From positions 1-43,564 of the forward strand of contig JAHFDG010000031.1 in NCBI GenBank assembly GCA_023249105.1: a stretch of 43,564 nt of DNA, in the 5' to 3' direction. Origin of the DNA: Candidatus Methanoperedens sp. GTDB lineage: Archaea; Halobacteriota; Methanosarcinia; Methanosarcinales; Methanoperedenaceae. Position numbers and translations under genes: made by a program. Numbering within the stretch: position 1 is the first letter of the stretch; every line of letters begins with the position of its first letter. The notes under the pieces were generated by a model. It made no database searches. It had not been told where the DNA came from and saw only the letters and a program-made list of their open reading frames with translations. This document shows positions 1 to 43,564 of the stretch, piece after piece.

Positions 1-2
1 AG

Positions 3-59
3 CAGGAACTGGCGGCTGAATCGAATAAAGAACAAATAATTAATTTTAGAGGTCGATAA
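3..59 (+). CDS. C-terminal tail of an upstream gene (partial)
   Basis: The window opens inside a possible reading frame that runs from base 3 to a TAA at 57-59, two bases before the next start codon. The tail reads roughly QELAAESNKEQ... and has no recognisable domain. The tight spacing to the DsrE-like gene suggests the sulfur-relay operon began further upstream. Other frames close earlier, so this is a weak call. Confidence 0.3.
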   Translation, partial: QELAAESNKEQIINFRGR

Positions 60-61
60 AC

Positions 62-391
62 ATGACAAACCTACTGTTGATATTATCAAAAGACCCATAT
101 ACCACCGAAATCCCAAATCTCGTGCTGGATATTGGTTTAAATGCCAAGGCAAGGAAAGGTAACAACGTCTCCCTGTATCTCGTGGAAGATGGGGTTACTG
201 CTGCAAGGAAAAGCGAATTCGGGAATAAACTTCTGGATGCTAAAAAGAAGGGCATCAAAATTCTCGCAGATGATAAGGCTGTGCAGTCGAGGGGGCTTGA
301 CGGCAACCTGATCGCAGGCGTGGAAGTAAAGGAAATAGGCACACTCCTCGACCATATAGTTGAGGATAACACGAGAGTAGCATGGTTCTGA
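62..391 (+). CDS. DsrE/DsrH-like sulfur-relay protein without cysteine
   Basis: This 109-residue protein resembles the small alpha/beta DsrE/DsrF/DsrH (TusBCD) fold: an N-terminal beta strand (LLLILSKDP), alternating helices and strands, and a conserved-looking GNKLLDAKKKGIKI segment. DsrEFH/TusBCD proteins form hexamers that pass persulfide sulfur between carriers such as TusA. No cysteine is present, so it cannot itself carry a persulfide; a structural role like that of non-catalytic subunits is inferred. The ATG at 62 has a purine-rich RBS (agaggt). It is first of three DsrE-family genes, 10 bases before the next, and ends near two TusA genes. Family assignment is good; subunit equivalence is uncertain. 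Confidence 0.7.
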   Translation: MTNLLLILSKDPYTTEIPNLVLDIGLNAKARKGNNVSLYLVEDGVTAARKSEFGNKLLDAKKKGIKILADDKAVQSRGLDGNLIAGVEVKEIGTLLDHIVEDNTRVAWF

Positions 392-401
392 GGTGATAGA
401 A

Positions 402-782
402 ATGGCAAACAACGGCAATAGCAAAACCTTAACAATCGTGTCAATAAACGGACCGTATCGCGATGAGGCAGCGTACACGCTCATCAGGCTTGCCCATGCT
501 GCAAAGGAGAAAGGGATTAACGTAAATTTCTTCAACTACCTTGACGGGACGATAATAGGGCACCGCGACCAGGGACCGAAAGAGTTCCCCATCGTTGAGC
601 AGCTCTTCGGCACCGTGCTCAAGAAAGGTCTCAAAAATCCCAAGACCGACGCAATAGCATGCATCAAATGCACTGATGCCCGCGGTGTGACAAAGCAGCA
701 GACCGAGGGTGTTATTATCGGCGGTCTTTACGACCTTGGAGAATGGACAGCGGAATCAGACAAGACGATATTACTGGGATGA
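402..782 (+). CDS. DsrE/TusD-like sulfurtransferase subunit
   Basis: A 126-residue DsrE-family protein. Residues 83-95 (AIACIKCTDARGV) match the active-site region of DsrE/TusD, where a cysteine just before an A-R-G or R-R-G turn carries the persulfide; here there are two, C87 and C90. It is therefore the likely catalytic member of the three-gene set, accepting sulfur from or donating it to TusA. A GTG at 393 is in frame, but the aggtgata just before the ATG at 402 is a good RBS, so 402 is preferred. It lies between two cysteine-free DsrE paralogues, suggesting a TusBCD-like complex with one active subunit. Confidence 0.75.
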   Translation: MANNGNSKTLTIVSINGPYRDEAAYTLIRLAHAAKEKGINVNFFNYLDGTIIGHRDQGPKEFPIVEQLFGTVLKKGLKNPKTDAIACIKCTDARGVTKQQTEGVIIGGLYDLGEWTAESDKTILLG

Positions 783-786
783 GAAC

Positions 787-1161
787 ATGAGCAAGAAAGT
801 AAACATAATTGTAACACAGCCCCCTTACGGTAAAGAGGATGCCTACAGCGCAATACCTCTTGCTGAGACGCAGGCTGCGGCAGGCAACTCGCCTTCCATC
901 ACCTTCGTGAGCGGAGGCGTGCACTCTGTGGTGAAAGGACAGAAGACGGGATATGGCGATGCTGCTATATGGCAGAAAGATGTACCGAGCGTCGAAGCTT
1001 CCATCATCAAGGCAAAGGAAAGCGTCAAGTTCTATGCACTTGAAGCCGACTTGAAGAAAAGAGGCGTGAACGATGCCGAGATAATAGACGGCATTAAGAA
1101 GATAAACATCGACGACCTAACAAATAGAATACTGGAGAGCGAGGTAACACTGGTGTTCTAA
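787..1161 (+). CDS. DsrF/TusC-like sulfur-relay protein
   Basis: A 124-residue DsrE-superfamily protein. The N-terminal strand followed by QPPYGKEDAYSAIPLAETQ resembles the start of DsrF/TusC, in which a P-x-G motif and an Ala-rich helix follow the first strand. It has no cysteine and is probably structural. The reading frame extends upstream inside the previous gene, but the ATG at 787, four bases after the preceding stop, fits both the family start and operon spacing. The next gene (a TusA) starts one base after its stop, so co-transcription and likely translational coupling are inferred. Confidence 0.7.
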   Translation: MSKKVNIIVTQPPYGKEDAYSAIPLAETQAAAGNSPSITFVSGGVHSVVKGQKTGYGDAAIWQKDVPSVEASIIKAKESVKFYALEADLKKRGVNDAEIIDGIKKINIDDLTNRILESEVTLVF

Positions 1162-1162
1162 A

Positions 1163-1395
1163 ATGGCAATAGTTCACGACTTCGAGCTTGATGTTAGGGG
1201 TGAAGCCTGCCCCTATCCTTTAATCAGGACAAAACAGAGGTGGACAGGCTTCAAAAAGGTGAAGTCCTTAAAGTCCTTGCCAGCGACCCTGTTGCGCCGC
1301 AGAATATCGATGCGTGGGCAAAGAAATCAGGGAATGAAGTGCTGACTGTGGAAACAAACAACGGCACCTACAATATCTTTGTACGAAAAGGCTAA
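1163..1395 (+). pseudogene. TusA-family sulfur carrier, frameshifted
   Basis: The frame opens like a normal TusA (FELDVRGEACPYPLIRTK, with the CPxP persulfide cysteine at about residue 17) and then shifts. Restoring one A in the AAAA run near 1229-1236 gives a full 77-residue TusA that continues TEVDRLQKGEVLKVLASDP and ends NIFVRKG at a TAA at 1393-1395. That restored length equals the intact TusA at 31927-32160, which has the same start and end. Either this is a single-base deletion in a homopolymer or an assembly error; the reading frame as given yields a 60-residue chimera without the C-terminal half of the fold. Confidence 0.8.
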
Positions 1396-1404
1396 TCTTC
1401 ACTA

Positions 1405-1411
1405 TTTTTTT
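1405..1411 (+). terminator. T-tract after the DsrE/TusA operon
   Basis: A run of seven T follows the TusA stop by about ten bases. Archaeal RNA polymerase commonly terminates at T-rich tracts without a hairpin, so this is a plausible end of the sulfur-relay transcript. Confidence 0.35.
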
Positions 1412-1506
1412 AAAATCTTCAAAGCGCATTTTTTGATTACCTGACAAAAAGCGAATAATAAGTGCAATTTTTGCCTATACCTTAACTTACAATAAATCAG
1501 GGATTC

Positions 1507-1737
1507 ATGGGACAATACATGCATAAATTGGACGCAAGAGGCAGGGTATGCCCTCTGCCGCTGTTTTATACCAAAAAAGAGATTGAGAAGTTAAAGCCCG
1601 GGGAAGAGCTTGAAGTATTAACTGACGACACCATCGCAAAAAATACGATTCCCCAGTGGAGCAGGGAACACGGGCATGAAATAGTTAAGGTTGAGGAAGC
1701 GGGAAGCGAGCTTAGAGTGATTATTAAAAAACGCTGA
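1507..1737 (+). CDS. tusA: TusA/SirA-family sulfur carrier protein
   Basis: A 76-residue SirA/YeeD/TusA protein with the signature LDARGRVCPLPLFYTKKEIEKL. The CPxP cysteine (about residue 18) carries the persulfide in this family, and the two-alpha/four-beta order is intact (EELEVLTDDTIAKNTIPQW, then ELRVIIKK). It probably passes sulfur to the adjacent DsrE-type proteins or to a cofactor pathway. It diverges from the frameshifted TusA just upstream and from the one at 31927, so it is a distinct paralogue. A weak AT-rich promoter-like stretch lies at about 1451-1488. An alternative internal ATG at 1519 would trim four residues. Confidence 0.85.
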   Translation: MGQYMHKLDARGRVCPLPLFYTKKEIEKLKPGEELEVLTDDTIAKNTIPQWSREHGHEIVKVEEAGSELRVIIKKR

Positions 1738-1800
1738 ACTGTTTTTATTGCTTCTAACTATTACTGATATTCCTGTCAAACTTTTTTATAATCTGATTGC

Positions 1801-1938
1801 AGGAGGTGTAGAGATGGGAGTCGCTCACTCCCATCCCTGTTGCACAAATATGCAACCGCGATGTGATTGCGTACTGCACTTATTCTTCGAGGGTATTTAA
1901 GTGTTGTAAATAGGATGATTTTGCAGCGAACCTTCGCT
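1801..1938. other. Hairpin-rich intergenic segment
   Basis: The 312-base gap between TusA and the S-layer gene holds several inverted repeats. One is a perfect 9-bp stem at 1813-1835 (GATGGGAGT, 5-base loop, ACTCCCATC). A second is a 6-bp stem at 1839-1856 (GTTGCA/TGCAAC). A third is AGCGAA/TTCGCT with a 2-base spacer at 1925-1938. A TATA-like tttttata lies at about 1784-1791 and a very strong RBS (aggaggtg) at 1801-1808. This could be a leader RNA, a small RNA or a short gene; no known RNA family was recognised. Confidence 0.4.
1814..1900 (+). CDS. Possible 28-aa Cys/His-rich small protein
   Basis: An ATG five bases after a near-perfect Shine-Dalgarno sequence (aggaggtg) opens a 28-codon frame reading MGVAHSHPCCTNMQPRCDCV... 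and ending at TAA 1898-1900. Four cysteines and three histidines in 28 residues would suit a metal-binding micropeptide. The start codon is within the 9-bp hairpin stem at 1813-1835, which could control translation. The evidence is only the RBS and the composition; chance cannot be excluded. Confidence 0.3.
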   Translation: MGVAHSHPCCTNMQPRCDCVLHLFFEGI

Positions 1939-1961
1939 CACTGGAAGATAGGTGGATTTTT

Positions 1962-2027
1962 TTGCCTGTTTTATTTGATTTTTGGAGTAATAGTGGCGAT
2001 AGTTGCTGATTTCTCTAGTGTTATATA
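1962..2027 (+). promoter_or_regulatory. Composite promoter of the S-layer gene
   Basis: TTGCC at 1962, TTGCTGATTT at 2003 (41 bases later) and TATATA at 2022. The ATG of the S-layer gene is 28 bases after the TATA element, so the transcript is probably leaderless. The inverted repeat AGCGAA/TTCGCT at 1925-1938 is 24 bases upstream of the TTGCC box and could be an operator. Confidence 0.65.
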
Positions 2028-2049
2028 AGTTTGAGAAAATGTCAGGCAT

Positions 2050-4245
2050 ATGGAGATAATAAAAATGATTAAAATATTAACGATTTTTGCGCTAATGCTG
2101 CTACTGGCAATGCCTGCAACCGCAGCAAATGTGACCAAAGTCGAGATTCACGGCGTGGTTTTTGACACGAACTCAAGTACCTATAATACTACATTACAGT
2201 GGGATGCCCAGAACTTCACCGGCTTCTGGTACACTTCAGGTTCACATAAGTCAAGCGAAACTCTCAAGATAGTTAATCAGGGAGCATCAAGCTTAACAGC
2301 CACCAGCAGGGTAATCCAGCAAGAAAATCTTCAGTACAATACCTCGCGCACAGACCAGAAATACAAAGTGTTTAGCGAAAAAAGCAAGTTAGTGGAAAAA
2401 GGTCTTGATTACAGCAGCACCACAGGATTTACAAAAGGTGCTACTGGAGGCTATTATGCTCGCCTTGGATGGTTCGGAGACCTGTACGTGGCTGTTAACG
2501 GTAAAGCGAATAAATTAGCCAAGTTAATAAAAGAGCAGGACAAACTGGAAAAGCAGACGTTAAAGCTGGGTACAAGCTGGGACCTTGGAGAGGGATATAA
2601 TCTTACGGTAGAAGCTCTTGATACAACAACATCTCCAAGGCAGGCATGGCTTTCTCTCAGTAAGGATGGTAAAATTCTTGAAAACAAGGTTGTGAACGAG
2701 GGAAATGTATATGCTTACATTGAGAAAAGCGTAAGCGGCGAGTCCGATGCCCCGATATTCGTGACATACGTGGAAAGCATATTTACAGGCGGCGAGGGCA
2801 TGTCAGCCTTTGTCCAGCTCAGGTATACATGGCTGATATCGCAGAAAGTTCTTGAAGTCAAAGTTGGAGATAAGTTTGGTGTATTCGAGGTAAAGGAAGC
2901 AAATGAAAACTACGTGCTTCTATACAATAAGGATAAAACAATAAGCTTTGACCAGAATACAGTTCAAACCTTATACGGAGACCTGAAGTTCAAGGTGGCA
3001 GATAGCTCGACTGCTCTGCGATTCTATCTGATTGTTGAAAAATCCGCGCCAGGAAAATATGAAGTAAGAGGAGGAACTTACGACAATACCAGGTCATCAT
3101 ACAGGAGCCTTGTCTGGGATGCCCAGAGATTTCCGGGGTTCTGGTATAACCTTGGCAGTGCAAAAACGAGCGAAAATCTTGCAGTTGATCAAAGCGCTTC
3201 AAGCCTGACGAATGCAAGCAGGACGATCGAGTTTGAAAAGCTTCTGTATAACACCTCACGCACTGACCAGAAATACAAAGTGTTTAGCGAAAAAACTTTG
3301 AAAGTTGAGAAAGGTCTCAGCTACAGCAGTTCCACAGGATTTACAAAGAGCACCACGGGAGGTTATTATGCAAGGCTGGGATGGTTCGGAGACCTGTATG
3401 TGGCTGTTAACGGCAAAGCGAATAAATTAGCCAAGTTGATAAAAGAGCAGGACAAACTGGAAAAGCAGACGTTAAAGCTGGGTACAAGCTGGGACCTTGG
3501 AGAGGGATATAATCTTACGGTAGAAGCTCTTGATACAACAACATCTCCAAGGCAGGCATGGCTTTCTCTCAGTAAGGATGGTAAAATTCTTGAAAACAAG
3601 GTTGTGAACGAGGGAAATGTATATGCTTACATTGAGAAAAGCGTAAGCGGCGAGTCCGATGCCCCGATATTCGTGACATACGTGGAAAGCATATTTACAG
3701 GCGGCGAGGGCATGTCAGCCTTTGTCCAGCTCAGGTATACATGGCTGATATCGCAGAAAGTTCTTGAAGTCAAAGTTGGAGATAAGTTTGGTGTATTCGA
3801 GGTAAAGGAAGCAAATGAAAACTACGTGCTTCTCTACAATAAAGAAAAGACAATAAGCCTTGATCAGAACACGGTGCAGCCGTTGTATGGAGAGTTGAAG
3901 TTCAAGGTGGCGGATAGTTCAACCGCGCTGCGGTTCTATCCAATTTTCGAACAAACAATTCAGGCGGCACCAAAGGTGGAATTAAAAGCCGCAAGCGCTA
4001 CGGCAACTGCTACCACTGCTCCAACTACTAGTGTGCCAAGCATAGTACCGACTGCATCCGCAACACCATCATCAGCTTCTACCTCGATACAGGCAGCAAC
4101 GCCGACAGTCCAGACATCCGTAGCAGTGCCTGCAAAAACAGCTGCGGAGAATACACCAGTGAAAAAGCTGCTCGGATTCTGGGGATTCTATGCAATAATA
4201 GGTCTTGTTGCCACAGCGTACTTTGTGCTAAGGAAGAAAGAATAA
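2050..4245 (+). CDS. S-layer protein with two tandem S-layer domains
   Basis: A 731-residue surface protein. Residues 1-26 are a signal peptide (ILTIFALMLLLAMPATAA). Two homologous domains follow (about 27-335 and 336-640), each with the W-D-A-Q-x-F-x-G-F-W motif and NTSRTDQKYKVFSEK, matching the S-layer-related duplication domain of Methanosarcina major S-layer proteins. A Thr/Ala/Pro/Ser-rich linker (about 645-705), probably glycosylated, leads to one C-terminal membrane helix (FWGFYAIIGLVATAYFVL) and a KKE tail that anchors it. It probably forms the cell's outer lattice. A second in-frame ATG lies at 2065, but 2050 fits a leaderless start after the TATA box at 2022. The second halves of the two domains are nearly identical in DNA. 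Confidence 0.92.
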   Translation: MEIIKMIKILTIFALMLLLAMPATAANVTKVEIHGVVFDTNSSTYNTTLQWDAQNFTGFWYTSGSHKSSETLKIVNQGASSLTATSRVIQQENLQYNTSRTDQKYKVFSEKSKLVEKGLDYSSTTGFTKGATGGYYARLGWFGDLYVAVNGKANKLAKLIKEQDKLEKQTLKLGTSWDLGEGYNLTVEALDTTTSPRQAWLSLSKDGKILENKVVNEGNVYAYIEKSVSGESDAPIFVTYVESIFTGGEGMSAFVQLRYTWLISQKVLEVKVGDKFGVFEVKEANENYVLLYNKDKTISFDQNTVQTLYGDLKFKVADSSTALRFYLIVEKSAPGKYEVRGGTYDNTRSSYRSLVWDAQRFPGFWYNLGSAKTSENLAVDQSASSLTNASRTIEFEKLLYNTSRTDQKYKVFSEKTLKVEKGLSYSSSTGFTKSTTGGYYARLGWFGDLYVAVNGKANKLAKLIKEQDKLEKQTLKLGTSWDLGEGYNLTVEALDTTTSPRQAWLSLSKDGKILENKVVNEGNVYAYIEKSVSGESDAPIFVTYVESIFTGGEGMSAFVQLRYTWLISQKVLEVKVGDKFGVFEVKEANENYVLLYNKEKTISLDQNTVQPLYGELKFKVADSSTALRFYPIFEQTIQAAPKVELKAASATATATTAPTTSVPSIVPTASATPSSASTSIQAATPTVQTSVAVPAKTAAENTPVKKLLGFWGFYAIIGLVATAYFVLRKKE
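2527..2921 (+). repeat. Near-perfect internal repeat, copy 1 (S-layer gene)
   Basis: These 395 bases are identical by eye to 3439-3833 (offset 912), whereas the flanking parts of the two S-layer domains differ at many positions. The sharp edges suggest recent gene conversion between the tandem domains. Confidence 0.9.
3439..3833 (+). repeat. Near-perfect internal repeat, copy 2 (S-layer gene)
   Basis: Second copy of the 395-base tract at 2527-2921. The first mismatches are at 2526/3438 on the left (a versus g) and 2922/3834 on the right (a versus c). Confidence 0.9.
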
Positions 4246-4249
4246 AAAC

Positions 4250-4269
4250 TTCTTCCTTTTTCATTTTTT
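4250..4269 (+). terminator. T-rich tract after the S-layer gene
   Basis: Several short T runs directly follow the S-layer stop and run up to the next start codon. This is a plausible archaeal T-tract terminator. Confidence 0.35.
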
Positions 4270-4974
4270 ATGGGTAGAATATCGGCAGAATCCGTTAAAA
4301 GGGCAGCTATGAATGCAGGCGCAGACCTTGTGGGTATTGCTTCAGCGGACAGATTCAAAGAATATCCTGAAGAGAAACGACCTGAGCATCTGCTCCCAGG
4401 CGCAAAATCAGTTATAGTAGTTGGAGTTAGAGTGCTTCTGGATACCGTCAAACCCAATCTTCTCCTCTCTGCGCTGCATCACATCACCCTGAACATGTAC
4501 CATAACCAGATAGCCTACGATATAGGAAGGCTTCTCGACGATTACGGATACAGCGCAGTCATAATACCCCACAGGATAGGCAATCTCGACCCAGACTTGA
4601 GAAAAAGCGGGGATTACATGAATATATACCCAAAGCTTTTCGGTATATCAACGAGGCATGCTGCTGTTGAAGCAGGGCTTGGCATACTTGGCAAAAGCCG
4701 CCTGCTGATAACGCCGCACTTCGGACCGAGGCAGCGGGTAGCAGCAGTGATAACAGATGCCGAGCTTAAGTCTGACAGGAAGATTACGAGTAAAGAGGCG
4801 GAAAAACTGTGCCCGCCTTTATGTCATGCGTGCATCAAAGCCTGCCCGGGAAAAGCCCTTTCCAATGAAGGTATCGCATGGGAGAAGTGCAACGCGGTAA
4901 TAAAACCTCACAACAGCATGTACGGATATTCAGCATGCTGCCAGTGCATGATAGCATGTCCCACAGGTCGGTGA
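4270..4974 (+). CDS. QueG-like iron-sulfur oxidoreductase
   Basis: A 234-residue protein of the epoxyqueuosine-reductase (QueG)/reductive-dehalogenase-like family. The N-terminal region carries the DUF1730-like segment (GADLVGIASADRFKEYP, LLPGAKSVIVVGV, and HAAVEAGLGILGKSRLLITPHFGPRQRVAAVITD). The C-terminus has two [4Fe-4S] motifs: CPPLCHACIKACPG and CCQCMIACP. It is shorter than bacterial QueG (about 370 residues) because the HEAT-repeat tail is missing, as in many short archaeal and anaerobe homologues. Substrate is unknown; archaea do not make queuosine from epoxyqueuosine, so queuosine synthesis is unlikely. No clear RBS is present. Confidence 0.75.
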   Translation: MGRISAESVKRAAMNAGADLVGIASADRFKEYPEEKRPEHLLPGAKSVIVVGVRVLLDTVKPNLLLSALHHITLNMYHNQIAYDIGRLLDDYGYSAVIIPHRIGNLDPDLRKSGDYMNIYPKLFGISTRHAAVEAGLGILGKSRLLITPHFGPRQRVAAVITDAELKSDRKITSKEAEKLCPPLCHACIKACPGKALSNEGIAWEKCNAVIKPHNSMYGYSACCQCMIACPTGR

Positions 4975-5012
4975 ACTGATTATTTATATCAGGGCGAGAC
5001 ATTTCATATCCA

Positions 5013-5687
5013 ATGAATAAGGCACACGTTGAGTTGAAAGATGCATCAAAAGCAGTTTTACGTAAGGTAAATCATAACAGAGTTAAAACCCAGATACTGT
5101 CCAACCTTGACCTGAGAATAGAGAGGGGCGAGCTTGTTACTATCATGGGTGCCTCTGGTTCGGGAAAGACCACGCTTCTTCGGCTGATTAACAGGCTCTC
5201 TGAGGCTGATTCCGGCGTTATAATGCTGAACGGCGGGGATATTAGGGATTATGCTCCCATAGAGCTGAGGAGAAAAGTTGGCATGGTATTTCAGTTGCCT
5301 GTTATGTTTAAGGGAAGCGTAAGGGATAACATTGCCTTTGGCATGAAACTGTGGGGAGATACTATCGATCTTGAGGCTCTTGCCGAGGCTTGTGGCATTT
5401 CCGAGAATCTGCTGGATGTGGATGCAGAGCAACTCTCTGTAGGAGAGAAGCAGAGAGTATGTATAGCGAGGGCGCTCGCAAACCAGCCCGATGTACTTCT
5501 GCTGGATGAGCCTACCTCGTCGCTGGATGCTAAATCGGCTGAGAAGATCGAGGAACTGCTGCTGAAATTGCGCATGGAGAAAAATCTTACCGTGCTCTGG
5601 GTTACTCATGAGAAAGAGCAGGCTGAGAGGATAGGCGGAAGGAGATTAGTCCTCAAAGATGGCAGGTTGGAGGAATATCATGCCTGA
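5013..5687 (+). CDS. fetA: ABC transporter ATP-binding protein, FetA/YbbL-like
   Basis: A 224-residue ABC ATPase with Walker A GASGSGKT (residues 46-53), Q-loop VFQLPVMF, signature LSVGEKQR and Walker B VLLLDEPTSS. The LSVGEKQR variant and the downstream UPF0014-family membrane protein identify the FetAB (YbbLM) type, which in Escherichia coli is linked to iron homeostasis and oxidative stress. A tttatat element at about 4983 lies 29-30 bases before the ATG, suggesting a leaderless start. It overlaps the next gene by 8 bases. The substrate in this organism is inferred from the family only. Confidence 0.85.
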   Translation: MNKAHVELKDASKAVLRKVNHNRVKTQILSNLDLRIERGELVTIMGASGSGKTTLLRLINRLSEADSGVIMLNGGDIRDYAPIELRRKVGMVFQLPVMFKGSVRDNIAFGMKLWGDTIDLEALAEACGISENLLDVDAEQLSVGEKQRVCIARALANQPDVLLLDEPTSSLDAKSAEKIEELLLKLRMEKNLTVLWVTHEKEQAERIGGRRLVLKDGRLEEYHA

Positions 5688-6429
5688 AGTTCTTGCTATC
5701 GCCCTAACGGTTCTGCTTGTTGTGCTGACGGCAGCATTTGCGCAAAGATTCGGCATAGGGAAGGAAGTATCCTTAGCAGGAACCAGAGCCTTAGTCCAGA
5801 TACTTATCCTTGCTTCCCTCATCCTTTTATTATTCAAGCTGCCCCTCTACTGGAGTTTTATTGTGCTTTTAGCTATGGCTGCAATAGCAGGTCATACCAC
5901 TTACTCAAGATCAGGCAAACTTGAGAGGGGCTTGCCTCTGGCTATTGTTTCGATAGCAGCGACGTCTGTATTGCTGCTCATCCCTTTCTTCCTCCTTAGC
6001 ATCTTCCCGTTTGAAGCAAGATACGTTATCCCGACAGGAAGCATTTTAATAGGCAACGCGATGAACGTAAGCTCGCTGGCTATTGACAGGTACAGGGGTG
6101 AGATAAAGAACAGGCGGGCTGAAGTTGAAGCCTACCTTGCCCTCGGCGCGCAGCCGAAGCTTGCTGCCTCCGCTTGCCTAAAACAGGGCATTCTCTCTGC
6201 ACTGATACCTTCGATAGACAATATGAAGAACCTCGGGCTTGTATGGATACCAGGAGTCATGACTGGAATGCTGCTGGGAGGCGCTGACCCTATGGAGGCA
6301 GCCTCTATACAGATAGCCATATTCACTTCGATCTTTGCTGCCGGCATGATAGCATCCAGCCTGCTGCTACACTATTCTACGGACAGCTTTTTTACGAAGG
6401 CGGCGCAGTTGAGGGAAGAGATGGATTAG
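5680..6429 (+). CDS. fetB: FetB/YbbM (UPF0014) family membrane protein
   Basis: A 249-residue membrane protein with about six or seven hydrophobic helices (LAIALTVLLVVLTAAFA; LVQILILASLILLLF; IVSIAATSVLLLIPFFLL). The UPF0014 signatures are present: GTRALVQI, the GNAMNVSSLAIDRY loop, GAQPKLAA and a PGVMTGMLLGGADPMEAASIQIAI stretch. It pairs with the ATPase just upstream as an exporter-like system. The frame can be extended to 5659, but the ATG at 5680, inside the end of fetA, matches the family N-terminus and gives the usual overlap. The function assigned to the family is iron efflux or iron homeostasis. Confidence 0.87.
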   Translation: MPEVLAIALTVLLVVLTAAFAQRFGIGKEVSLAGTRALVQILILASLILLLFKLPLYWSFIVLLAMAAIAGHTTYSRSGKLERGLPLAIVSIAATSVLLLIPFFLLSIFPFEARYVIPTGSILIGNAMNVSSLAIDRYRGEIKNRRAEVEAYLALGAQPKLAASACLKQGILSALIPSIDNMKNLGLVWIPGVMTGMLLGGADPMEAASIQIAIFTSIFAAGMIASSLLLHYSTDSFFTKAAQLREEMD

Positions 6430-6450
6430 AAAAAAAAATAGCCATATTAT

Positions 6451-6543
6451 AAAATCCAGAGAAGATGCAGGAAGTTTGCCTCAAATGTTCGTTTTCCCGA
6501 ATAAATAAGACAATCCTTGCTGATTTGCATAGTGCTATATATG
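6451..6543 (+). repeat. 93-bp promoter-region repeat, copy 1
   Basis: This stretch, starting aaaatccag and running through the TTGCC and TTGCTGATTT boxes to TATATAT, aligns without gaps to 9683-9775. The match continues upstream of the TTGCC box, more than a binding-site match would need, so the segment was probably duplicated as a block. Confidence 0.75.
6476..6542 (+). promoter_or_regulatory. Composite promoter of the homoaconitase operon
   Basis: TTGCCTCAA at 6476, CGAATAAATAAGACAA in the middle, TTGCTGATTT at 6517 (41 bases from the first box) and TATATAT at 6536. The hacA start at 6630 leaves a leader of roughly 65-70 bases, unlike the leaderless members of this promoter set. Confidence 0.65.
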
Positions 6544-6629
6544 TTATCCGCCTCAAGCGACTTCTACTGAAATTAGTCTTATCAAAGTTTTCAATCCTAT
6601 TTAAATTCAAAAAATCCTACAAAATAACT

Positions 6630-7874
6630 ATGCCAACGATTAGCGAAAAGATTCTCAGCCGCGCATCCGGAAAACAAGTCGCTGCGGATGATTTTATTAT
6701 AGCCAATATTGATTATGCGATGGCGCATGATGGGACAAGCATCCTGGCCGTGAAAGCCTTTAAGGAGATGGATGCAAAGAAAGTATGGAATCCAGAGCGA
6801 ATAATCATACCATTTGATCACTATACGCCTGCCCATACAGATACTGGCGCAAAACTGCATCAGGGAATAAGGCAATGGATTCGCGAACAGGGAATTACCA
6901 ACTTCTTTGACATAGGCGAAGGCATATGCCATCAGGTGCTTCCCGAAAATGGATTTGCCATGCCCGGAAAACTAATAATAGGCGCGGATTCGCACTCATG
7001 CACATACGGGGCGTTCGGGGCATTTGCAACGGGTGTCGGGGCAACTGACATGGCAGAGATATTTGCCTCTGGAAAACTGTGGCTTCGCGTGCCGCAGACC
7101 ATACGAATAACGGTTGATGGAAAACTCTCAAAAGGCGTATCGGCAAAAGACCTGACACTTAATATCATAAAAACGATAGGAGCCGATGGCGCTAATTATA
7201 AAGCCATCGAATATTACGGAAAGACAATTCAAGACCTATCGATTGCGCAGCGTATGACGCTGTGCAATATGTCCATAGAAATGGGAGCAAAAACCGGTAT
7301 AGTTCCGGCTGATGAGAAAACATTTGATTATCTAAAGGGAAAGGCAAAAGAAAAATACGAGCCGATCTATGCTGATGACAACGCCAATTACTGCGAAGAT
7401 TTGTATTTTGATGTGGCAAATCTTCAGCCGCAGATCGCAAAACCGCATGAAGTGGATAATGTTTTCAATATAAACGAAGTCGCTGGAACACCACTTGACC
7501 AAGTTTTCATAGGTTCATGTACTAACGGCAGATACGAAGACCTTCAGGTTGTTGCAAAGATTCTGCGCGGAAAGCAAGTGAAAGTCAGGACAATTGTGCT
7601 TCCAGCTTCGCGTTCTGTCCTCATCAGGGCAACGGAATCAGGTATAATAGCCACGCTGTTAAAAGCAGGCGCTGTTATCATGCCGCCAGGATGCGGGCCG
7701 TGCCTTGGCGCCCACCAGGGAGTGATATGCGAAGGTGAGACGTGTCTTTCCACATCCAACCGCAATTTTAAGGGACGTATGGGCGCGGGAGGATTGATTT
7801 ATCTATCTTCACCTGAGACCGCAGCAGCAAGCGCATTGTGTGGAGAGATAGCAGACCCGAGGGAAGTTGTTTGA
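6630..7874 (+). CDS. hacA: Homoaconitase / isopropylmalate isomerase large subunit
   Basis: A 414-residue aconitase-superfamily large subunit (LeuC/HacA, archaeal length). The [4Fe-4S] ligands are visible as [10 protein letters not shown] and [21 protein letters not shown] and [23 protein letters not shown] are also typical. It isomerises (homo)citrate-type acids with the small subunit encoded next. The small subunit's YLRT loop points to homoaconitase, acting in the 2-oxosuberate pathway to coenzyme B. The frame extends to 6465 with an unlikely N-terminus; the ATG at 6630 gives the canonical start [15 protein letters not shown]. An alternative is LeuC for leucine synthesis. Confidence 0.87.
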
Positions 7875-7875
7875 T

Positions 7876-8376
7876 ATGACTGTCAAAAATGATCTTAATA
7901 AAATCACTGGAAAAGTGTGGAAATTCGGCGACAATGTAGATACTGACATAATTATTCCAGGAAAATACCTGCGCACAACTGATATGAGTATATTTGTAGC
8001 GCATGTTATGGAAGGGATAGACCCGCAGTTCTCGAAAAAAGTACAAAAGGGCGATGTAATAGTGGCAGGTGAGAATTTCGGATGCGGTTCATCCCGCGAA
8101 CAGGCGCCACTGGCATTAAAATATGCGGGAGTAGCCTGCGTCGTAGCGGGATCATTTGCAAGGATATTTTTCAGGAATGCTATAAATGTGGGTCTGCCTA
8201 TCATTGAAGCTAAAATCGACTGCAAAGAAGGAGATACAATAGAGATAGATTTGGGGAATGGAATAATTATGAATGAAGGAGTGGATTATACGGTCACAAA
8301 ACTTCCTGATTTCCTGCAAGAGATACTGACTGACGGCGGGCTGGTCGGGCATCGTAAAAAGGTTGATGCGGTATGA
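7876..8376 (+). CDS. hacB: Homoaconitase small subunit
   Basis: A 166-residue LeuD/HacB swivelling domain. [19 protein letters not shown] carries the specificity loop: YLRT is associated with the methanogen homoaconitase, and YLVY/YLVM-like loops with isopropylmalate isomerase. [18 protein letters not shown] is the conserved substrate-binding motif. It starts one base after the hacA stop; the ATG at 7876 is preferred to an in-frame codon at 7867. Together with HacA it probably converts homocitrate and longer homologues to the iso-forms for coenzyme B synthesis. Activity from sequence alone is inference. Confidence 0.85.
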
Positions 8377-8449
8377 AAAACAATTTCAAGTGGAGCAATT
8401 GATATTTCAGAGATTGGACTAAAGATTCTAATTCTAAAGGAGTCTTAAA

Positions 8450-9667
8450 TTGAAGCTCTCGACCCCTGAACCCGATGAAGTGCATGCACCGACATCCACT
8501 GATCGTCGATTGATGTATTACATCTCTCTTTTAGGTTTTTTTGCAATCTTTTCAACTACGATCTCGAAAAACCCTGTGCTTCCCCTCTTTATGCAATCGA
8601 TCGGGTCAAGCGATGCAGTGATCGGCCTGATTTCCGCGATCTCACCTTTTGCCGGTATCCTGTTCAGCTTTCCGGTCGGCGTTCTCTCAGACCGTCTCGG
8701 AAGGCGACGCCTGCTTATCATATCGGGAGTAATCTTCCTGATAGCACCGTTGCTCTACATGTTTATCGACCAGCCCCTCTGGATGATTCCAATACGGTTC
8801 TTTCATGGCACCGCAACGGCAATCCTCGGTCCGGTGATCTCTACCATCATTGTGGAACGGTTCTTCGGCAGAAAAGGGGAGATGCTCGGTAAGTACGCGT
8901 CCTCAACCCTGATTGGCCGTACCCTAGCGCCTCTTGCAGGCGGCATAATCCTGTCATTCTTTGCTGCGTACCCTGGCATTTTTCGGTTCCAGATGGTCTA
9001 TGTTGCTGCCGCGCTGGCTGCTGTCCCGGTCTTTGTGATGACCCTGTTCTACCGTGAGAGAAACGACCGACCGCTGAAAGTCATCACCTTGTCGGTATTT
9101 AAAGAGAGCTTTGTTAATTTCTTTTCCCATCGGCGGCTTCGCGCGATCGCCCTTGTCGATATGGCGACCTATTTTGCATTCGGAACGTTCGAAACATTTC
9201 TGCCGATATTCCTCGCGTCCAGGGGCGTTGATCCATACCAGACCGGCATCATCTTTGCGGTGCAGGTGTTACTGATTGCGACAACAAAACCTGTATTCGG
9301 CTGGATCGCTGATCGCATTGACAAGCGCATACAGATATGCGCAGGTCTCCTCCTGTCAGGGATATCGATCGCCGCCATTGCACTATCTTCATCCTTCCCC
9401 CATTTCATCGCAATCAGCATTGGGACAGGCATGGGCATTTCGCTGTCCACAGTCGCGACAAGCGCGTATGTCGCAGATATTTCCAAAAAAGAGGAAGTCG
9501 GCGCATCCATGGGGGCACTGTCCTCGACTATGGATATCGGGCACTCGACCGGCCCACTCGTGACCGGTATGGTCATTACCGTGGCTGGGTTCAGTGCCGG
9601 CTTTTTTGCAAGTTTTGTGCTCGCGCTGGTTATCACGGGTGTGTTTGTGTGGTCGGTACTTGAATAA
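8450..9667 (+). CDS. MFS transporter with distinct base composition
   Basis: A 405-residue Major Facilitator Superfamily protein with about 12 membrane helices. The cytoplasmic loop motif between helices 2 and 3 is GVLSDRLGRRR, and a second appears as GWIADRIDKR. It is unrelated in detail to the three MFS paralogues further on, lacking their MKILEGNEL start. Its codons are visibly richer in C and G at third positions than those of neighbouring genes (stretches such as 8881-8940 and 9301-9360), consistent with horizontal acquisition. The start is a TTG at 8450 after aaaggag. Substrate is unknown; drug or metabolite efflux is typical of the family. Confidence 0.85.
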   Translation: MKLSTPEPDEVHAPTSTDRRLMYYISLLGFFAIFSTTISKNPVLPLFMQSIGSSDAVIGLISAISPFAGILFSFPVGVLSDRLGRRRLLIISGVIFLIAPLLYMFIDQPLWMIPIRFFHGTATAILGPVISTIIVERFFGRKGEMLGKYASSTLIGRTLAPLAGGIILSFFAAYPGIFRFQMVYVAAALAAVPVFVMTLFYRERNDRPLKVITLSVFKESFVNFFSHRRLRAIALVDMATYFAFGTFETFLPIFLASRGVDPYQTGIIFAVQVLLIATTKPVFGWIADRIDKRIQICAGLLLSGISIAAIALSSSFPHFIAISIGTGMGISLSTVATSAYVADISKKEEVGASMGALSSTMDIGHSTGPLVTGMVITVAGFSAGFFASFVLALVITGVFVWSVLE

Positions 9668-9682
9668 AAATTGCTAGATGAG

Positions 9683-9775
9683 AAAATCCAGGGAAGAGGC
9701 AGGAATCTTGCCTCAAATGTTCTATTTTCATAACAAATACGGCAACCATTGCTGATTTGTATAATGCTATATATC
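9683..9775 (+). repeat. 93-bp promoter-region repeat, copy 2
   Basis: Gapless counterpart of 6451-6543. It carries the promoter boxes that now precede an MFS remnant. Confidence 0.75.
9708..9774 (+). promoter_or_regulatory. Composite promoter left upstream of an MFS remnant and cbiX
   Basis: TTGCCTCAA at 9708, TTGCTGATTT at 9749 (41 bases) and TATATAT at 9768. The remnant MFS ATG at 9795 is 27 bases after the TATA element, the leaderless geometry. The next intact gene it can serve is the chelatase at 9909. Confidence 0.65.
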
Positions 9776-9794
9776 TGATTCTCAGAGTTTAGCC

Positions 9795-9893
9795 ATGAAA
9801 TTTCTTGAGCGAAATGAACTTCTCTTCAATTTTATACTTGTAAACATCAGCTCAGGGATTGCTGTTGGCATGATGAGTTTTATAATACTCTAA
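9795..9893 (+). pseudogene. N-terminal remnant of an MFS transporter
   Basis: A 32-codon frame with the same start as the intact MFS genes at 10490 and 12773: M-K-x-L-E-x-N-E-L then LVNISSGIAVGMMSFII. It stops at TAA exactly where the intact proteins continue PVYALSLNA. It is clearly homologous and truncated, so a fourth MFS paralogue was deleted here, leaving the promoter and the first membrane helix. The chelatase gene starts 16 bases later. Confidence 0.85.
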
Positions 9894-9908
9894 AAATGGT
9901 GATAGATT

Positions 9909-10304
9909 ATGGAGAAAATCGGAATACTGCTGCTGGGCCACGGAAGCAGCCTCCCTTATAATAAAGAATTGGTTGAAGAAACCGCAAATATGCTGCGAAA
10001 GAAACATGAAATTATTGTGCATACTGCCTTTTTGAACAAAGATACCCCTACTATCCAGGAGGCATTGAAAGAGCTTGTTAATGATGGCACAAAAATAATC
10101 GTTGCCCTGCCTTTGTTTTTAGCCCACGGCGTGCATACACTTCATGATATACCTGCGCAGCTTGGAATAAAAAATAACGAAAGAAAAACTACAATCAAAT
10201 ACGGCGATAACCATGTAGAGCTTTTCTACGCGGAGCCTCTTGGTGCTGACCCGGTAATTGCAGAAATTGCATATCAGAGAGCAAGAGAAGCCTTGAGGTG
10301 GTAA
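9909..10304 (+). CDS. cfbA: Sirohydrochlorin chelatase, short CbiX/CfbA type
   Basis: A 131-residue single-domain CbiX-S chelatase. ILLLGHGSSLPYN carries the N-terminal metal-binding histidine, and PLFLAHGVHTLHDIP carries the second histidine cluster typical of archaeal homodimeric enzymes. The family inserts cobalt into sirohydrochlorin for cobalamin (CbiX) or nickel for coenzyme F430 (CfbA); in a methane-metabolising archaeon the same short protein probably does both. RBS ggtgat lies upstream of the ATG. It follows the MFS remnant and may now be expressed from that gene's promoter. The gene name is ambiguous between cbiX and cfbA. Confidence 0.87.
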   Translation: MEKIGILLLGHGSSLPYNKELVEETANMLRKKHEIIVHTAFLNKDTPTIQEALKELVNDGTKIIVALPLFLAHGVHTLHDIPAQLGIKNNERKTTIKYGDNHVELFYAEPLGADPVIAEIAYQRAREALRW

Positions 10305-10401
10305 GATGAGAGCTATAGTCTTTTTTGTAGTTTTATTTTTATATGACGTTCGTGGCGGAAAATAATATTCCCTGCATGAACAAAATATGAAATAGAGAAC
10401 A

Positions 10402-10468
10402 TTGCCTCAAACATTCGTTTTTCAGAACAACTACGACAAAACTTGCTGTAATCCATAGTCCCATATCC
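10402..10468 (+). promoter_or_regulatory. Composite promoter of the MFS / aldo-keto reductase operon
   Basis: TTGCCTCAA at 10402, a TTGCTG box at 10443 (41 bases) and a degenerate catatc at the TATA position around 10462. The MFS ATG at 10490 is 28 bases further, as for the other leaderless members. Confidence 0.55.
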
Positions 10469-10489
10469 ACTATTTAGAATAAGTAGCTC

Positions 10490-11710
10490 ATGAAGATTCT
10501 TGAGGGCAACGAACTTATTTTCAGATTCATGCTTATAAACATCAGCTCCGGGGTCGCTATAGGCATGATGAATTTTATAATTCCTGTATATGCTCTCAGT
10601 CTTAATGCAACCTCAACAGAAATAGGCATGATCAAAGGATTTTCCGGGATAGGAGACCTGCTTGTAGTTCTACCTGCCGGATTTATTGTGGATTATTTAG
10701 GTTCAAGAAAGACATATTCAGTAAGCTGCGTTTGCAGCGCTGGGATAATAATATTATTGTCCATGGCTGCCACACCGAATCTTCTCCTATTAACGATGGT
10801 ATTCTACGGTGTGGCAAGAACTTTCAGGACAACGTCGCTAAGCGCTGCATTTTTCAAAAACATGAATACTATTGGCGCAAGAAAAGCTGGCTGGTATAAA
10901 GGTTCAATGACCATAGGATCAGCTTTCATCGGACCCCTAATTGGCGGGATTGCTGCAATAGCCATTGGTTTTGAAAGCTATTTCATATTAACAGGCGCAA
11001 TTTTATTTATACCACTTATGGTGATAAATATCCGCGCAAATCGCAGTAGCAATCCAACGGTGAAAATAAATAATCACAGCTTTATTGATGCTTCAAACCA
11101 CTATAAGTCCCTTACAAAGAACAGTATTCTGGTTAACGCAACTATAAAAGAAAGTCTGAACACTGGATTTTTCATGACCTTTTCAGCATTTATTACAGTG
11201 CTGGTAATCAGAGACATGGGTTTATCCCCTGGCATAGCAGCAATGCTGCTCTCTCTAAAAGGCGCAACCACGTTACTTGTTGTATTCCTCGGAGGCGCAT
11301 ACATGCAGAGGAACAACAGCGGCTTATATCTATTCGCTTATGTTACAACCATTGTTTCACTTCTTCTTCTGGGGATTGGGAAAGATATTACCCAGCTTGG
11401 AATAGCCTCGGTAATTCTTGGCGTAGGCACTGGCATGATTAGCCTGATTACTTTTACAGAGGTCGGAAGTATCGAAGGAGAAAAGGGAAAGATAGCAGGC
11501 TTCTTTTCTTTCGGTCACGGCGCTGGCGCAATCGTAGGACCTACGCTTGGGGGAATGATAGGGGATGCCTTCGGCGTGCAGGCGATTTTCCTTGCTTTTA
11601 TGCTTCCTTTTGGTGCGCTGGCACTTTATACTTTCATTGATGGAAAACGGATCACCCAGCCTGAATTAGAGGTTCGGACAAAGGTTCCAGAAATTAACGA
11701 AGATTCATAA
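10490..11710 (+). CDS. MFS transporter, paralogue 1
   Basis: A 406-residue Major Facilitator protein with about 12 membrane helices. It starts MKILEGNELIFRFMLINISS and has the family loops VDYLGSRKTYS and the C-terminal PTLGGMIGDAFGVQAIF. It is closely related to the proteins at 12773 and 18787, forming a local paralogous family with conserved TEIGMIKGFSGIGDLLVVLPAGF. Substrate is unknown; linkage to methyltransferases and sulfur carriers suggests a small organic molecule. It is the first gene after a composite promoter, followed 31 bases later by an aldo/keto reductase and then a second paralogue. Confidence 0.87.
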   Translation: MKILEGNELIFRFMLINISSGVAIGMMNFIIPVYALSLNATSTEIGMIKGFSGIGDLLVVLPAGFIVDYLGSRKTYSVSCVCSAGIIILLSMAATPNLLLLTMVFYGVARTFRTTSLSAAFFKNMNTIGARKAGWYKGSMTIGSAFIGPLIGGIAAIAIGFESYFILTGAILFIPLMVINIRANRSSNPTVKINNHSFIDASNHYKSLTKNSILVNATIKESLNTGFFMTFSAFITVLVIRDMGLSPGIAAMLLSLKGATTLLVVFLGGAYMQRNNSGLYLFAYVTTIVSLLLLGIGKDITQLGIASVILGVGTGMISLITFTEVGSIEGEKGKIAGFFSFGHGAGAIVGPTLGGMIGDAFGVQAIFLAFMLPFGALALYTFIDGKRITQPELEVRTKVPEINEDS

Positions 11711-11741
11711 AAGATTTTCATGACAAGGAGCAACGAAAAAA

Positions 11742-12767
11742 ATGAAGAAAATACCGCTGGGTAACACAGGTTATAAAGTTTCCAGAATAGGATTTGGCGG
11801 GATACCGATTTCTCGCCTGGATCATGATACGGCGGTAAAGGTCGTGCATGGATGTATTGAATTAGGAATCAACTTTATGGATACTGCTGTAGCTTATAAG
11901 GATAGTGAGATAAAAATCGGGGAAGCGATTTCCGATCATGAGATAATCCTTGCTACAAAATCCCAATCCAGGGATGCCGCCGGGATGGAGAAGGATGTGA
12001 AGGCAAGTCTTTCCAGTATGAAAGTGGATTTCATCCACCTCTACTTGCTCCATGGTGTTAATAACCCTGATCTTCTTAAGAGTGTGATGGCAAAAGGCGG
12101 CGCCCTTGATGCGCTTAAGAAAATGAAAAAAAATGGGTGCATTGGCGCCATAGGGATAACCGGTCATCGAGCTGATGTACTGGTGGATGCATTGAAAACT
12201 GGCGAATTTGAGACTGTGCAAGTTCCCTATAATTATATTGAGACAGAGCCTGAGAAAGAGCTTTTCCCGCTGGCGAGAAAACTGGGAATTGGTATCATTG
12301 CCATGAAGCCTTTTGGCGGCGGCATACTTGAGAATGCTAACCTGTCCATAAAATATATTCTAAACCAGGAAAATGTGGTACCTATCCCTGGTATACAAAA
12401 AACCGAGGAAATACAGGAGATATGTAGCATTGCAGATGGGCATACAGCTTTATCTGAAATCGAAAAAAAGAAAATTTTACAAATCTCAAAGGAGCTCGGA
12501 AACGATTTTTGCAGGAGGTGCGGTTATTGCATGCCCTGCCCCCAGGATATTCAGATAATACGAGCTATGAATGCAAAGACGTCTATCAAGCGGCTTGGTG
12601 TAAAATCATTTATCGATGATAAAGGGCGTGAATTTGTCGAACGTATTAAAACCTGCACAAAATGTGGTCAATGCGAATTGCGATGTCCATATAACCTGCC
12701 CATCCGCAGCAACATAGCGAGAAATGCAAAATATCTGGAATCTGTTCTGGGACAGTCGAGGAACTAA
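11742..12767 (+). CDS. Aldo/keto reductase with C-terminal ferredoxin motifs
   Basis: A 341-residue protein. Residues 1-260 are an aldo/keto reductase barrel (LGNTGYKVSRIGFGGIPISR; FMDTAVAYKDSE with catalytic D and Y; ILATKSQ with K; YLLHGV with H). The C-terminal third has two cysteine motifs, CRRCGYCMPCP and CTKCGQCELRCPYNLPI, matching the iron-sulfur-containing AKR subfamily widespread in anaerobes. It probably reduces a carbonyl compound with NAD(P)H or ferredoxin. It sits between two MFS paralogues, six bases before the second, suggesting that it acts on a transported metabolite. RBS-like aaggag lies upstream. Confidence 0.85.
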   Translation: MKKIPLGNTGYKVSRIGFGGIPISRLDHDTAVKVVHGCIELGINFMDTAVAYKDSEIKIGEAISDHEIILATKSQSRDAAGMEKDVKASLSSMKVDFIHLYLLHGVNNPDLLKSVMAKGGALDALKKMKKNGCIGAIGITGHRADVLVDALKTGEFETVQVPYNYIETEPEKELFPLARKLGIGIIAMKPFGGGILENANLSIKYILNQENVVPIPGIQKTEEIQEICSIADGHTALSEIEKKKILQISKELGNDFCRRCGYCMPCPQDIQIIRAMNAKTSIKRLGVKSFIDDKGREFVERIKTCTKCGQCELRCPYNLPIRSNIARNAKYLESVLGQSRN

Positions 12768-12772
12768 TTGCC

Positions 12773-13963
12773 ATGAAAATTTTGAAGGGCAATGAACTTA
12801 TTTTTAAATTTATTCTCATCAACCTCAGCACCGGTATTGCGATGGGTATGGTGAATTTGATAATACCCATATACGCACTCAGCCTCAATGCTTCTTCCAC
12901 GGAGATCGGTCTGATCAAAGGGATATCTGGCGTAGGGGATTTACTTGTCGTTTTACCTGCAGGGCTCCTGGTGGATTATTTAGGCTCAAAAAAAATGTAC
13001 TATATAAGCGCTGTGCTGGGTTCATCAATAATTATTCTAATCTCATATGTATCTAATATTGAACTTCTCCTTCTCATTATGGTATTCTTCGGCATGGCAA
13101 AAACATTAAGGACAACCTCACTAAATGCTGATTTTTTCAAGAACATGAAAACCATTGGCATGAATAAAGGTGGGTGGTACAAGGGCTCGATGATCGGGGG
13201 TAGTGCACTGATAGCACCTATTCTTGGCGGGATAGCTTTAGCAGCCATTAGCTTTAAAGGCTATTTCGCACTTGCAAGCATGTTTCTACTTGCGCCATTT
13301 TTGATTATCCTTGCTCGTACAAATGGTGGAATAAATTCACCTGTCATACGAAAAAAAATAGGGCTCGAAGATGCAACAAATCATTACATGGCACTTGCAA
13401 AAAATAAGTCTTTATTATCTGCAACTATTATTGAGAGTATTAATGGTGCAGTTTTTAATATTTTTTCGACCTTCATTATTGTTCTTGTGATCAAAGACCT
13501 CGGTTTATCTGCGGGCGTAGCTGCTATGTTAATAGCATTTAGAGGGGGCGCAATGTTTTGTACGATATTTTTATGTGGACAGTTACTTCGTAAAAATAAT
13601 AGTAACATGTATTTATTCAGCTTTATTTTAGCCATTCTCACTCTTTTGGTGTTAGGGATGAGCAAGGATATATCGCAAATCGCAATAGCATCTGTCGTCC
13701 TTGGTATAAGCTCTGGTTTGATGTCACTTATTACATTTGCACAGGTCGGGAATATAGACGGAGAAAAGGGCAAGATAGCAGGCATCTTCGCCTTCGGTTT
13801 TGCCATAGGTTCAATTATAGGACCTACGCTTGGTGGAATAATTGGAGATGCATATGGTGTGCAGACGATCTTCATTTCCTTCATACCTATTTTTGTGGCG
13901 CTCGCACTTTTCATTTTCGTCAGTAACAAGGATAAATCGAATCTGAATACATGGAAAACATAA
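12773..13963 (+). CDS. MFS transporter, paralogue 2
   Basis: A 396-residue Major Facilitator protein of the same family as 10490. It has MKILKGNELIFKF at the start, IPIYALSLNASSTEIGLIKGISGVGDLLVVLPAGLLVDYLGSKK and a closing PTLGGIIGDAYGVQTIF. It is more diverged and more A/T-rich than the other two. It is six bases downstream of the aldo/keto reductase with no promoter of its own, so it is the third gene of an MFS-AKR-MFS operon. Having two related carriers around one reductase suggests uptake and export of related substrates, which is inference. Confidence 0.87.
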   Translation: MKILKGNELIFKFILINLSTGIAMGMVNLIIPIYALSLNASSTEIGLIKGISGVGDLLVVLPAGLLVDYLGSKKMYYISAVLGSSIIILISYVSNIELLLLIMVFFGMAKTLRTTSLNADFFKNMKTIGMNKGGWYKGSMIGGSALIAPILGGIALAAISFKGYFALASMFLLAPFLIILARTNGGINSPVIRKKIGLEDATNHYMALAKNKSLLSATIIESINGAVFNIFSTFIIVLVIKDLGLSAGVAAMLIAFRGGAMFCTIFLCGQLLRKNNSNMYLFSFILAILTLLVLGMSKDISQIAIASVVLGISSGLMSLITFAQVGNIDGEKGKIAGIFAFGFAIGSIIGPTLGGIIGDAYGVQTIFISFIPIFVALALFIFVSNKDKSNLNTWKT

Positions 13964-14039
13964 GACCTTTTTAAGGTTATCCAGGAGATCATATTTCAGA
14001 TAAGCTTCAGTGTCCTGTATCAATACGGCAAAAACTACC

Positions 14040-14100
14040 TTGGTTATCTCAAAAATCGAAATATAACGACAAAATTTGCTGGTATATATTATATTATAAT
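14040..14100 (+). promoter_or_regulatory. Variant composite promoter of ahcY
   Basis: A shortened relative of the repeated promoter: aacgacaaaa, TTGCTGG at 14076 and TATAAT at 14095 (19 bases later, the usual spacing). The upstream box reads ttggttatctcaa at 14040 and is 36 rather than 41 bases away. The leader to ahcY at 14214 is about 90 bases. The remaining 250-base gap shows nothing else. Confidence 0.45.
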
Positions 14101-14213
14101 CGATAGTGATTTATGAGTGCCTATGGTGTTAATACTTTTGAAAAATTTGATAGTCACAATAGTGCTATAGCTTGAAAACCATTAACTTATACAAAATTTT
14201 TTATTGAGGAAAT

Positions 14214-15470
14214 ATGAAACAATATATATTAAAAGACCTAAAACTTGCAGATGCTGGAAAACAGCGAATAGAATGGGCGCGAAGGCACATGCCAGTTCTT
14301 GAAAAAATAAAAGAACAATTCGAGAAAGAAAAACCATTGGAAGGGATTAATGTAGTGGCATGCCTCCATGTGACGGTTGAAACCGCCAATCTTATTTATG
14401 CTATGAAAGCAGGTGGTGCAGACATTGCACTCACTGCTTCAAACCCTTTAAGCACGCAGGACGATGTTGCGGCTGCGCTTGCGAGTGATGGGATAAAGGT
14501 ATTTGCGATAAAAGGTGAGAATGAGAAACAATATTATGAGTGTCTTGAGGAAGCACTCAAGATAAAACCTCACATTACTCTAGATGATGGGGCGGATACC
14601 ATCGCGCTCGTACATTCAAAACACCCTGAATTGATAAAAGATATAAAAGGCGGGTGTGAAGAGACAACCACAGGCGTTATCAGACTAAGAGCAATGGCAG
14701 CCGATGGCGCCCTGAAATATCCTGTGATCGCAGTAAACGACGCAGAGACCAAGATGATGTTCGATAACCGTTATGGCACAGGACAGAGCACCTTACATGG
14801 TATAATGAATGCCACAAACATCCTGTTTGCGGGAAAAACAATTGTGGTAGCAGGCTATGGCTGGTGCGGTAGGGGAGTCGCATCAAGAGCAAGAGGACTT
14901 GGTGGTAATGTAGTTGTGGTAGAAGTTGAGCCGCGAAAGGCACTTGAAGCTGTTATGGATGGGTTCAGGGTATTGCCCATGAGGGAAGCGGCTAAAGTTG
15001 GGGATCTGTTCATCACGGTCACAGGAGATGTCTCAGTCATTCGAATAGAGCATTTCCAGGTCATGAAAGACCAGGCGATCGTATGCAATTCAGGGCATTT
15101 TAATGTTGAAATCAATATCCCTGACCTTACCAAATTGGCAAAGAAAGTAAGCCAGATAAAGAATGATGTCCAGGAATATGCACTGAAAGATGGACGTCGG
15201 ATATATGTTCTTGCCGAAGGAAGACTTGTGAATCTTGCAAGCGCATTCGGGCATCCGCCTGAAGTTATGGACATGAGCTTTGCGAATCAGGCTTTGGCTG
15301 TGAAATTGATCTCGGAAAAGGGAGATACTTTTGAGAACCAGGTTTATAAGGTTCCTCCTGAGGTTGACAGCCTAGTTGCAAAATTAAAGCTAGAATCAAT
15401 GGGTATTGAGATAGAGACCCTGACAGAAGAGCAGGATAAATACCTCCATTCCTGGACAATGGGAACATGA
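14214..15470 (+). CDS. ahcY: S-adenosylhomocysteine hydrolase
   Basis: A 418-residue enzyme that cleaves S-adenosylhomocysteine to adenosine and homocysteine (or the archaeal inosylhomocysteine variant), removing the product inhibitor of methyltransferases. Motifs: [16 protein letters not shown], the [18 protein letters not shown] substrate region and the Rossmann [17 protein letters not shown] for NAD. Length matches the family. It is preceded by a variant of the shared promoter and overlaps the next gene by four bases (ATGA). Its presence with six methyltransferases and a SAM synthetase in the same window makes a complete local SAM cycle except for homocysteine remethylation. Confidence 0.95.
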
Positions 15471-16555
15471 TGCAGTTGCAGATAAAAGCCGTCGAAAATT
15501 ATTTAAAGGAACTCTACGGAAGCTCAAAAGTCACAAAGATCGGCGAGCTTGGCGGAATTCCTGTTGAGGTTGAGGAAGGCATAAAAGGTTTCGGTTATGG
15601 CAAGCCATATCTCATCGAATTTGAAGCAGGCGGGAAAGCGCATTCAGTAGTGCTCTCCTCCATGCGTGTCCAGAAAGGTTTCGGGCATGACCATTTTTCC
15701 GACAGGGCGCAAATCCTGATATGGCAAAATTCTGTTTTTAACAACCTGCCAGGGCATGTAAAATCACTTGATGTGGGCTACTTCACGCACAAAGGAGAGC
15801 TTTATTCATCCGGCAAAGCTGAAGAATATTTTATTTTAATGGAAAAGATAGAAGGGAAAGAGTATTTCATTGACCTTGAAAGAATAAAAAAAGACGGGAA
15901 ACTCACATCTCTTGATAGGGACAGGACACGTGCGCTGTCATCGTATCTTGCCAGGATCCATGCAAACAAACACGATGACCGTGAATTGTATTTACGAAAG
16001 ATCAGGGATCTTGTGGGACATGGTGAATGCATCATGGGATTGATGGACAGCTATCCTGATAATCTTGATTTTGTTAGCCCGGATGACCTGTGTACTATTG
16101 AAAAGAAATGCGTGGACTGGCGCTATAAAATTAAAGGTAATACTGCGCGCCTGTGCATGACGCATGGTGATTTCCATCCCTGGAACATAATGTTTCGCGA
16201 GGGTGCGGATTTCACGGTTCTTGACAGGAGCCGGGGTGAATGGGGTGAGGCGGCAGATGATGTTTCCTCAATAACCATGAATTACCTGTTCTATTCTCTC
16301 CAGAAATACGGGGAACTTAAAGGGCCATTTAAGGAAATGTTTGATTTATTCTTTAATAATTACCTTGAAAAAACAGGTGATATAGAGTTATTGAAGGTTA
16401 TCCAGCCATTTTATGTATTCAGGTCAGTTGTGGTGGCAAGCCCGATATGGTATCCCAATCTTGATCCGGCTGTAAGGACAAAGATATTTAATTTTATAAA
16501 CAATATCCTGGATAGCGAAGAATTTGATTATAAGAATGTAAATTCTTATTTATAG
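15467..16555 (+). CDS. Aminoglycoside-phosphotransferase-fold kinase
   Basis: A 362-residue protein of the APH/choline-kinase-like superfamily. The catalytic loop is [14 protein letters not shown] (HGDxHxxN), followed by the metal-binding aspartate in [20 protein letters not shown]. An N-terminal region (residues 1-120) with [24 protein letters not shown] probably forms the nucleotide-binding lobe. It probably phosphorylates a small hydroxylated molecule; homologues are often annotated as resistance proteins without evidence. It overlaps ahcY by four bases, so its substrate could be a nucleoside or thio-sugar released in the SAM cycle; that is speculation. Confidence 0.7.
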
Positions 16556-16626
16556 GATCTGGCCCCTTAATCACAATGTGCAAAAACTTGGGTTTGAGAT
16601 AGCTCTCAGGTTGCTTGACGCTGATT

Positions 16627-16693
16627 TTGCCTATATATTTCGTTTTTCCGGATAAATACGACAAAATTTGCTGATTTATATTATATTATAAAC
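16627..16693 (+). promoter_or_regulatory. Composite promoter of the methyltransferase / MBL operon
   Basis: TTGCC at 16627, gataaatacgacaaaa in the middle, TTGCTGATTT at 16668 (41 bases) and TATAAA at 16687. The methyltransferase ATG at 16727 has a gaggt RBS and a leader of about 12 bases. Confidence 0.65.
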
Positions 16694-16726
16694 AATGGTG
16701 ACTTAGAAAAGGCTGAGGTAAATAGA

Positions 16727-17566
16727 ATGAGCAGTACTAAATTAGATACACCAACTCTTGCAGAAAAATACGACCAGTACTTAGGCGATAGCCAATTTAA
16801 TAATGGGTTAAACCTTATTGAAAAACTCGGAATTGAAACAGGAAATAATGTTCTGGATATAGGCTGCGGGACAGGCAGGCTTGCAGAATATGTGGCTAAA
16901 ACCGTGGGAAAAAAAGGTAAAGTCACAGGCATAGACCCGTCACCGCACAGAATTAAAGTGGCAAGCAGAAAGGGAAAACCATCCTTAAATCTGTCTTTTG
17001 AATTAGGCAATGGCGAGGATTTGAGTAGGTTTAAGAATAAAAGCTTTGACCGTGTCTATCTGAATGCAGTTTTCCATTGGATAGAAAATAAGAGCGCCAC
17101 CCTTGCACAGATACATAGAATACTTAAGCCAGGTGGAAAACTGGGATTGACCTTTACATCTAAAAACATTCAAAAAGCCTTTTCTGCTGACAGGCAGGCA
17201 GTTGACAGGCTGCTAAAAAAGGAGCCATATGCATCCGCGGTAAAATCAGATGAGGAAACTCCGAGGCATCCCATCACGACAGATGAACTTGCATTATTGT
17301 TGATCAATTCAGGATTTGAGGACATTAAACTGGATATCAAACAGAATACCACTTACTATCCCTCAGCTAAGGAATACTTTGAAAAGAGGGAGGCAGGCGG
17401 TCATGGAAATTTTTTGACTAATGTGCCCGAGGAACTGAGGGAGCAGTTTAAAGCTGATTATTCGAAAGAACTTGAGAAAAATAAAACCCCACAGGGGATT
17501 GAATTCACCAACTATTCACAGGTTGCAACCGCTACAAATAACGGATGGAATAACGAAAAATTATGA
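16727..17566 (+). CDS. Class I SAM-dependent methyltransferase, group A1
   Basis: A 279-residue Methyltransf_11-type enzyme. Motif I is NVLDIGCGTGRLAEYVA (about residues 43-59), motif II GIDPSPHRIKVA, and the post-I acidic region FELGNGEDLSRF is followed by RVYLNAVFHWI and the motif RILKPGGKLGLTF. Substrate is unknown. The C-terminal third (SGFEDIKLDIKQNTTYYPSAKEYFEKREAGGHGNFLTNVP) is shared with the paralogues at 20028 and 35774, so it probably holds the substrate pocket. It overlaps the downstream MBL-fold gene by four bases. By eye it is very similar to the copy at 20028. Confidence 0.85.
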   Translation: MSSTKLDTPTLAEKYDQYLGDSQFNNGLNLIEKLGIETGNNVLDIGCGTGRLAEYVAKTVGKKGKVTGIDPSPHRIKVASRKGKPSLNLSFELGNGEDLSRFKNKSFDRVYLNAVFHWIENKSATLAQIHRILKPGGKLGLTFTSKNIQKAFSADRQAVDRLLKKEPYASAVKSDEETPRHPITTDELALLLINSGFEDIKLDIKQNTTYYPSAKEYFEKREAGGHGNFLTNVPEELREQFKADYSKELEKNKTPQGIEFTNYSQVATATNNGWNNEKL

Positions 17567-18201
17567 AACTAAAATGGTTTGGGCATGCTTGTTTCCTGTT
17601 AACGTCCAACAACGGCGTAAGGGTATTAGTTGATCCATTCAATGAAAAAGTAGGTTATGCATTGCCAGTTGTGGAAGCCGATATTGTTACGACAAGCCAT
17701 GGTCACGGGGATCACAACTATACCGCCGTGGTGAATGGCGAGTTTCTGCTCATCGACCAGCCGGGTAATTTCTCACATAATGGTATAGAGATTAAGGGCA
17801 TAAGCTCATTCCACGATAAGGTAGAAGGCTCGCTGAAAGGCAAGAACGTCATTTACCGATTCAATATCGATGGGTTGTCGGTCTGCCACCTGGGTGATCT
17901 CGGACATTTACTGAGCCCTCATCAGGTTGAAGAAATCGGTACGGTCGACATTCTGCTGGTGCCGGTAGGGGGACACTATACTATCGATGCTTCTGACGCA
18001 CTGGAAGTCTTACAGCAGTTGAAGCCAGAGGTAATTGTTCCGATGCATTTCAGAACCGAGGTTGGTGGAGCTGCCCTGGCTCCTGTGGACCGATTTCTGG
18101 AATATGCCGGAGGGGGGAAAATACTCAGGAAGCAGGAAATAGAACTCACCAGGGATACTCTTCGTGATATAGCTGGTGTAATCGTTCTGGATTACAGGTG
18201 A
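17563..18201 (+). CDS. UPF0173-type MBL-fold metal-dependent hydrolase
   Basis: A 212-residue metallo-beta-lactamase-fold protein of the UPF0173/UlaG-like type. It starts MKLKWFGHACFLL, has the metal site TSHGHGDHNY (HxHxDH), the second metal region HLGDLGH and the closing PMHFRTE. It probably hydrolyses a phosphoester, lactone or thioester. The ATG overlaps the methyltransferase stop (ATGA), so the two are translationally coupled and may act on the same metabolite. It is followed ten bases later by the PK-C-like gene. Substrate is unknown. Confidence 0.85.
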   Translation: MKLKWFGHACFLLTSNNGVRVLVDPFNEKVGYALPVVEADIVTTSHGHGDHNYTAVVNGEFLLIDQPGNFSHNGIEIKGISSFHDKVEGSLKGKNVIYRFNIDGLSVCHLGDLGHLLSPHQVEEIGTVDILLVPVGGHYTIDASDALEVLQQLKPEVIVPMHFRTEVGGAALAPVDRFLEYAGGGKILRKQEIELTRDTLRDIAGVIVLDYR

Positions 18202-18210
18202 CGAAATCCA

Positions 18211-18762
18211 ATGTACTTTGAAAACGCAGGGAAAGAAAATACACACAGAACGTTACAAATCGCTAAAGAGGAGGCGATTAAGCGTGGAATAACAAATATA
18301 GTTGTTGCATCTACGTATGGAGATACCGGGCTGGCTGCCGCTGAATTATTAAAGGGTACAGGAATAAACCTGATAGTTGTTACTCACAACACCGGTATTA
18401 GGGAAGAAGGGGTGCAGACTTTCAGTCCCGATACAAAAAAGAAGATTGAGGAACTGGGCGGAAAGGTTTATACAGGTACCATGGTGCTCAGAGGATTGGG
18501 TACTGCAATACAGGAGAGAGGTGGTCATTCCCATGAGCAAGCAGTGGCTGATACTCTGAGGATTTTCGGCGGGGGAACAAAGGTTGTTATAGAGATAACA
18601 GCTATGAGCGCGGATGCAGGCTTGATACCCTTTTCTGATATTATAGCAGTGGCTGGAACGCACAGGGGTGCAGATACAGCAGCAGTTATTAAAGCGAATT
18701 CGTCAAATAAATTCTTTGAAATTAAACTAAAAGAATATCTTGTTAAACCAAAAAATTTTTAG
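18211..18762 (+). CDS. Pyruvate-kinase C-domain-like protein, copy 1
   Basis: A 183-residue stand-alone protein resembling the alpha/beta C-terminal domain of pyruvate kinase (COG1751-like). Visible pieces are MYFENAGKENTHRTL, NIVVASTYGDTGLAAAELL, LIVVTHNTGIREEGVQTFSP and IIAVAGTHRGADTAAVI. The pyruvate kinase catalytic barrel is absent. It is a paralogue of 35187-35777; both lie beside a group A methyltransferase. Function is unknown; the conserved THRGADTA stretch could bind a phosphate or nucleotide. Its TAG stop is in the same frame as the following MFS gene, which starts where an MFS N-terminus has been lost. Confidence 0.75.
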   Translation: MYFENAGKENTHRTLQIAKEEAIKRGITNIVVASTYGDTGLAAAELLKGTGINLIVVTHNTGIREEGVQTFSPDTKKKIEELGGKVYTGTMVLRGLGTAIQERGGHSHEQAVADTLRIFGGGTKVVIEITAMSADAGLIPFSDIIAVAGTHRGADTAAVIKANSSNKFFEIKLKEYLVKPKNF

Positions 18763-18786
18763 GGCAACGAACTTATTTTCAGATTC

Positions 18787-19917
18787 ATGCTCATAAATAT
18801 TAGCTCCGGGGTTGCCGGGGGCATGATGAATTTTATAATACCTGTGTACGCCCTCAGCCTCAACGCAACTTCCACTGAAATCGGTCTGATTAAAGGATTT
18901 TCCGGAATCGGGGATTTGCTGGTCGTTCTACCTGCTGGCTTTCTTGTGGATTATTTTGGCTCAAAAAAGATGTACTCTGTAGGCTGTATATTTAGTGCCG
19001 CGATAATCATGTCCATTTCATTTGCCACCAATCCCACGTTTCTCCTGCTGGTAATGTTGTTCTACGGCATCTCAAGAACTATCAGGACAACTTCAAACAA
19101 CGCTGATTTTTTCGAAAATATGAACACTATTGGCGCCAAAAAAGTCGGCTTGTTTAAGGGTTCAATGACTATTGGATCATCTTTCATCGGACCTCTAATT
19201 GGCGGAATAGCTGCAATAGCCATGGGTTTTAAGAGCTATTTCGTAATAACAGGTGCATTTTTACTTGTGCCGCTTATGATAGTATTTTCCCTTGCAAATC
19301 GCAGTAGCAATCAACCGATGAAAAAAAATAATCACAGCTTTATCGATGCTTCAAACCACTATAAGTCCCTTACAAAAAACAGGATTCTTGTTAGCGCAAC
19401 TATGAACGAAAGTCTGAACACTGGATTTTTCATGACTTTTTCGACTTTCATTACAGTGCTGGTAATCAGAGATATGGGCTTATCCCCGGGCATAGCTGCG
19501 GCGCTGCTCTCTCTAAAAGGTGTGTCCATGTTACTTGTTGTATTCTTCGAAGGGGCGCACTTGCGGAAGAACAATAGTGGATTATACTTATTCGCTTATG
19601 CTACAACCATTCTTTCACTTCTTCTTCTGGGGATAGGCAAAGACATTACCCAGCTTGGGATAGCTTCGGTAATCCTTGGCATTGGTTCAGGACTGATTAG
19701 CCTGATTACTTTTACAGAGGTCGGAAGTATTGAAGGAGAAAAGGGCAAGATAGCAGGCTTCTTCTCTTTCGGTCACGGCGCTAGCGCAATCTTGGGACCT
19801 ACGCTTGGGGGAATGATAGGGGATGCCTTCGGAGTGCAGGCTATTTTCCTTGCGTTTATAGTTCCTTTTAGTGTGCTGGCATTCTATACCTTCATGTACG
19901 GCAGAAAACAAAATTAA
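18787..19917 (+). CDS. MFS transporter, paralogue 3, 5' end lost
   Basis: The ORF encodes 376 residues very similar to the 10490 protein (about 12 membrane helices; TEIGLIKGFSGIGDLLVVLPAGF; PTLGGMIGDAFGVQAIF). Homology at DNA level extends upstream to about 18761, covering the GNELIFRF segment, but the initiating MKILE codons are replaced by the end of the PK-C-like gene and its TAG. Translation must start at the internal ATG 18787, equal to residue 14 of paralogue 1. The composite promoter present upstream of the other copies is absent. It may still work because the first membrane helix is complete. Confidence 0.82.
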   Translation: MLINISSGVAGGMMNFIIPVYALSLNATSTEIGLIKGFSGIGDLLVVLPAGFLVDYFGSKKMYSVGCIFSAAIIMSISFATNPTFLLLVMLFYGISRTIRTTSNNADFFENMNTIGAKKVGLFKGSMTIGSSFIGPLIGGIAAIAMGFKSYFVITGAFLLVPLMIVFSLANRSSNQPMKKNNHSFIDASNHYKSLTKNRILVSATMNESLNTGFFMTFSTFITVLVIRDMGLSPGIAAALLSLKGVSMLLVVFFEGAHLRKNNSGLYLFAYATTILSLLLLGIGKDITQLGIASVILGIGSGLISLITFTEVGSIEGEKGKIAGFFSFGHGASAILGPTLGGMIGDAFGVQAIFLAFIVPFSVLAFYTFMYGRKQN

Positions 19918-19928
19918 ATCGGAAAATA

Positions 19929-19994
19929 TTGCCGCAATGATATAGTATTTGGACGAAATGGGGCGATAGTTGCTGATTTCTATAATATTATATA
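19929..19994 (+). promoter_or_regulatory. Composite promoter of methyltransferase A2
   Basis: TTGCCGCAA at 19929, ggcgatag then TTGCTGATTT at 19970 (41 bases) and TATATA at 19989. The gene starts at 20028 with a short leader containing gaggtaat. Confidence 0.65.
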
Positions 19995-20027
19995 GCCTGG
20001 TGAGTTATAGACTCTGAGGTAATTAAC

Positions 20028-20843
20028 ATGAGCAGTACTGAATTAGATACATCAACTCTTGCAGAGAAATACGACCAGCTTAGCGATAGCCAGTTTGAAA
20101 ACGGGAAATTGCTTATTAAAGAACTCCAGGTAGAGAACGGACACCTTGTACTGGATATAGGCAGCGGGACAGGCAGGCTTGCAGAATATGTGGCTAAAAC
20201 CGTGGGAAAGAAAGGTAAAGTCATCGGTATAGACCCGTCGCCGCATAGAATAAAAGTGGCAAGCAGCAAGGTAAAACCATCCTCAAATCTGTCTTTTGAA
20301 GTAGGCAATGGAGAGGATTTGAGTCGGTTTAAGGAGGAAAGCCTTGACCGCGTCTATCTGAATGCGGTTTTGGGCTGGATAGAAAATAAAGGCACTACCC
20401 TTGCGGAGATACACAGAATACTTAAGCCAGGTGGAAAACTGGGATTAACCTTTACATCTAAAAACATTCAAAAGGCATTTTCTACTGACAGACAGGTAGC
20501 TGATAGGCTGTTAAAAAAGGAGCCATATGCATCTGCGGTTAAATCAGACGATGAAACTCCGAGGCATCCCATCAAGACAGATGAACTTATACTATTGTTG
20601 ATAAATTCAGGATTTAAGGACATTAAACTGGATATCAAAAAGAATACCAGGTACATTCCCACAACTAAGGAATACTTTGATAAGAAAGAGGCAAGCGCCC
20701 ACGGAAATTTTTTGGCAAACATACCTGAGAAACTGAGAGGGCAGTTTAAGTCCGATCTCGAAAAGGAGCTTGAGAAAAATAGAACCCCACAGGGGATTGA
20801 ACTCACCAACTATTCGCTGTTTGCGACAGCCACAAAAAGTTGA
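20028..20843 (+). CDS. Class I SAM-dependent methyltransferase, group A2
   Basis: A 271-residue methyltransferase, the closest relative of the 16727 protein. Shared parts include LAEKYDQ near the start, LVLDIGSGTGRLAEYVAKTVG (motif I), GIDPSPHRIKVASSK (motif II), RILKPGGKLGLTFTSK and the C-terminal SGFKDIKLDIKKNTRY. In motif I the usual G-C-G-T-G is G-S-G-T-G. The segment matching FHWIEN in copy A1 is LGWIEN here, so a residue near the active site differs and the two copies may have different substrates. It has its own composite promoter and appears monocistronic. Confidence 0.85.
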   Translation: MSSTELDTSTLAEKYDQLSDSQFENGKLLIKELQVENGHLVLDIGSGTGRLAEYVAKTVGKKGKVIGIDPSPHRIKVASSKVKPSSNLSFEVGNGEDLSRFKEESLDRVYLNAVLGWIENKGTTLAEIHRILKPGGKLGLTFTSKNIQKAFSTDRQVADRLLKKEPYASAVKSDDETPRHPIKTDELILLLINSGFKDIKLDIKKNTRYIPTTKEYFDKKEASAHGNFLANIPEKLRGQFKSDLEKELEKNRTPQGIELTNYSLFATATKS

Positions 20844-20912
20844 ATTTGTGTAAAATGCAGTATCAGGCATACACTTTTGGGTCGAATAGATGTGCTTTTG
20901 GCGCACAGACAA

Positions 20913-20980
20913 TTGCCGCAATGATTCAGAATTTGGAATAAATGTGGCGATAGTTGCTGATTTCTAAGATGATATATATA
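20913..20980 (+). promoter_or_regulatory. Composite promoter of the activator/dehydratase operon
   Basis: TTGCCGCAA at 20913, ggaataaatgtggcgatag, TTGCTGATTT at 20954 (41 bases) and TATATATA at 20973 (19 bases further). The start at 21025 has an aaaggagg RBS in a leader of about 25 bases. Confidence 0.7.
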
Positions 20981-21024
20981 GAGATAGAATATTAACTAAT
21001 TACTCTTAGTAAAAGGAGGATAAT

Positions 21025-21834
21025 ATGACAAAAAAAATAGATAATAATAAACCAGCATTTGCTGGCGTGGATGTAGGCTCTCTAACCGCTAAATCGGTAA
21101 TTGTATTAAACGGTACGATAGCTGGCTACAGTCTTATTCCCACCAGCCTAAACTCAGAACAAAGCGGGCTAACTGCCCTTCAAAAGGCATTAGAGGTAGC
21201 AAAACTCACGCGTGATGACGTGAAATACATAGTTGCTACTGGCTATGGAAGAATTTCAGCCCCTTATGCGAATAAAACGGTAACCGAGATAACCTGTCAT
21301 GGCAGGGGCGCCCATTATCTTCACCCAAACACAAGAACAATAATCGATATGGGTGGACAGGACTGCAAGGCAATTCGCCTGGACAAAGACGGCAACGTTA
21401 CAGACTTTGCCATGAACGATAAGTGCGCGGCAGGTACTGGAAGATTCCTTGAAGTCATGGCGAATGTTTTCAAGGTCAAACTGGATGATCTTGGTCCTTT
21501 AGCTTTAAAGGCGAAAGAAATCGTGCCTATGAGCAGCACATGCACGGTCTTTGCAGAATCTGAGACTGTTTCCCTGCTGGCAAGAGGAGAGAAACCAGAG
21601 AATATCATCAAAGGAATACACCATGCCATTGCCCACAGGGTATCAGGGATGTTTTCGCGCGTAGGTATCGAGAGCGATGTTTTCTTCTCAGGCGGCGTTG
21701 CAAAGAACGTGGGAATGAAAGCAGCACTTGAAGAAGTGCTAAAAGCCAAGATAGTGGCGCCAGAATATGATCCGCAGTTAGTCGGGGCGCTGGGAGCAGC
21801 AGTACTTGCTAAAAACTACGGCTCAAAGGTGTGA
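21025..21834 (+). CDS. ATP-dependent activator of a 2-hydroxyacyl-CoA-dehydratase-type enzyme
   Basis: A 269-residue ASKHA-fold activator (HgdC/FldI/BcrD-like, archerase). The ATP-binding DVGSLTAKSVIV (from residue 16), IDMGGQD (about 107-113) and SGGVAKN are present. C134 (NDKCAAGTGR) and C173 (SSTCTVFAESE) match the two ligands of the intersubunit [4Fe-4S] cluster in HgdC, with the same 39-residue spacing as its Cys127 and Cys166. The homodimer uses ATP hydrolysis to fire a very low-potential electron into the partner enzyme. It is first in an apparent eight-gene operon and four bases from the first partner subunit's preferred ATG. Family assignment is firm. Confidence 0.92.
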   Translation: MTKKIDNNKPAFAGVDVGSLTAKSVIVLNGTIAGYSLIPTSLNSEQSGLTALQKALEVAKLTRDDVKYIVATGYGRISAPYANKTVTEITCHGRGAHYLHPNTRTIIDMGGQDCKAIRLDKDGNVTDFAMNDKCAAGTGRFLEVMANVFKVKLDDLGPLALKAKEIVPMSSTCTVFAESETVSLLARGEKPENIIKGIHHAIAHRVSGMFSRVGIESDVFFSGGVAKNVGMKAALEEVLKAKIVAPEYDPQLVGALGAAVLAKNYGSKV

Positions 21835-21836
21835 AG

Positions 21837-23012
21837 ATGGTACTTGAAACTTTAAAAAAGATAGAAGAAGCTGTCAAGAATAGACCACAGGAACTGGCAG
21901 AAGCAAGAAAAAAAGGAGAGAAGGTTGTTGGATGGTTTAATTACAATATCCCTGAAGAGATCATACATGCCCTGGGATTAATCCCGGTCAGGCTGGGAAC
22001 AGGAGGAAACGACAAGTTAGTTGAGATTGGCAGCAGGTATATTTCTGAAAAAAATTGTGTTTATACAAGAGAGCTTGTAGGGCTTTTTGAACAGAATAAG
22101 GATCCGTATATCATAAATTCAGATCTGGTGGCGATAGATGCTACCTGTTTGCAAACATACAAAGTAGGAGAGCTTATAAAATACTATTTCAAGGTTAACA
22201 CTCTCATTCTTCCAATACCAAGGAATTTCTATCAGCCTGAAGCCCATGAATATTTCGAGAAAGAACTTGAATTTTTCACACAGAAATTGGAAGAATTTGC
22301 TGGAAATAAACTTGATACGAATAAGCTCGCAGAATCCATCAAGCTTTACAAAAATATTAGGAAAGCCGTTAAAGATTTGTACAAGTACCAGGCAGCAGAT
22401 AAATCGCCCATAAAATGGCGGGAGGTTTTTGGTGTGGTACATGCAGGAAATTACCTTGATAGAGAACAATATCTTTCATTGCTGCAGGAACTGCTAAAAG
22501 AGCTGAAAGAAAAGCATGGCAAGCCTGAGATTGGAAGCTTGAACGGGGATGTTCGTATCTTCTTAGCAGGCAGTATAATCCCTCCCAGGGATACAAAGCT
22601 GATAAATATTATCGAGGAGGTTGGAGGCAGGATCGTAGGCGACGATTTATGGTCGGGTCTTAATTCATTTTTGGATCTGAATATAAAAGAACCTTCCATA
22701 AAAGGCGTAGCAGAGGCATATATTAACCGTGTTCCCCACGCTGCGCAGCATTATCCTTTGAGTTTGGAAACAGACAGACGACTCAACAACATGAAGCAAT
22801 TAATCGGTGAGTTCAAGGCGCAGGGTGTAATCTATCATACACTGCGTTTCTGCGATCCATTCACCTTTAATGCTAATGAAACACATGACGTGTTCAAAAA
22901 AGAAGACATACCTTTCCTTGAAATTCATACGGAATATTCAGGGTCTGACGTCGAAGCGATAAGAACAAGGACGGGGGCTTTTCTGGAGCTAATAAAAAAT
23001 AAGAATATTTAG
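21837..23012 (+). CDS. 2-hydroxyacyl-CoA dehydratase / BcrB-like subunit
   Basis: A 391-residue HgdB/BcrB-type iron-sulfur subunit (2-hydroxyglutaryl-CoA dehydratase family). The N-terminal KVVGWFNYNIPEEIIHALGLIPVRL is diagnostic. Three cysteines fit the [4Fe-4S] ligand pattern: C74 (EKNCVYTREL), C104 (DATCLQTYK) and C329 (RFCDPFTF), numbered from ATG 21837. A GTG at 21831, overlapping the activator stop, is an alternative start; ATG 21837 has better spacing from aaaggtg. Known relatives perform ATP-driven radical dehydration or aromatic ring reduction on CoA thioesters. No CoA ligase or CoA-transferase is encoded in the window, so the substrate may not be a CoA ester. Confidence 0.88.
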   Translation: MVLETLKKIEEAVKNRPQELAEARKKGEKVVGWFNYNIPEEIIHALGLIPVRLGTGGNDKLVEIGSRYISEKNCVYTRELVGLFEQNKDPYIINSDLVAIDATCLQTYKVGELIKYYFKVNTLILPIPRNFYQPEAHEYFEKELEFFTQKLEEFAGNKLDTNKLAESIKLYKNIRKAVKDLYKYQAADKSPIKWREVFGVVHAGNYLDREQYLSLLQELLKELKEKHGKPEIGSLNGDVRIFLAGSIIPPRDTKLINIIEEVGGRIVGDDLWSGLNSFLDLNIKEPSIKGVAEAYINRVPHAAQHYPLSLETDRRLNNMKQLIGEFKAQGVIYHTLRFCDPFTFNANETHDVFKKEDIPFLEIHTEYSGSDVEAIRTRTGAFLELIKNKNI

Positions 23013-23022
23013 GAGTATAAAA

Positions 23023-24402
23023 ATGAGTAATAATGGAACACTTAGTTATCCTGAAGAATTGAAACAAAAGTTTCTTGAAACGGAAGACATAAATTACAGA
23101 GATGGCACAATCGTTACAACCTCTGAAATCTGGAAATACGTGACTGATGTGGCACCGAAAAAGTATCCATATGCCTACGATCTTGATTATAATAATAGGC
23201 TTAGACGGTCAGAAGATGTGGAATATTTAAGCGGAATCAAAGTAAATTATATGACACTTAGCCTGAGAGATTTATTACTAAAAGCACATGATAAAGGGAT
23301 ACCTCTCATTCACGTAATAGGTGGACAGATTATGGATGCTTATTATGCAGCGGGTGGGATAGCTTTTAGAAATGCATTAGTAAGTCAGATGTCCAGGAGT
23401 ACACAGGAAGGAGCGAGTCTACGTAAGATAGCTATATATGAACAGGAACTCCTTGAAAAGGGTAACAAAACATTCAGTTATGAGTTATGTGGTCCTGCGC
23501 TAAGGCAACGTGCTAATTTTGATGGGCATATTGTGCCGATTGACCTGATTGCTCCATACCAATGCATGCGCTGCTCGGATCTGGCACGTATGATCGAGTC
23601 GTATCGTGATAAATTCCCAAGCGTTTCTATTGACGTTCCGATAGTAGAATATGAAAATAAAGAATGGGCTGTGGATTATCTTACATCCGGGCTTCGTGGA
23701 CTGACAAAAAAAGTAAGTAACTTATCCGGAAAAAAAATAACTGACAAAGATATCCTTGAGGAAATTAAACTTGAGAATAAAGTGCGTAAAATAGCCAGGG
23801 AGATTCACGATATCTGGTGGTCTGCTAAGGTGCCCCCAACAAATAGTATTGATTTTGGTGAGGTGGCACAACTTGCTATAGATTTTAAGGCAGATCCAGT
23901 GGCAGCTCTTGGAGTTCTCAAGGAAATAAAAGAAGAGGTTAAAGGAAGAGTTAAACACTCAATCAAAGGTAAGGGACTTGCTGACGATCCGGCAAGGCTG
24001 TATATAGTCGGGATGGGTGCAGGAAATCGAGCCCGTATTGATAAAATGGGTGGAGTGATGGTGGGAACTGATCAGGCATGGAGTCCTATAAGTGTTCATG
24101 TTAAAGAAACTGGAGACCCGCATGAAAATATAGCCAGGGCAACGCTTACGCTTCCTTTTGAACAACCTGTCGAGAGGCGTGGAGAGTTGGAGGCTGAACT
24201 ATCTAAAAGATCGAGAGCCGATGGTGTTGTGATTACGCTGGCATGGGGATGCAATTATACGAGCGCATCTGTAAGAGTTATTGCTGATATAATTAAAGAG
24301 CGTACAGGATTGCCCACAAATATATTTGAAACAAATCCCGGTGTGGAAGGAGCGGAGCAGCTTGAAAACCGCATTGAAGCATTCGTAGAGATGCTAAATT
24401 AA
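23023..24402 (+). CDS. 2-hydroxyacyl-CoA dehydratase / BcrC-like large subunit
   Basis: A 459-residue second subunit of the same family, probably paired with the preceding one. Cysteines at C156 (ELCGPALRQR), C181 and C184 (YQCMRCSDLARM) and C410 (LAWGCNYTSASVR) provide cluster ligands; the extra one in a C-x2-C pair is worth noting. The N-terminal 100 residues carry an IWKYVTDVAPKKYPYAYDLDYNN segment and a RDLLLKAHDKGIPLIHVIGGQ helix-strand unit. Together with the activator this makes a complete two-component system like FldIBC or HgdCAB. What it reduces or dehydrates is unknown. It starts ten bases after the previous stop with an aggag RBS. Confidence 0.87.
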   Translation: MSNNGTLSYPEELKQKFLETEDINYRDGTIVTTSEIWKYVTDVAPKKYPYAYDLDYNNRLRRSEDVEYLSGIKVNYMTLSLRDLLLKAHDKGIPLIHVIGGQIMDAYYAAGGIAFRNALVSQMSRSTQEGASLRKIAIYEQELLEKGNKTFSYELCGPALRQRANFDGHIVPIDLIAPYQCMRCSDLARMIESYRDKFPSVSIDVPIVEYENKEWAVDYLTSGLRGLTKKVSNLSGKKITDKDILEEIKLENKVRKIAREIHDIWWSAKVPPTNSIDFGEVAQLAIDFKADPVAALGVLKEIKEEVKGRVKHSIKGKGLADDPARLYIVGMGAGNRARIDKMGGVMVGTDQAWSPISVHVKETGDPHENIARATLTLPFEQPVERRGELEAELSKRSRADGVVITLAWGCNYTSASVRVIADIIKERTGLPTNIFETNPGVEGAEQLENRIEAFVEMLN

Positions 24403-24414
24403 GAGCAAAGGAAT

Positions 24415-25251
24415 ATGGACAAAATAAAATCTGAAAGCGTGAAGAAGAAATTCAAGCTCAAGGACGGTCAGGAGGTGAATAATAACGGTGCAGTATCCAA
24501 TGAAATAGAGGTACTCAACGGCGTTGACCTGAGTATCAGAAACGGTGAGTTCCTTGTAGTGGTTGGACCAAGCGGATGTGGAAAGTCCGTTTTACTTGAT
24601 ATTATAGCCGGATTGACAAACTCCACAAGTGGAAGTGTCTATCTGGACGGCAAAAAGGTCGAAGGAACAAATATCAAGACCGGATATGTATTCCAGCAAT
24701 ATGCACTTTTTCCGTGGAGAAACGCTCTTTCCAATATAGAGTTCGGACTTGAAGCACAAAATGTACCCAGAGAAGAACGGACAAAGATCGCAAAAAAGCT
24801 GCTCTCTCTATTCGGGCTTTCAGATTTTTGGGACAGGTTTCCCTATCAACTATCCGGTGGTATGCAGCAGAGGGTAGCAATAGCCAGAGCCCTTGCGACA
24901 AATCCAGAGGTATTATTGATGGATGAACCTTTTGCAGCTCTGGATGCCCAGACCCGTGAGATTCTCCAGAACGAGCTTCTAAGAATCTGGGAGGGAACTC
25001 GCACAACTGTGGTATTTGTAACTCACAGCATCGACGAGGCAGTATTTCTTGCAGACAGGGTCGCTGTTATGACAGCCAGACCGGGTATTATTAAACAGCT
25101 AATAGAGATTGATCTTCCAAGACCAAGAGATGGGAATATTAGATCAAGTCCTGAATTCGCCGACAACCGGCATAAAGTCTGGAACCTGCTCAAAGGTGAA
25201 GTGATCAAAGCACAGAAGGACTGGGAGCTTGCATCGGTATATGCGAGGTAG
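24415..25251 (+). CDS. ABC importer ATPase, SsuB/TauB-like (set 1)
   Basis: A 278-residue ATPase of the nitrate/sulfonate/taurine importer family. Walker A is GPSGCGKS (51-58), signature YQLSGGMQQRVAIARAL, Walker B VLLMDEPFAALDAQTRE and switch histidine FVTHSIDEAVFLADRV. The first 30 residues form a hydrophilic insertion not seen in the second copy at 38949. It energises the permease and binding protein encoded next. Twelve bases separate it from the dehydratase subunit, so uptake and the enzyme are almost certainly co-expressed. Sulfonate-type substrate is only a family inference. Confidence 0.9.
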   Translation: MDKIKSESVKKKFKLKDGQEVNNNGAVSNEIEVLNGVDLSIRNGEFLVVVGPSGCGKSVLLDIIAGLTNSTSGSVYLDGKKVEGTNIKTGYVFQQYALFPWRNALSNIEFGLEAQNVPREERTKIAKKLLSLFGLSDFWDRFPYQLSGGMQQRVAIARALATNPEVLLMDEPFAALDAQTREILQNELLRIWEGTRTTVVFVTHSIDEAVFLADRVAVMTARPGIIKQLIEIDLPRPRDGNIRSSPEFADNRHKVWNLLKGEVIKAQKDWELASVYAR

Positions 25252-25283
25252 AAGTAAAAAAATATAATAAGGAGATATATATT

Positions 25284-26135
25284 ATGTTAGGAGAGATATT
25301 TGGTTCTAAAGATGAATTTAAACTACGATTTATCGAAATCGACAGTATAACAAAGAATTTGAAAAAAATAAGAGAAAGGTCGCATGGTCTCTGGCTCGTC
25401 TTTGCATTTTTTGCGGTATGGGAGGCTTTACCCAGATTAGGTATTATCGATCCTATCTTCCTGCCGACTTTTTCTGAGACTATTATTACATTAATCAATC
25501 TCGCTATGTCAGGTAAACTGTTTGTGCATATATGGGCAAGTTTGCAAAGATCTATGATAGGGTTTGTACTGGCGGTCTTAGTAGCAGTACCCCTGGGCTT
25601 CTTGATGGGTTGGTACAATAGTTTTGAGCGATATACCGACCTGTTTGTACAGAGCCTGAGAAATACTTCCACGTTTGCCCTGCTTCCCATATTTCTCCTA
25701 TTTTTGGGGCTTGGTGAAGCATCAAAAATAGCTATAGTATTCTATGGCGCTACATGGCATCTCCTGATAAACACTATAAGTGGGGTGAAAAACGTTGACC
25801 CTATTTATATAAAGGCTGCAAAATCAATGGGAATTTCGGATAAGGATCTATTCAGGAAAATCATACTTCCTGCAAGCACGCCGTCCATAGTTTCTGGTGC
25901 AAGGCTGGGGGCAAAGACAGCCCTGCTGGTAGTGATCGCAGCCGAGATGATCGGAGCCAAGTCAGGGCTTGGCTACTTTGTCCAGAATGCACAGTTCAAT
26001 TTTATGATACCAGAGATGTTTGCAGGAATACTTACACTATCAATACTGGGGCTTATTCTTAACTATCTTTTAGTCTGGATTGAAAAGAAAGCAACCTACT
26101 GGAAGGGAGATATTGATCAAGCGATACTTGGATAA
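25284..26135 (+). CDS. ABC importer permease, SsuC/TauC-like (set 1)
   Basis: A 283-residue permease with about six membrane helices and the binding-protein-dependent EAA loop (YIKAAKSMGISDKDLFRKIILPASTPSIVSGARLG). The N-terminal helix is LWLVFAFFAVWEALPRLGII, and the sequence closes ILNYLLVWIEKKATYWKG. RBS aaggagat precedes ATG 25284. It probably forms the homodimeric channel. A decayed copy lies at 29083-29462, and a second intact paralogue at 39706. The direct repeats gtttgca at 25540-25546 and 26018-26024 in this gene are the points at which the decayed copy lost 478 bases. Confidence 0.9.
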   Translation: MLGEIFGSKDEFKLRFIEIDSITKNLKKIRERSHGLWLVFAFFAVWEALPRLGIIDPIFLPTFSETIITLINLAMSGKLFVHIWASLQRSMIGFVLAVLVAVPLGFLMGWYNSFERYTDLFVQSLRNTSTFALLPIFLLFLGLGEASKIAIVFYGATWHLLINTISGVKNVDPIYIKAAKSMGISDKDLFRKIILPASTPSIVSGARLGAKTALLVVIAAEMIGAKSGLGYFVQNAQFNFMIPEMFAGILTLSILGLILNYLLVWIEKKATYWKGDIDQAILG

Positions 26136-26152
26136 AAAATGAGGTAATGAAG

Positions 26153-27178
26153 ATGAAAAATAACATAAAAGTTTTTTCAATAGCGATTGTCGCTGTATTG
26201 ATCGTTGGAGCAGGATTGTTTTTAACAAGAGAAGAGAAACCGAAGCAAGACGCAATTGCTATCCGAATATTTGATGATTCTCAAACCGTTCGTGATTGGG
26301 AAATCATTAAAAAATTGACGGGTGAAGATATTCTTGAAGAAGAAGGTGTAAAGCTTGAGTTGATATCCTCCTTCCAAAGCACAGGCGGTACAGATACCAT
26401 GCAGGCTACCCTTGCAAACAACATCGATTATGCAAGTGGATTTACTACAATCTGGATTAATGCAAATGCTGCAGGAGGAAAGGTTAAAGCAGTTCTGGGA
26501 AGTGCTCGAACAAGTGCAGAAGACCCTAACAGTTTCTGGACAGTACTGAATGACAGTAAAATTTACAGTATAGAAGATCTTAAAGGTAAGAAACTGGCAG
26601 TAAATGTTTTGGGAGCTCGTTCCGAGTATATAATAAAAGGATTTCTAAAACAGAAGGGTATGTCCATAGATCAGGTCGAACTGATTGTAGTACCCAATTC
26701 CCAACAAGAACAAATGTTAAGAAGCAAACAGGTGGACGCAGCAGATCTTGGTAAAAAACAATATCTTGCAGCAAAAAAGAAGGGAGGAATCAGGGTTATA
26801 GTTACTGATTATGACATGTTGAAAAAAGATTATGTTAAAAGCTATGGTGGGTTCAGGGAAGATTTCCTAAAGGAACATCCTGATACTGTAAGAAGATTTG
26901 TTACAGCGTATGAGAAGTCTGGACGTTTGGTATGGGAAGAATACCAAAAAGATCCTCAAAAAATTAAAAAAATAGCCTCAGAAATTGTTACAGAAAAGGG
27001 TGGAAATCCGGAGGTTCAGGATTATACGCCAACATGGTCGCCTTCAGCTCCATTTATCACAGATGAAAATGTACAGTTGTGGATTGACTTGTTTGTTGAT
27101 GATGGAATATTGAAGCCAGGTCAGCTAAAACCTTCGGATGTTTATACAAATGAGTTTAACTCATATTATAAAAAATAA
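26153..27178 (+). CDS. Substrate-binding protein, SsuA/TauA/NMT1-like (set 1)
   Basis: A 341-residue periplasmic-type binding protein. An N-terminal membrane anchor (VFSIAIVAVLIVGAGLFL) without a lipobox cysteine is followed by an NMT1/SsuA-like fold (DYASGFTTIWINANAAGGKVKAVLGSA; LKGKKLAVNVLGARSEYIIKGFLKQKG; EQMLRSKQVDAADLG). It ends PSDVYTNEFNSYYKK, as in the homologue at 29480. The ATG at 26153, with gaggta six bases away, matches the start of that homologue; ATG 26147 is too close to the RBS. It captures the substrate outside the cell for the ATPase and permease upstream. Ligand is unknown. Confidence 0.88.
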   Translation: MKNNIKVFSIAIVAVLIVGAGLFLTREEKPKQDAIAIRIFDDSQTVRDWEIIKKLTGEDILEEEGVKLELISSFQSTGGTDTMQATLANNIDYASGFTTIWINANAAGGKVKAVLGSARTSAEDPNSFWTVLNDSKIYSIEDLKGKKLAVNVLGARSEYIIKGFLKQKGMSIDQVELIVVPNSQQEQMLRSKQVDAADLGKKQYLAAKKKGGIRVIVTDYDMLKKDYVKSYGGFREDFLKEHPDTVRRFVTAYEKSGRLVWEEYQKDPQKIKKIASEIVTEKGGNPEVQDYTPTWSPSAPFITDENVQLWIDLFVDDGILKPGQLKPSDVYTNEFNSYYKK

Positions 27179-27192
27179 GGCAGGAGAATTAA

Positions 27193-28068
27193 ATGACAAA
27201 TTTCATAACAGAAAAATTTGAGGAAACTGATGAATACGATAAAACGAAAGATCTAACATCAGAAACATTTGAGGACGCTGATGCATATGATAAGCGCAGC
27301 GACCAACAGTATCACTGTGGACTACAATTGATCAGAGAACTTGGAATAAAACATGGAAGCACTGTACTGGATATAGGTGCTGGTCCTGGCAGACTTGCGC
27401 TACATGTAGCCGGGTTAATTGGCAAAGAAGGACTTTGTTTCGGTATTGACCGGTCACACGAACGTATCAAGATCGCAAAAAGAAGGGCTGAGAGCCGGCA
27501 AATCTCTAACCTTGCTTTTGCTACCGGAAATGGTACCAATCTAAGCCGTTTTATTGATGGTTTTTTTGATACAGTGTATCTGAATAGTGCATTTCACTGG
27601 TTCAATGAACAAAATAGATTATTGCAAGAGGTCCACAGGGTTTTAAAACCAGGCGGACGCCTCGGATTCACATCCCAGATATCAAATTATCCAGAACGTG
27701 ATCTCAGGGAAATCGGAGATTCATTTTTGAAAAAGAAAAGAGTTGATACCAGCGCCTTAAGTCAAAGTAGTTATTCGGTAACCATTGATGAAGCGAGGGA
27801 ACTTCTTGACCAGGCAGGATTTCGTGTGCTGCGCTTAGAACTCAGACCGTCAATAGAGGATCTTGAGACGCCAGAAGATGCGATCAATGACATATTGAAA
27901 AAACGATATAAAAATTTATCTTCCTCACAAAAAGAGGAACTCAGAAACGAACTTATAAAGGAATCAAAAAAAATCGAAATAGATGGAAAAATCAAGGTTG
28001 TTAGAGACAAACTCATTGCAATAGCTGAAAAAGGAGATACTTCCAAGGCAATTGCGGCTGGAAGTTGA
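27193..28068 (+). CDS. Class I SAM-dependent methyltransferase, group B1
   Basis: A 291-residue methyltransferase with motif I STVLDIGAGPGRLALHVAGLIG, motif II GIDRSHERIKIAKRRAE and VYLNSAFHWFNEQNRLLQEVHRVLKPGGRLGFTS. It belongs to a second local family with 28090 and 30791 (shared SDQQYxCGLxLxxEL before motif I). The N-terminus contains an internal duplication: FEETDEYDK is followed by FEDADAYDK about 20 residues later, so it is longer than its relatives. It is the seventh gene of the operon, 14 bases after the binding protein. Substrate is unknown; position implies a role in the imported compound's metabolism. Confidence 0.85.
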   Translation: MTNFITEKFEETDEYDKTKDLTSETFEDADAYDKRSDQQYHCGLQLIRELGIKHGSTVLDIGAGPGRLALHVAGLIGKEGLCFGIDRSHERIKIAKRRAESRQISNLAFATGNGTNLSRFIDGFFDTVYLNSAFHWFNEQNRLLQEVHRVLKPGGRLGFTSQISNYPERDLREIGDSFLKKKRVDTSALSQSSYSVTIDEARELLDQAGFRVLRLELRPSIEDLETPEDAINDILKKRYKNLSSSQKEELRNELIKESKKIEIDGKIKVVRDKLIAIAEKGDTSKAIAAGS

Positions 28069-28089
28069 ACACGAAAAGGAGGAATCAAA

Positions 28090-28977
28090 TTGACAAATTT
28101 TAAAACAGAAACATTTGAGGAAGCTGATGAATACGATAATCACAGTGACCAACAGTACAATTGCGGATTACATCTAACCAAAGAGCTTGAAATAAAACAG
28201 CGGAGCACTGTATTGGATATAGGTGCTGGTACAGGCAGATTAGCGCTGCATGTCGCTGGATTAATTGGAAAAGATGGATCATATTTCGGCATCGATCTCT
28301 CTCCGGAACGTATCAATATCGCAAAAAAGAAGGCGAAGGAGCTAAGAGCCTCCAATCTTTCTTTTGAAATCGGTGATGGCACAGACCTGAGTCGTCTTAA
28401 GGACGGGTTTTTTGATGCAGTGTATATGAACAGCGTATTTCACCATATCAAGGATAAAAAGAAAGTATTTGATGAGTGCCACAGGGTTTTAAAACCGGGT
28501 GGACGCCTCGGATTCACATCCCAGGTAACAAATATTCCGAGCGATAATGTCAGGGAAATATCAAAGACGATTTTGAAAAATAGAGGATATAATCTCGGTG
28601 TCTCAAACCATGATAATTATTCGGGAACTGTTGATGAAAATAGTAGAAGGAGGTATTGGCATGGGATATATTATGTCTCACATTATGATAATTATCCGAT
28701 AACTGTTGATGAAGCGAGGAGGTATCTTGAGCAGACAGGATTTATTGTACAAAACATAGATGTCAGGCAAAATAGGGTCAATTTTGCATCATCTGAAGAT
28801 GTGGTTAATTCCATAATAAATAGGGATAATCGAAATTTTCTAAGAGATGTACCCTCAAAAAAGCATTCCGAAATAAGAAATGAACTCATAACCGAATTTA
28901 AAAAAATAGAAACAAAAGAGGGCATTAATTTCGTTAATCACAAACTCTATGTAATAGCTGAAAAAAAAAGTAACTAA
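28090..28977 (+). CDS. Class I SAM-dependent methyltransferase, group B2
   Basis: A 295-residue methyltransferase (motif I TVLDIGAGTGRLALHVAGLIG; motif II GIDLSPERINIAKKKAKEL; CHRVLKPGGRLGFTSQV). It starts at a TTG (28090) after the strong RBS aggagga; no ATG fits. An internal repeat near residues 175-215 (SNHDNYSGTVDE and, about 30 residues later, SHYDNYPITVDEARR) suggests a local duplication that lengthened the substrate region compared with 27193 and 30791. Last gene of the operon. It overlaps the TusA remnant by one base. Confidence 0.83.
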   Translation: MTNFKTETFEEADEYDNHSDQQYNCGLHLTKELEIKQRSTVLDIGAGTGRLALHVAGLIGKDGSYFGIDLSPERINIAKKKAKELRASNLSFEIGDGTDLSRLKDGFFDAVYMNSVFHHIKDKKKVFDECHRVLKPGGRLGFTSQVTNIPSDNVREISKTILKNRGYNLGVSNHDNYSGTVDENSRRRYWHGIYYVSHYDNYPITVDEARRYLEQTGFIVQNIDVRQNRVNFASSEDVVNSIINRDNRNFLRDVPSKKHSEIRNELITEFKKIETKEGINFVNHKLYVIAEKKSN

Positions 28978-29072
28978 TTATAGTTTCAGATGTTAAATTA
29001 GATGTGAAGGGCAAGAAATGCCCCTACCCACGCTAAGAACACACCCAGCAGAAAAAAACACTTAAAAAATGA
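28977..29072 (+). pseudogene. TusA remnant
   Basis: In one frame this reads IVSDVKLDVKGKKCPYPR, then a TAA (29034-29036), then TQQKKTLKK and TGA. It matches the first 33 residues of the TusA at 31927 (IVPDVKLDVRGEKCPYPRIRTLQQIKTLKK), including the CPYP motif. There is no start codon and the C-terminal half is gone. It is a dead gene and marks the left end of a decaying duplicate module. Confidence 0.85.
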
Positions 29073-29082
29073 GATCTATATT

Positions 29083-29462
29083 GTGTCAAGAGAGAAATTT
29101 GGTTATAAAGATGGATTTAAACTACGATTTATCGGAATCGGTAATATTACAAAGCGATTTGAGCATTATAAGGAAGTGATCTTCTGGTCGTGGAGGCTCT
29201 TACTTATCTTTGCATTTTTTGCTGCATGGGAGGCTTTACCCGGAATAGGTATTATCGATCAAATCTTCCTACCGAATTTCTCTGAGACCATTATAACATT
29301 GATAAATCTCACTGTATCAGGTAAACTGCTGTGCATATTGGAGCAAGTTTGCAGGAATACTTACACTAAATACTGGAGCATGCGATGAACTATATTTTGG
29401 TCTGGATTGAAAAGAAAGCAACTTACTGGAAGGGAGAAATTGATAATGCGATTCTTAGATAA
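29083..29462 (+). pseudogene. ABC permease pseudogene with 478-base internal deletion
   Basis: The first 85 codons follow the permease at 25284 closely (FGYKDGFKLRFIGIGNITK; FAFFAAWEALPGIGIIDQIFLPNFSETIITLINL), starting at a GTG. The sequence then jumps at gtttgca (29347-29353) from the position equal to 25540 to that equal to 26018, removing the channel helices and the EAA loop. The last codons (LVWIEKKATYWKGEIDNAILR, in another frame) match the end of the intact gene and stop at 29460-29462. A frameshift makes the ORF stop at 29388. It is not functional. Confidence 0.9.
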
Positions 29463-29479
29463 GAAATGAGGTAATAAAG

Positions 29480-30505
29480 ATGAATAATAACAAAAAATTT
29501 TTTTCAATAGCGATTGTCGTTGTATTGATCGTTGGATTTGGATTGTTTTTAACAAGAGAAGAGAAACCAAAGGAAGAAGCAGTTGCTATCAGGATGTTGG
29601 ATAGCTCCAGTACCGTTAATAGTTGGGAAATTGTAAAAAAATTGACGGGCAGAGATATTCTTGAGGAAGAGGGCGTAAAGCTTGAATTGATATCCAATTT
29701 ACCATCCCTGGGCGGATCGCAAAACATACAGGCTCTTCTTGCAAACAACATCGATCGTGGAAGTGGAGCTACTTTAATCTGGGTGAATGCAATTGCAGCA
29801 GGGGGAAAGATTAGGGCGGTTGTAGGATCTGCTCGAACAACCAAAGAACGTCCCTGGGGATACTGGTCAGTACTTGAAGACAGCAACATTTCCAGTGTTG
29901 AGGATTTTAAAGATAAGAAAATAGCCGTTGGTGGATTGGGAACTTATATGGATACCTATACAATAGGATTTTTAAAAGAGAAGGGTTTGTCCAAAAGTCA
30001 GGTTCAGATAGTCGTAGTGCCCAGCGACCAACAAGAACAAATGCTACGAAGCAAACAGGTGGATATCGCAGTACTTTCTGAACGCTATTTTGTTGCAGCA
30101 AAAAAAAGGGGAGGAATTAAAGCCATTGTTTCTGATTATGACCTGTTAAAAAAAGAAACCGTCATAACCTTTCAGGGATTCAGGGAAGATTTCATAACGA
30201 AACATCCCGATACTATAAGGAGATATGTTACAGCTTTTGAGAAATCAGAACGTTTAGTATGGGAAGAATTCCAAAAAGATCCGGAAAGGGTCAGGAAAGC
30301 AGCATCCGAGATCATAAAAGAAAAGGAGGGAAATCCGGGGGCTCAGATTTATTACCCCGGATGGTCGCCATCATCTCCTTTTATCAAAGATGAAGATGTG
30401 CAGATATATATTGATTGGTTTGTTGACGATGGGATACTGAAACCAAGACAACTAAAGCCTTCAGATGTTTATACAAATGAGTTTAACTCTTATTATAAAA
30501 AATAA
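29480..30505 (+). CDS. Substrate-binding protein, SsuA/TauA-like, orphan paralogue
   Basis: A 341-residue binding protein of the same length and design as that at 26153 (N-terminal anchor VLIVGFGLFLTREEKPKEE; EQMLRSKQVDIAVLS; PSDVYTNEFNSYYKK), but with many substitutions in the ligand-binding loops (SLGGSQNIQALLANNIDRGSGATLIWVN instead of TGGTDTMQATLANNIDYASGFTTIWIN). The frame is intact although the permease upstream is destroyed and no ATPase is adjacent. It may deliver a different ligand to the set 1 permease or be on the way to loss. RBS gaggtaataaag precedes the ATG. Confidence 0.85.
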   Translation: MNNNKKFFSIAIVVVLIVGFGLFLTREEKPKEEAVAIRMLDSSSTVNSWEIVKKLTGRDILEEEGVKLELISNLPSLGGSQNIQALLANNIDRGSGATLIWVNAIAAGGKIRAVVGSARTTKERPWGYWSVLEDSNISSVEDFKDKKIAVGGLGTYMDTYTIGFLKEKGLSKSQVQIVVVPSDQQEQMLRSKQVDIAVLSERYFVAAKKRGGIKAIVSDYDLLKKETVITFQGFREDFITKHPDTIRRYVTAFEKSERLVWEEFQKDPERVRKAASEIIKEKEGNPGAQIYYPGWSPSSPFIKDEDVQIYIDWFVDDGILKPRQLKPSDVYTNEFNSYYKK

Positions 30506-30590
30506 GGCTGAGGGGCTAAAAGCCTCTAATCTCTTTTTTGAAGTCGAGGATGGCACTGACCTGAGTCGTTTTAAGGATTGGGTTTTTTAG
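30504..30590 (+). pseudogene. Methyltransferase fragment
   Basis: One frame reads KAEGLKASNLFFEVEDGTDLSRFKDWVF and a TAG, matching the middle of the group B methyltransferases (KAKELRASNLSFEIGDGTDLSRLKDGFF at 28090). It starts inside the stop of the binding protein. In the intact module a whole methyltransferase follows the binding protein; here a deletion, possibly at a short aaggc repeat, left only this piece. Confidence 0.8.
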
Positions 30591-30605
30591 CGTTCATGCT
30601 TTCAT

Positions 30606-30672
30606 TTGCCACAATTAAGCGGAATTTGGAAGAAATGGGGCGATAGTTGCTCATTTCTAAAGTGTGATATAT
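30606..30672 (+). promoter_or_regulatory. Composite promoter of methyltransferase B3
   Basis: TTGCCACAA at 30606, ggcgatag then TTGCTCATTT at 30647 (41 bases; one change) and GATATATG at 30666. The following leader to 30791 is unusually long (about 95 bases). It contains a stretch around 30703-30731 resembling the end of a group A methyltransferase gene, and a hairpin. Confidence 0.55.
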
Positions 30673-30738
30673 GTGCCAGAGCATCTTCAAACTGCAACAA
30701 GACCTGACCTCGAAAAGGAATGGAGCTTGTCAAGAAAT

Positions 30739-30764
30739 CCACATATCTTACGGATATTTTGTGG
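30739..30764 (+). other. Inverted repeat in the 5' leader of methyltransferase B3
   Basis: CCAC-ATATC, five-base loop, GATAT and then GTGG after a three-base bulge. It lies 26 bases before the methyltransferase start and could form a leader hairpin or be a regulator site. Confidence 0.35.
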
Positions 30765-30790
30765 AAAAATAAATTTAAGCGAGGTAGAAA

Positions 30791-31588
30791 ATGGAAAATT
30801 TATCATTAGAAACAATCGAAGCTGCTCAGGAATACGATGACAGCAGTGACCAACAATACCACTGCGGACTACAGTTGATCAGAGAACTTGGACTAAAACA
30901 GGGAAGCGCTGTACTGGATATAGGTACTGGTCCTGGCAGATTAGCGTTGCATGTAGCCAGGATAATTGGCAATGAAGGGCTGATTTACGGCATCGAGCGG
31001 TCCCCTGGGCGTATCAATATTGCAAAAAGAAGAGCTGAGAGCCAGCAGGCCTCTAACGCTGTTTTTGTTACTGGAGATGGTTACGATCTAAGCCGTTTTA
31101 ATGATAATTTTTTTGATACAGTGTATCTGAACAGCGTAATTCACTGGTTCAAGAATAAAAAAACATTATTACAGGAGGTCAACAGGGTTTTAAAACCAGG
31201 TGGAACACTCGGATTCACATCACAGATAACAAATTATCCCAAGCGTGATCTCAGAGAAATCGGAGATTCACTTTTGAAAAAGAAAGGATATTTTGACAGT
31301 ACTTTAATTACTGTTAGTTATCCAGTAACTGATGAAGAGGTTCGAAAACTTCTGGAACAGACGGGATTTGTTGTGCGCAAAACAGAACTCAGGCCGTCAG
31401 TAGAAGATTATAAAACGCCAGAAGATGCGATAAATAACCTATTTAAAAAACGATATAAAAATTTATCTCCCTCAAGACAAGATGAAATCAGAACTGAACT
31501 TATAAAAGAATCCAAAAAAATACAAATCGATGGAAAAATCAAGGATGTTAGAGACAAACTCTATGTAATAGCTGAAAAAAAAGTGTGA
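30791..31588 (+). CDS. Class I SAM-dependent methyltransferase, group B3
   Basis: A 265-residue methyltransferase with motif I AVLDIGTGPGRLALHVARIIG, motif II GIERSPGRINIAKRRAESQ and VYLNSVIHWFKNKKTLLQEVNRVLKPGGTLGFTS. It lacks the N-terminal duplication of B1 and the mid-protein insertion of B2, so it probably represents the ancestral form. The C-terminal helix (LSPSRQDEIRTELIKESKKIQIDGKIKDVRDKLYVIAE) is almost shared with B1. It appears monocistronic: its own composite promoter is upstream and a strong hairpin followed by T-rich sequence is 16 bases downstream. Confidence 0.85.
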   Translation: MENLSLETIEAAQEYDDSSDQQYHCGLQLIRELGLKQGSAVLDIGTGPGRLALHVARIIGNEGLIYGIERSPGRINIAKRRAESQQASNAVFVTGDGYDLSRFNDNFFDTVYLNSVIHWFKNKKTLLQEVNRVLKPGGTLGFTSQITNYPKRDLREIGDSLLKKKGYFDSTLITVSYPVTDEEVRKLLEQTGFVVRKTELRPSVEDYKTPEDAINNLFKKRYKNLSPSRQDEIRTELIKESKKIQIDGKIKDVRDKLYVIAEKKV

Positions 31589-31603
31589 ATGATCATGGGA
31601 AAG

Positions 31604-31646
31604 CTGATTAGAACCCAACATTTGTAATATTATGGGTTTTAATCAG
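31604..31646 (+). terminator. 14-bp hairpin followed by T-rich tract
   Basis: CTGATTAGAACCCA (31604-31617) and TGGGTTTTAATCAG (31633-31646) pair along 14 positions with one G-U, around a 15-base loop, followed by attttct. It lies just after a methyltransferase stop and probably ends transcription. The remaining gap to 31783 has a 12-bp palindrome TGGTTCGAACCA at 31726-31737 and nothing else recognisable. Confidence 0.5.
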
Positions 31647-31783
31647 ATTTTCTCATACTATATTTTTTCCCGATGTTGTGCCTGTTTTCAAGATAATAAT
31701 GCTCGTTGAGGTCAGCGCAGCTTAATGGTTCGAACCAGCTATTCATTTGCTGTCGAAAATCTCGTTTTATCAACATAGAATAT

Positions 31784-31850
31784 TTGCCTCAATTATTCAA
31801 TAATCCGAATGCTCAATGCAATTATTGCCGATTTCTAAACTGACTTATAT
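31784..31850 (+). promoter_or_regulatory. Composite promoter of tusA
   Basis: TTGCCTCAA at 31784, a diverged middle part, TTGCCGATTT at 31825 (41 bases; one change) and a TTATATC at about 31845. The TusA start is at 31927. Confidence 0.55.
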
Positions 31851-31926
31851 CTTAACTTGCATTCCACGACAAGACGCAATAGAAATTTTCGCAGACCAAC
31901 GAATATAAAATAAATGAGGCGAATGA

Positions 31927-32160
31927 ATGACAATAGTTCCAGACGTTAAGTTAGATGTTAGAGGCGAAAAGTGCCCTTATCCACGCATCAGAACGCTACA
32001 GCAGATAAAAACACTTAAAAAAGGTGAAATTCTTGAGGTTATAGCCAGCGATCCTGAAGCATGGCAAAATATCGATGTATGGCTGACTAAATCCGGTGAT
32101 GAATTTCTCAATGTCGAGACGAAAGACGGGGCATACCACATCTTTGTAAGAAAGGGCTGA
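31927..32160 (+). CDS. tusA: TusA-family sulfur carrier protein
   Basis: A 77-residue TusA with DVKLDVRGEKCPYPRIRTLQQIKTLKKGEILEVIASDPEAWQNIDVWLTKSGDEF. The CPYP cysteine (about residue 17) carries persulfide in the family. It is closely related to the frameshifted TusA at 1163 and is the intact form of the remnant at 28977. A composite promoter lies upstream and no gene follows for 103 bases, so it is probably a single-gene unit. It could deliver sulfur to cofactor or thiolation pathways, or take part in degradation of a sulfur compound imported by the nearby ABC systems. Confidence 0.88.
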   Translation: MTIVPDVKLDVRGEKCPYPRIRTLQQIKTLKKGEILEVIASDPEAWQNIDVWLTKSGDEFLNVETKDGAYHIFVRKG

Positions 32161-32263
32161 TGCCTTAGCAGTAAAGGTGCTAGCAGGCTATGTTATGAGT
32201 GTATTGCCCTGCTATTCATCTCATTGAGCCATATTTTGAGAATTTGATTTTAAGGATGAAAAA

Positions 32264-33247
32264 ATGTACGCAATAGAAACAACAAATCTTACAAAAAAAT
32301 ACAAAACCTTAGTTGCTGTGGATAATCTTAACCTTCAAGTCGAGAAGGGCAAAATCTTCGGGCTCCTCGGTCCGAACGGCGCAGGGAAAAGTACCATACT
32401 TTCAATGCTGTGCACCATCATAAATCCCACATCGGGTTCTGCAATTGTCAATGGATATGATATAATAAAGGATTCTGCCAAAGTAAGACAGAGCATCGGC
32501 ATAGTCTTCCAGAGTATAAGTGTGGATGACAGGCTCACAGCCCGCGAGAACCTGAGATTTCATTCCATGCTTTATGATGTTCCATCAGGAATAATGGAAG
32601 GGCGTATTCAGGAAGTCCTGCGGCTTGTGGAGCTTGAAGACAGGGCTGATTCTCTTGTCAGGACTTTTTCAGGTGGCATGATACGGCGTCTTGAGATGGC
32701 GCGCGGTCTTATTCACCATCCTGAAATATTATTCCTGGATGAGCCGACCATCGGATTAGACCCGCAGACACGAGAACACATCTGGGACTATATAAAAACG
32801 CTTGCAGAAAAAGAAAAATTAACGATAATCATGACAACACATTACATGGATGAAGCCGACCTTCTTTGCGATGATATAGCCATCATTGATCATGGTGTAA
32901 TTAAGGTAAGAGATACGCCAGAAAAACTCAAAAGTTTCCTTGTAGGGGATAACATCCTTGTAACGACAAACTTGCCAGATAAGCTCGCGACCGGACTTTC
33001 CGGGCAGGACTTTATTATTGAAATGAAGGTTTCACAGAATTCATTGAATTTGAATGTAAGACAGGGGTCAAGGAACGCTCCACAAATAATAAACATTGCA
33101 AGGGATCTGCATATTGCAGTTGATTCTATCAATATTGATGAACCGACCCTTCATGATGTATTCCTGCACCATACAGGCAAAAATATCCGCGAGGAAGAGA
33201 ATGATAATTTCATTAGCATGTATAAGCGGGCGCGGAGGGGAAGATGA
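32264..33247 (+). CDS. ABC exporter ATPase, DrrA/NatA-like
   Basis: A 327-residue ATPase with Walker A GPNGAGKS (about residues 36-43), Q-loop VFQSISVDDRLTAREN, signature FSGGMIRRLEMARG, Walker B ILFLDEPTIGLDPQTR and THYMDEADLLCDDIAIIDHG. The C-terminal 100 residues form the extra domain of the DrrA/daunorubicin-resistance type, closing DEPTLHDVFLHHTGK. It overlaps the ABC-2 permease by four bases. This pair exports an unidentified compound (lipids, antibiotics and sodium are known substrates of relatives). No composite promoter is present, so it begins a different transcription unit running to about 37704. Confidence 0.9.
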   Translation: MYAIETTNLTKKYKTLVAVDNLNLQVEKGKIFGLLGPNGAGKSTILSMLCTIINPTSGSAIVNGYDIIKDSAKVRQSIGIVFQSISVDDRLTARENLRFHSMLYDVPSGIMEGRIQEVLRLVELEDRADSLVRTFSGGMIRRLEMARGLIHHPEILFLDEPTIGLDPQTREHIWDYIKTLAEKEKLTIIMTTHYMDEADLLCDDIAIIDHGVIKVRDTPEKLKSFLVGDNILVTTNLPDKLATGLSGQDFIIEMKVSQNSLNLNVRQGSRNAPQIINIARDLHIAVDSINIDEPTLHDVFLHHTGKNIREEENDNFISMYKRARRGR

Positions 33248-33999
33248 GACGAGAATTGCGCGGGATATATTCAATATGGCTGCGGGAGATCATCAAGTTC
33301 TACCGTGAAAGGATACATTTCGCAAGCGCCATGACAACTCCGCTCCTGTGGCTTATCATATTTGGAGGCGGCATGGGGATCAACCTCCGCACAGGTGTAA
33401 TAAGCTCCGGTTACAGCGCATATATTTTTCCAGGGATCGTAGGAATGACACTGCTCTTTACATCCATGCGTTCCGGGATTTCTGTTATCTGGGATCGTGA
33501 ATTCGGGTTTTTAAAAGAGATCCTTGTTTCCCCGATTTCAAGAACATCGATCGTTATAGGAAAGGCATTGGGAGGAGCTACAAGTGCTCTTACACAGGGT
33601 ATTATGTTGCTTTTGTTGTCCTTTATTGTTCATATTTATATATCGCCCTTGAATTTTATCAAAATCATACCAATAATGCTTTTTATTTCCCTGGGCTTTG
33701 ATGTCTTCGGGCTTTTCATAGCATCGATCATAGACAGCTTTGAAGGATTCCAGACTATAATGAGTTTTATAATAATGCCAACATTCTTCTTAAGCGGGGC
33801 TTTGTTCCCCCTTACCAATGCGCCTGGCTGGTTACAAACCCTGAGTTTGTTAAATCCTCTGACATATGGTGTGGATGCCATCCGGGGGATCATACTTAAT
33901 GAGGGCAGGTTCTCCCTGTCTTATGACCTATTGATAGTGATTGGTTTTGCAAGCTTTATGTTAATTATTACGTCATGGCTCTTCAATGTTAAAAAATAG
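33244..33999 (+). CDS. ABC-2 type exporter permease
   Basis: A 251-residue ABC-2 (DrrB-like) permease with about six membrane helices (PLLWLIIFGGGMG; YIFPGIVGMTLLFTSM; GIMLLLLSFIVHIYI; IPIMLFISLGFDVFGLFIASII; IIMPTFFLSGALFPL). The P-x-x-F-L-S-G-A-L-F-P motif is characteristic. ATG 33244 overlaps the ATPase stop (ATGA). It functions with the DrrA-like ATPase. Eleven bases later the class V aminotransferase begins, so export and amino-group metabolism may be linked, but the long operon could also be a chance grouping. Confidence 0.9.
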   Translation: MRRELRGIYSIWLREIIKFYRERIHFASAMTTPLLWLIIFGGGMGINLRTGVISSGYSAYIFPGIVGMTLLFTSMRSGISVIWDREFGFLKEILVSPISRTSIVIGKALGGATSALTQGIMLLLLSFIVHIYISPLNFIKIIPIMLFISLGFDVFGLFIASIIDSFEGFQTIMSFIIMPTFFLSGALFPLTNAPGWLQTLSLLNPLTYGVDAIRGIILNEGRFSLSYDLLIVIGFASFMLIITSWLFNVKK

Positions 34000-34010
34000 C
34001 GAGTTAAGAT

Positions 34011-35159
34011 ATGGATCTTGAAAATACCTTACTGATGATACCCGGCCCTGTGCCTGTGGCTCCGCGGATACTTCGCGCGATGTCAAAACCTATGATAAAT
34101 CACCGCAGCAAGGAGTTTGGTGCAATTTATACTGAATCAAGGCAAATACTGGCAGAACTTTTCGGGACTAAGGATGATGTTTTTATCCTGAGCGGTTCAG
34201 GCAGTTGCGCCATGGAAGCTGCGATAGGGAATGTTATCGATGAAAAAGATACGCTCGTGACCATCGAGAACGGCAAATTCGGCGAAAGATTCAGGGAGAT
34301 TGGCGAACGCTATGGTAAAGTGTATCCTGTAAAATTCGACTGGACCAAAGGTGAATCCATTGAACTGGATAAAGTAGAAAGCGCCCTGGCGGAAGGAGCC
34401 AAAGCCGTTACTCTTGTACATAATGACACTTCTGTGGGCATCAAGAACCCGGCAAGAGAGGTAGGAGAACTTGCTAAAAAATACGGGGCTCTGTTCATCA
34501 TGGATGGCGTAACCACTATCGGAGGTGATGAAGTTCTTGTGGACGAATGGGGTGTGGATATCGCTGTTGTTGGTTCACAGAAATGCATCGGTGCTCCTCC
34601 GGGATTATCTGCGATATCTGTAAGTGAAAAAGGATGGGCATCGATAGTTAAGAAGCCGCCTTATTACATGGATCTGAAGTCTTACAGGAAATCAGCGAAC
34701 AGGGAGATCGCTGAAACACCTTACACTCCTGCAATACCGCTGTTTTTTGCGCTTCATGAGGCTCTGCGTATTGTAAAAGAAGAAGGACTTGAAGTTCGTA
34801 TAAAAAGACATGTAAGGTTTGCAGAGGCTATACGTGCAGCGGCTGGTGCAATGAATGTAGAGCTATTCCCGCAATTGAATAAATACAGCAAATACTCAAA
34901 CACTGTAACAGCTTTGAAAATACCCGCAGGCATTGATGACAAGAAACTTCGCGGCGGGATAAAAGAGCTTGGAGTCCAGGTATCGGGCGGTCAGGGACCT
35001 CTTGAAGGAAGGATATTCAGGATCGGAAGCATGGGAAACATTAGTAAACTGGATATCCTGAGCACTATTTCTGCTCTTGAAATAGTCCTTCACAGGAATG
35101 GAATTATTAAGAATATCGGGCAGGGTATCGAAGCAGCAAGTAATATATTGAAAAATTAA
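34011..35159 (+). CDS. Class V aminotransferase (AGXT/PhnW-like)
   Basis: A 382-residue PLP-dependent aminotransferase of the alanine-glyoxylate/serine-pyruvate type. LMIPGPVPVAPRILRAMSKPMINHRSKEF, the glycine-rich SGSGSCAMEAAIGN, the D in FIMDGVTTIGGDEV and the PLP lysine in VVGSQKCIGAPPG are in order, and the length is typical. In methanogens relatives use aspartate, alanine, phosphoserine or related donors; cysteate is a conceivable substrate given the sulfur context, but that is speculation. It lies between the exporter and the PK-C-like gene in one operon. Confidence 0.85.
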   Translation: MDLENTLLMIPGPVPVAPRILRAMSKPMINHRSKEFGAIYTESRQILAELFGTKDDVFILSGSGSCAMEAAIGNVIDEKDTLVTIENGKFGERFREIGERYGKVYPVKFDWTKGESIELDKVESALAEGAKAVTLVHNDTSVGIKNPAREVGELAKKYGALFIMDGVTTIGGDEVLVDEWGVDIAVVGSQKCIGAPPGLSAISVSEKGWASIVKKPPYYMDLKSYRKSANREIAETPYTPAIPLFFALHEALRIVKEEGLEVRIKRHVRFAEAIRAAAGAMNVELFPQLNKYSKYSNTVTALKIPAGIDDKKLRGGIKELGVQVSGGQGPLEGRIFRIGSMGNISKLDILSTISALEIVLHRNGIIKNIGQGIEAASNILKN

Positions 35160-35186
35160 TTTGAATATGCAAGGAGAATTGTTAAA

Positions 35187-35777
35187 ATGGTAAAAAAATC
35201 AATAACCTATTTCGAAAAAAGCGGCGCAGAAAACACAGACGAGGTTATCAACCTTGTTCATGACAGACTAAAAGAAGGCGATATCAAAAGCGTAGTTGTT
35301 GCCAGCACAAGCGGCAAGACCGGGCTTAAATTCGCAAAGCGTCTGGGAAATGAGACAAATCTGGTAATAGTTTCTACGCACCCTGGTTCCAAAACACCCG
35401 GTGTATGGGAATTTGATCCTGAAATTTTGAAGGGGCTGGAAAAACTGGGCTGCACGGTAATTAAGCAGTCCCATGCTCTTTCAGGTTTGGAGAAGAGTTT
35501 CACCACAAAGTTTTCAGGCATTTCCCATAGCGAAGTCCTGGCAGAATCACTCAAATCTCTTTTCGGTCCGGGCATGAAGGTTTGTGTTGAAATAGCGATC
35601 ATGGCACTTGATGGAGGCGCGATCCCTCTTGAAAAAACCATAGCAGTTGGCGGCACAGGAGCAAATGGAAGGGGTGCGGATACTGCTGTTGTGGTATCGC
35701 CTTCTCATACAAATAATTTCTTTGATTTCAGGATACTGGAAATACTCGCCAAGCCCTTCAATAAGGACATTAAATGA
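35187..35777 (+). CDS. Pyruvate-kinase C-domain-like protein, copy 2
   Basis: A 196-residue paralogue of 18211 with ITYFEKSGAENTDEVINLVHDRL, SVVVASTSGKTGLKFAKRL, LVIVSTHPGSKTPGVWEFDPEIL and IAVGGTGANGRGADTAVVV. The closing FDFRILEILAKPFNK is equivalent to FEIKLKEYLVKPKNF in copy 1. The catalytic part of pyruvate kinase is missing. It overlaps a group A methyltransferase by four bases (ATGA), just as copy 1 is in an operon with another group A member, so the two families appear functionally paired. RBS aaggaga precedes the ATG. Function is unknown. Confidence 0.75.
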   Translation: MVKKSITYFEKSGAENTDEVINLVHDRLKEGDIKSVVVASTSGKTGLKFAKRLGNETNLVIVSTHPGSKTPGVWEFDPEILKGLEKLGCTVIKQSHALSGLEKSFTTKFSGISHSEVLAESLKSLFGPGMKVCVEIAIMALDGGAIPLEKTIAVGGTGANGRGADTAVVVSPSHTNNFFDFRILEILAKPFNKDIK

Positions 35778-36580
35778 GCACGGTCAAATTAGACAATCAA
35801 TTGCTGGCAGAAAGGTACGATCAGGTAAGTGATGGCCAATTCAAGAACGGATTGGTCCTAATTGAGAAACTTGGAATCAGGGAAGGGCAAACCGTCCTGG
35901 ATATAGGATGCGGAACTGGACGGCTTACGTTGAATGTTGCAAAATTGGTCGGTCCAGGTGGAAAAGTAATCGGGATCGATCCTTCACAGAATCGTATTGA
36001 AATTGCAGCACGCAAATCTGGAGAGAAACCCAAATCCAATATCTCCTTTGAAATTGGCAATAGCAACGAGCTTGATCATTTCAAAAGCAAAAGTTTTGAT
36101 GTCGTATACCTCAATGTGGTTCTTCACTGGATTCTTGATAAAAAAGATGCTCTCAATCAGATATATCGAATTCTCAAACCTGGAGGAAGGCTCGGAATAA
36201 CCACGGGGAACAAAGATAAACCATATACTGTGAAATCAATCATAATTGAGATATTGCAGAGACCTCGTTATTCTGGGGTCTCAGGCGCAAAGAAAGAACA
36301 TAGCAGCCCTGTTAATATAAGGGAATTAGAGTTACTCATTATGGAATCAGGATTCAAAGAATTTGAGATGACCTGCAAAAAAGATCCACGGTATTTTGAG
36401 ACACCTCTAAAATGCATCGAATACGTAGAAGCAAGCTTATTCGGTAATTTTTTAACCAATGTGCCTGAGAATCTGCGAGAATCCGTTAAAGCTGACATTA
36501 TGGTGGAACTGGAAAAGAAGAAAACACCGATGGGGATCGAGAACGTTTATAATACGATCTTTGCTGTAGCAGAAAAATGA
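35774..36580 (+). CDS. Class I SAM-dependent methyltransferase, group A3
   Basis: A 268-residue methyltransferase, the diverged member of group A: LAERYDQVSDGQFKNGLVLIEKLGI, motif I TVLDIGCGTGRLTLNVAKLVG, motif II GIDPSQNRIEIAARK, VYLNVVLHWILDKKDALNQIYRILKPGGRLGI. The C-terminal ETPLKCIEYVEASLFGNFLTNVPENLRES corresponds to the end of A1 and A2. It is translationally coupled to the PK-C-like protein and followed 23 bases later by the MOT1-like transporter. Substrate is unknown. Confidence 0.85.
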   Translation: MSTVKLDNQLLAERYDQVSDGQFKNGLVLIEKLGIREGQTVLDIGCGTGRLTLNVAKLVGPGGKVIGIDPSQNRIEIAARKSGEKPKSNISFEIGNSNELDHFKSKSFDVVYLNVVLHWILDKKDALNQIYRILKPGGRLGITTGNKDKPYTVKSIIIEILQRPRYSGVSGAKKEHSSPVNIRELELLIMESGFKEFEMTCKKDPRYFETPLKCIEYVEASLFGNFLTNVPENLRESVKADIMVELEKKKTPMGIENVYNTIFAVAEK

Positions 36581-36603
36581 TATCTGATTGACTTAAAATC
36601 TGA

Positions 36604-37704
36604 ATGAAACCAATAAATCTAAGATTTCTCTTTTCAGAAGCTTCTGGCGCTCTTGGAGACCTCGGAACTTTCCTTCCATTAGTTATTGGTATAATCACGA
36701 TCAACGAGCTTTCTTCAACAGGCGTATTCACACTGTTCGGACTTTTTTACACATTTTCAGGTATGTTCTATCGGATCCCTATGGCAGTCCAGCCTATGAA
36801 AGCTGCTTCAGCGTATGCACTTTCATATCAACTGACTCCGGGAGAAATAGCAGCAGCATCCATTCTCATCGGAATCATTTTACTCTTACTTTGGTCAACA
36901 GGCGCAGTGAAATGGCTGATCAGGTACACCCCGAGAAGCGTATCTATCGGGATACAGGCAGGTCTTGGGATTTCCCTTGCTTTATTGGGTTTAAGATTTA
37001 TCTTAAAGCAACCGCTTGCAGGAATAATCCTGCTTGCCATTGTTTTTATTCTTTTGCGAAAGAATCTTCCTGCTGCATTTATTGCCCTGATATTAGGCAT
37101 TCTAATGGGATACGCAACTGGTGCCAGGATTCCCCAGGTGGTTATCGGGTTTTATTTGCCCGAAATCGGCTTTCCCGGGATCACGGATTTCTTTAGCATC
37201 AGCGCACTGAGCATGGTTTTGATACAGATACCATTCACCCTCACTAATGCTATCATAGCTACATCTTCTCTTTCAGGAAAACTCTTTCCCGAAAACAAGA
37301 AAGTGACTGCCGGGAACCTCTCCATTACCATGGGTATCGCCAATATATTCTCAGGATCACTTGGCGGTATCCCTATGTGTCATGGAAGCGGGGGAGTTGC
37401 TGCGCATTATAAATTCGGTGCACGGACAGCGATTGCACCTGTGATGCTTGGAACTCTATTTATTTTTATAGGAATATTCCTTGGGGAGAGTGGATTGGAA
37501 ATGCTCAAGATCTTACCTGCCGCAGTGATTGGATGTTTGTTATTTTACAGTGGGATTGAGCTTGCAGGTACTTTCAAAGATGCAAAAAAAGATGAAACGA
37601 AAGTGGTGCTGCTGGTCGCAGCTATGAGCATAGCGATCAACCCGGCTCTTGGCTTTATTCTGGGAGTTTTAATAGATCATATCATAAGACATCGCTATAA
37701 GTGA
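36604..37704 (+). CDS. MOT1-type sulfate/molybdate transporter
   Basis: A 366-residue membrane protein with about ten hydrophobic segments. EASGALGDLGTFLPLVIGI at the start and MAVQPMKAASAYALS are signatures of the MOT1 (MFS_MOT1, SulP-related) molybdate/sulfate transporter family; the second repeat has QIPFTLTNAIIATSSL and GGIPMCHGSGGVAAHYKFGARTA. It probably imports molybdate, tungstate or sulfate. Placement beside sulfur carriers would suit sulfate, while methane-oxidising archaea also need molybdenum or tungsten for formylmethanofuran dehydrogenase. It is the last gene of the operon that begins at 32264. Confidence 0.85.
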   Translation: MKPINLRFLFSEASGALGDLGTFLPLVIGIITINELSSTGVFTLFGLFYTFSGMFYRIPMAVQPMKAASAYALSYQLTPGEIAAASILIGIILLLLWSTGAVKWLIRYTPRSVSIGIQAGLGISLALLGLRFILKQPLAGIILLAIVFILLRKNLPAAFIALILGILMGYATGARIPQVVIGFYLPEIGFPGITDFFSISALSMVLIQIPFTLTNAIIATSSLSGKLFPENKKVTAGNLSITMGIANIFSGSLGGIPMCHGSGGVAAHYKFGARTAIAPVMLGTLFIFIGIFLGESGLEMLKILPAAVIGCLLFYSGIELAGTFKDAKKDETKVVLLVAAMSIAINPALGFILGVLIDHIIRHRYK

Positions 37705-37705
37705 T

Positions 37706-37772
37706 TTGCCTCAATCCTTCGCTTTTCCGAATAAACACGACAACCCTTGCTGAATTCTCTACTTCTATATAT
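37706..37772 (+). promoter_or_regulatory. Composite promoter of the radical SAM operon
   Basis: TTGCCTCAA begins two bases after the transporter stop at 37706. TTGCTGAATT follows at 37747 (41 bases) and TATATAT at 37766. The radical SAM ATG at 37795 is 29 bases from the TATA element, so the mRNA is probably leaderless. Confidence 0.65.
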
Positions 37773-37794
37773 CATCCATTCCTTCCAGAGCTTG

Positions 37795-38952
37795 ATGAGT
37801 AGATATCAGGTAAACGGAAGGAAGCTCAGCGCACTGGAAATCAAAGCAGAGCTACTCGTAGACGGCGTAAACATAGATGCCTCTGCACTCCATGGCGTTG
37901 GAGAAAAATACAAGGAGCAAATTCATGGTGTCTTTGACTTTGACCTTGAATCTCATGAGCACCAGAAGCTTCCTGCCGAAATCATATTTGAGGATATGAT
38001 GCTCGTTCCATTCAAGAAGAACAGTGCTTCGCCATTTATCGTAAAAAAGAACAACGGTTCACTCTTTCTTGAATATAATGGCAAATATGTTCTTGATATA
38101 AAATATAACAACAGGCCAGGGTTCTATAATAATGAGACTTCAGATGGCATTCTCATGTCCCAAATAGGGCAGAACGTGTCAAAAGACGCTCTTATTGTAG
38201 CGTACAGCAACTATTGCGATTATTATAAAACACATGAAGAATGCTGGTTCTGCAATCTTGTGCATACCAAGAAAACATATAACGGCGATGTAATAGGTCT
38301 GAAAATGCCTTCACATATAGGAGAAACTTTTCAGGCAGCGATCGAAGAAGGCGTTGTCGATAAGCTTCTCCTGACCGGAGGAATGCATCCGAACGGAAAG
38401 GAGCATGAGTATTATATCGAGGTTGCAAAAGAGGTAAAAGAGCATACAGGAGATGACCATGTTCCCGGAACTGTGGTCATATCTGCTCCGACTGACCTTA
38501 AGAAGATCGAAAAATTGAAAAAAGCGGGATTTGATTCCGTGGCTTTTAATCTTGAAGTCTGGGACAGGAACCTGTTCGCAGGCATTTGCCCGGGAAAAGC
38601 AAGAACGATTGGCTGGGAGAATTACCTGAAAGCGCTGGAATATGCAGGCAGGATTTTCGAACATGGAAAAGTTCGGTCTATGTTTGTTTCGGGTCTTGAA
38701 TCAAAGGACTCGTTCCTGAAAGGTGCAGAATATCTTGCATCAAAGAATGTTCTTGCATTCCCAATGCCATGGACACCCAATCCAGGTTCAAAGCTGGAGG
38801 GGCACAGGACGCCTCAACCCTCATGGCATCTTGAGCTTAGCAGGAAGCTTGTTGATATCTGGCAAAAATACGATTACTCGGTTGACCATTTGAAAGAGCT
38901 TCCCCTATCGCGGAATTATCTGTATTTTGACGAGATGGCTGGAAGAACATGA
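37795..38952 (+). CDS. Radical SAM protein with C-X8-C-X2-C cluster motif
   Basis: A 385-residue radical SAM-type protein. C141, C150 and C153 (NYCDYYKTHEECWFCNLV) give C-X8-C-X2-C instead of the canonical C-X3-C-X2-C; the aromatic before the last cysteine is typical. LLLTGGMHPNG, GTVVISAP and AFNLEVWDRNLFAGICPGK resemble the SAM-binding strands of the BioB/ThiH-like barrel. An N-terminal 120-residue domain precedes the barrel. The frame extends to a TTG at 37747 inside the promoter box, but the ATG at 37795 is the plausible leaderless start. It overlaps the ABC ATPase by four bases. Product is unknown. Confidence 0.82.
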   Translation: MSRYQVNGRKLSALEIKAELLVDGVNIDASALHGVGEKYKEQIHGVFDFDLESHEHQKLPAEIIFEDMMLVPFKKNSASPFIVKKNNGSLFLEYNGKYVLDIKYNNRPGFYNNETSDGILMSQIGQNVSKDALIVAYSNYCDYYKTHEECWFCNLVHTKKTYNGDVIGLKMPSHIGETFQAAIEEGVVDKLLLTGGMHPNGKEHEYYIEVAKEVKEHTGDDHVPGTVVISAPTDLKKIEKLKKAGFDSVAFNLEVWDRNLFAGICPGKARTIGWENYLKALEYAGRIFEHGKVRSMFVSGLESKDSFLKGAEYLASKNVLAFPMPWTPNPGSKLEGHRTPQPSWHLELSRKLVDIWQKYDYSVDHLKELPLSRNYLYFDEMAGRT

Positions 38953-39743
38953 TAAAAGTAAAGGCAGAGGACATAACGAAGGTCTTCCATAGCAAAAATG
39001 GAAATACCGGGACAAATGGCTGTGTGGAAGCCCTGGGTGGAATAAACCTTGAGATCAGAACCGGTGAATTCCTCGCCATAGTTGGTCCAAGCGGCTGCGG
39101 GAAATCAACATTCCTTGAGATACTGGGCGGTCTGATAAAACCATCCTGCGGAAGCATCTATATAGATGGTAAAGCGGTGAGTGGCCCGAACCATGATCGG
39201 GGTATTGTCTTTCAGGGTTATGCGCTGTTCCCATGGCGGAATGTAACAGAGAACATAGCCTACGGGCTTGAAGAAAAAGGTGTCCCGAAGAAAACAAGGA
39301 ATGAAATTTGCAGAAAATACATTTCTCTTGTCGGTCTTTCCGGCTTTGAAAATCATTATCCGTATCAATTAAGTGGCGGGATGAAGCAGCGTGTAGCGAT
39401 AGCAAGGGCTCTTGCTTATGATCCTGATATTTTGTTGATGGATGAACCCTTCGCCGCCCTTGATGCCCAGACAAGGGATACGCTGCAAGGTGAGGTTTTG
39501 CGTATCTGGGAAGAAACAAGAAAAACAGTGTTATTTGTCACTCATAATATAGAAGAAGCTGTTTTTCTGGCTGACAGGATAGCTGTCATGTCAGTGCGTC
39601 CGGGTATAATAAAAAGGATAATCGACATTCCACTATCAAGACCCAGGTTTGAGGAATTCAGAACATCTCAGGATTTTATTAAGCTGAGGCAGGAGGTGGG
39701 GTCAATTGTCAGGGAAGAAGCAAAATCTGCAACGAACTCTTAG
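38949..39743 (+). CDS. ABC importer ATPase, SsuB/TauB-like (set 2)
   Basis: A 264-residue ATPase closely related to 24415: GPSGCGKST Walker A, GYALFPWRNVTENIAYG, YQLSGGMKQRVAIARALAYDP, LLMDEPFAALDAQTRD, FVTHNIEEAVFLADRIAVMSVRPGIIKRIIDI. It lacks the N-terminal insertion of set 1. Translationally coupled to the radical SAM protein (ATGA overlap) and overlapping the permease by 38 bases, so the import system and the radical SAM enzyme are one unit. The substrate is probably similar to that of set 1. Confidence 0.9.
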   Translation: MIKVKAEDITKVFHSKNGNTGTNGCVEALGGINLEIRTGEFLAIVGPSGCGKSTFLEILGGLIKPSCGSIYIDGKAVSGPNHDRGIVFQGYALFPWRNVTENIAYGLEEKGVPKKTRNEICRKYISLVGLSGFENHYPYQLSGGMKQRVAIARALAYDPDILLMDEPFAALDAQTRDTLQGEVLRIWEETRKTVLFVTHNIEEAVFLADRIAVMSVRPGIIKRIIDIPLSRPRFEEFRTSQDFIKLRQEVGSIVREEAKSATNS

Positions 39744-40485
39744 AAAAGTAATAGCGCTGCTTGTTTTTTTTATTCTATGGGAACTATTACCTGCAAGCGG
39801 CATTATCAGCAAAGTCTACTTTGCGCCGCCGTCAGAAGTTTTTGTAACCCTTGTGAGGCTTATGATCTCAGGTGAATTATGGCTCCATACAAGCATCAGC
39901 CTCCAGCGTGCAATTACCGGATTTGGTCTTGCGGCAATAATAATGATACCGCTTGGGTTTTTGATGGGATGGTATAAAAGCTTTGAGGAGATCGCAGATG
40001 GCCTGGTGCAGACGTTAAGGCAGACTTCGTCGCTATCGCTTTTTCCAGTATTCATACTTTTTCTCGGGATAGGTGAAGTATCAAAAATCGCTGTAATATT
40101 CTGGGGAGCACAGTGGCCGATATTATTGAACACGATAAGCGGTGTGAAAAGCGTTGACCCACTGCTCATAAAATCCGCCCGTTCAATGGGCTCGTCTGCA
40201 ATTTCGCTATTCAGAAAAGTGGTCATACCTTCGTCCCTGCCATCAATAATCACGGGTTTGAGGCTCAGTGCTACTCATTCGATTATCGTTCTTGTGGCTG
40301 CTGAGATGATCGGGGCTAAATCCGGACTGGGGTACTCGGTGATCAACTGGGAATATAATTTCATGATACCTGAGATGTACGCTGCGATCGTTACGCTTGC
40401 AGTTCTTGGTTTGATCACGAATTATTCTCTTGTCTGGCTTGAAAAAACTACAACGAAATGGAAAGAAGAAATAAATATAACATAA
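39706..40485 (+). CDS. ABC importer permease, SsuC/TauC-like (set 2)
   Basis: A 259-residue permease with about six membrane helices and the EAA loop (LLIKSARSMGSSAISLFRKVVIPSSLPSIITGLRLSA), ending TNYSLVWLEKTTTKWKEE. It is homologous to 25284. It starts at a TTG (39706), ten bases after a strong aggaggt inside the ATPase gene; the next in-frame ATG (39871) would remove the first membrane helix. It forms the transport channel with the set 2 ATPase and the lipoprotein encoded next. Confidence 0.88.
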   Translation: MSGKKQNLQRTLRKVIALLVFFILWELLPASGIISKVYFAPPSEVFVTLVRLMISGELWLHTSISLQRAITGFGLAAIIMIPLGFLMGWYKSFEEIADGLVQTLRQTSSLSLFPVFILFLGIGEVSKIAVIFWGAQWPILLNTISGVKSVDPLLIKSARSMGSSAISLFRKVVIPSSLPSIITGLRLSATHSIIVLVAAEMIGAKSGLGYSVINWEYNFMIPEMYAAIVTLAVLGLITNYSLVWLEKTTTKWKEEINIT

Positions 40486-40515
40486 GGATGAAATAAAAAT
40501 AAACAGGTGATAAAA

Positions 40516-41562
40516 ATGAAGAAAAAACTAATAACAATAATCCTTACTGCGCTTATTTTAGGCGCATTATCAGGATGCATCGATAAGCAAAAGACTGAAA
40601 CACAGCCGATAACTACTGTTCCAGTTACACAGACTGCGGAAAAACCGCAGAATGAAGTCACGATTCGCTATCTATCTTCAAGCACAATTGTTGAGCCCTA
40701 CGAGGTTGCAAAGGAACTTGGATATCTGAAGGGTATCAATATCACCAGAGCCGGTTCATATACTGGAGGCCCGGAAGATATAATAGCAGTGGCTTCAGGC
40801 AGCACTGATATCGGGCATTCAGCATGGGTATCTATAATCAATGCCAAGGCACGAGGTAGCGAGATCAAAGCCTTTGCAGCACCTATGGGAAATTCGCCTA
40901 CTAGCTGGTATGAAGGTACGCCTTTCCTATCAAAATGGATAGTGCTTGAGAACAGCAGCATAAAAAGCGCAAAAGACCTTGTGGGTAAAAAGATCGCGGT
41001 AAATACGGTAGGAGCGCATGTGGACTATGTTACGCGGGAATACCTTGCCAGAAGCGGAATTTCACCAAAAGACGTGCAGCTTGTGCAGATACCGATTCCT
41101 CAGCATGAGCAGGTTCTCAAACAGGGGCAGGTTGATGTAGTGGCGCCGCTGGGCGTAGTTGTAGATAAGATAGAAGCAAGCAAAGGCGTAAAGGTATTGT
41201 TCTCGGATTATGATATCATAGGAGACCAGACGCACTGCGTGCTGTTCACCTCTGAGAAGTTCCTGAAGGAAAATCCTGAGGCTGTCAAGCGCCTGACAGA
41301 TGGTATAGCAAAAGCAGCGGACTGGGCAAAAGAACATCCAAAAGAAGCAAAGGAACTGGCTGCAAAGATACTCAAGGACAAAGGCGGAAATCCGGATCTA
41401 GCGAAGTACTGGAAGGGCTTCGGGGTAAGAGACCACGCGCTTCTGGCTGATAGCGATGCCCAGTTCTGGATAGACTGGCTGGTAAAGGATGGGAAGCTCA
41501 AAGAAGGGCAGTTTAAACCGTCTGATATCTACACGAACCAGTTCAACCCTTATAAGAAATGA
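40516..41562 (+). CDS. Substrate-binding lipoprotein, SsuA/TauA-like (set 2)
   Basis: A 348-residue binding protein. It has a lipoprotein signal (IILTALILGALSGC, lipobox cysteine C21), then a Thr/Gln-rich linker and an NMT1/SsuA-like fold (EVAKELGYLKG; ASGSTDIGHSAWVSIINAKARGSEIKAFAAP; DLVGKKIAVNTVGAHVDYVTREYLARSG; EQVLKQGQVDVVAPLG). It ends PSDIYTNQFNPYKK, closely matching the set 1 proteins. Unlike those it is lipid-anchored instead of helix-anchored. ATG 40516 follows aggtgata; an upstream in-frame codon at 40507 is less likely. Eight bases separate it from the SAM synthetase gene. Confidence 0.9.
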   Translation: MKKKLITIILTALILGALSGCIDKQKTETQPITTVPVTQTAEKPQNEVTIRYLSSSTIVEPYEVAKELGYLKGINITRAGSYTGGPEDIIAVASGSTDIGHSAWVSIINAKARGSEIKAFAAPMGNSPTSWYEGTPFLSKWIVLENSSIKSAKDLVGKKIAVNTVGAHVDYVTREYLARSGISPKDVQLVQIPIPQHEQVLKQGQVDVVAPLGVVVDKIEASKGVKVLFSDYDIIGDQTHCVLFTSEKFLKENPEAVKRLTDGIAKAADWAKEHPKEAKELAAKILKDKGGNPDLAKYWKGFGVRDHALLADSDAQFWIDWLVKDGKLKEGQFKPSDIYTNQFNPYKK

Positions 41563-41570
41563 GGTATGGT

Positions 41571-42767
41571 ATGACAAGAAACATAAAAGTTGAACAGTTG
41601 CATCAAATCCCTATCGAGAAACAGGAAATTGAGATTGTGGAAAGGAAAGGTGTGGGACATCCTGACAGTATTGCGGATGGTCTTGCAGAAGCAGTGAGTC
41701 GGGCATTGAGCAGGGAATACTTGAAGAAATGCGGAGCCGTGCTCCACCACAACACCGATCAGGTAGAAGTGGTAGCAGGGCGCTCCCATCCTGAATTCGG
41801 GGGCGGAGAGGTTATCTCGCCTATATACGTTCTTCTTGTGGGAAGGGCAACGAAAGAATTCAACGGATTTCGTATTCCAACAGATACCGTTGCACTGAGC
41901 GCAGCAAGAGAATATATAAAAAATACCCTTGCTGATTTGAATATCAATAGAGACATAATAATCGACACCAAACTCGGTGAGGGCTCCACTGACCTTCAAA
42001 GCGTGTTCAAAAGAGGGAAAGTACCATTAGCAAACGACACATCCTTCGGTATAGGGCATGCTCCCTTTTCAGAGACCGAGCAGATAGTGCTTGATACAGA
42101 GAGAGCCATGGTGACCGAATTCAAAAAAGAGATTCCTGCTATAGGAGAGGACATCAAGGTTATGGGTTTGCGGAGAAGGAACGATATAACATTAACTGTT
42201 GCCTGTGCCATGGTGGGCAGGTATATCGATGATATCTCGCACTATGCAAGCATAAAAGAAAAACTTTCTGAAAAGATAAGAAATCTTGCTGCTGAGTACA
42301 CAGACCGCAATGTCAGGGTATTTGTCAATACCGGTGACGACATTGCCAATGGTTCTGTTTATCTCACAGTTACCGGAACCTCGGCTGAAAATGGCGACGA
42401 TGGCTCGGTTGGAAGAGGCAACAGGTCGAACGGCTTGATTACGCCCAACAGACCGATGAGTTTGGAAGCAACAAGCGGTAAAAATCCTATAAACCATGTT
42501 GGAAAAATTTATAACATACTCTCAGGTCAAATAGCATCCGATATCGCAAAAAACATTCCAGGAGTGGATGATGTTTATGTTCGTATCCTTTCCCAGATAG
42601 GGCATCCTATTGACCAGCCGCTGGTTGCCAACGCACAGATCATAACAGAAAACGGTACAAAACTGAAAGCGATTAAATCAGAAGCAGAAGCCATCATAGA
42701 TCAATGGCTTAACGATGTGACAAAGATTACAGACATGATAGTGGAAGGAAAAGTTACGACATTCTGA
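41571..42767 (+). CDS. mat: Archaeal-type S-adenosylmethionine synthetase
   Basis: A 398-residue archaeal methionine adenosyltransferase (COG1812 type, not bacterial MetK). [76 protein letters not shown] and [23 protein letters not shown] are characteristic. It makes SAM from methionine and ATP. ATG 41571 has gaggtatggt upstream; the frame extends to 41559. Its place directly after a transporter and a radical SAM enzyme means SAM supply is co-expressed with their use. It complements ahcY and six methyltransferases in the same window. Confidence 0.95.
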
Positions 42768-42792
42768 GATGGCAGGTGAATGTCAGTGAATT

Positions 42793-43074
42793 ATGAACGA
42801 AATCGACCTGCAGGAATTTCCCTGTTCCATACCACTTGTAAAAGCAAAGTCGATACTGGCAGAGCTGAAAGAGGATGATGCGGTTACATTTATAGGACCG
42901 AGATGCTGTAAGTCCTCTGTAAGGGCCGCAATATACGAAGCGGTTGGATTCCTGAATGAATATTTTTATGCGGGACTGGAAGCGAAAAGGATGGAAAAGG
43001 CATGTGCCTATTCAAAAAAGCATGATTACTGCCAGAAGGCAAGGTGCAGATTCTTTCCGCTAAAAAATGCCTGA
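42793..43074 (+). CDS. Small cysteine-rich protein of unknown function
   Basis: A 93-residue protein that I do not recognise. It has six cysteines: EFPCSIPL, GPRCCKSSVRAAIYEAVGF, KACAYSK, DYCQKARCRFF. The CC pair followed by KSSVRAAIYEAV and the C-terminal CxxxxC suggest metal or iron-sulfur binding. It begins 25 bases after the SAM synthetase; a caggtga RBS is somewhat far (about 14 bases). It is the last gene of the radical SAM operon, and could be a small partner or maturation factor. Function remains open. Confidence 0.6.
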   Translation: MNEIDLQEFPCSIPLVKAKSILAELKEDDAVTFIGPRCCKSSVRAAIYEAVGFLNEYFYAGLEAKRMEKACAYSKKHDYCQKARCRFFPLKNA

Positions 43075-43089
43075 ATTCTTCGATTTTTA

Positions 43090-43160
43090 AGCCAGAGTCC
43101 AGACTCGAACCGGAATGAATCGCTCTGCAGGCGATTGCGTAGCCGCTCCGCCACCCTGGC
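43090..43160 (-). tRNA. tRNA-Cys (GCA)
   Basis: Read on the - strand, the acceptor stem GCCAGGG pairs with CTCTGGC (one G-U). The D arm lies at GCGGAGCGGCTACGC, the anticodon stem is ATCGC/GCGAT with loop CTGCAGA (anticodon GCA), and the T arm is TCCGG-TTCGAGT-CTGGA. The next base is T, giving the U73 discriminator expected for tRNA-Cys. CCA is not encoded. The gene lies between the convergent end of the small Cys-rich gene and the winged-helix gene. Confidence 0.95.
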
Positions 43161-43206
43161 ACTCAATATAAAAAGCATGTAACCGAAATATAAAAAAAGG
43201 AAGTAG

Positions 43207-43489
43207 TTATCCAGTCGGCACCCCCGGGGCATTATTCAGCCCGTAGAGGCTCTGGCGCGCATCCTGGAAATAGAAGCGCTCCTGCAATATTTTTTCTTCT
43301 TTCAGTCTGTTCAGGGCGTATCTGACTGTTCTTGCTGGAAGATAGGTTTCCCTCGCTATATCCTTCTGTGTTAAAAAGCCGCTGGATTCCAGCACCTTGA
43401 AAACGAGTTTGGCTGAGGGAGGTAAATGATCTATCTTCGCTGCCGCTAAATCAAATAGTTGTCCATTGTTTGCAAAGACGATTCCTCAT
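43207..43489 (-). pseudogene. Winged-helix regulator, apparently frameshifted near the start
   Basis: The long frame reads FDLAAAKIDHLPPSAKLVFKVLESSGFLTQKDIARETYLPARTVRYALNRLKEEKILQERFY..., a typical MarR/ArsR-like helix-turn-helix domain (about 85 residues). It has no good start: its only alternative is a GTG at 43395, which would cut off the first helix. An ATG at 43489 (MRNR...) lies one frame away, and removing a single base near its fifth codon (in CTTT) would join the two as MRNR-FANNGQLFDLAAAK. A TATA-like TTTATAA lies at about 43525-43531 on this strand. It is either a recent mutation or a sequence error; DNA binding is a firm family prediction. Confidence 0.65.
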
Positions 43490-43564
43490 TGGTTCATCAC
43501 CAGCATTAAATTCGAGTTTATCACTTATAAACCTATTTATTCAAGCAATTATTGACCCTATTCT

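Follow-up and report, generated by a model that had tools for sequence, protein, structure and literature searches.

The HGD-type enzyme family is known for the dehydration and dearomatisation of CoA esters, and the question raised by this locus, from a Methanoperedens-like, methane-eating archaeon, is what such an enzyme does when its genes run together with those of an importer. Within the 43,564 nucleotides of DNA analysed here (the window), eight open reading frames occupy positions 21025 to 28977, all on the + strand. They encode a BadF/HgdC-type ATP-dependent activator (21025..21834), the HadC/BzdN-like HGD-D subunit HGDa (21831..23012), the divergent, catalytic-type subunit HGDb (23023..24402; 459 amino acids), an ABC ATPase (24415..25251), a permease (25284..26135), a binding protein (26147..27178), and two SAM-dependent methyltransferases (27193..28068 and 28090..28977). 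The genes are separated by gaps of 10 to 32 bases except at the activator/HGDa junction, where there is a 4-base overlap, or a 2-base gap if HGDa begins not at its GTG but at the ATG two codons in. A sequence-only reading had described these genes as one operon, and all eight are present as placed and tightly joined. Its remark that the window encodes no CoA ligase or CoA-transferase is borne out, and neither occurs among the recurrent neighbours of 32 related loci. An Rfam scan of the window returned nothing besides one tRNA.

The enzyme and its activator belong to the HGD-D/BadF-activator superfamily, with HGDa and HGDb matching PF06050 and the activator PF01869 above cut-off (275.6, 146.7, and 228.1 bits). 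The activator also exceeds TIGR00241 (281 bits; cut-off, 125), and has cysteines in the motifs NDKCAAGTG and SSTCTVFA. The only three cysteines of HGDa are cluster ligands, equivalent to BzdN Cys73, Cys100, and Cys327; the equivalents of residues 36, 263, and 293 are absent. HGDa retains just these three ligands, for a predicted single [4Fe-4S] cluster, and lacks the six-cysteine set of the [8Fe-9S] double-cubane proteins (DCCP). In HGDb, C156, C184, and C410 are invariant in 30 homologues and align with the HadB cysteine positions, a predicted three-cysteine [4Fe-4S] site.

These features bear on two explanations other than sulfur scavenging. In the first, the enzyme resembles DCCP and reduces small molecules that contain no sulfur, or else transfers electrons, and has nothing to do with sulfur. 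HGDa has its best family match in DCCP, which is also among the top fold matches of HGDb, whose predicted fold is nearest to catalytic HadB/BzdO; however, the scores against NF040772 (221 bits for HGDa and 79 bits) fall below the cut-off of 350, HGDa is without the three distal-cluster cysteines and stands apart from DCCP in the tree, and a DCCP-like role would leave the sulfur-poor composition and sulfur-related neighbours described below unexplained. We regard it as improbable. A 2-hydroxyacyl-CoA dehydratase or benzoyl-CoA-type reductase served by a CoA ligase encoded elsewhere would agree with the HadB/BzdO-like fold and ligand pattern, but both subunits score below all curated cut-offs of the BzdNO/HadBC CoA-ester enzymes, no CoA-activating gene recurs nearby, and an importer nearly always adjoins the enzyme in related loci. 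In the tree, HGDa and HGDb lie outside the CoA-ester clade and neither groups with the double-cubane reductases, which upholds the earlier suggestion of an ATP-driven enzyme outside the known CoA-ester clades and leaves a CoA-ester role very improbable.

The importer offers a first indication of the substrate. The ATPase (SsuB/TauB/SaoA-like) and permease (TauC/SsuC/SaoP-like) match the Tau, Ssu, and Sao families, and the SsuA/NMT1-like binding protein matches the SsuA structure 3uif, although it scores 99.3 bits against TIGR01728 (SsuA_fam), below the cut-off of 163.5. Among NCBIfam models, SaoA and SaoP score highest for the ATPase and permease, and DsrE genes lie close by, which would fit a Sao (selenocysteine-assisted organometal) variant; both scores, however, are far below cut-off (253 against 360 bits and 155 against 295 bits) and the window shows no MerB-like lyase, and we find this reading scarcely credible. 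An apparent co-divergence of HGDb with the binding protein (partial Mantel r=0.35, 0/5000, 31 pairs) was dropped because the signal vanished once near-duplicates were removed (r=-0.04, 15 pairs).

Which parts of the operon matter can be judged from its relatives. Genome contigs scanned with the window's HGDb as a single query gave 0 loci, whereas a nine-sequence alignment query gave 32. A six-gene core of activator, HGDa, HGDb, ATPase, permease, and binding protein is also found in Chlorobiaceae, Margulisbacteria, Bacillota, Proteobacteria, Spirochaetes, Bathyarchaeota, and another genome of the phylum. The core is kept in many phyla, and the operon is therefore more than a chance arrangement; the dedicated importer proposed by the sequence-only reading is conserved together with the enzyme. 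Presence is patchy in the genomes sampled (393 from the phylum, 58 from the G458 order, 251 from the G466 class, and 10 from the G462 order). A search of viral contigs found no such operon, and plasmids gave distant partial matches only. The two methyltransferases, by contrast with this core, are accessory. Their family is missing from the operon in G003, G017, G021, and the 32 genome-contig loci, and the earlier idea that the imported compound is methylated as a core step is not supported. The family is present in G270, and in the sister genome G007, and therefore seems to be part of the same sulfur regulon.

Evidence for such a regulon comes from protein composition. Low methionine and cysteine content is a recognised mark of sulfur-acquisition proteins (PMC7661421; PMC11022551). 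In 40 HGDa proteins the median methionine content is 0.26%, against 2.9% in 12 homologues (p=1e-7), the median HGDa having one methionine and the three ligand cysteines where homologues have 10 to 12 methionines; the window's HGDa has two internal methionines, and the HGDa of G270 is not depleted. Binding proteins, too, contain very little of either residue. The ATPase has 4 sulfur residues in 277, the operon's binding protein 5 internal methionines and no cysteine, and the two operon methyltransferases 0 and 1 internal methionine. Three methyltransferase paralogues, all on the + strand, complete a set of five with almost no methionine or cysteine: 16727..17566 and 30791..31588 (each with no internal methionine and one cysteine), and 20028..20843 (271 amino acids, neither residue), a candidate regulon member. 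A second SsuA-like binding protein (29480..30505, +; 3 methionines, no cysteine), which probably derives from a duplicated module, follows a truncated permease copy of 101 amino acids (29083..29388, +). Sulfur-poor genes number 12 of 35 in the window and 12 of 169 in the background, a sample of host genome contigs (p=7e-5); the true background count is 11 of 168, because one ORF (L142) is an N-masked stretch. The background's sole other near-methionine-free large ORF encodes MetY, which is similarly poor in both residues. HGDb and the activator show no such depletion.

The gene neighbourhoods likewise point to sulfur assimilation. Three DsrE genes (62-1161) and two TusA genes (1163-1345 and 1507-1737) lie on the + strand at the left end of the window, and a second importer module (37747..41562, +) comprises a variant radical-SAM protein, an ATPase, a permease, and an SsuA-like binding protein. 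In G021, of the same genus, metY-metX-metW adjoin the operon; neighbours in Bacillota L054 are metY-type, cysK, cysE, and metA genes, and those in Bathyarchaeota L047 are cysK-type, YedF/TusA-like, sulfite reductase, metY, and metX genes. The G270 cluster includes metY-type, MoeB/UbaA-type, and sulfite-reductase-like genes; a short JAMM-like ORF there has no NCBIfam match. Of 16 genomes, 4 have PF01053 within 15 kb of the operon, where 0.48 would be expected (P=0.0015), and 2 have the sulfite reductase family near it (0.30 expected; P=0.04). In the window's own genome, metY and sulfite reductase are both absent from the vicinity of the operon; by our own reading this genome carries sat-cysH-sir and metYXW, sir being located also in the sulfite reductase proximity search. 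In many relatives, Chlorobiaceae, Paenibacillus, and Ruminiclostridium hungatei among them, no sulfur-assimilation gene was recognised within 10 kb.

The sulfite reductase genes of L047 and G270, together with the Tau/Ssu/Sao-like importer, are consistent with an imported alkane- or amino-sulfonate that would be reductively desulfonated to sulfite, and this reduced to sulfide by sulfite reductase, in an O2-independent counterpart of SsuD/TauD. We hold this version tentatively, at somewhat less than an even chance: sulfite reductase is near in just those two genomes, NMT1/SsuA-type binding proteins accept many ligands besides sulfonates, and the methyltransferases are left unexplained.

A shared promoter element ties the locus together. 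The 20-bp element GGCGATAGTTGCTGATTTCT lies upstream of the operon (20946..20965), where a TATA-like box follows it, and recurs upstream of a sulfur-poor S-layer gene (1995..2014), the methyltransferase at 20028 (19962..19981), and, with one mismatch, the methyltransferase at 30791 (30639..30658), all on the + strand; four copies compare with 0.01 expected in the window. It also precedes the equivalent operon in sister genomes, where a variant lies upstream of the DsrE/TusA genes, and all 13 matches with at most two mismatches in four Methanoperedens genomes are upstream of genes in these clusters. In G007, which is without HGDb, variant elements, DsrE/TusA, an importer, and a methyltransferase accompany an operon whose NifH/NifD-like proteins are nearest to methylthio-alkane reductase (9FMG). 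In Thiodictyon (L055), HGD-type and methylthio-alkane-reductase-like systems are both present, about 7 kb apart.

The position of that operon in the G007 regulon, and its proximity in Thiodictyon, suggest as substrate a thioether, or else a thiol that the co-regulated methyltransferases would first methylate on its sulfur. Cleavage would give methanethiol (or sulfide) and a hydrocarbon, O-acetylhomoserine sulfhydrylase would make methionine, and AdoMet synthetase and AdoHcy hydrolase would close the cycle. The common element and sulfur-poor composition of the methyltransferases agree with this, as do genes for SAHH (14214) and MAT (41559) within the window, but most relatives lack the methyltransferase family, volatile thioethers would need no importer, and L047 and G270 carry sulfite reductase; the thiol/thioether version seems rather unlikely.

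With either substrate, sulfur scavenging is suggested by the flanking sulfur-assimilation genes, the sulfur-poor proteins, the shared promoter element, and the methylthio-alkane-reductase-like alternative in G007, from which we infer what the substrate is, which bond is cleaved, and that the genes are expressed when sulfur is limiting. The operon is probably a sulfur-limitation system that uses ATP to cleave a C-S bond reductively in an imported organosulfur compound, a sulfonate or thioether. The SsuABC-like importer would take in the small organic sulfur compound, ATP hydrolysis by the activator would push an electron onto HGDa/HGDb, and HGDb, as catalytic subunit, would reductively cut the C-S bond at its predicted cluster site. 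The sulfite, sulfide, or thiol released would then be taken over by the cell's existing sulfite reductase and its pathway to homocysteine and methionine. Of the sequence-only reading, the importer, the enzyme's placement, the gene order, and a sulfur compound as likely substrate thus find support, but methylation as a core step does not.

To our knowledge, sulfur acquisition from simple sulfonates by strict anaerobes is largely open, and we know of no sulfur-scavenging role for the HGD-type family; a literature search, covering few subscription papers, turned up no HGD-type enzyme reported to act on organosulfur compounds. The operon may, at just short of an even chance, represent a second, nitrogenase-independent route of anaerobic C-S cleavage, in which a CoA-free HGD/BCR-type enzyme widespread in anaerobes acts on imported sulfonates or thioethers and fast-evolving, duplicated HGDb and binding proteins serve as swappable specificity parts. 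If so, methanotrophic and methanogenic archaea, green sulfur bacteria, and gut anaerobes would also draw on this family for sulfur assimilation. The reading is testable in hosts already in culture, such as R. hungatei and Paenibacillus forsythiae.

Among known systems, BzdNO/HadBC (class I benzoyl-CoA reductase/2-hydroxyisocaproyl-CoA dehydratase) likewise consist of a pair of HGD-D subunits served by an activator, the catalytic-type subunit having a three-cysteine [4Fe-4S] site (here predicted), whereas the present operon lies outside their clade, has a dedicated importer and no CoA-activation genes, and encodes an HGDb with a longer N-terminal part. DCCP/DCCP-R share the HGD-D fold and ATP-driven activator, and differ in their complete double-cubane ligands; here a heterodimer with divergent HGDb stands in an importer and sulfur context. 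Methylthio-alkane reductase MarHDK would, if our reading is right, work in a similar way, salvaging sulfur by cleaving C-S bonds at low potential with ATP, and a Mar-like operon occupies the same regulon context in a sister genome, but Mar is built on a nitrogenase-like fold with metalloclusters, and the protein families are unrelated. SsuABCDE and TauABCD also pair an NMT1-type ABC importer with a desulfurising enzyme (here a proposed one) and consist of sulfur-poor proteins; their desulfonases SsuD and TauD require O2, whereas here an anaerobic, ATP-driven Fe-S enzyme would take the place of the oxygenase.

The window is the entire contig G000:C114 (43,564 bases) of a 3.28-Mb genome. The eight open reading frames of the HGD operon described in the sequence-only reading (21025-28977, forward strand) were all found, separated by short gaps, and profile comparison upheld their assignment as activator, HGDa, HGDb, ATPase, permease, binding protein, and two methyltransferases. 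The genome carries the HGDa/HGDb enzyme pair at a single site and one further HGD-D protein on contig C43. Elsewhere in the window, the stretch at 29083-31588, containing a truncated permease, an extra binding protein, and a methyltransferase, resembles an importer module that was duplicated and then decayed. A second importer module (37747-41562) includes a variant radical-SAM protein (NF045502, 407 bits), an ATPase, a permease, and an SsuA-like binding protein; related radical-SAM and importer sets are present in G021, G780, and L061. In G003 and G017, synteny with the HGD operon extends to genes for the large and small subunits of an aconitase family protein (6465-8376 in the window).

Both enzyme subunits scored under the cutoffs of the CoA-ester equivalogs. 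The top family for both was the double-cubane cluster proteins (DCCP), at 221 bits for HGDa and 79 bits for HGDb, each far below the cutoff of 350 bits. Class I benzoyl-CoA reductase binds its double cubane through Cys36/73/100/263/293/327 of BzdN and its catalytic cluster through Cys95/128/380 of BzdO (PMC11971306). The cysteines of HGDa match only BzdN positions 73, 100, and 327 in the phmmer alignment, which makes a double cubane in HGDa unlikely. Residues C156, C184, and C410 of HGDb are invariant among 30 homologs and align with cysteine positions of HadB, and the AlphaFold model of HGDb (pLDDT 85, pTM 0.89) resembles HadB, DCCP, BzdO, and MbdO (TM to target, 0.71-0.80); on structural grounds, HGDb is the putative catalytic subunit. 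Where nearly all HGDb homologs have a GSC motif, the window protein has GMGAG (24007-24021, residues about 329-333). In a tree, each subunit is separate from DCCP and from HadC/BzdN/MbdN, with long-branched reference sequences and moderate support.

Across other genomes of the genus and a second genus of the family, identity was 41-46% for HGDb and much higher for HGDa (73-77%), intact activators (85-87%), and the ATPase (83-91%). At several loci, a single activator is accompanied by two or three copies of HGDb and by several binding proteins. Gene order is conserved, and most or all of the six-gene core (activator, HGDa, HGDb, ATPase, permease, and binding protein) recurs at 32 loci beyond the genus, in Chlorobiaceae, Margulisbacteria, Bacillota, Proteobacteria, Spirochaetes, Bathyarchaeota, and Methanoperedenaceae. 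In Chlorobiaceae and Margulisbacteria an outer-membrane porin adjoins the binding protein, which fits a role in import. A FAD_binding_2 flavoprotein, possibly a redox partner, is encoded close to HGDb or the importer in L047, L054, L055, and L056.

Sulfur assimilation genes adjoin several clusters. These include metY, metX, and a gene that we read as metW-like immediately before the cluster in G021, of the same genus as the window; cysK-type, YedF/TusA-like, and sulfite/nitrite reductase family genes, metY, and metX in Bathyarchaeota (L047); and metY-type, cysK, cysE, and metA genes in Bacillota (L054). The complete genome G270 (2,922,917 bases, same phylum) also carries the cluster, with metY-type, MoeB/UbaA-type, and sulfite reductase-like genes inside it on the same strand. 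With genomes counted as independent and expectations taken from whole-genome counts, a PF01053 gene lay within 15 kb of the cluster in 4 of 16 genomes (0.48 expected; P = 0.0015) and a sulfite reductase family (NIR_SIR) gene in 2 of 16 (0.30 expected; P = 0.04).

Low sulfur content is documented for sulfur acquisition proteins (PMC7661421; PMC11022551). Across distant phyla, 39 of 40 HGDa proteins have 0-4 internal methionines and 37 of the 40 have 3-4 cysteines, whereas DCCP-like homologs from the same genus have 10-12 methionines; binding proteins often have 0-5 sulfur residues per about 340. The window S-layer protein, DsrE, CbiX, three binding proteins, and five methyltransferases lie at the bottom of the genome's sulfur-residue distribution, and four window methyltransferases lack internal methionine. 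Sulfur residues fell below 1.55% in 12 of 35 window genes versus 12 of 169 background open reading frames, one of the latter being a masked stretch (P = 7e-5). The only other large, nearly methionine-free background frame encodes MetY (L105 3161-4459, G000:C129; 432 residues, one internal methionine, no cysteine). Ten cluster methyltransferases had 0-2.6% sulfur residues versus 2.7-6.7% in 15 remote ones (P = 2e-5, with paralogs not independent). The S-layer gene (2050-4245; also L207 175-2325), with almost no methionine or cysteine codons and the promoter element upstream, may encode a sulfur-sparing envelope isoform; in G021, an S-layer gene follows three DsrE genes and TusA.

The window contains four copies of that element, GGCGATAGTTGCTGATTTCT, against 0.01 expected: one each upstream of the S-layer gene, the HGD operon, and the methyltransferase genes at 20028 and 30791. 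Every copy is followed by a TATA-like box. With up to two mismatches allowed, G000, G003, G017, and G021 gave 13 matches, every one of them upstream of a gene belonging to these clusters. Variants with three mismatches stand before the DsrE/TusA operons of G003, G007, and G021; the remaining three-mismatch matches are likely due to chance. The stretches 13964-14213 and 16556-16726, which lie ahead of the AdoHcy hydrolase gene and the methyltransferase gene at 16727, respectively, hold a related element, ACGACAAAATTTGCTG, followed by a TATA-like box. A variant element at L205 335-353 is directed off the end of contig G000:C83, and since the window begins with DsrE genes, the two contigs may adjoin.

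Independent lines of evidence support a role for the operon in sulfur scavenging. The methyltransferases are part of the sulfur-poor gene set in the window and G270 and of an operon in sister genome G007, but they lie outside the conserved core. The chemistry would most likely be reductive C-S cleavage, by analogy with the family's mechanism and with methylthio-alkane reductase (Mar), and a sulfonate or thioether is the candidate substrate. G007, a Methanoperedens-like genome, lacks HGDb. There, GGCGATAGTTGCTGATTTCT variants precede DsrE/TusA, binding protein, and NifH-like genes, and a Mar-like NifHDK operon (L206 1-8612, G007:C1) adjoins an importer, an MFS transporter, and a sulfur-poor methyltransferase. 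In Thiodictyon (L055), a comparable NifHD pair lies about 7 kb from an HGD cluster. The best match of the G007 NifH- and NifD-like proteins was the Mar structure 9FMG (411 versus 280 bits and 206 versus 133 bits, respectively), so that in one sister genome a C-S-cleaving enzyme type replaces the HGD enzyme.
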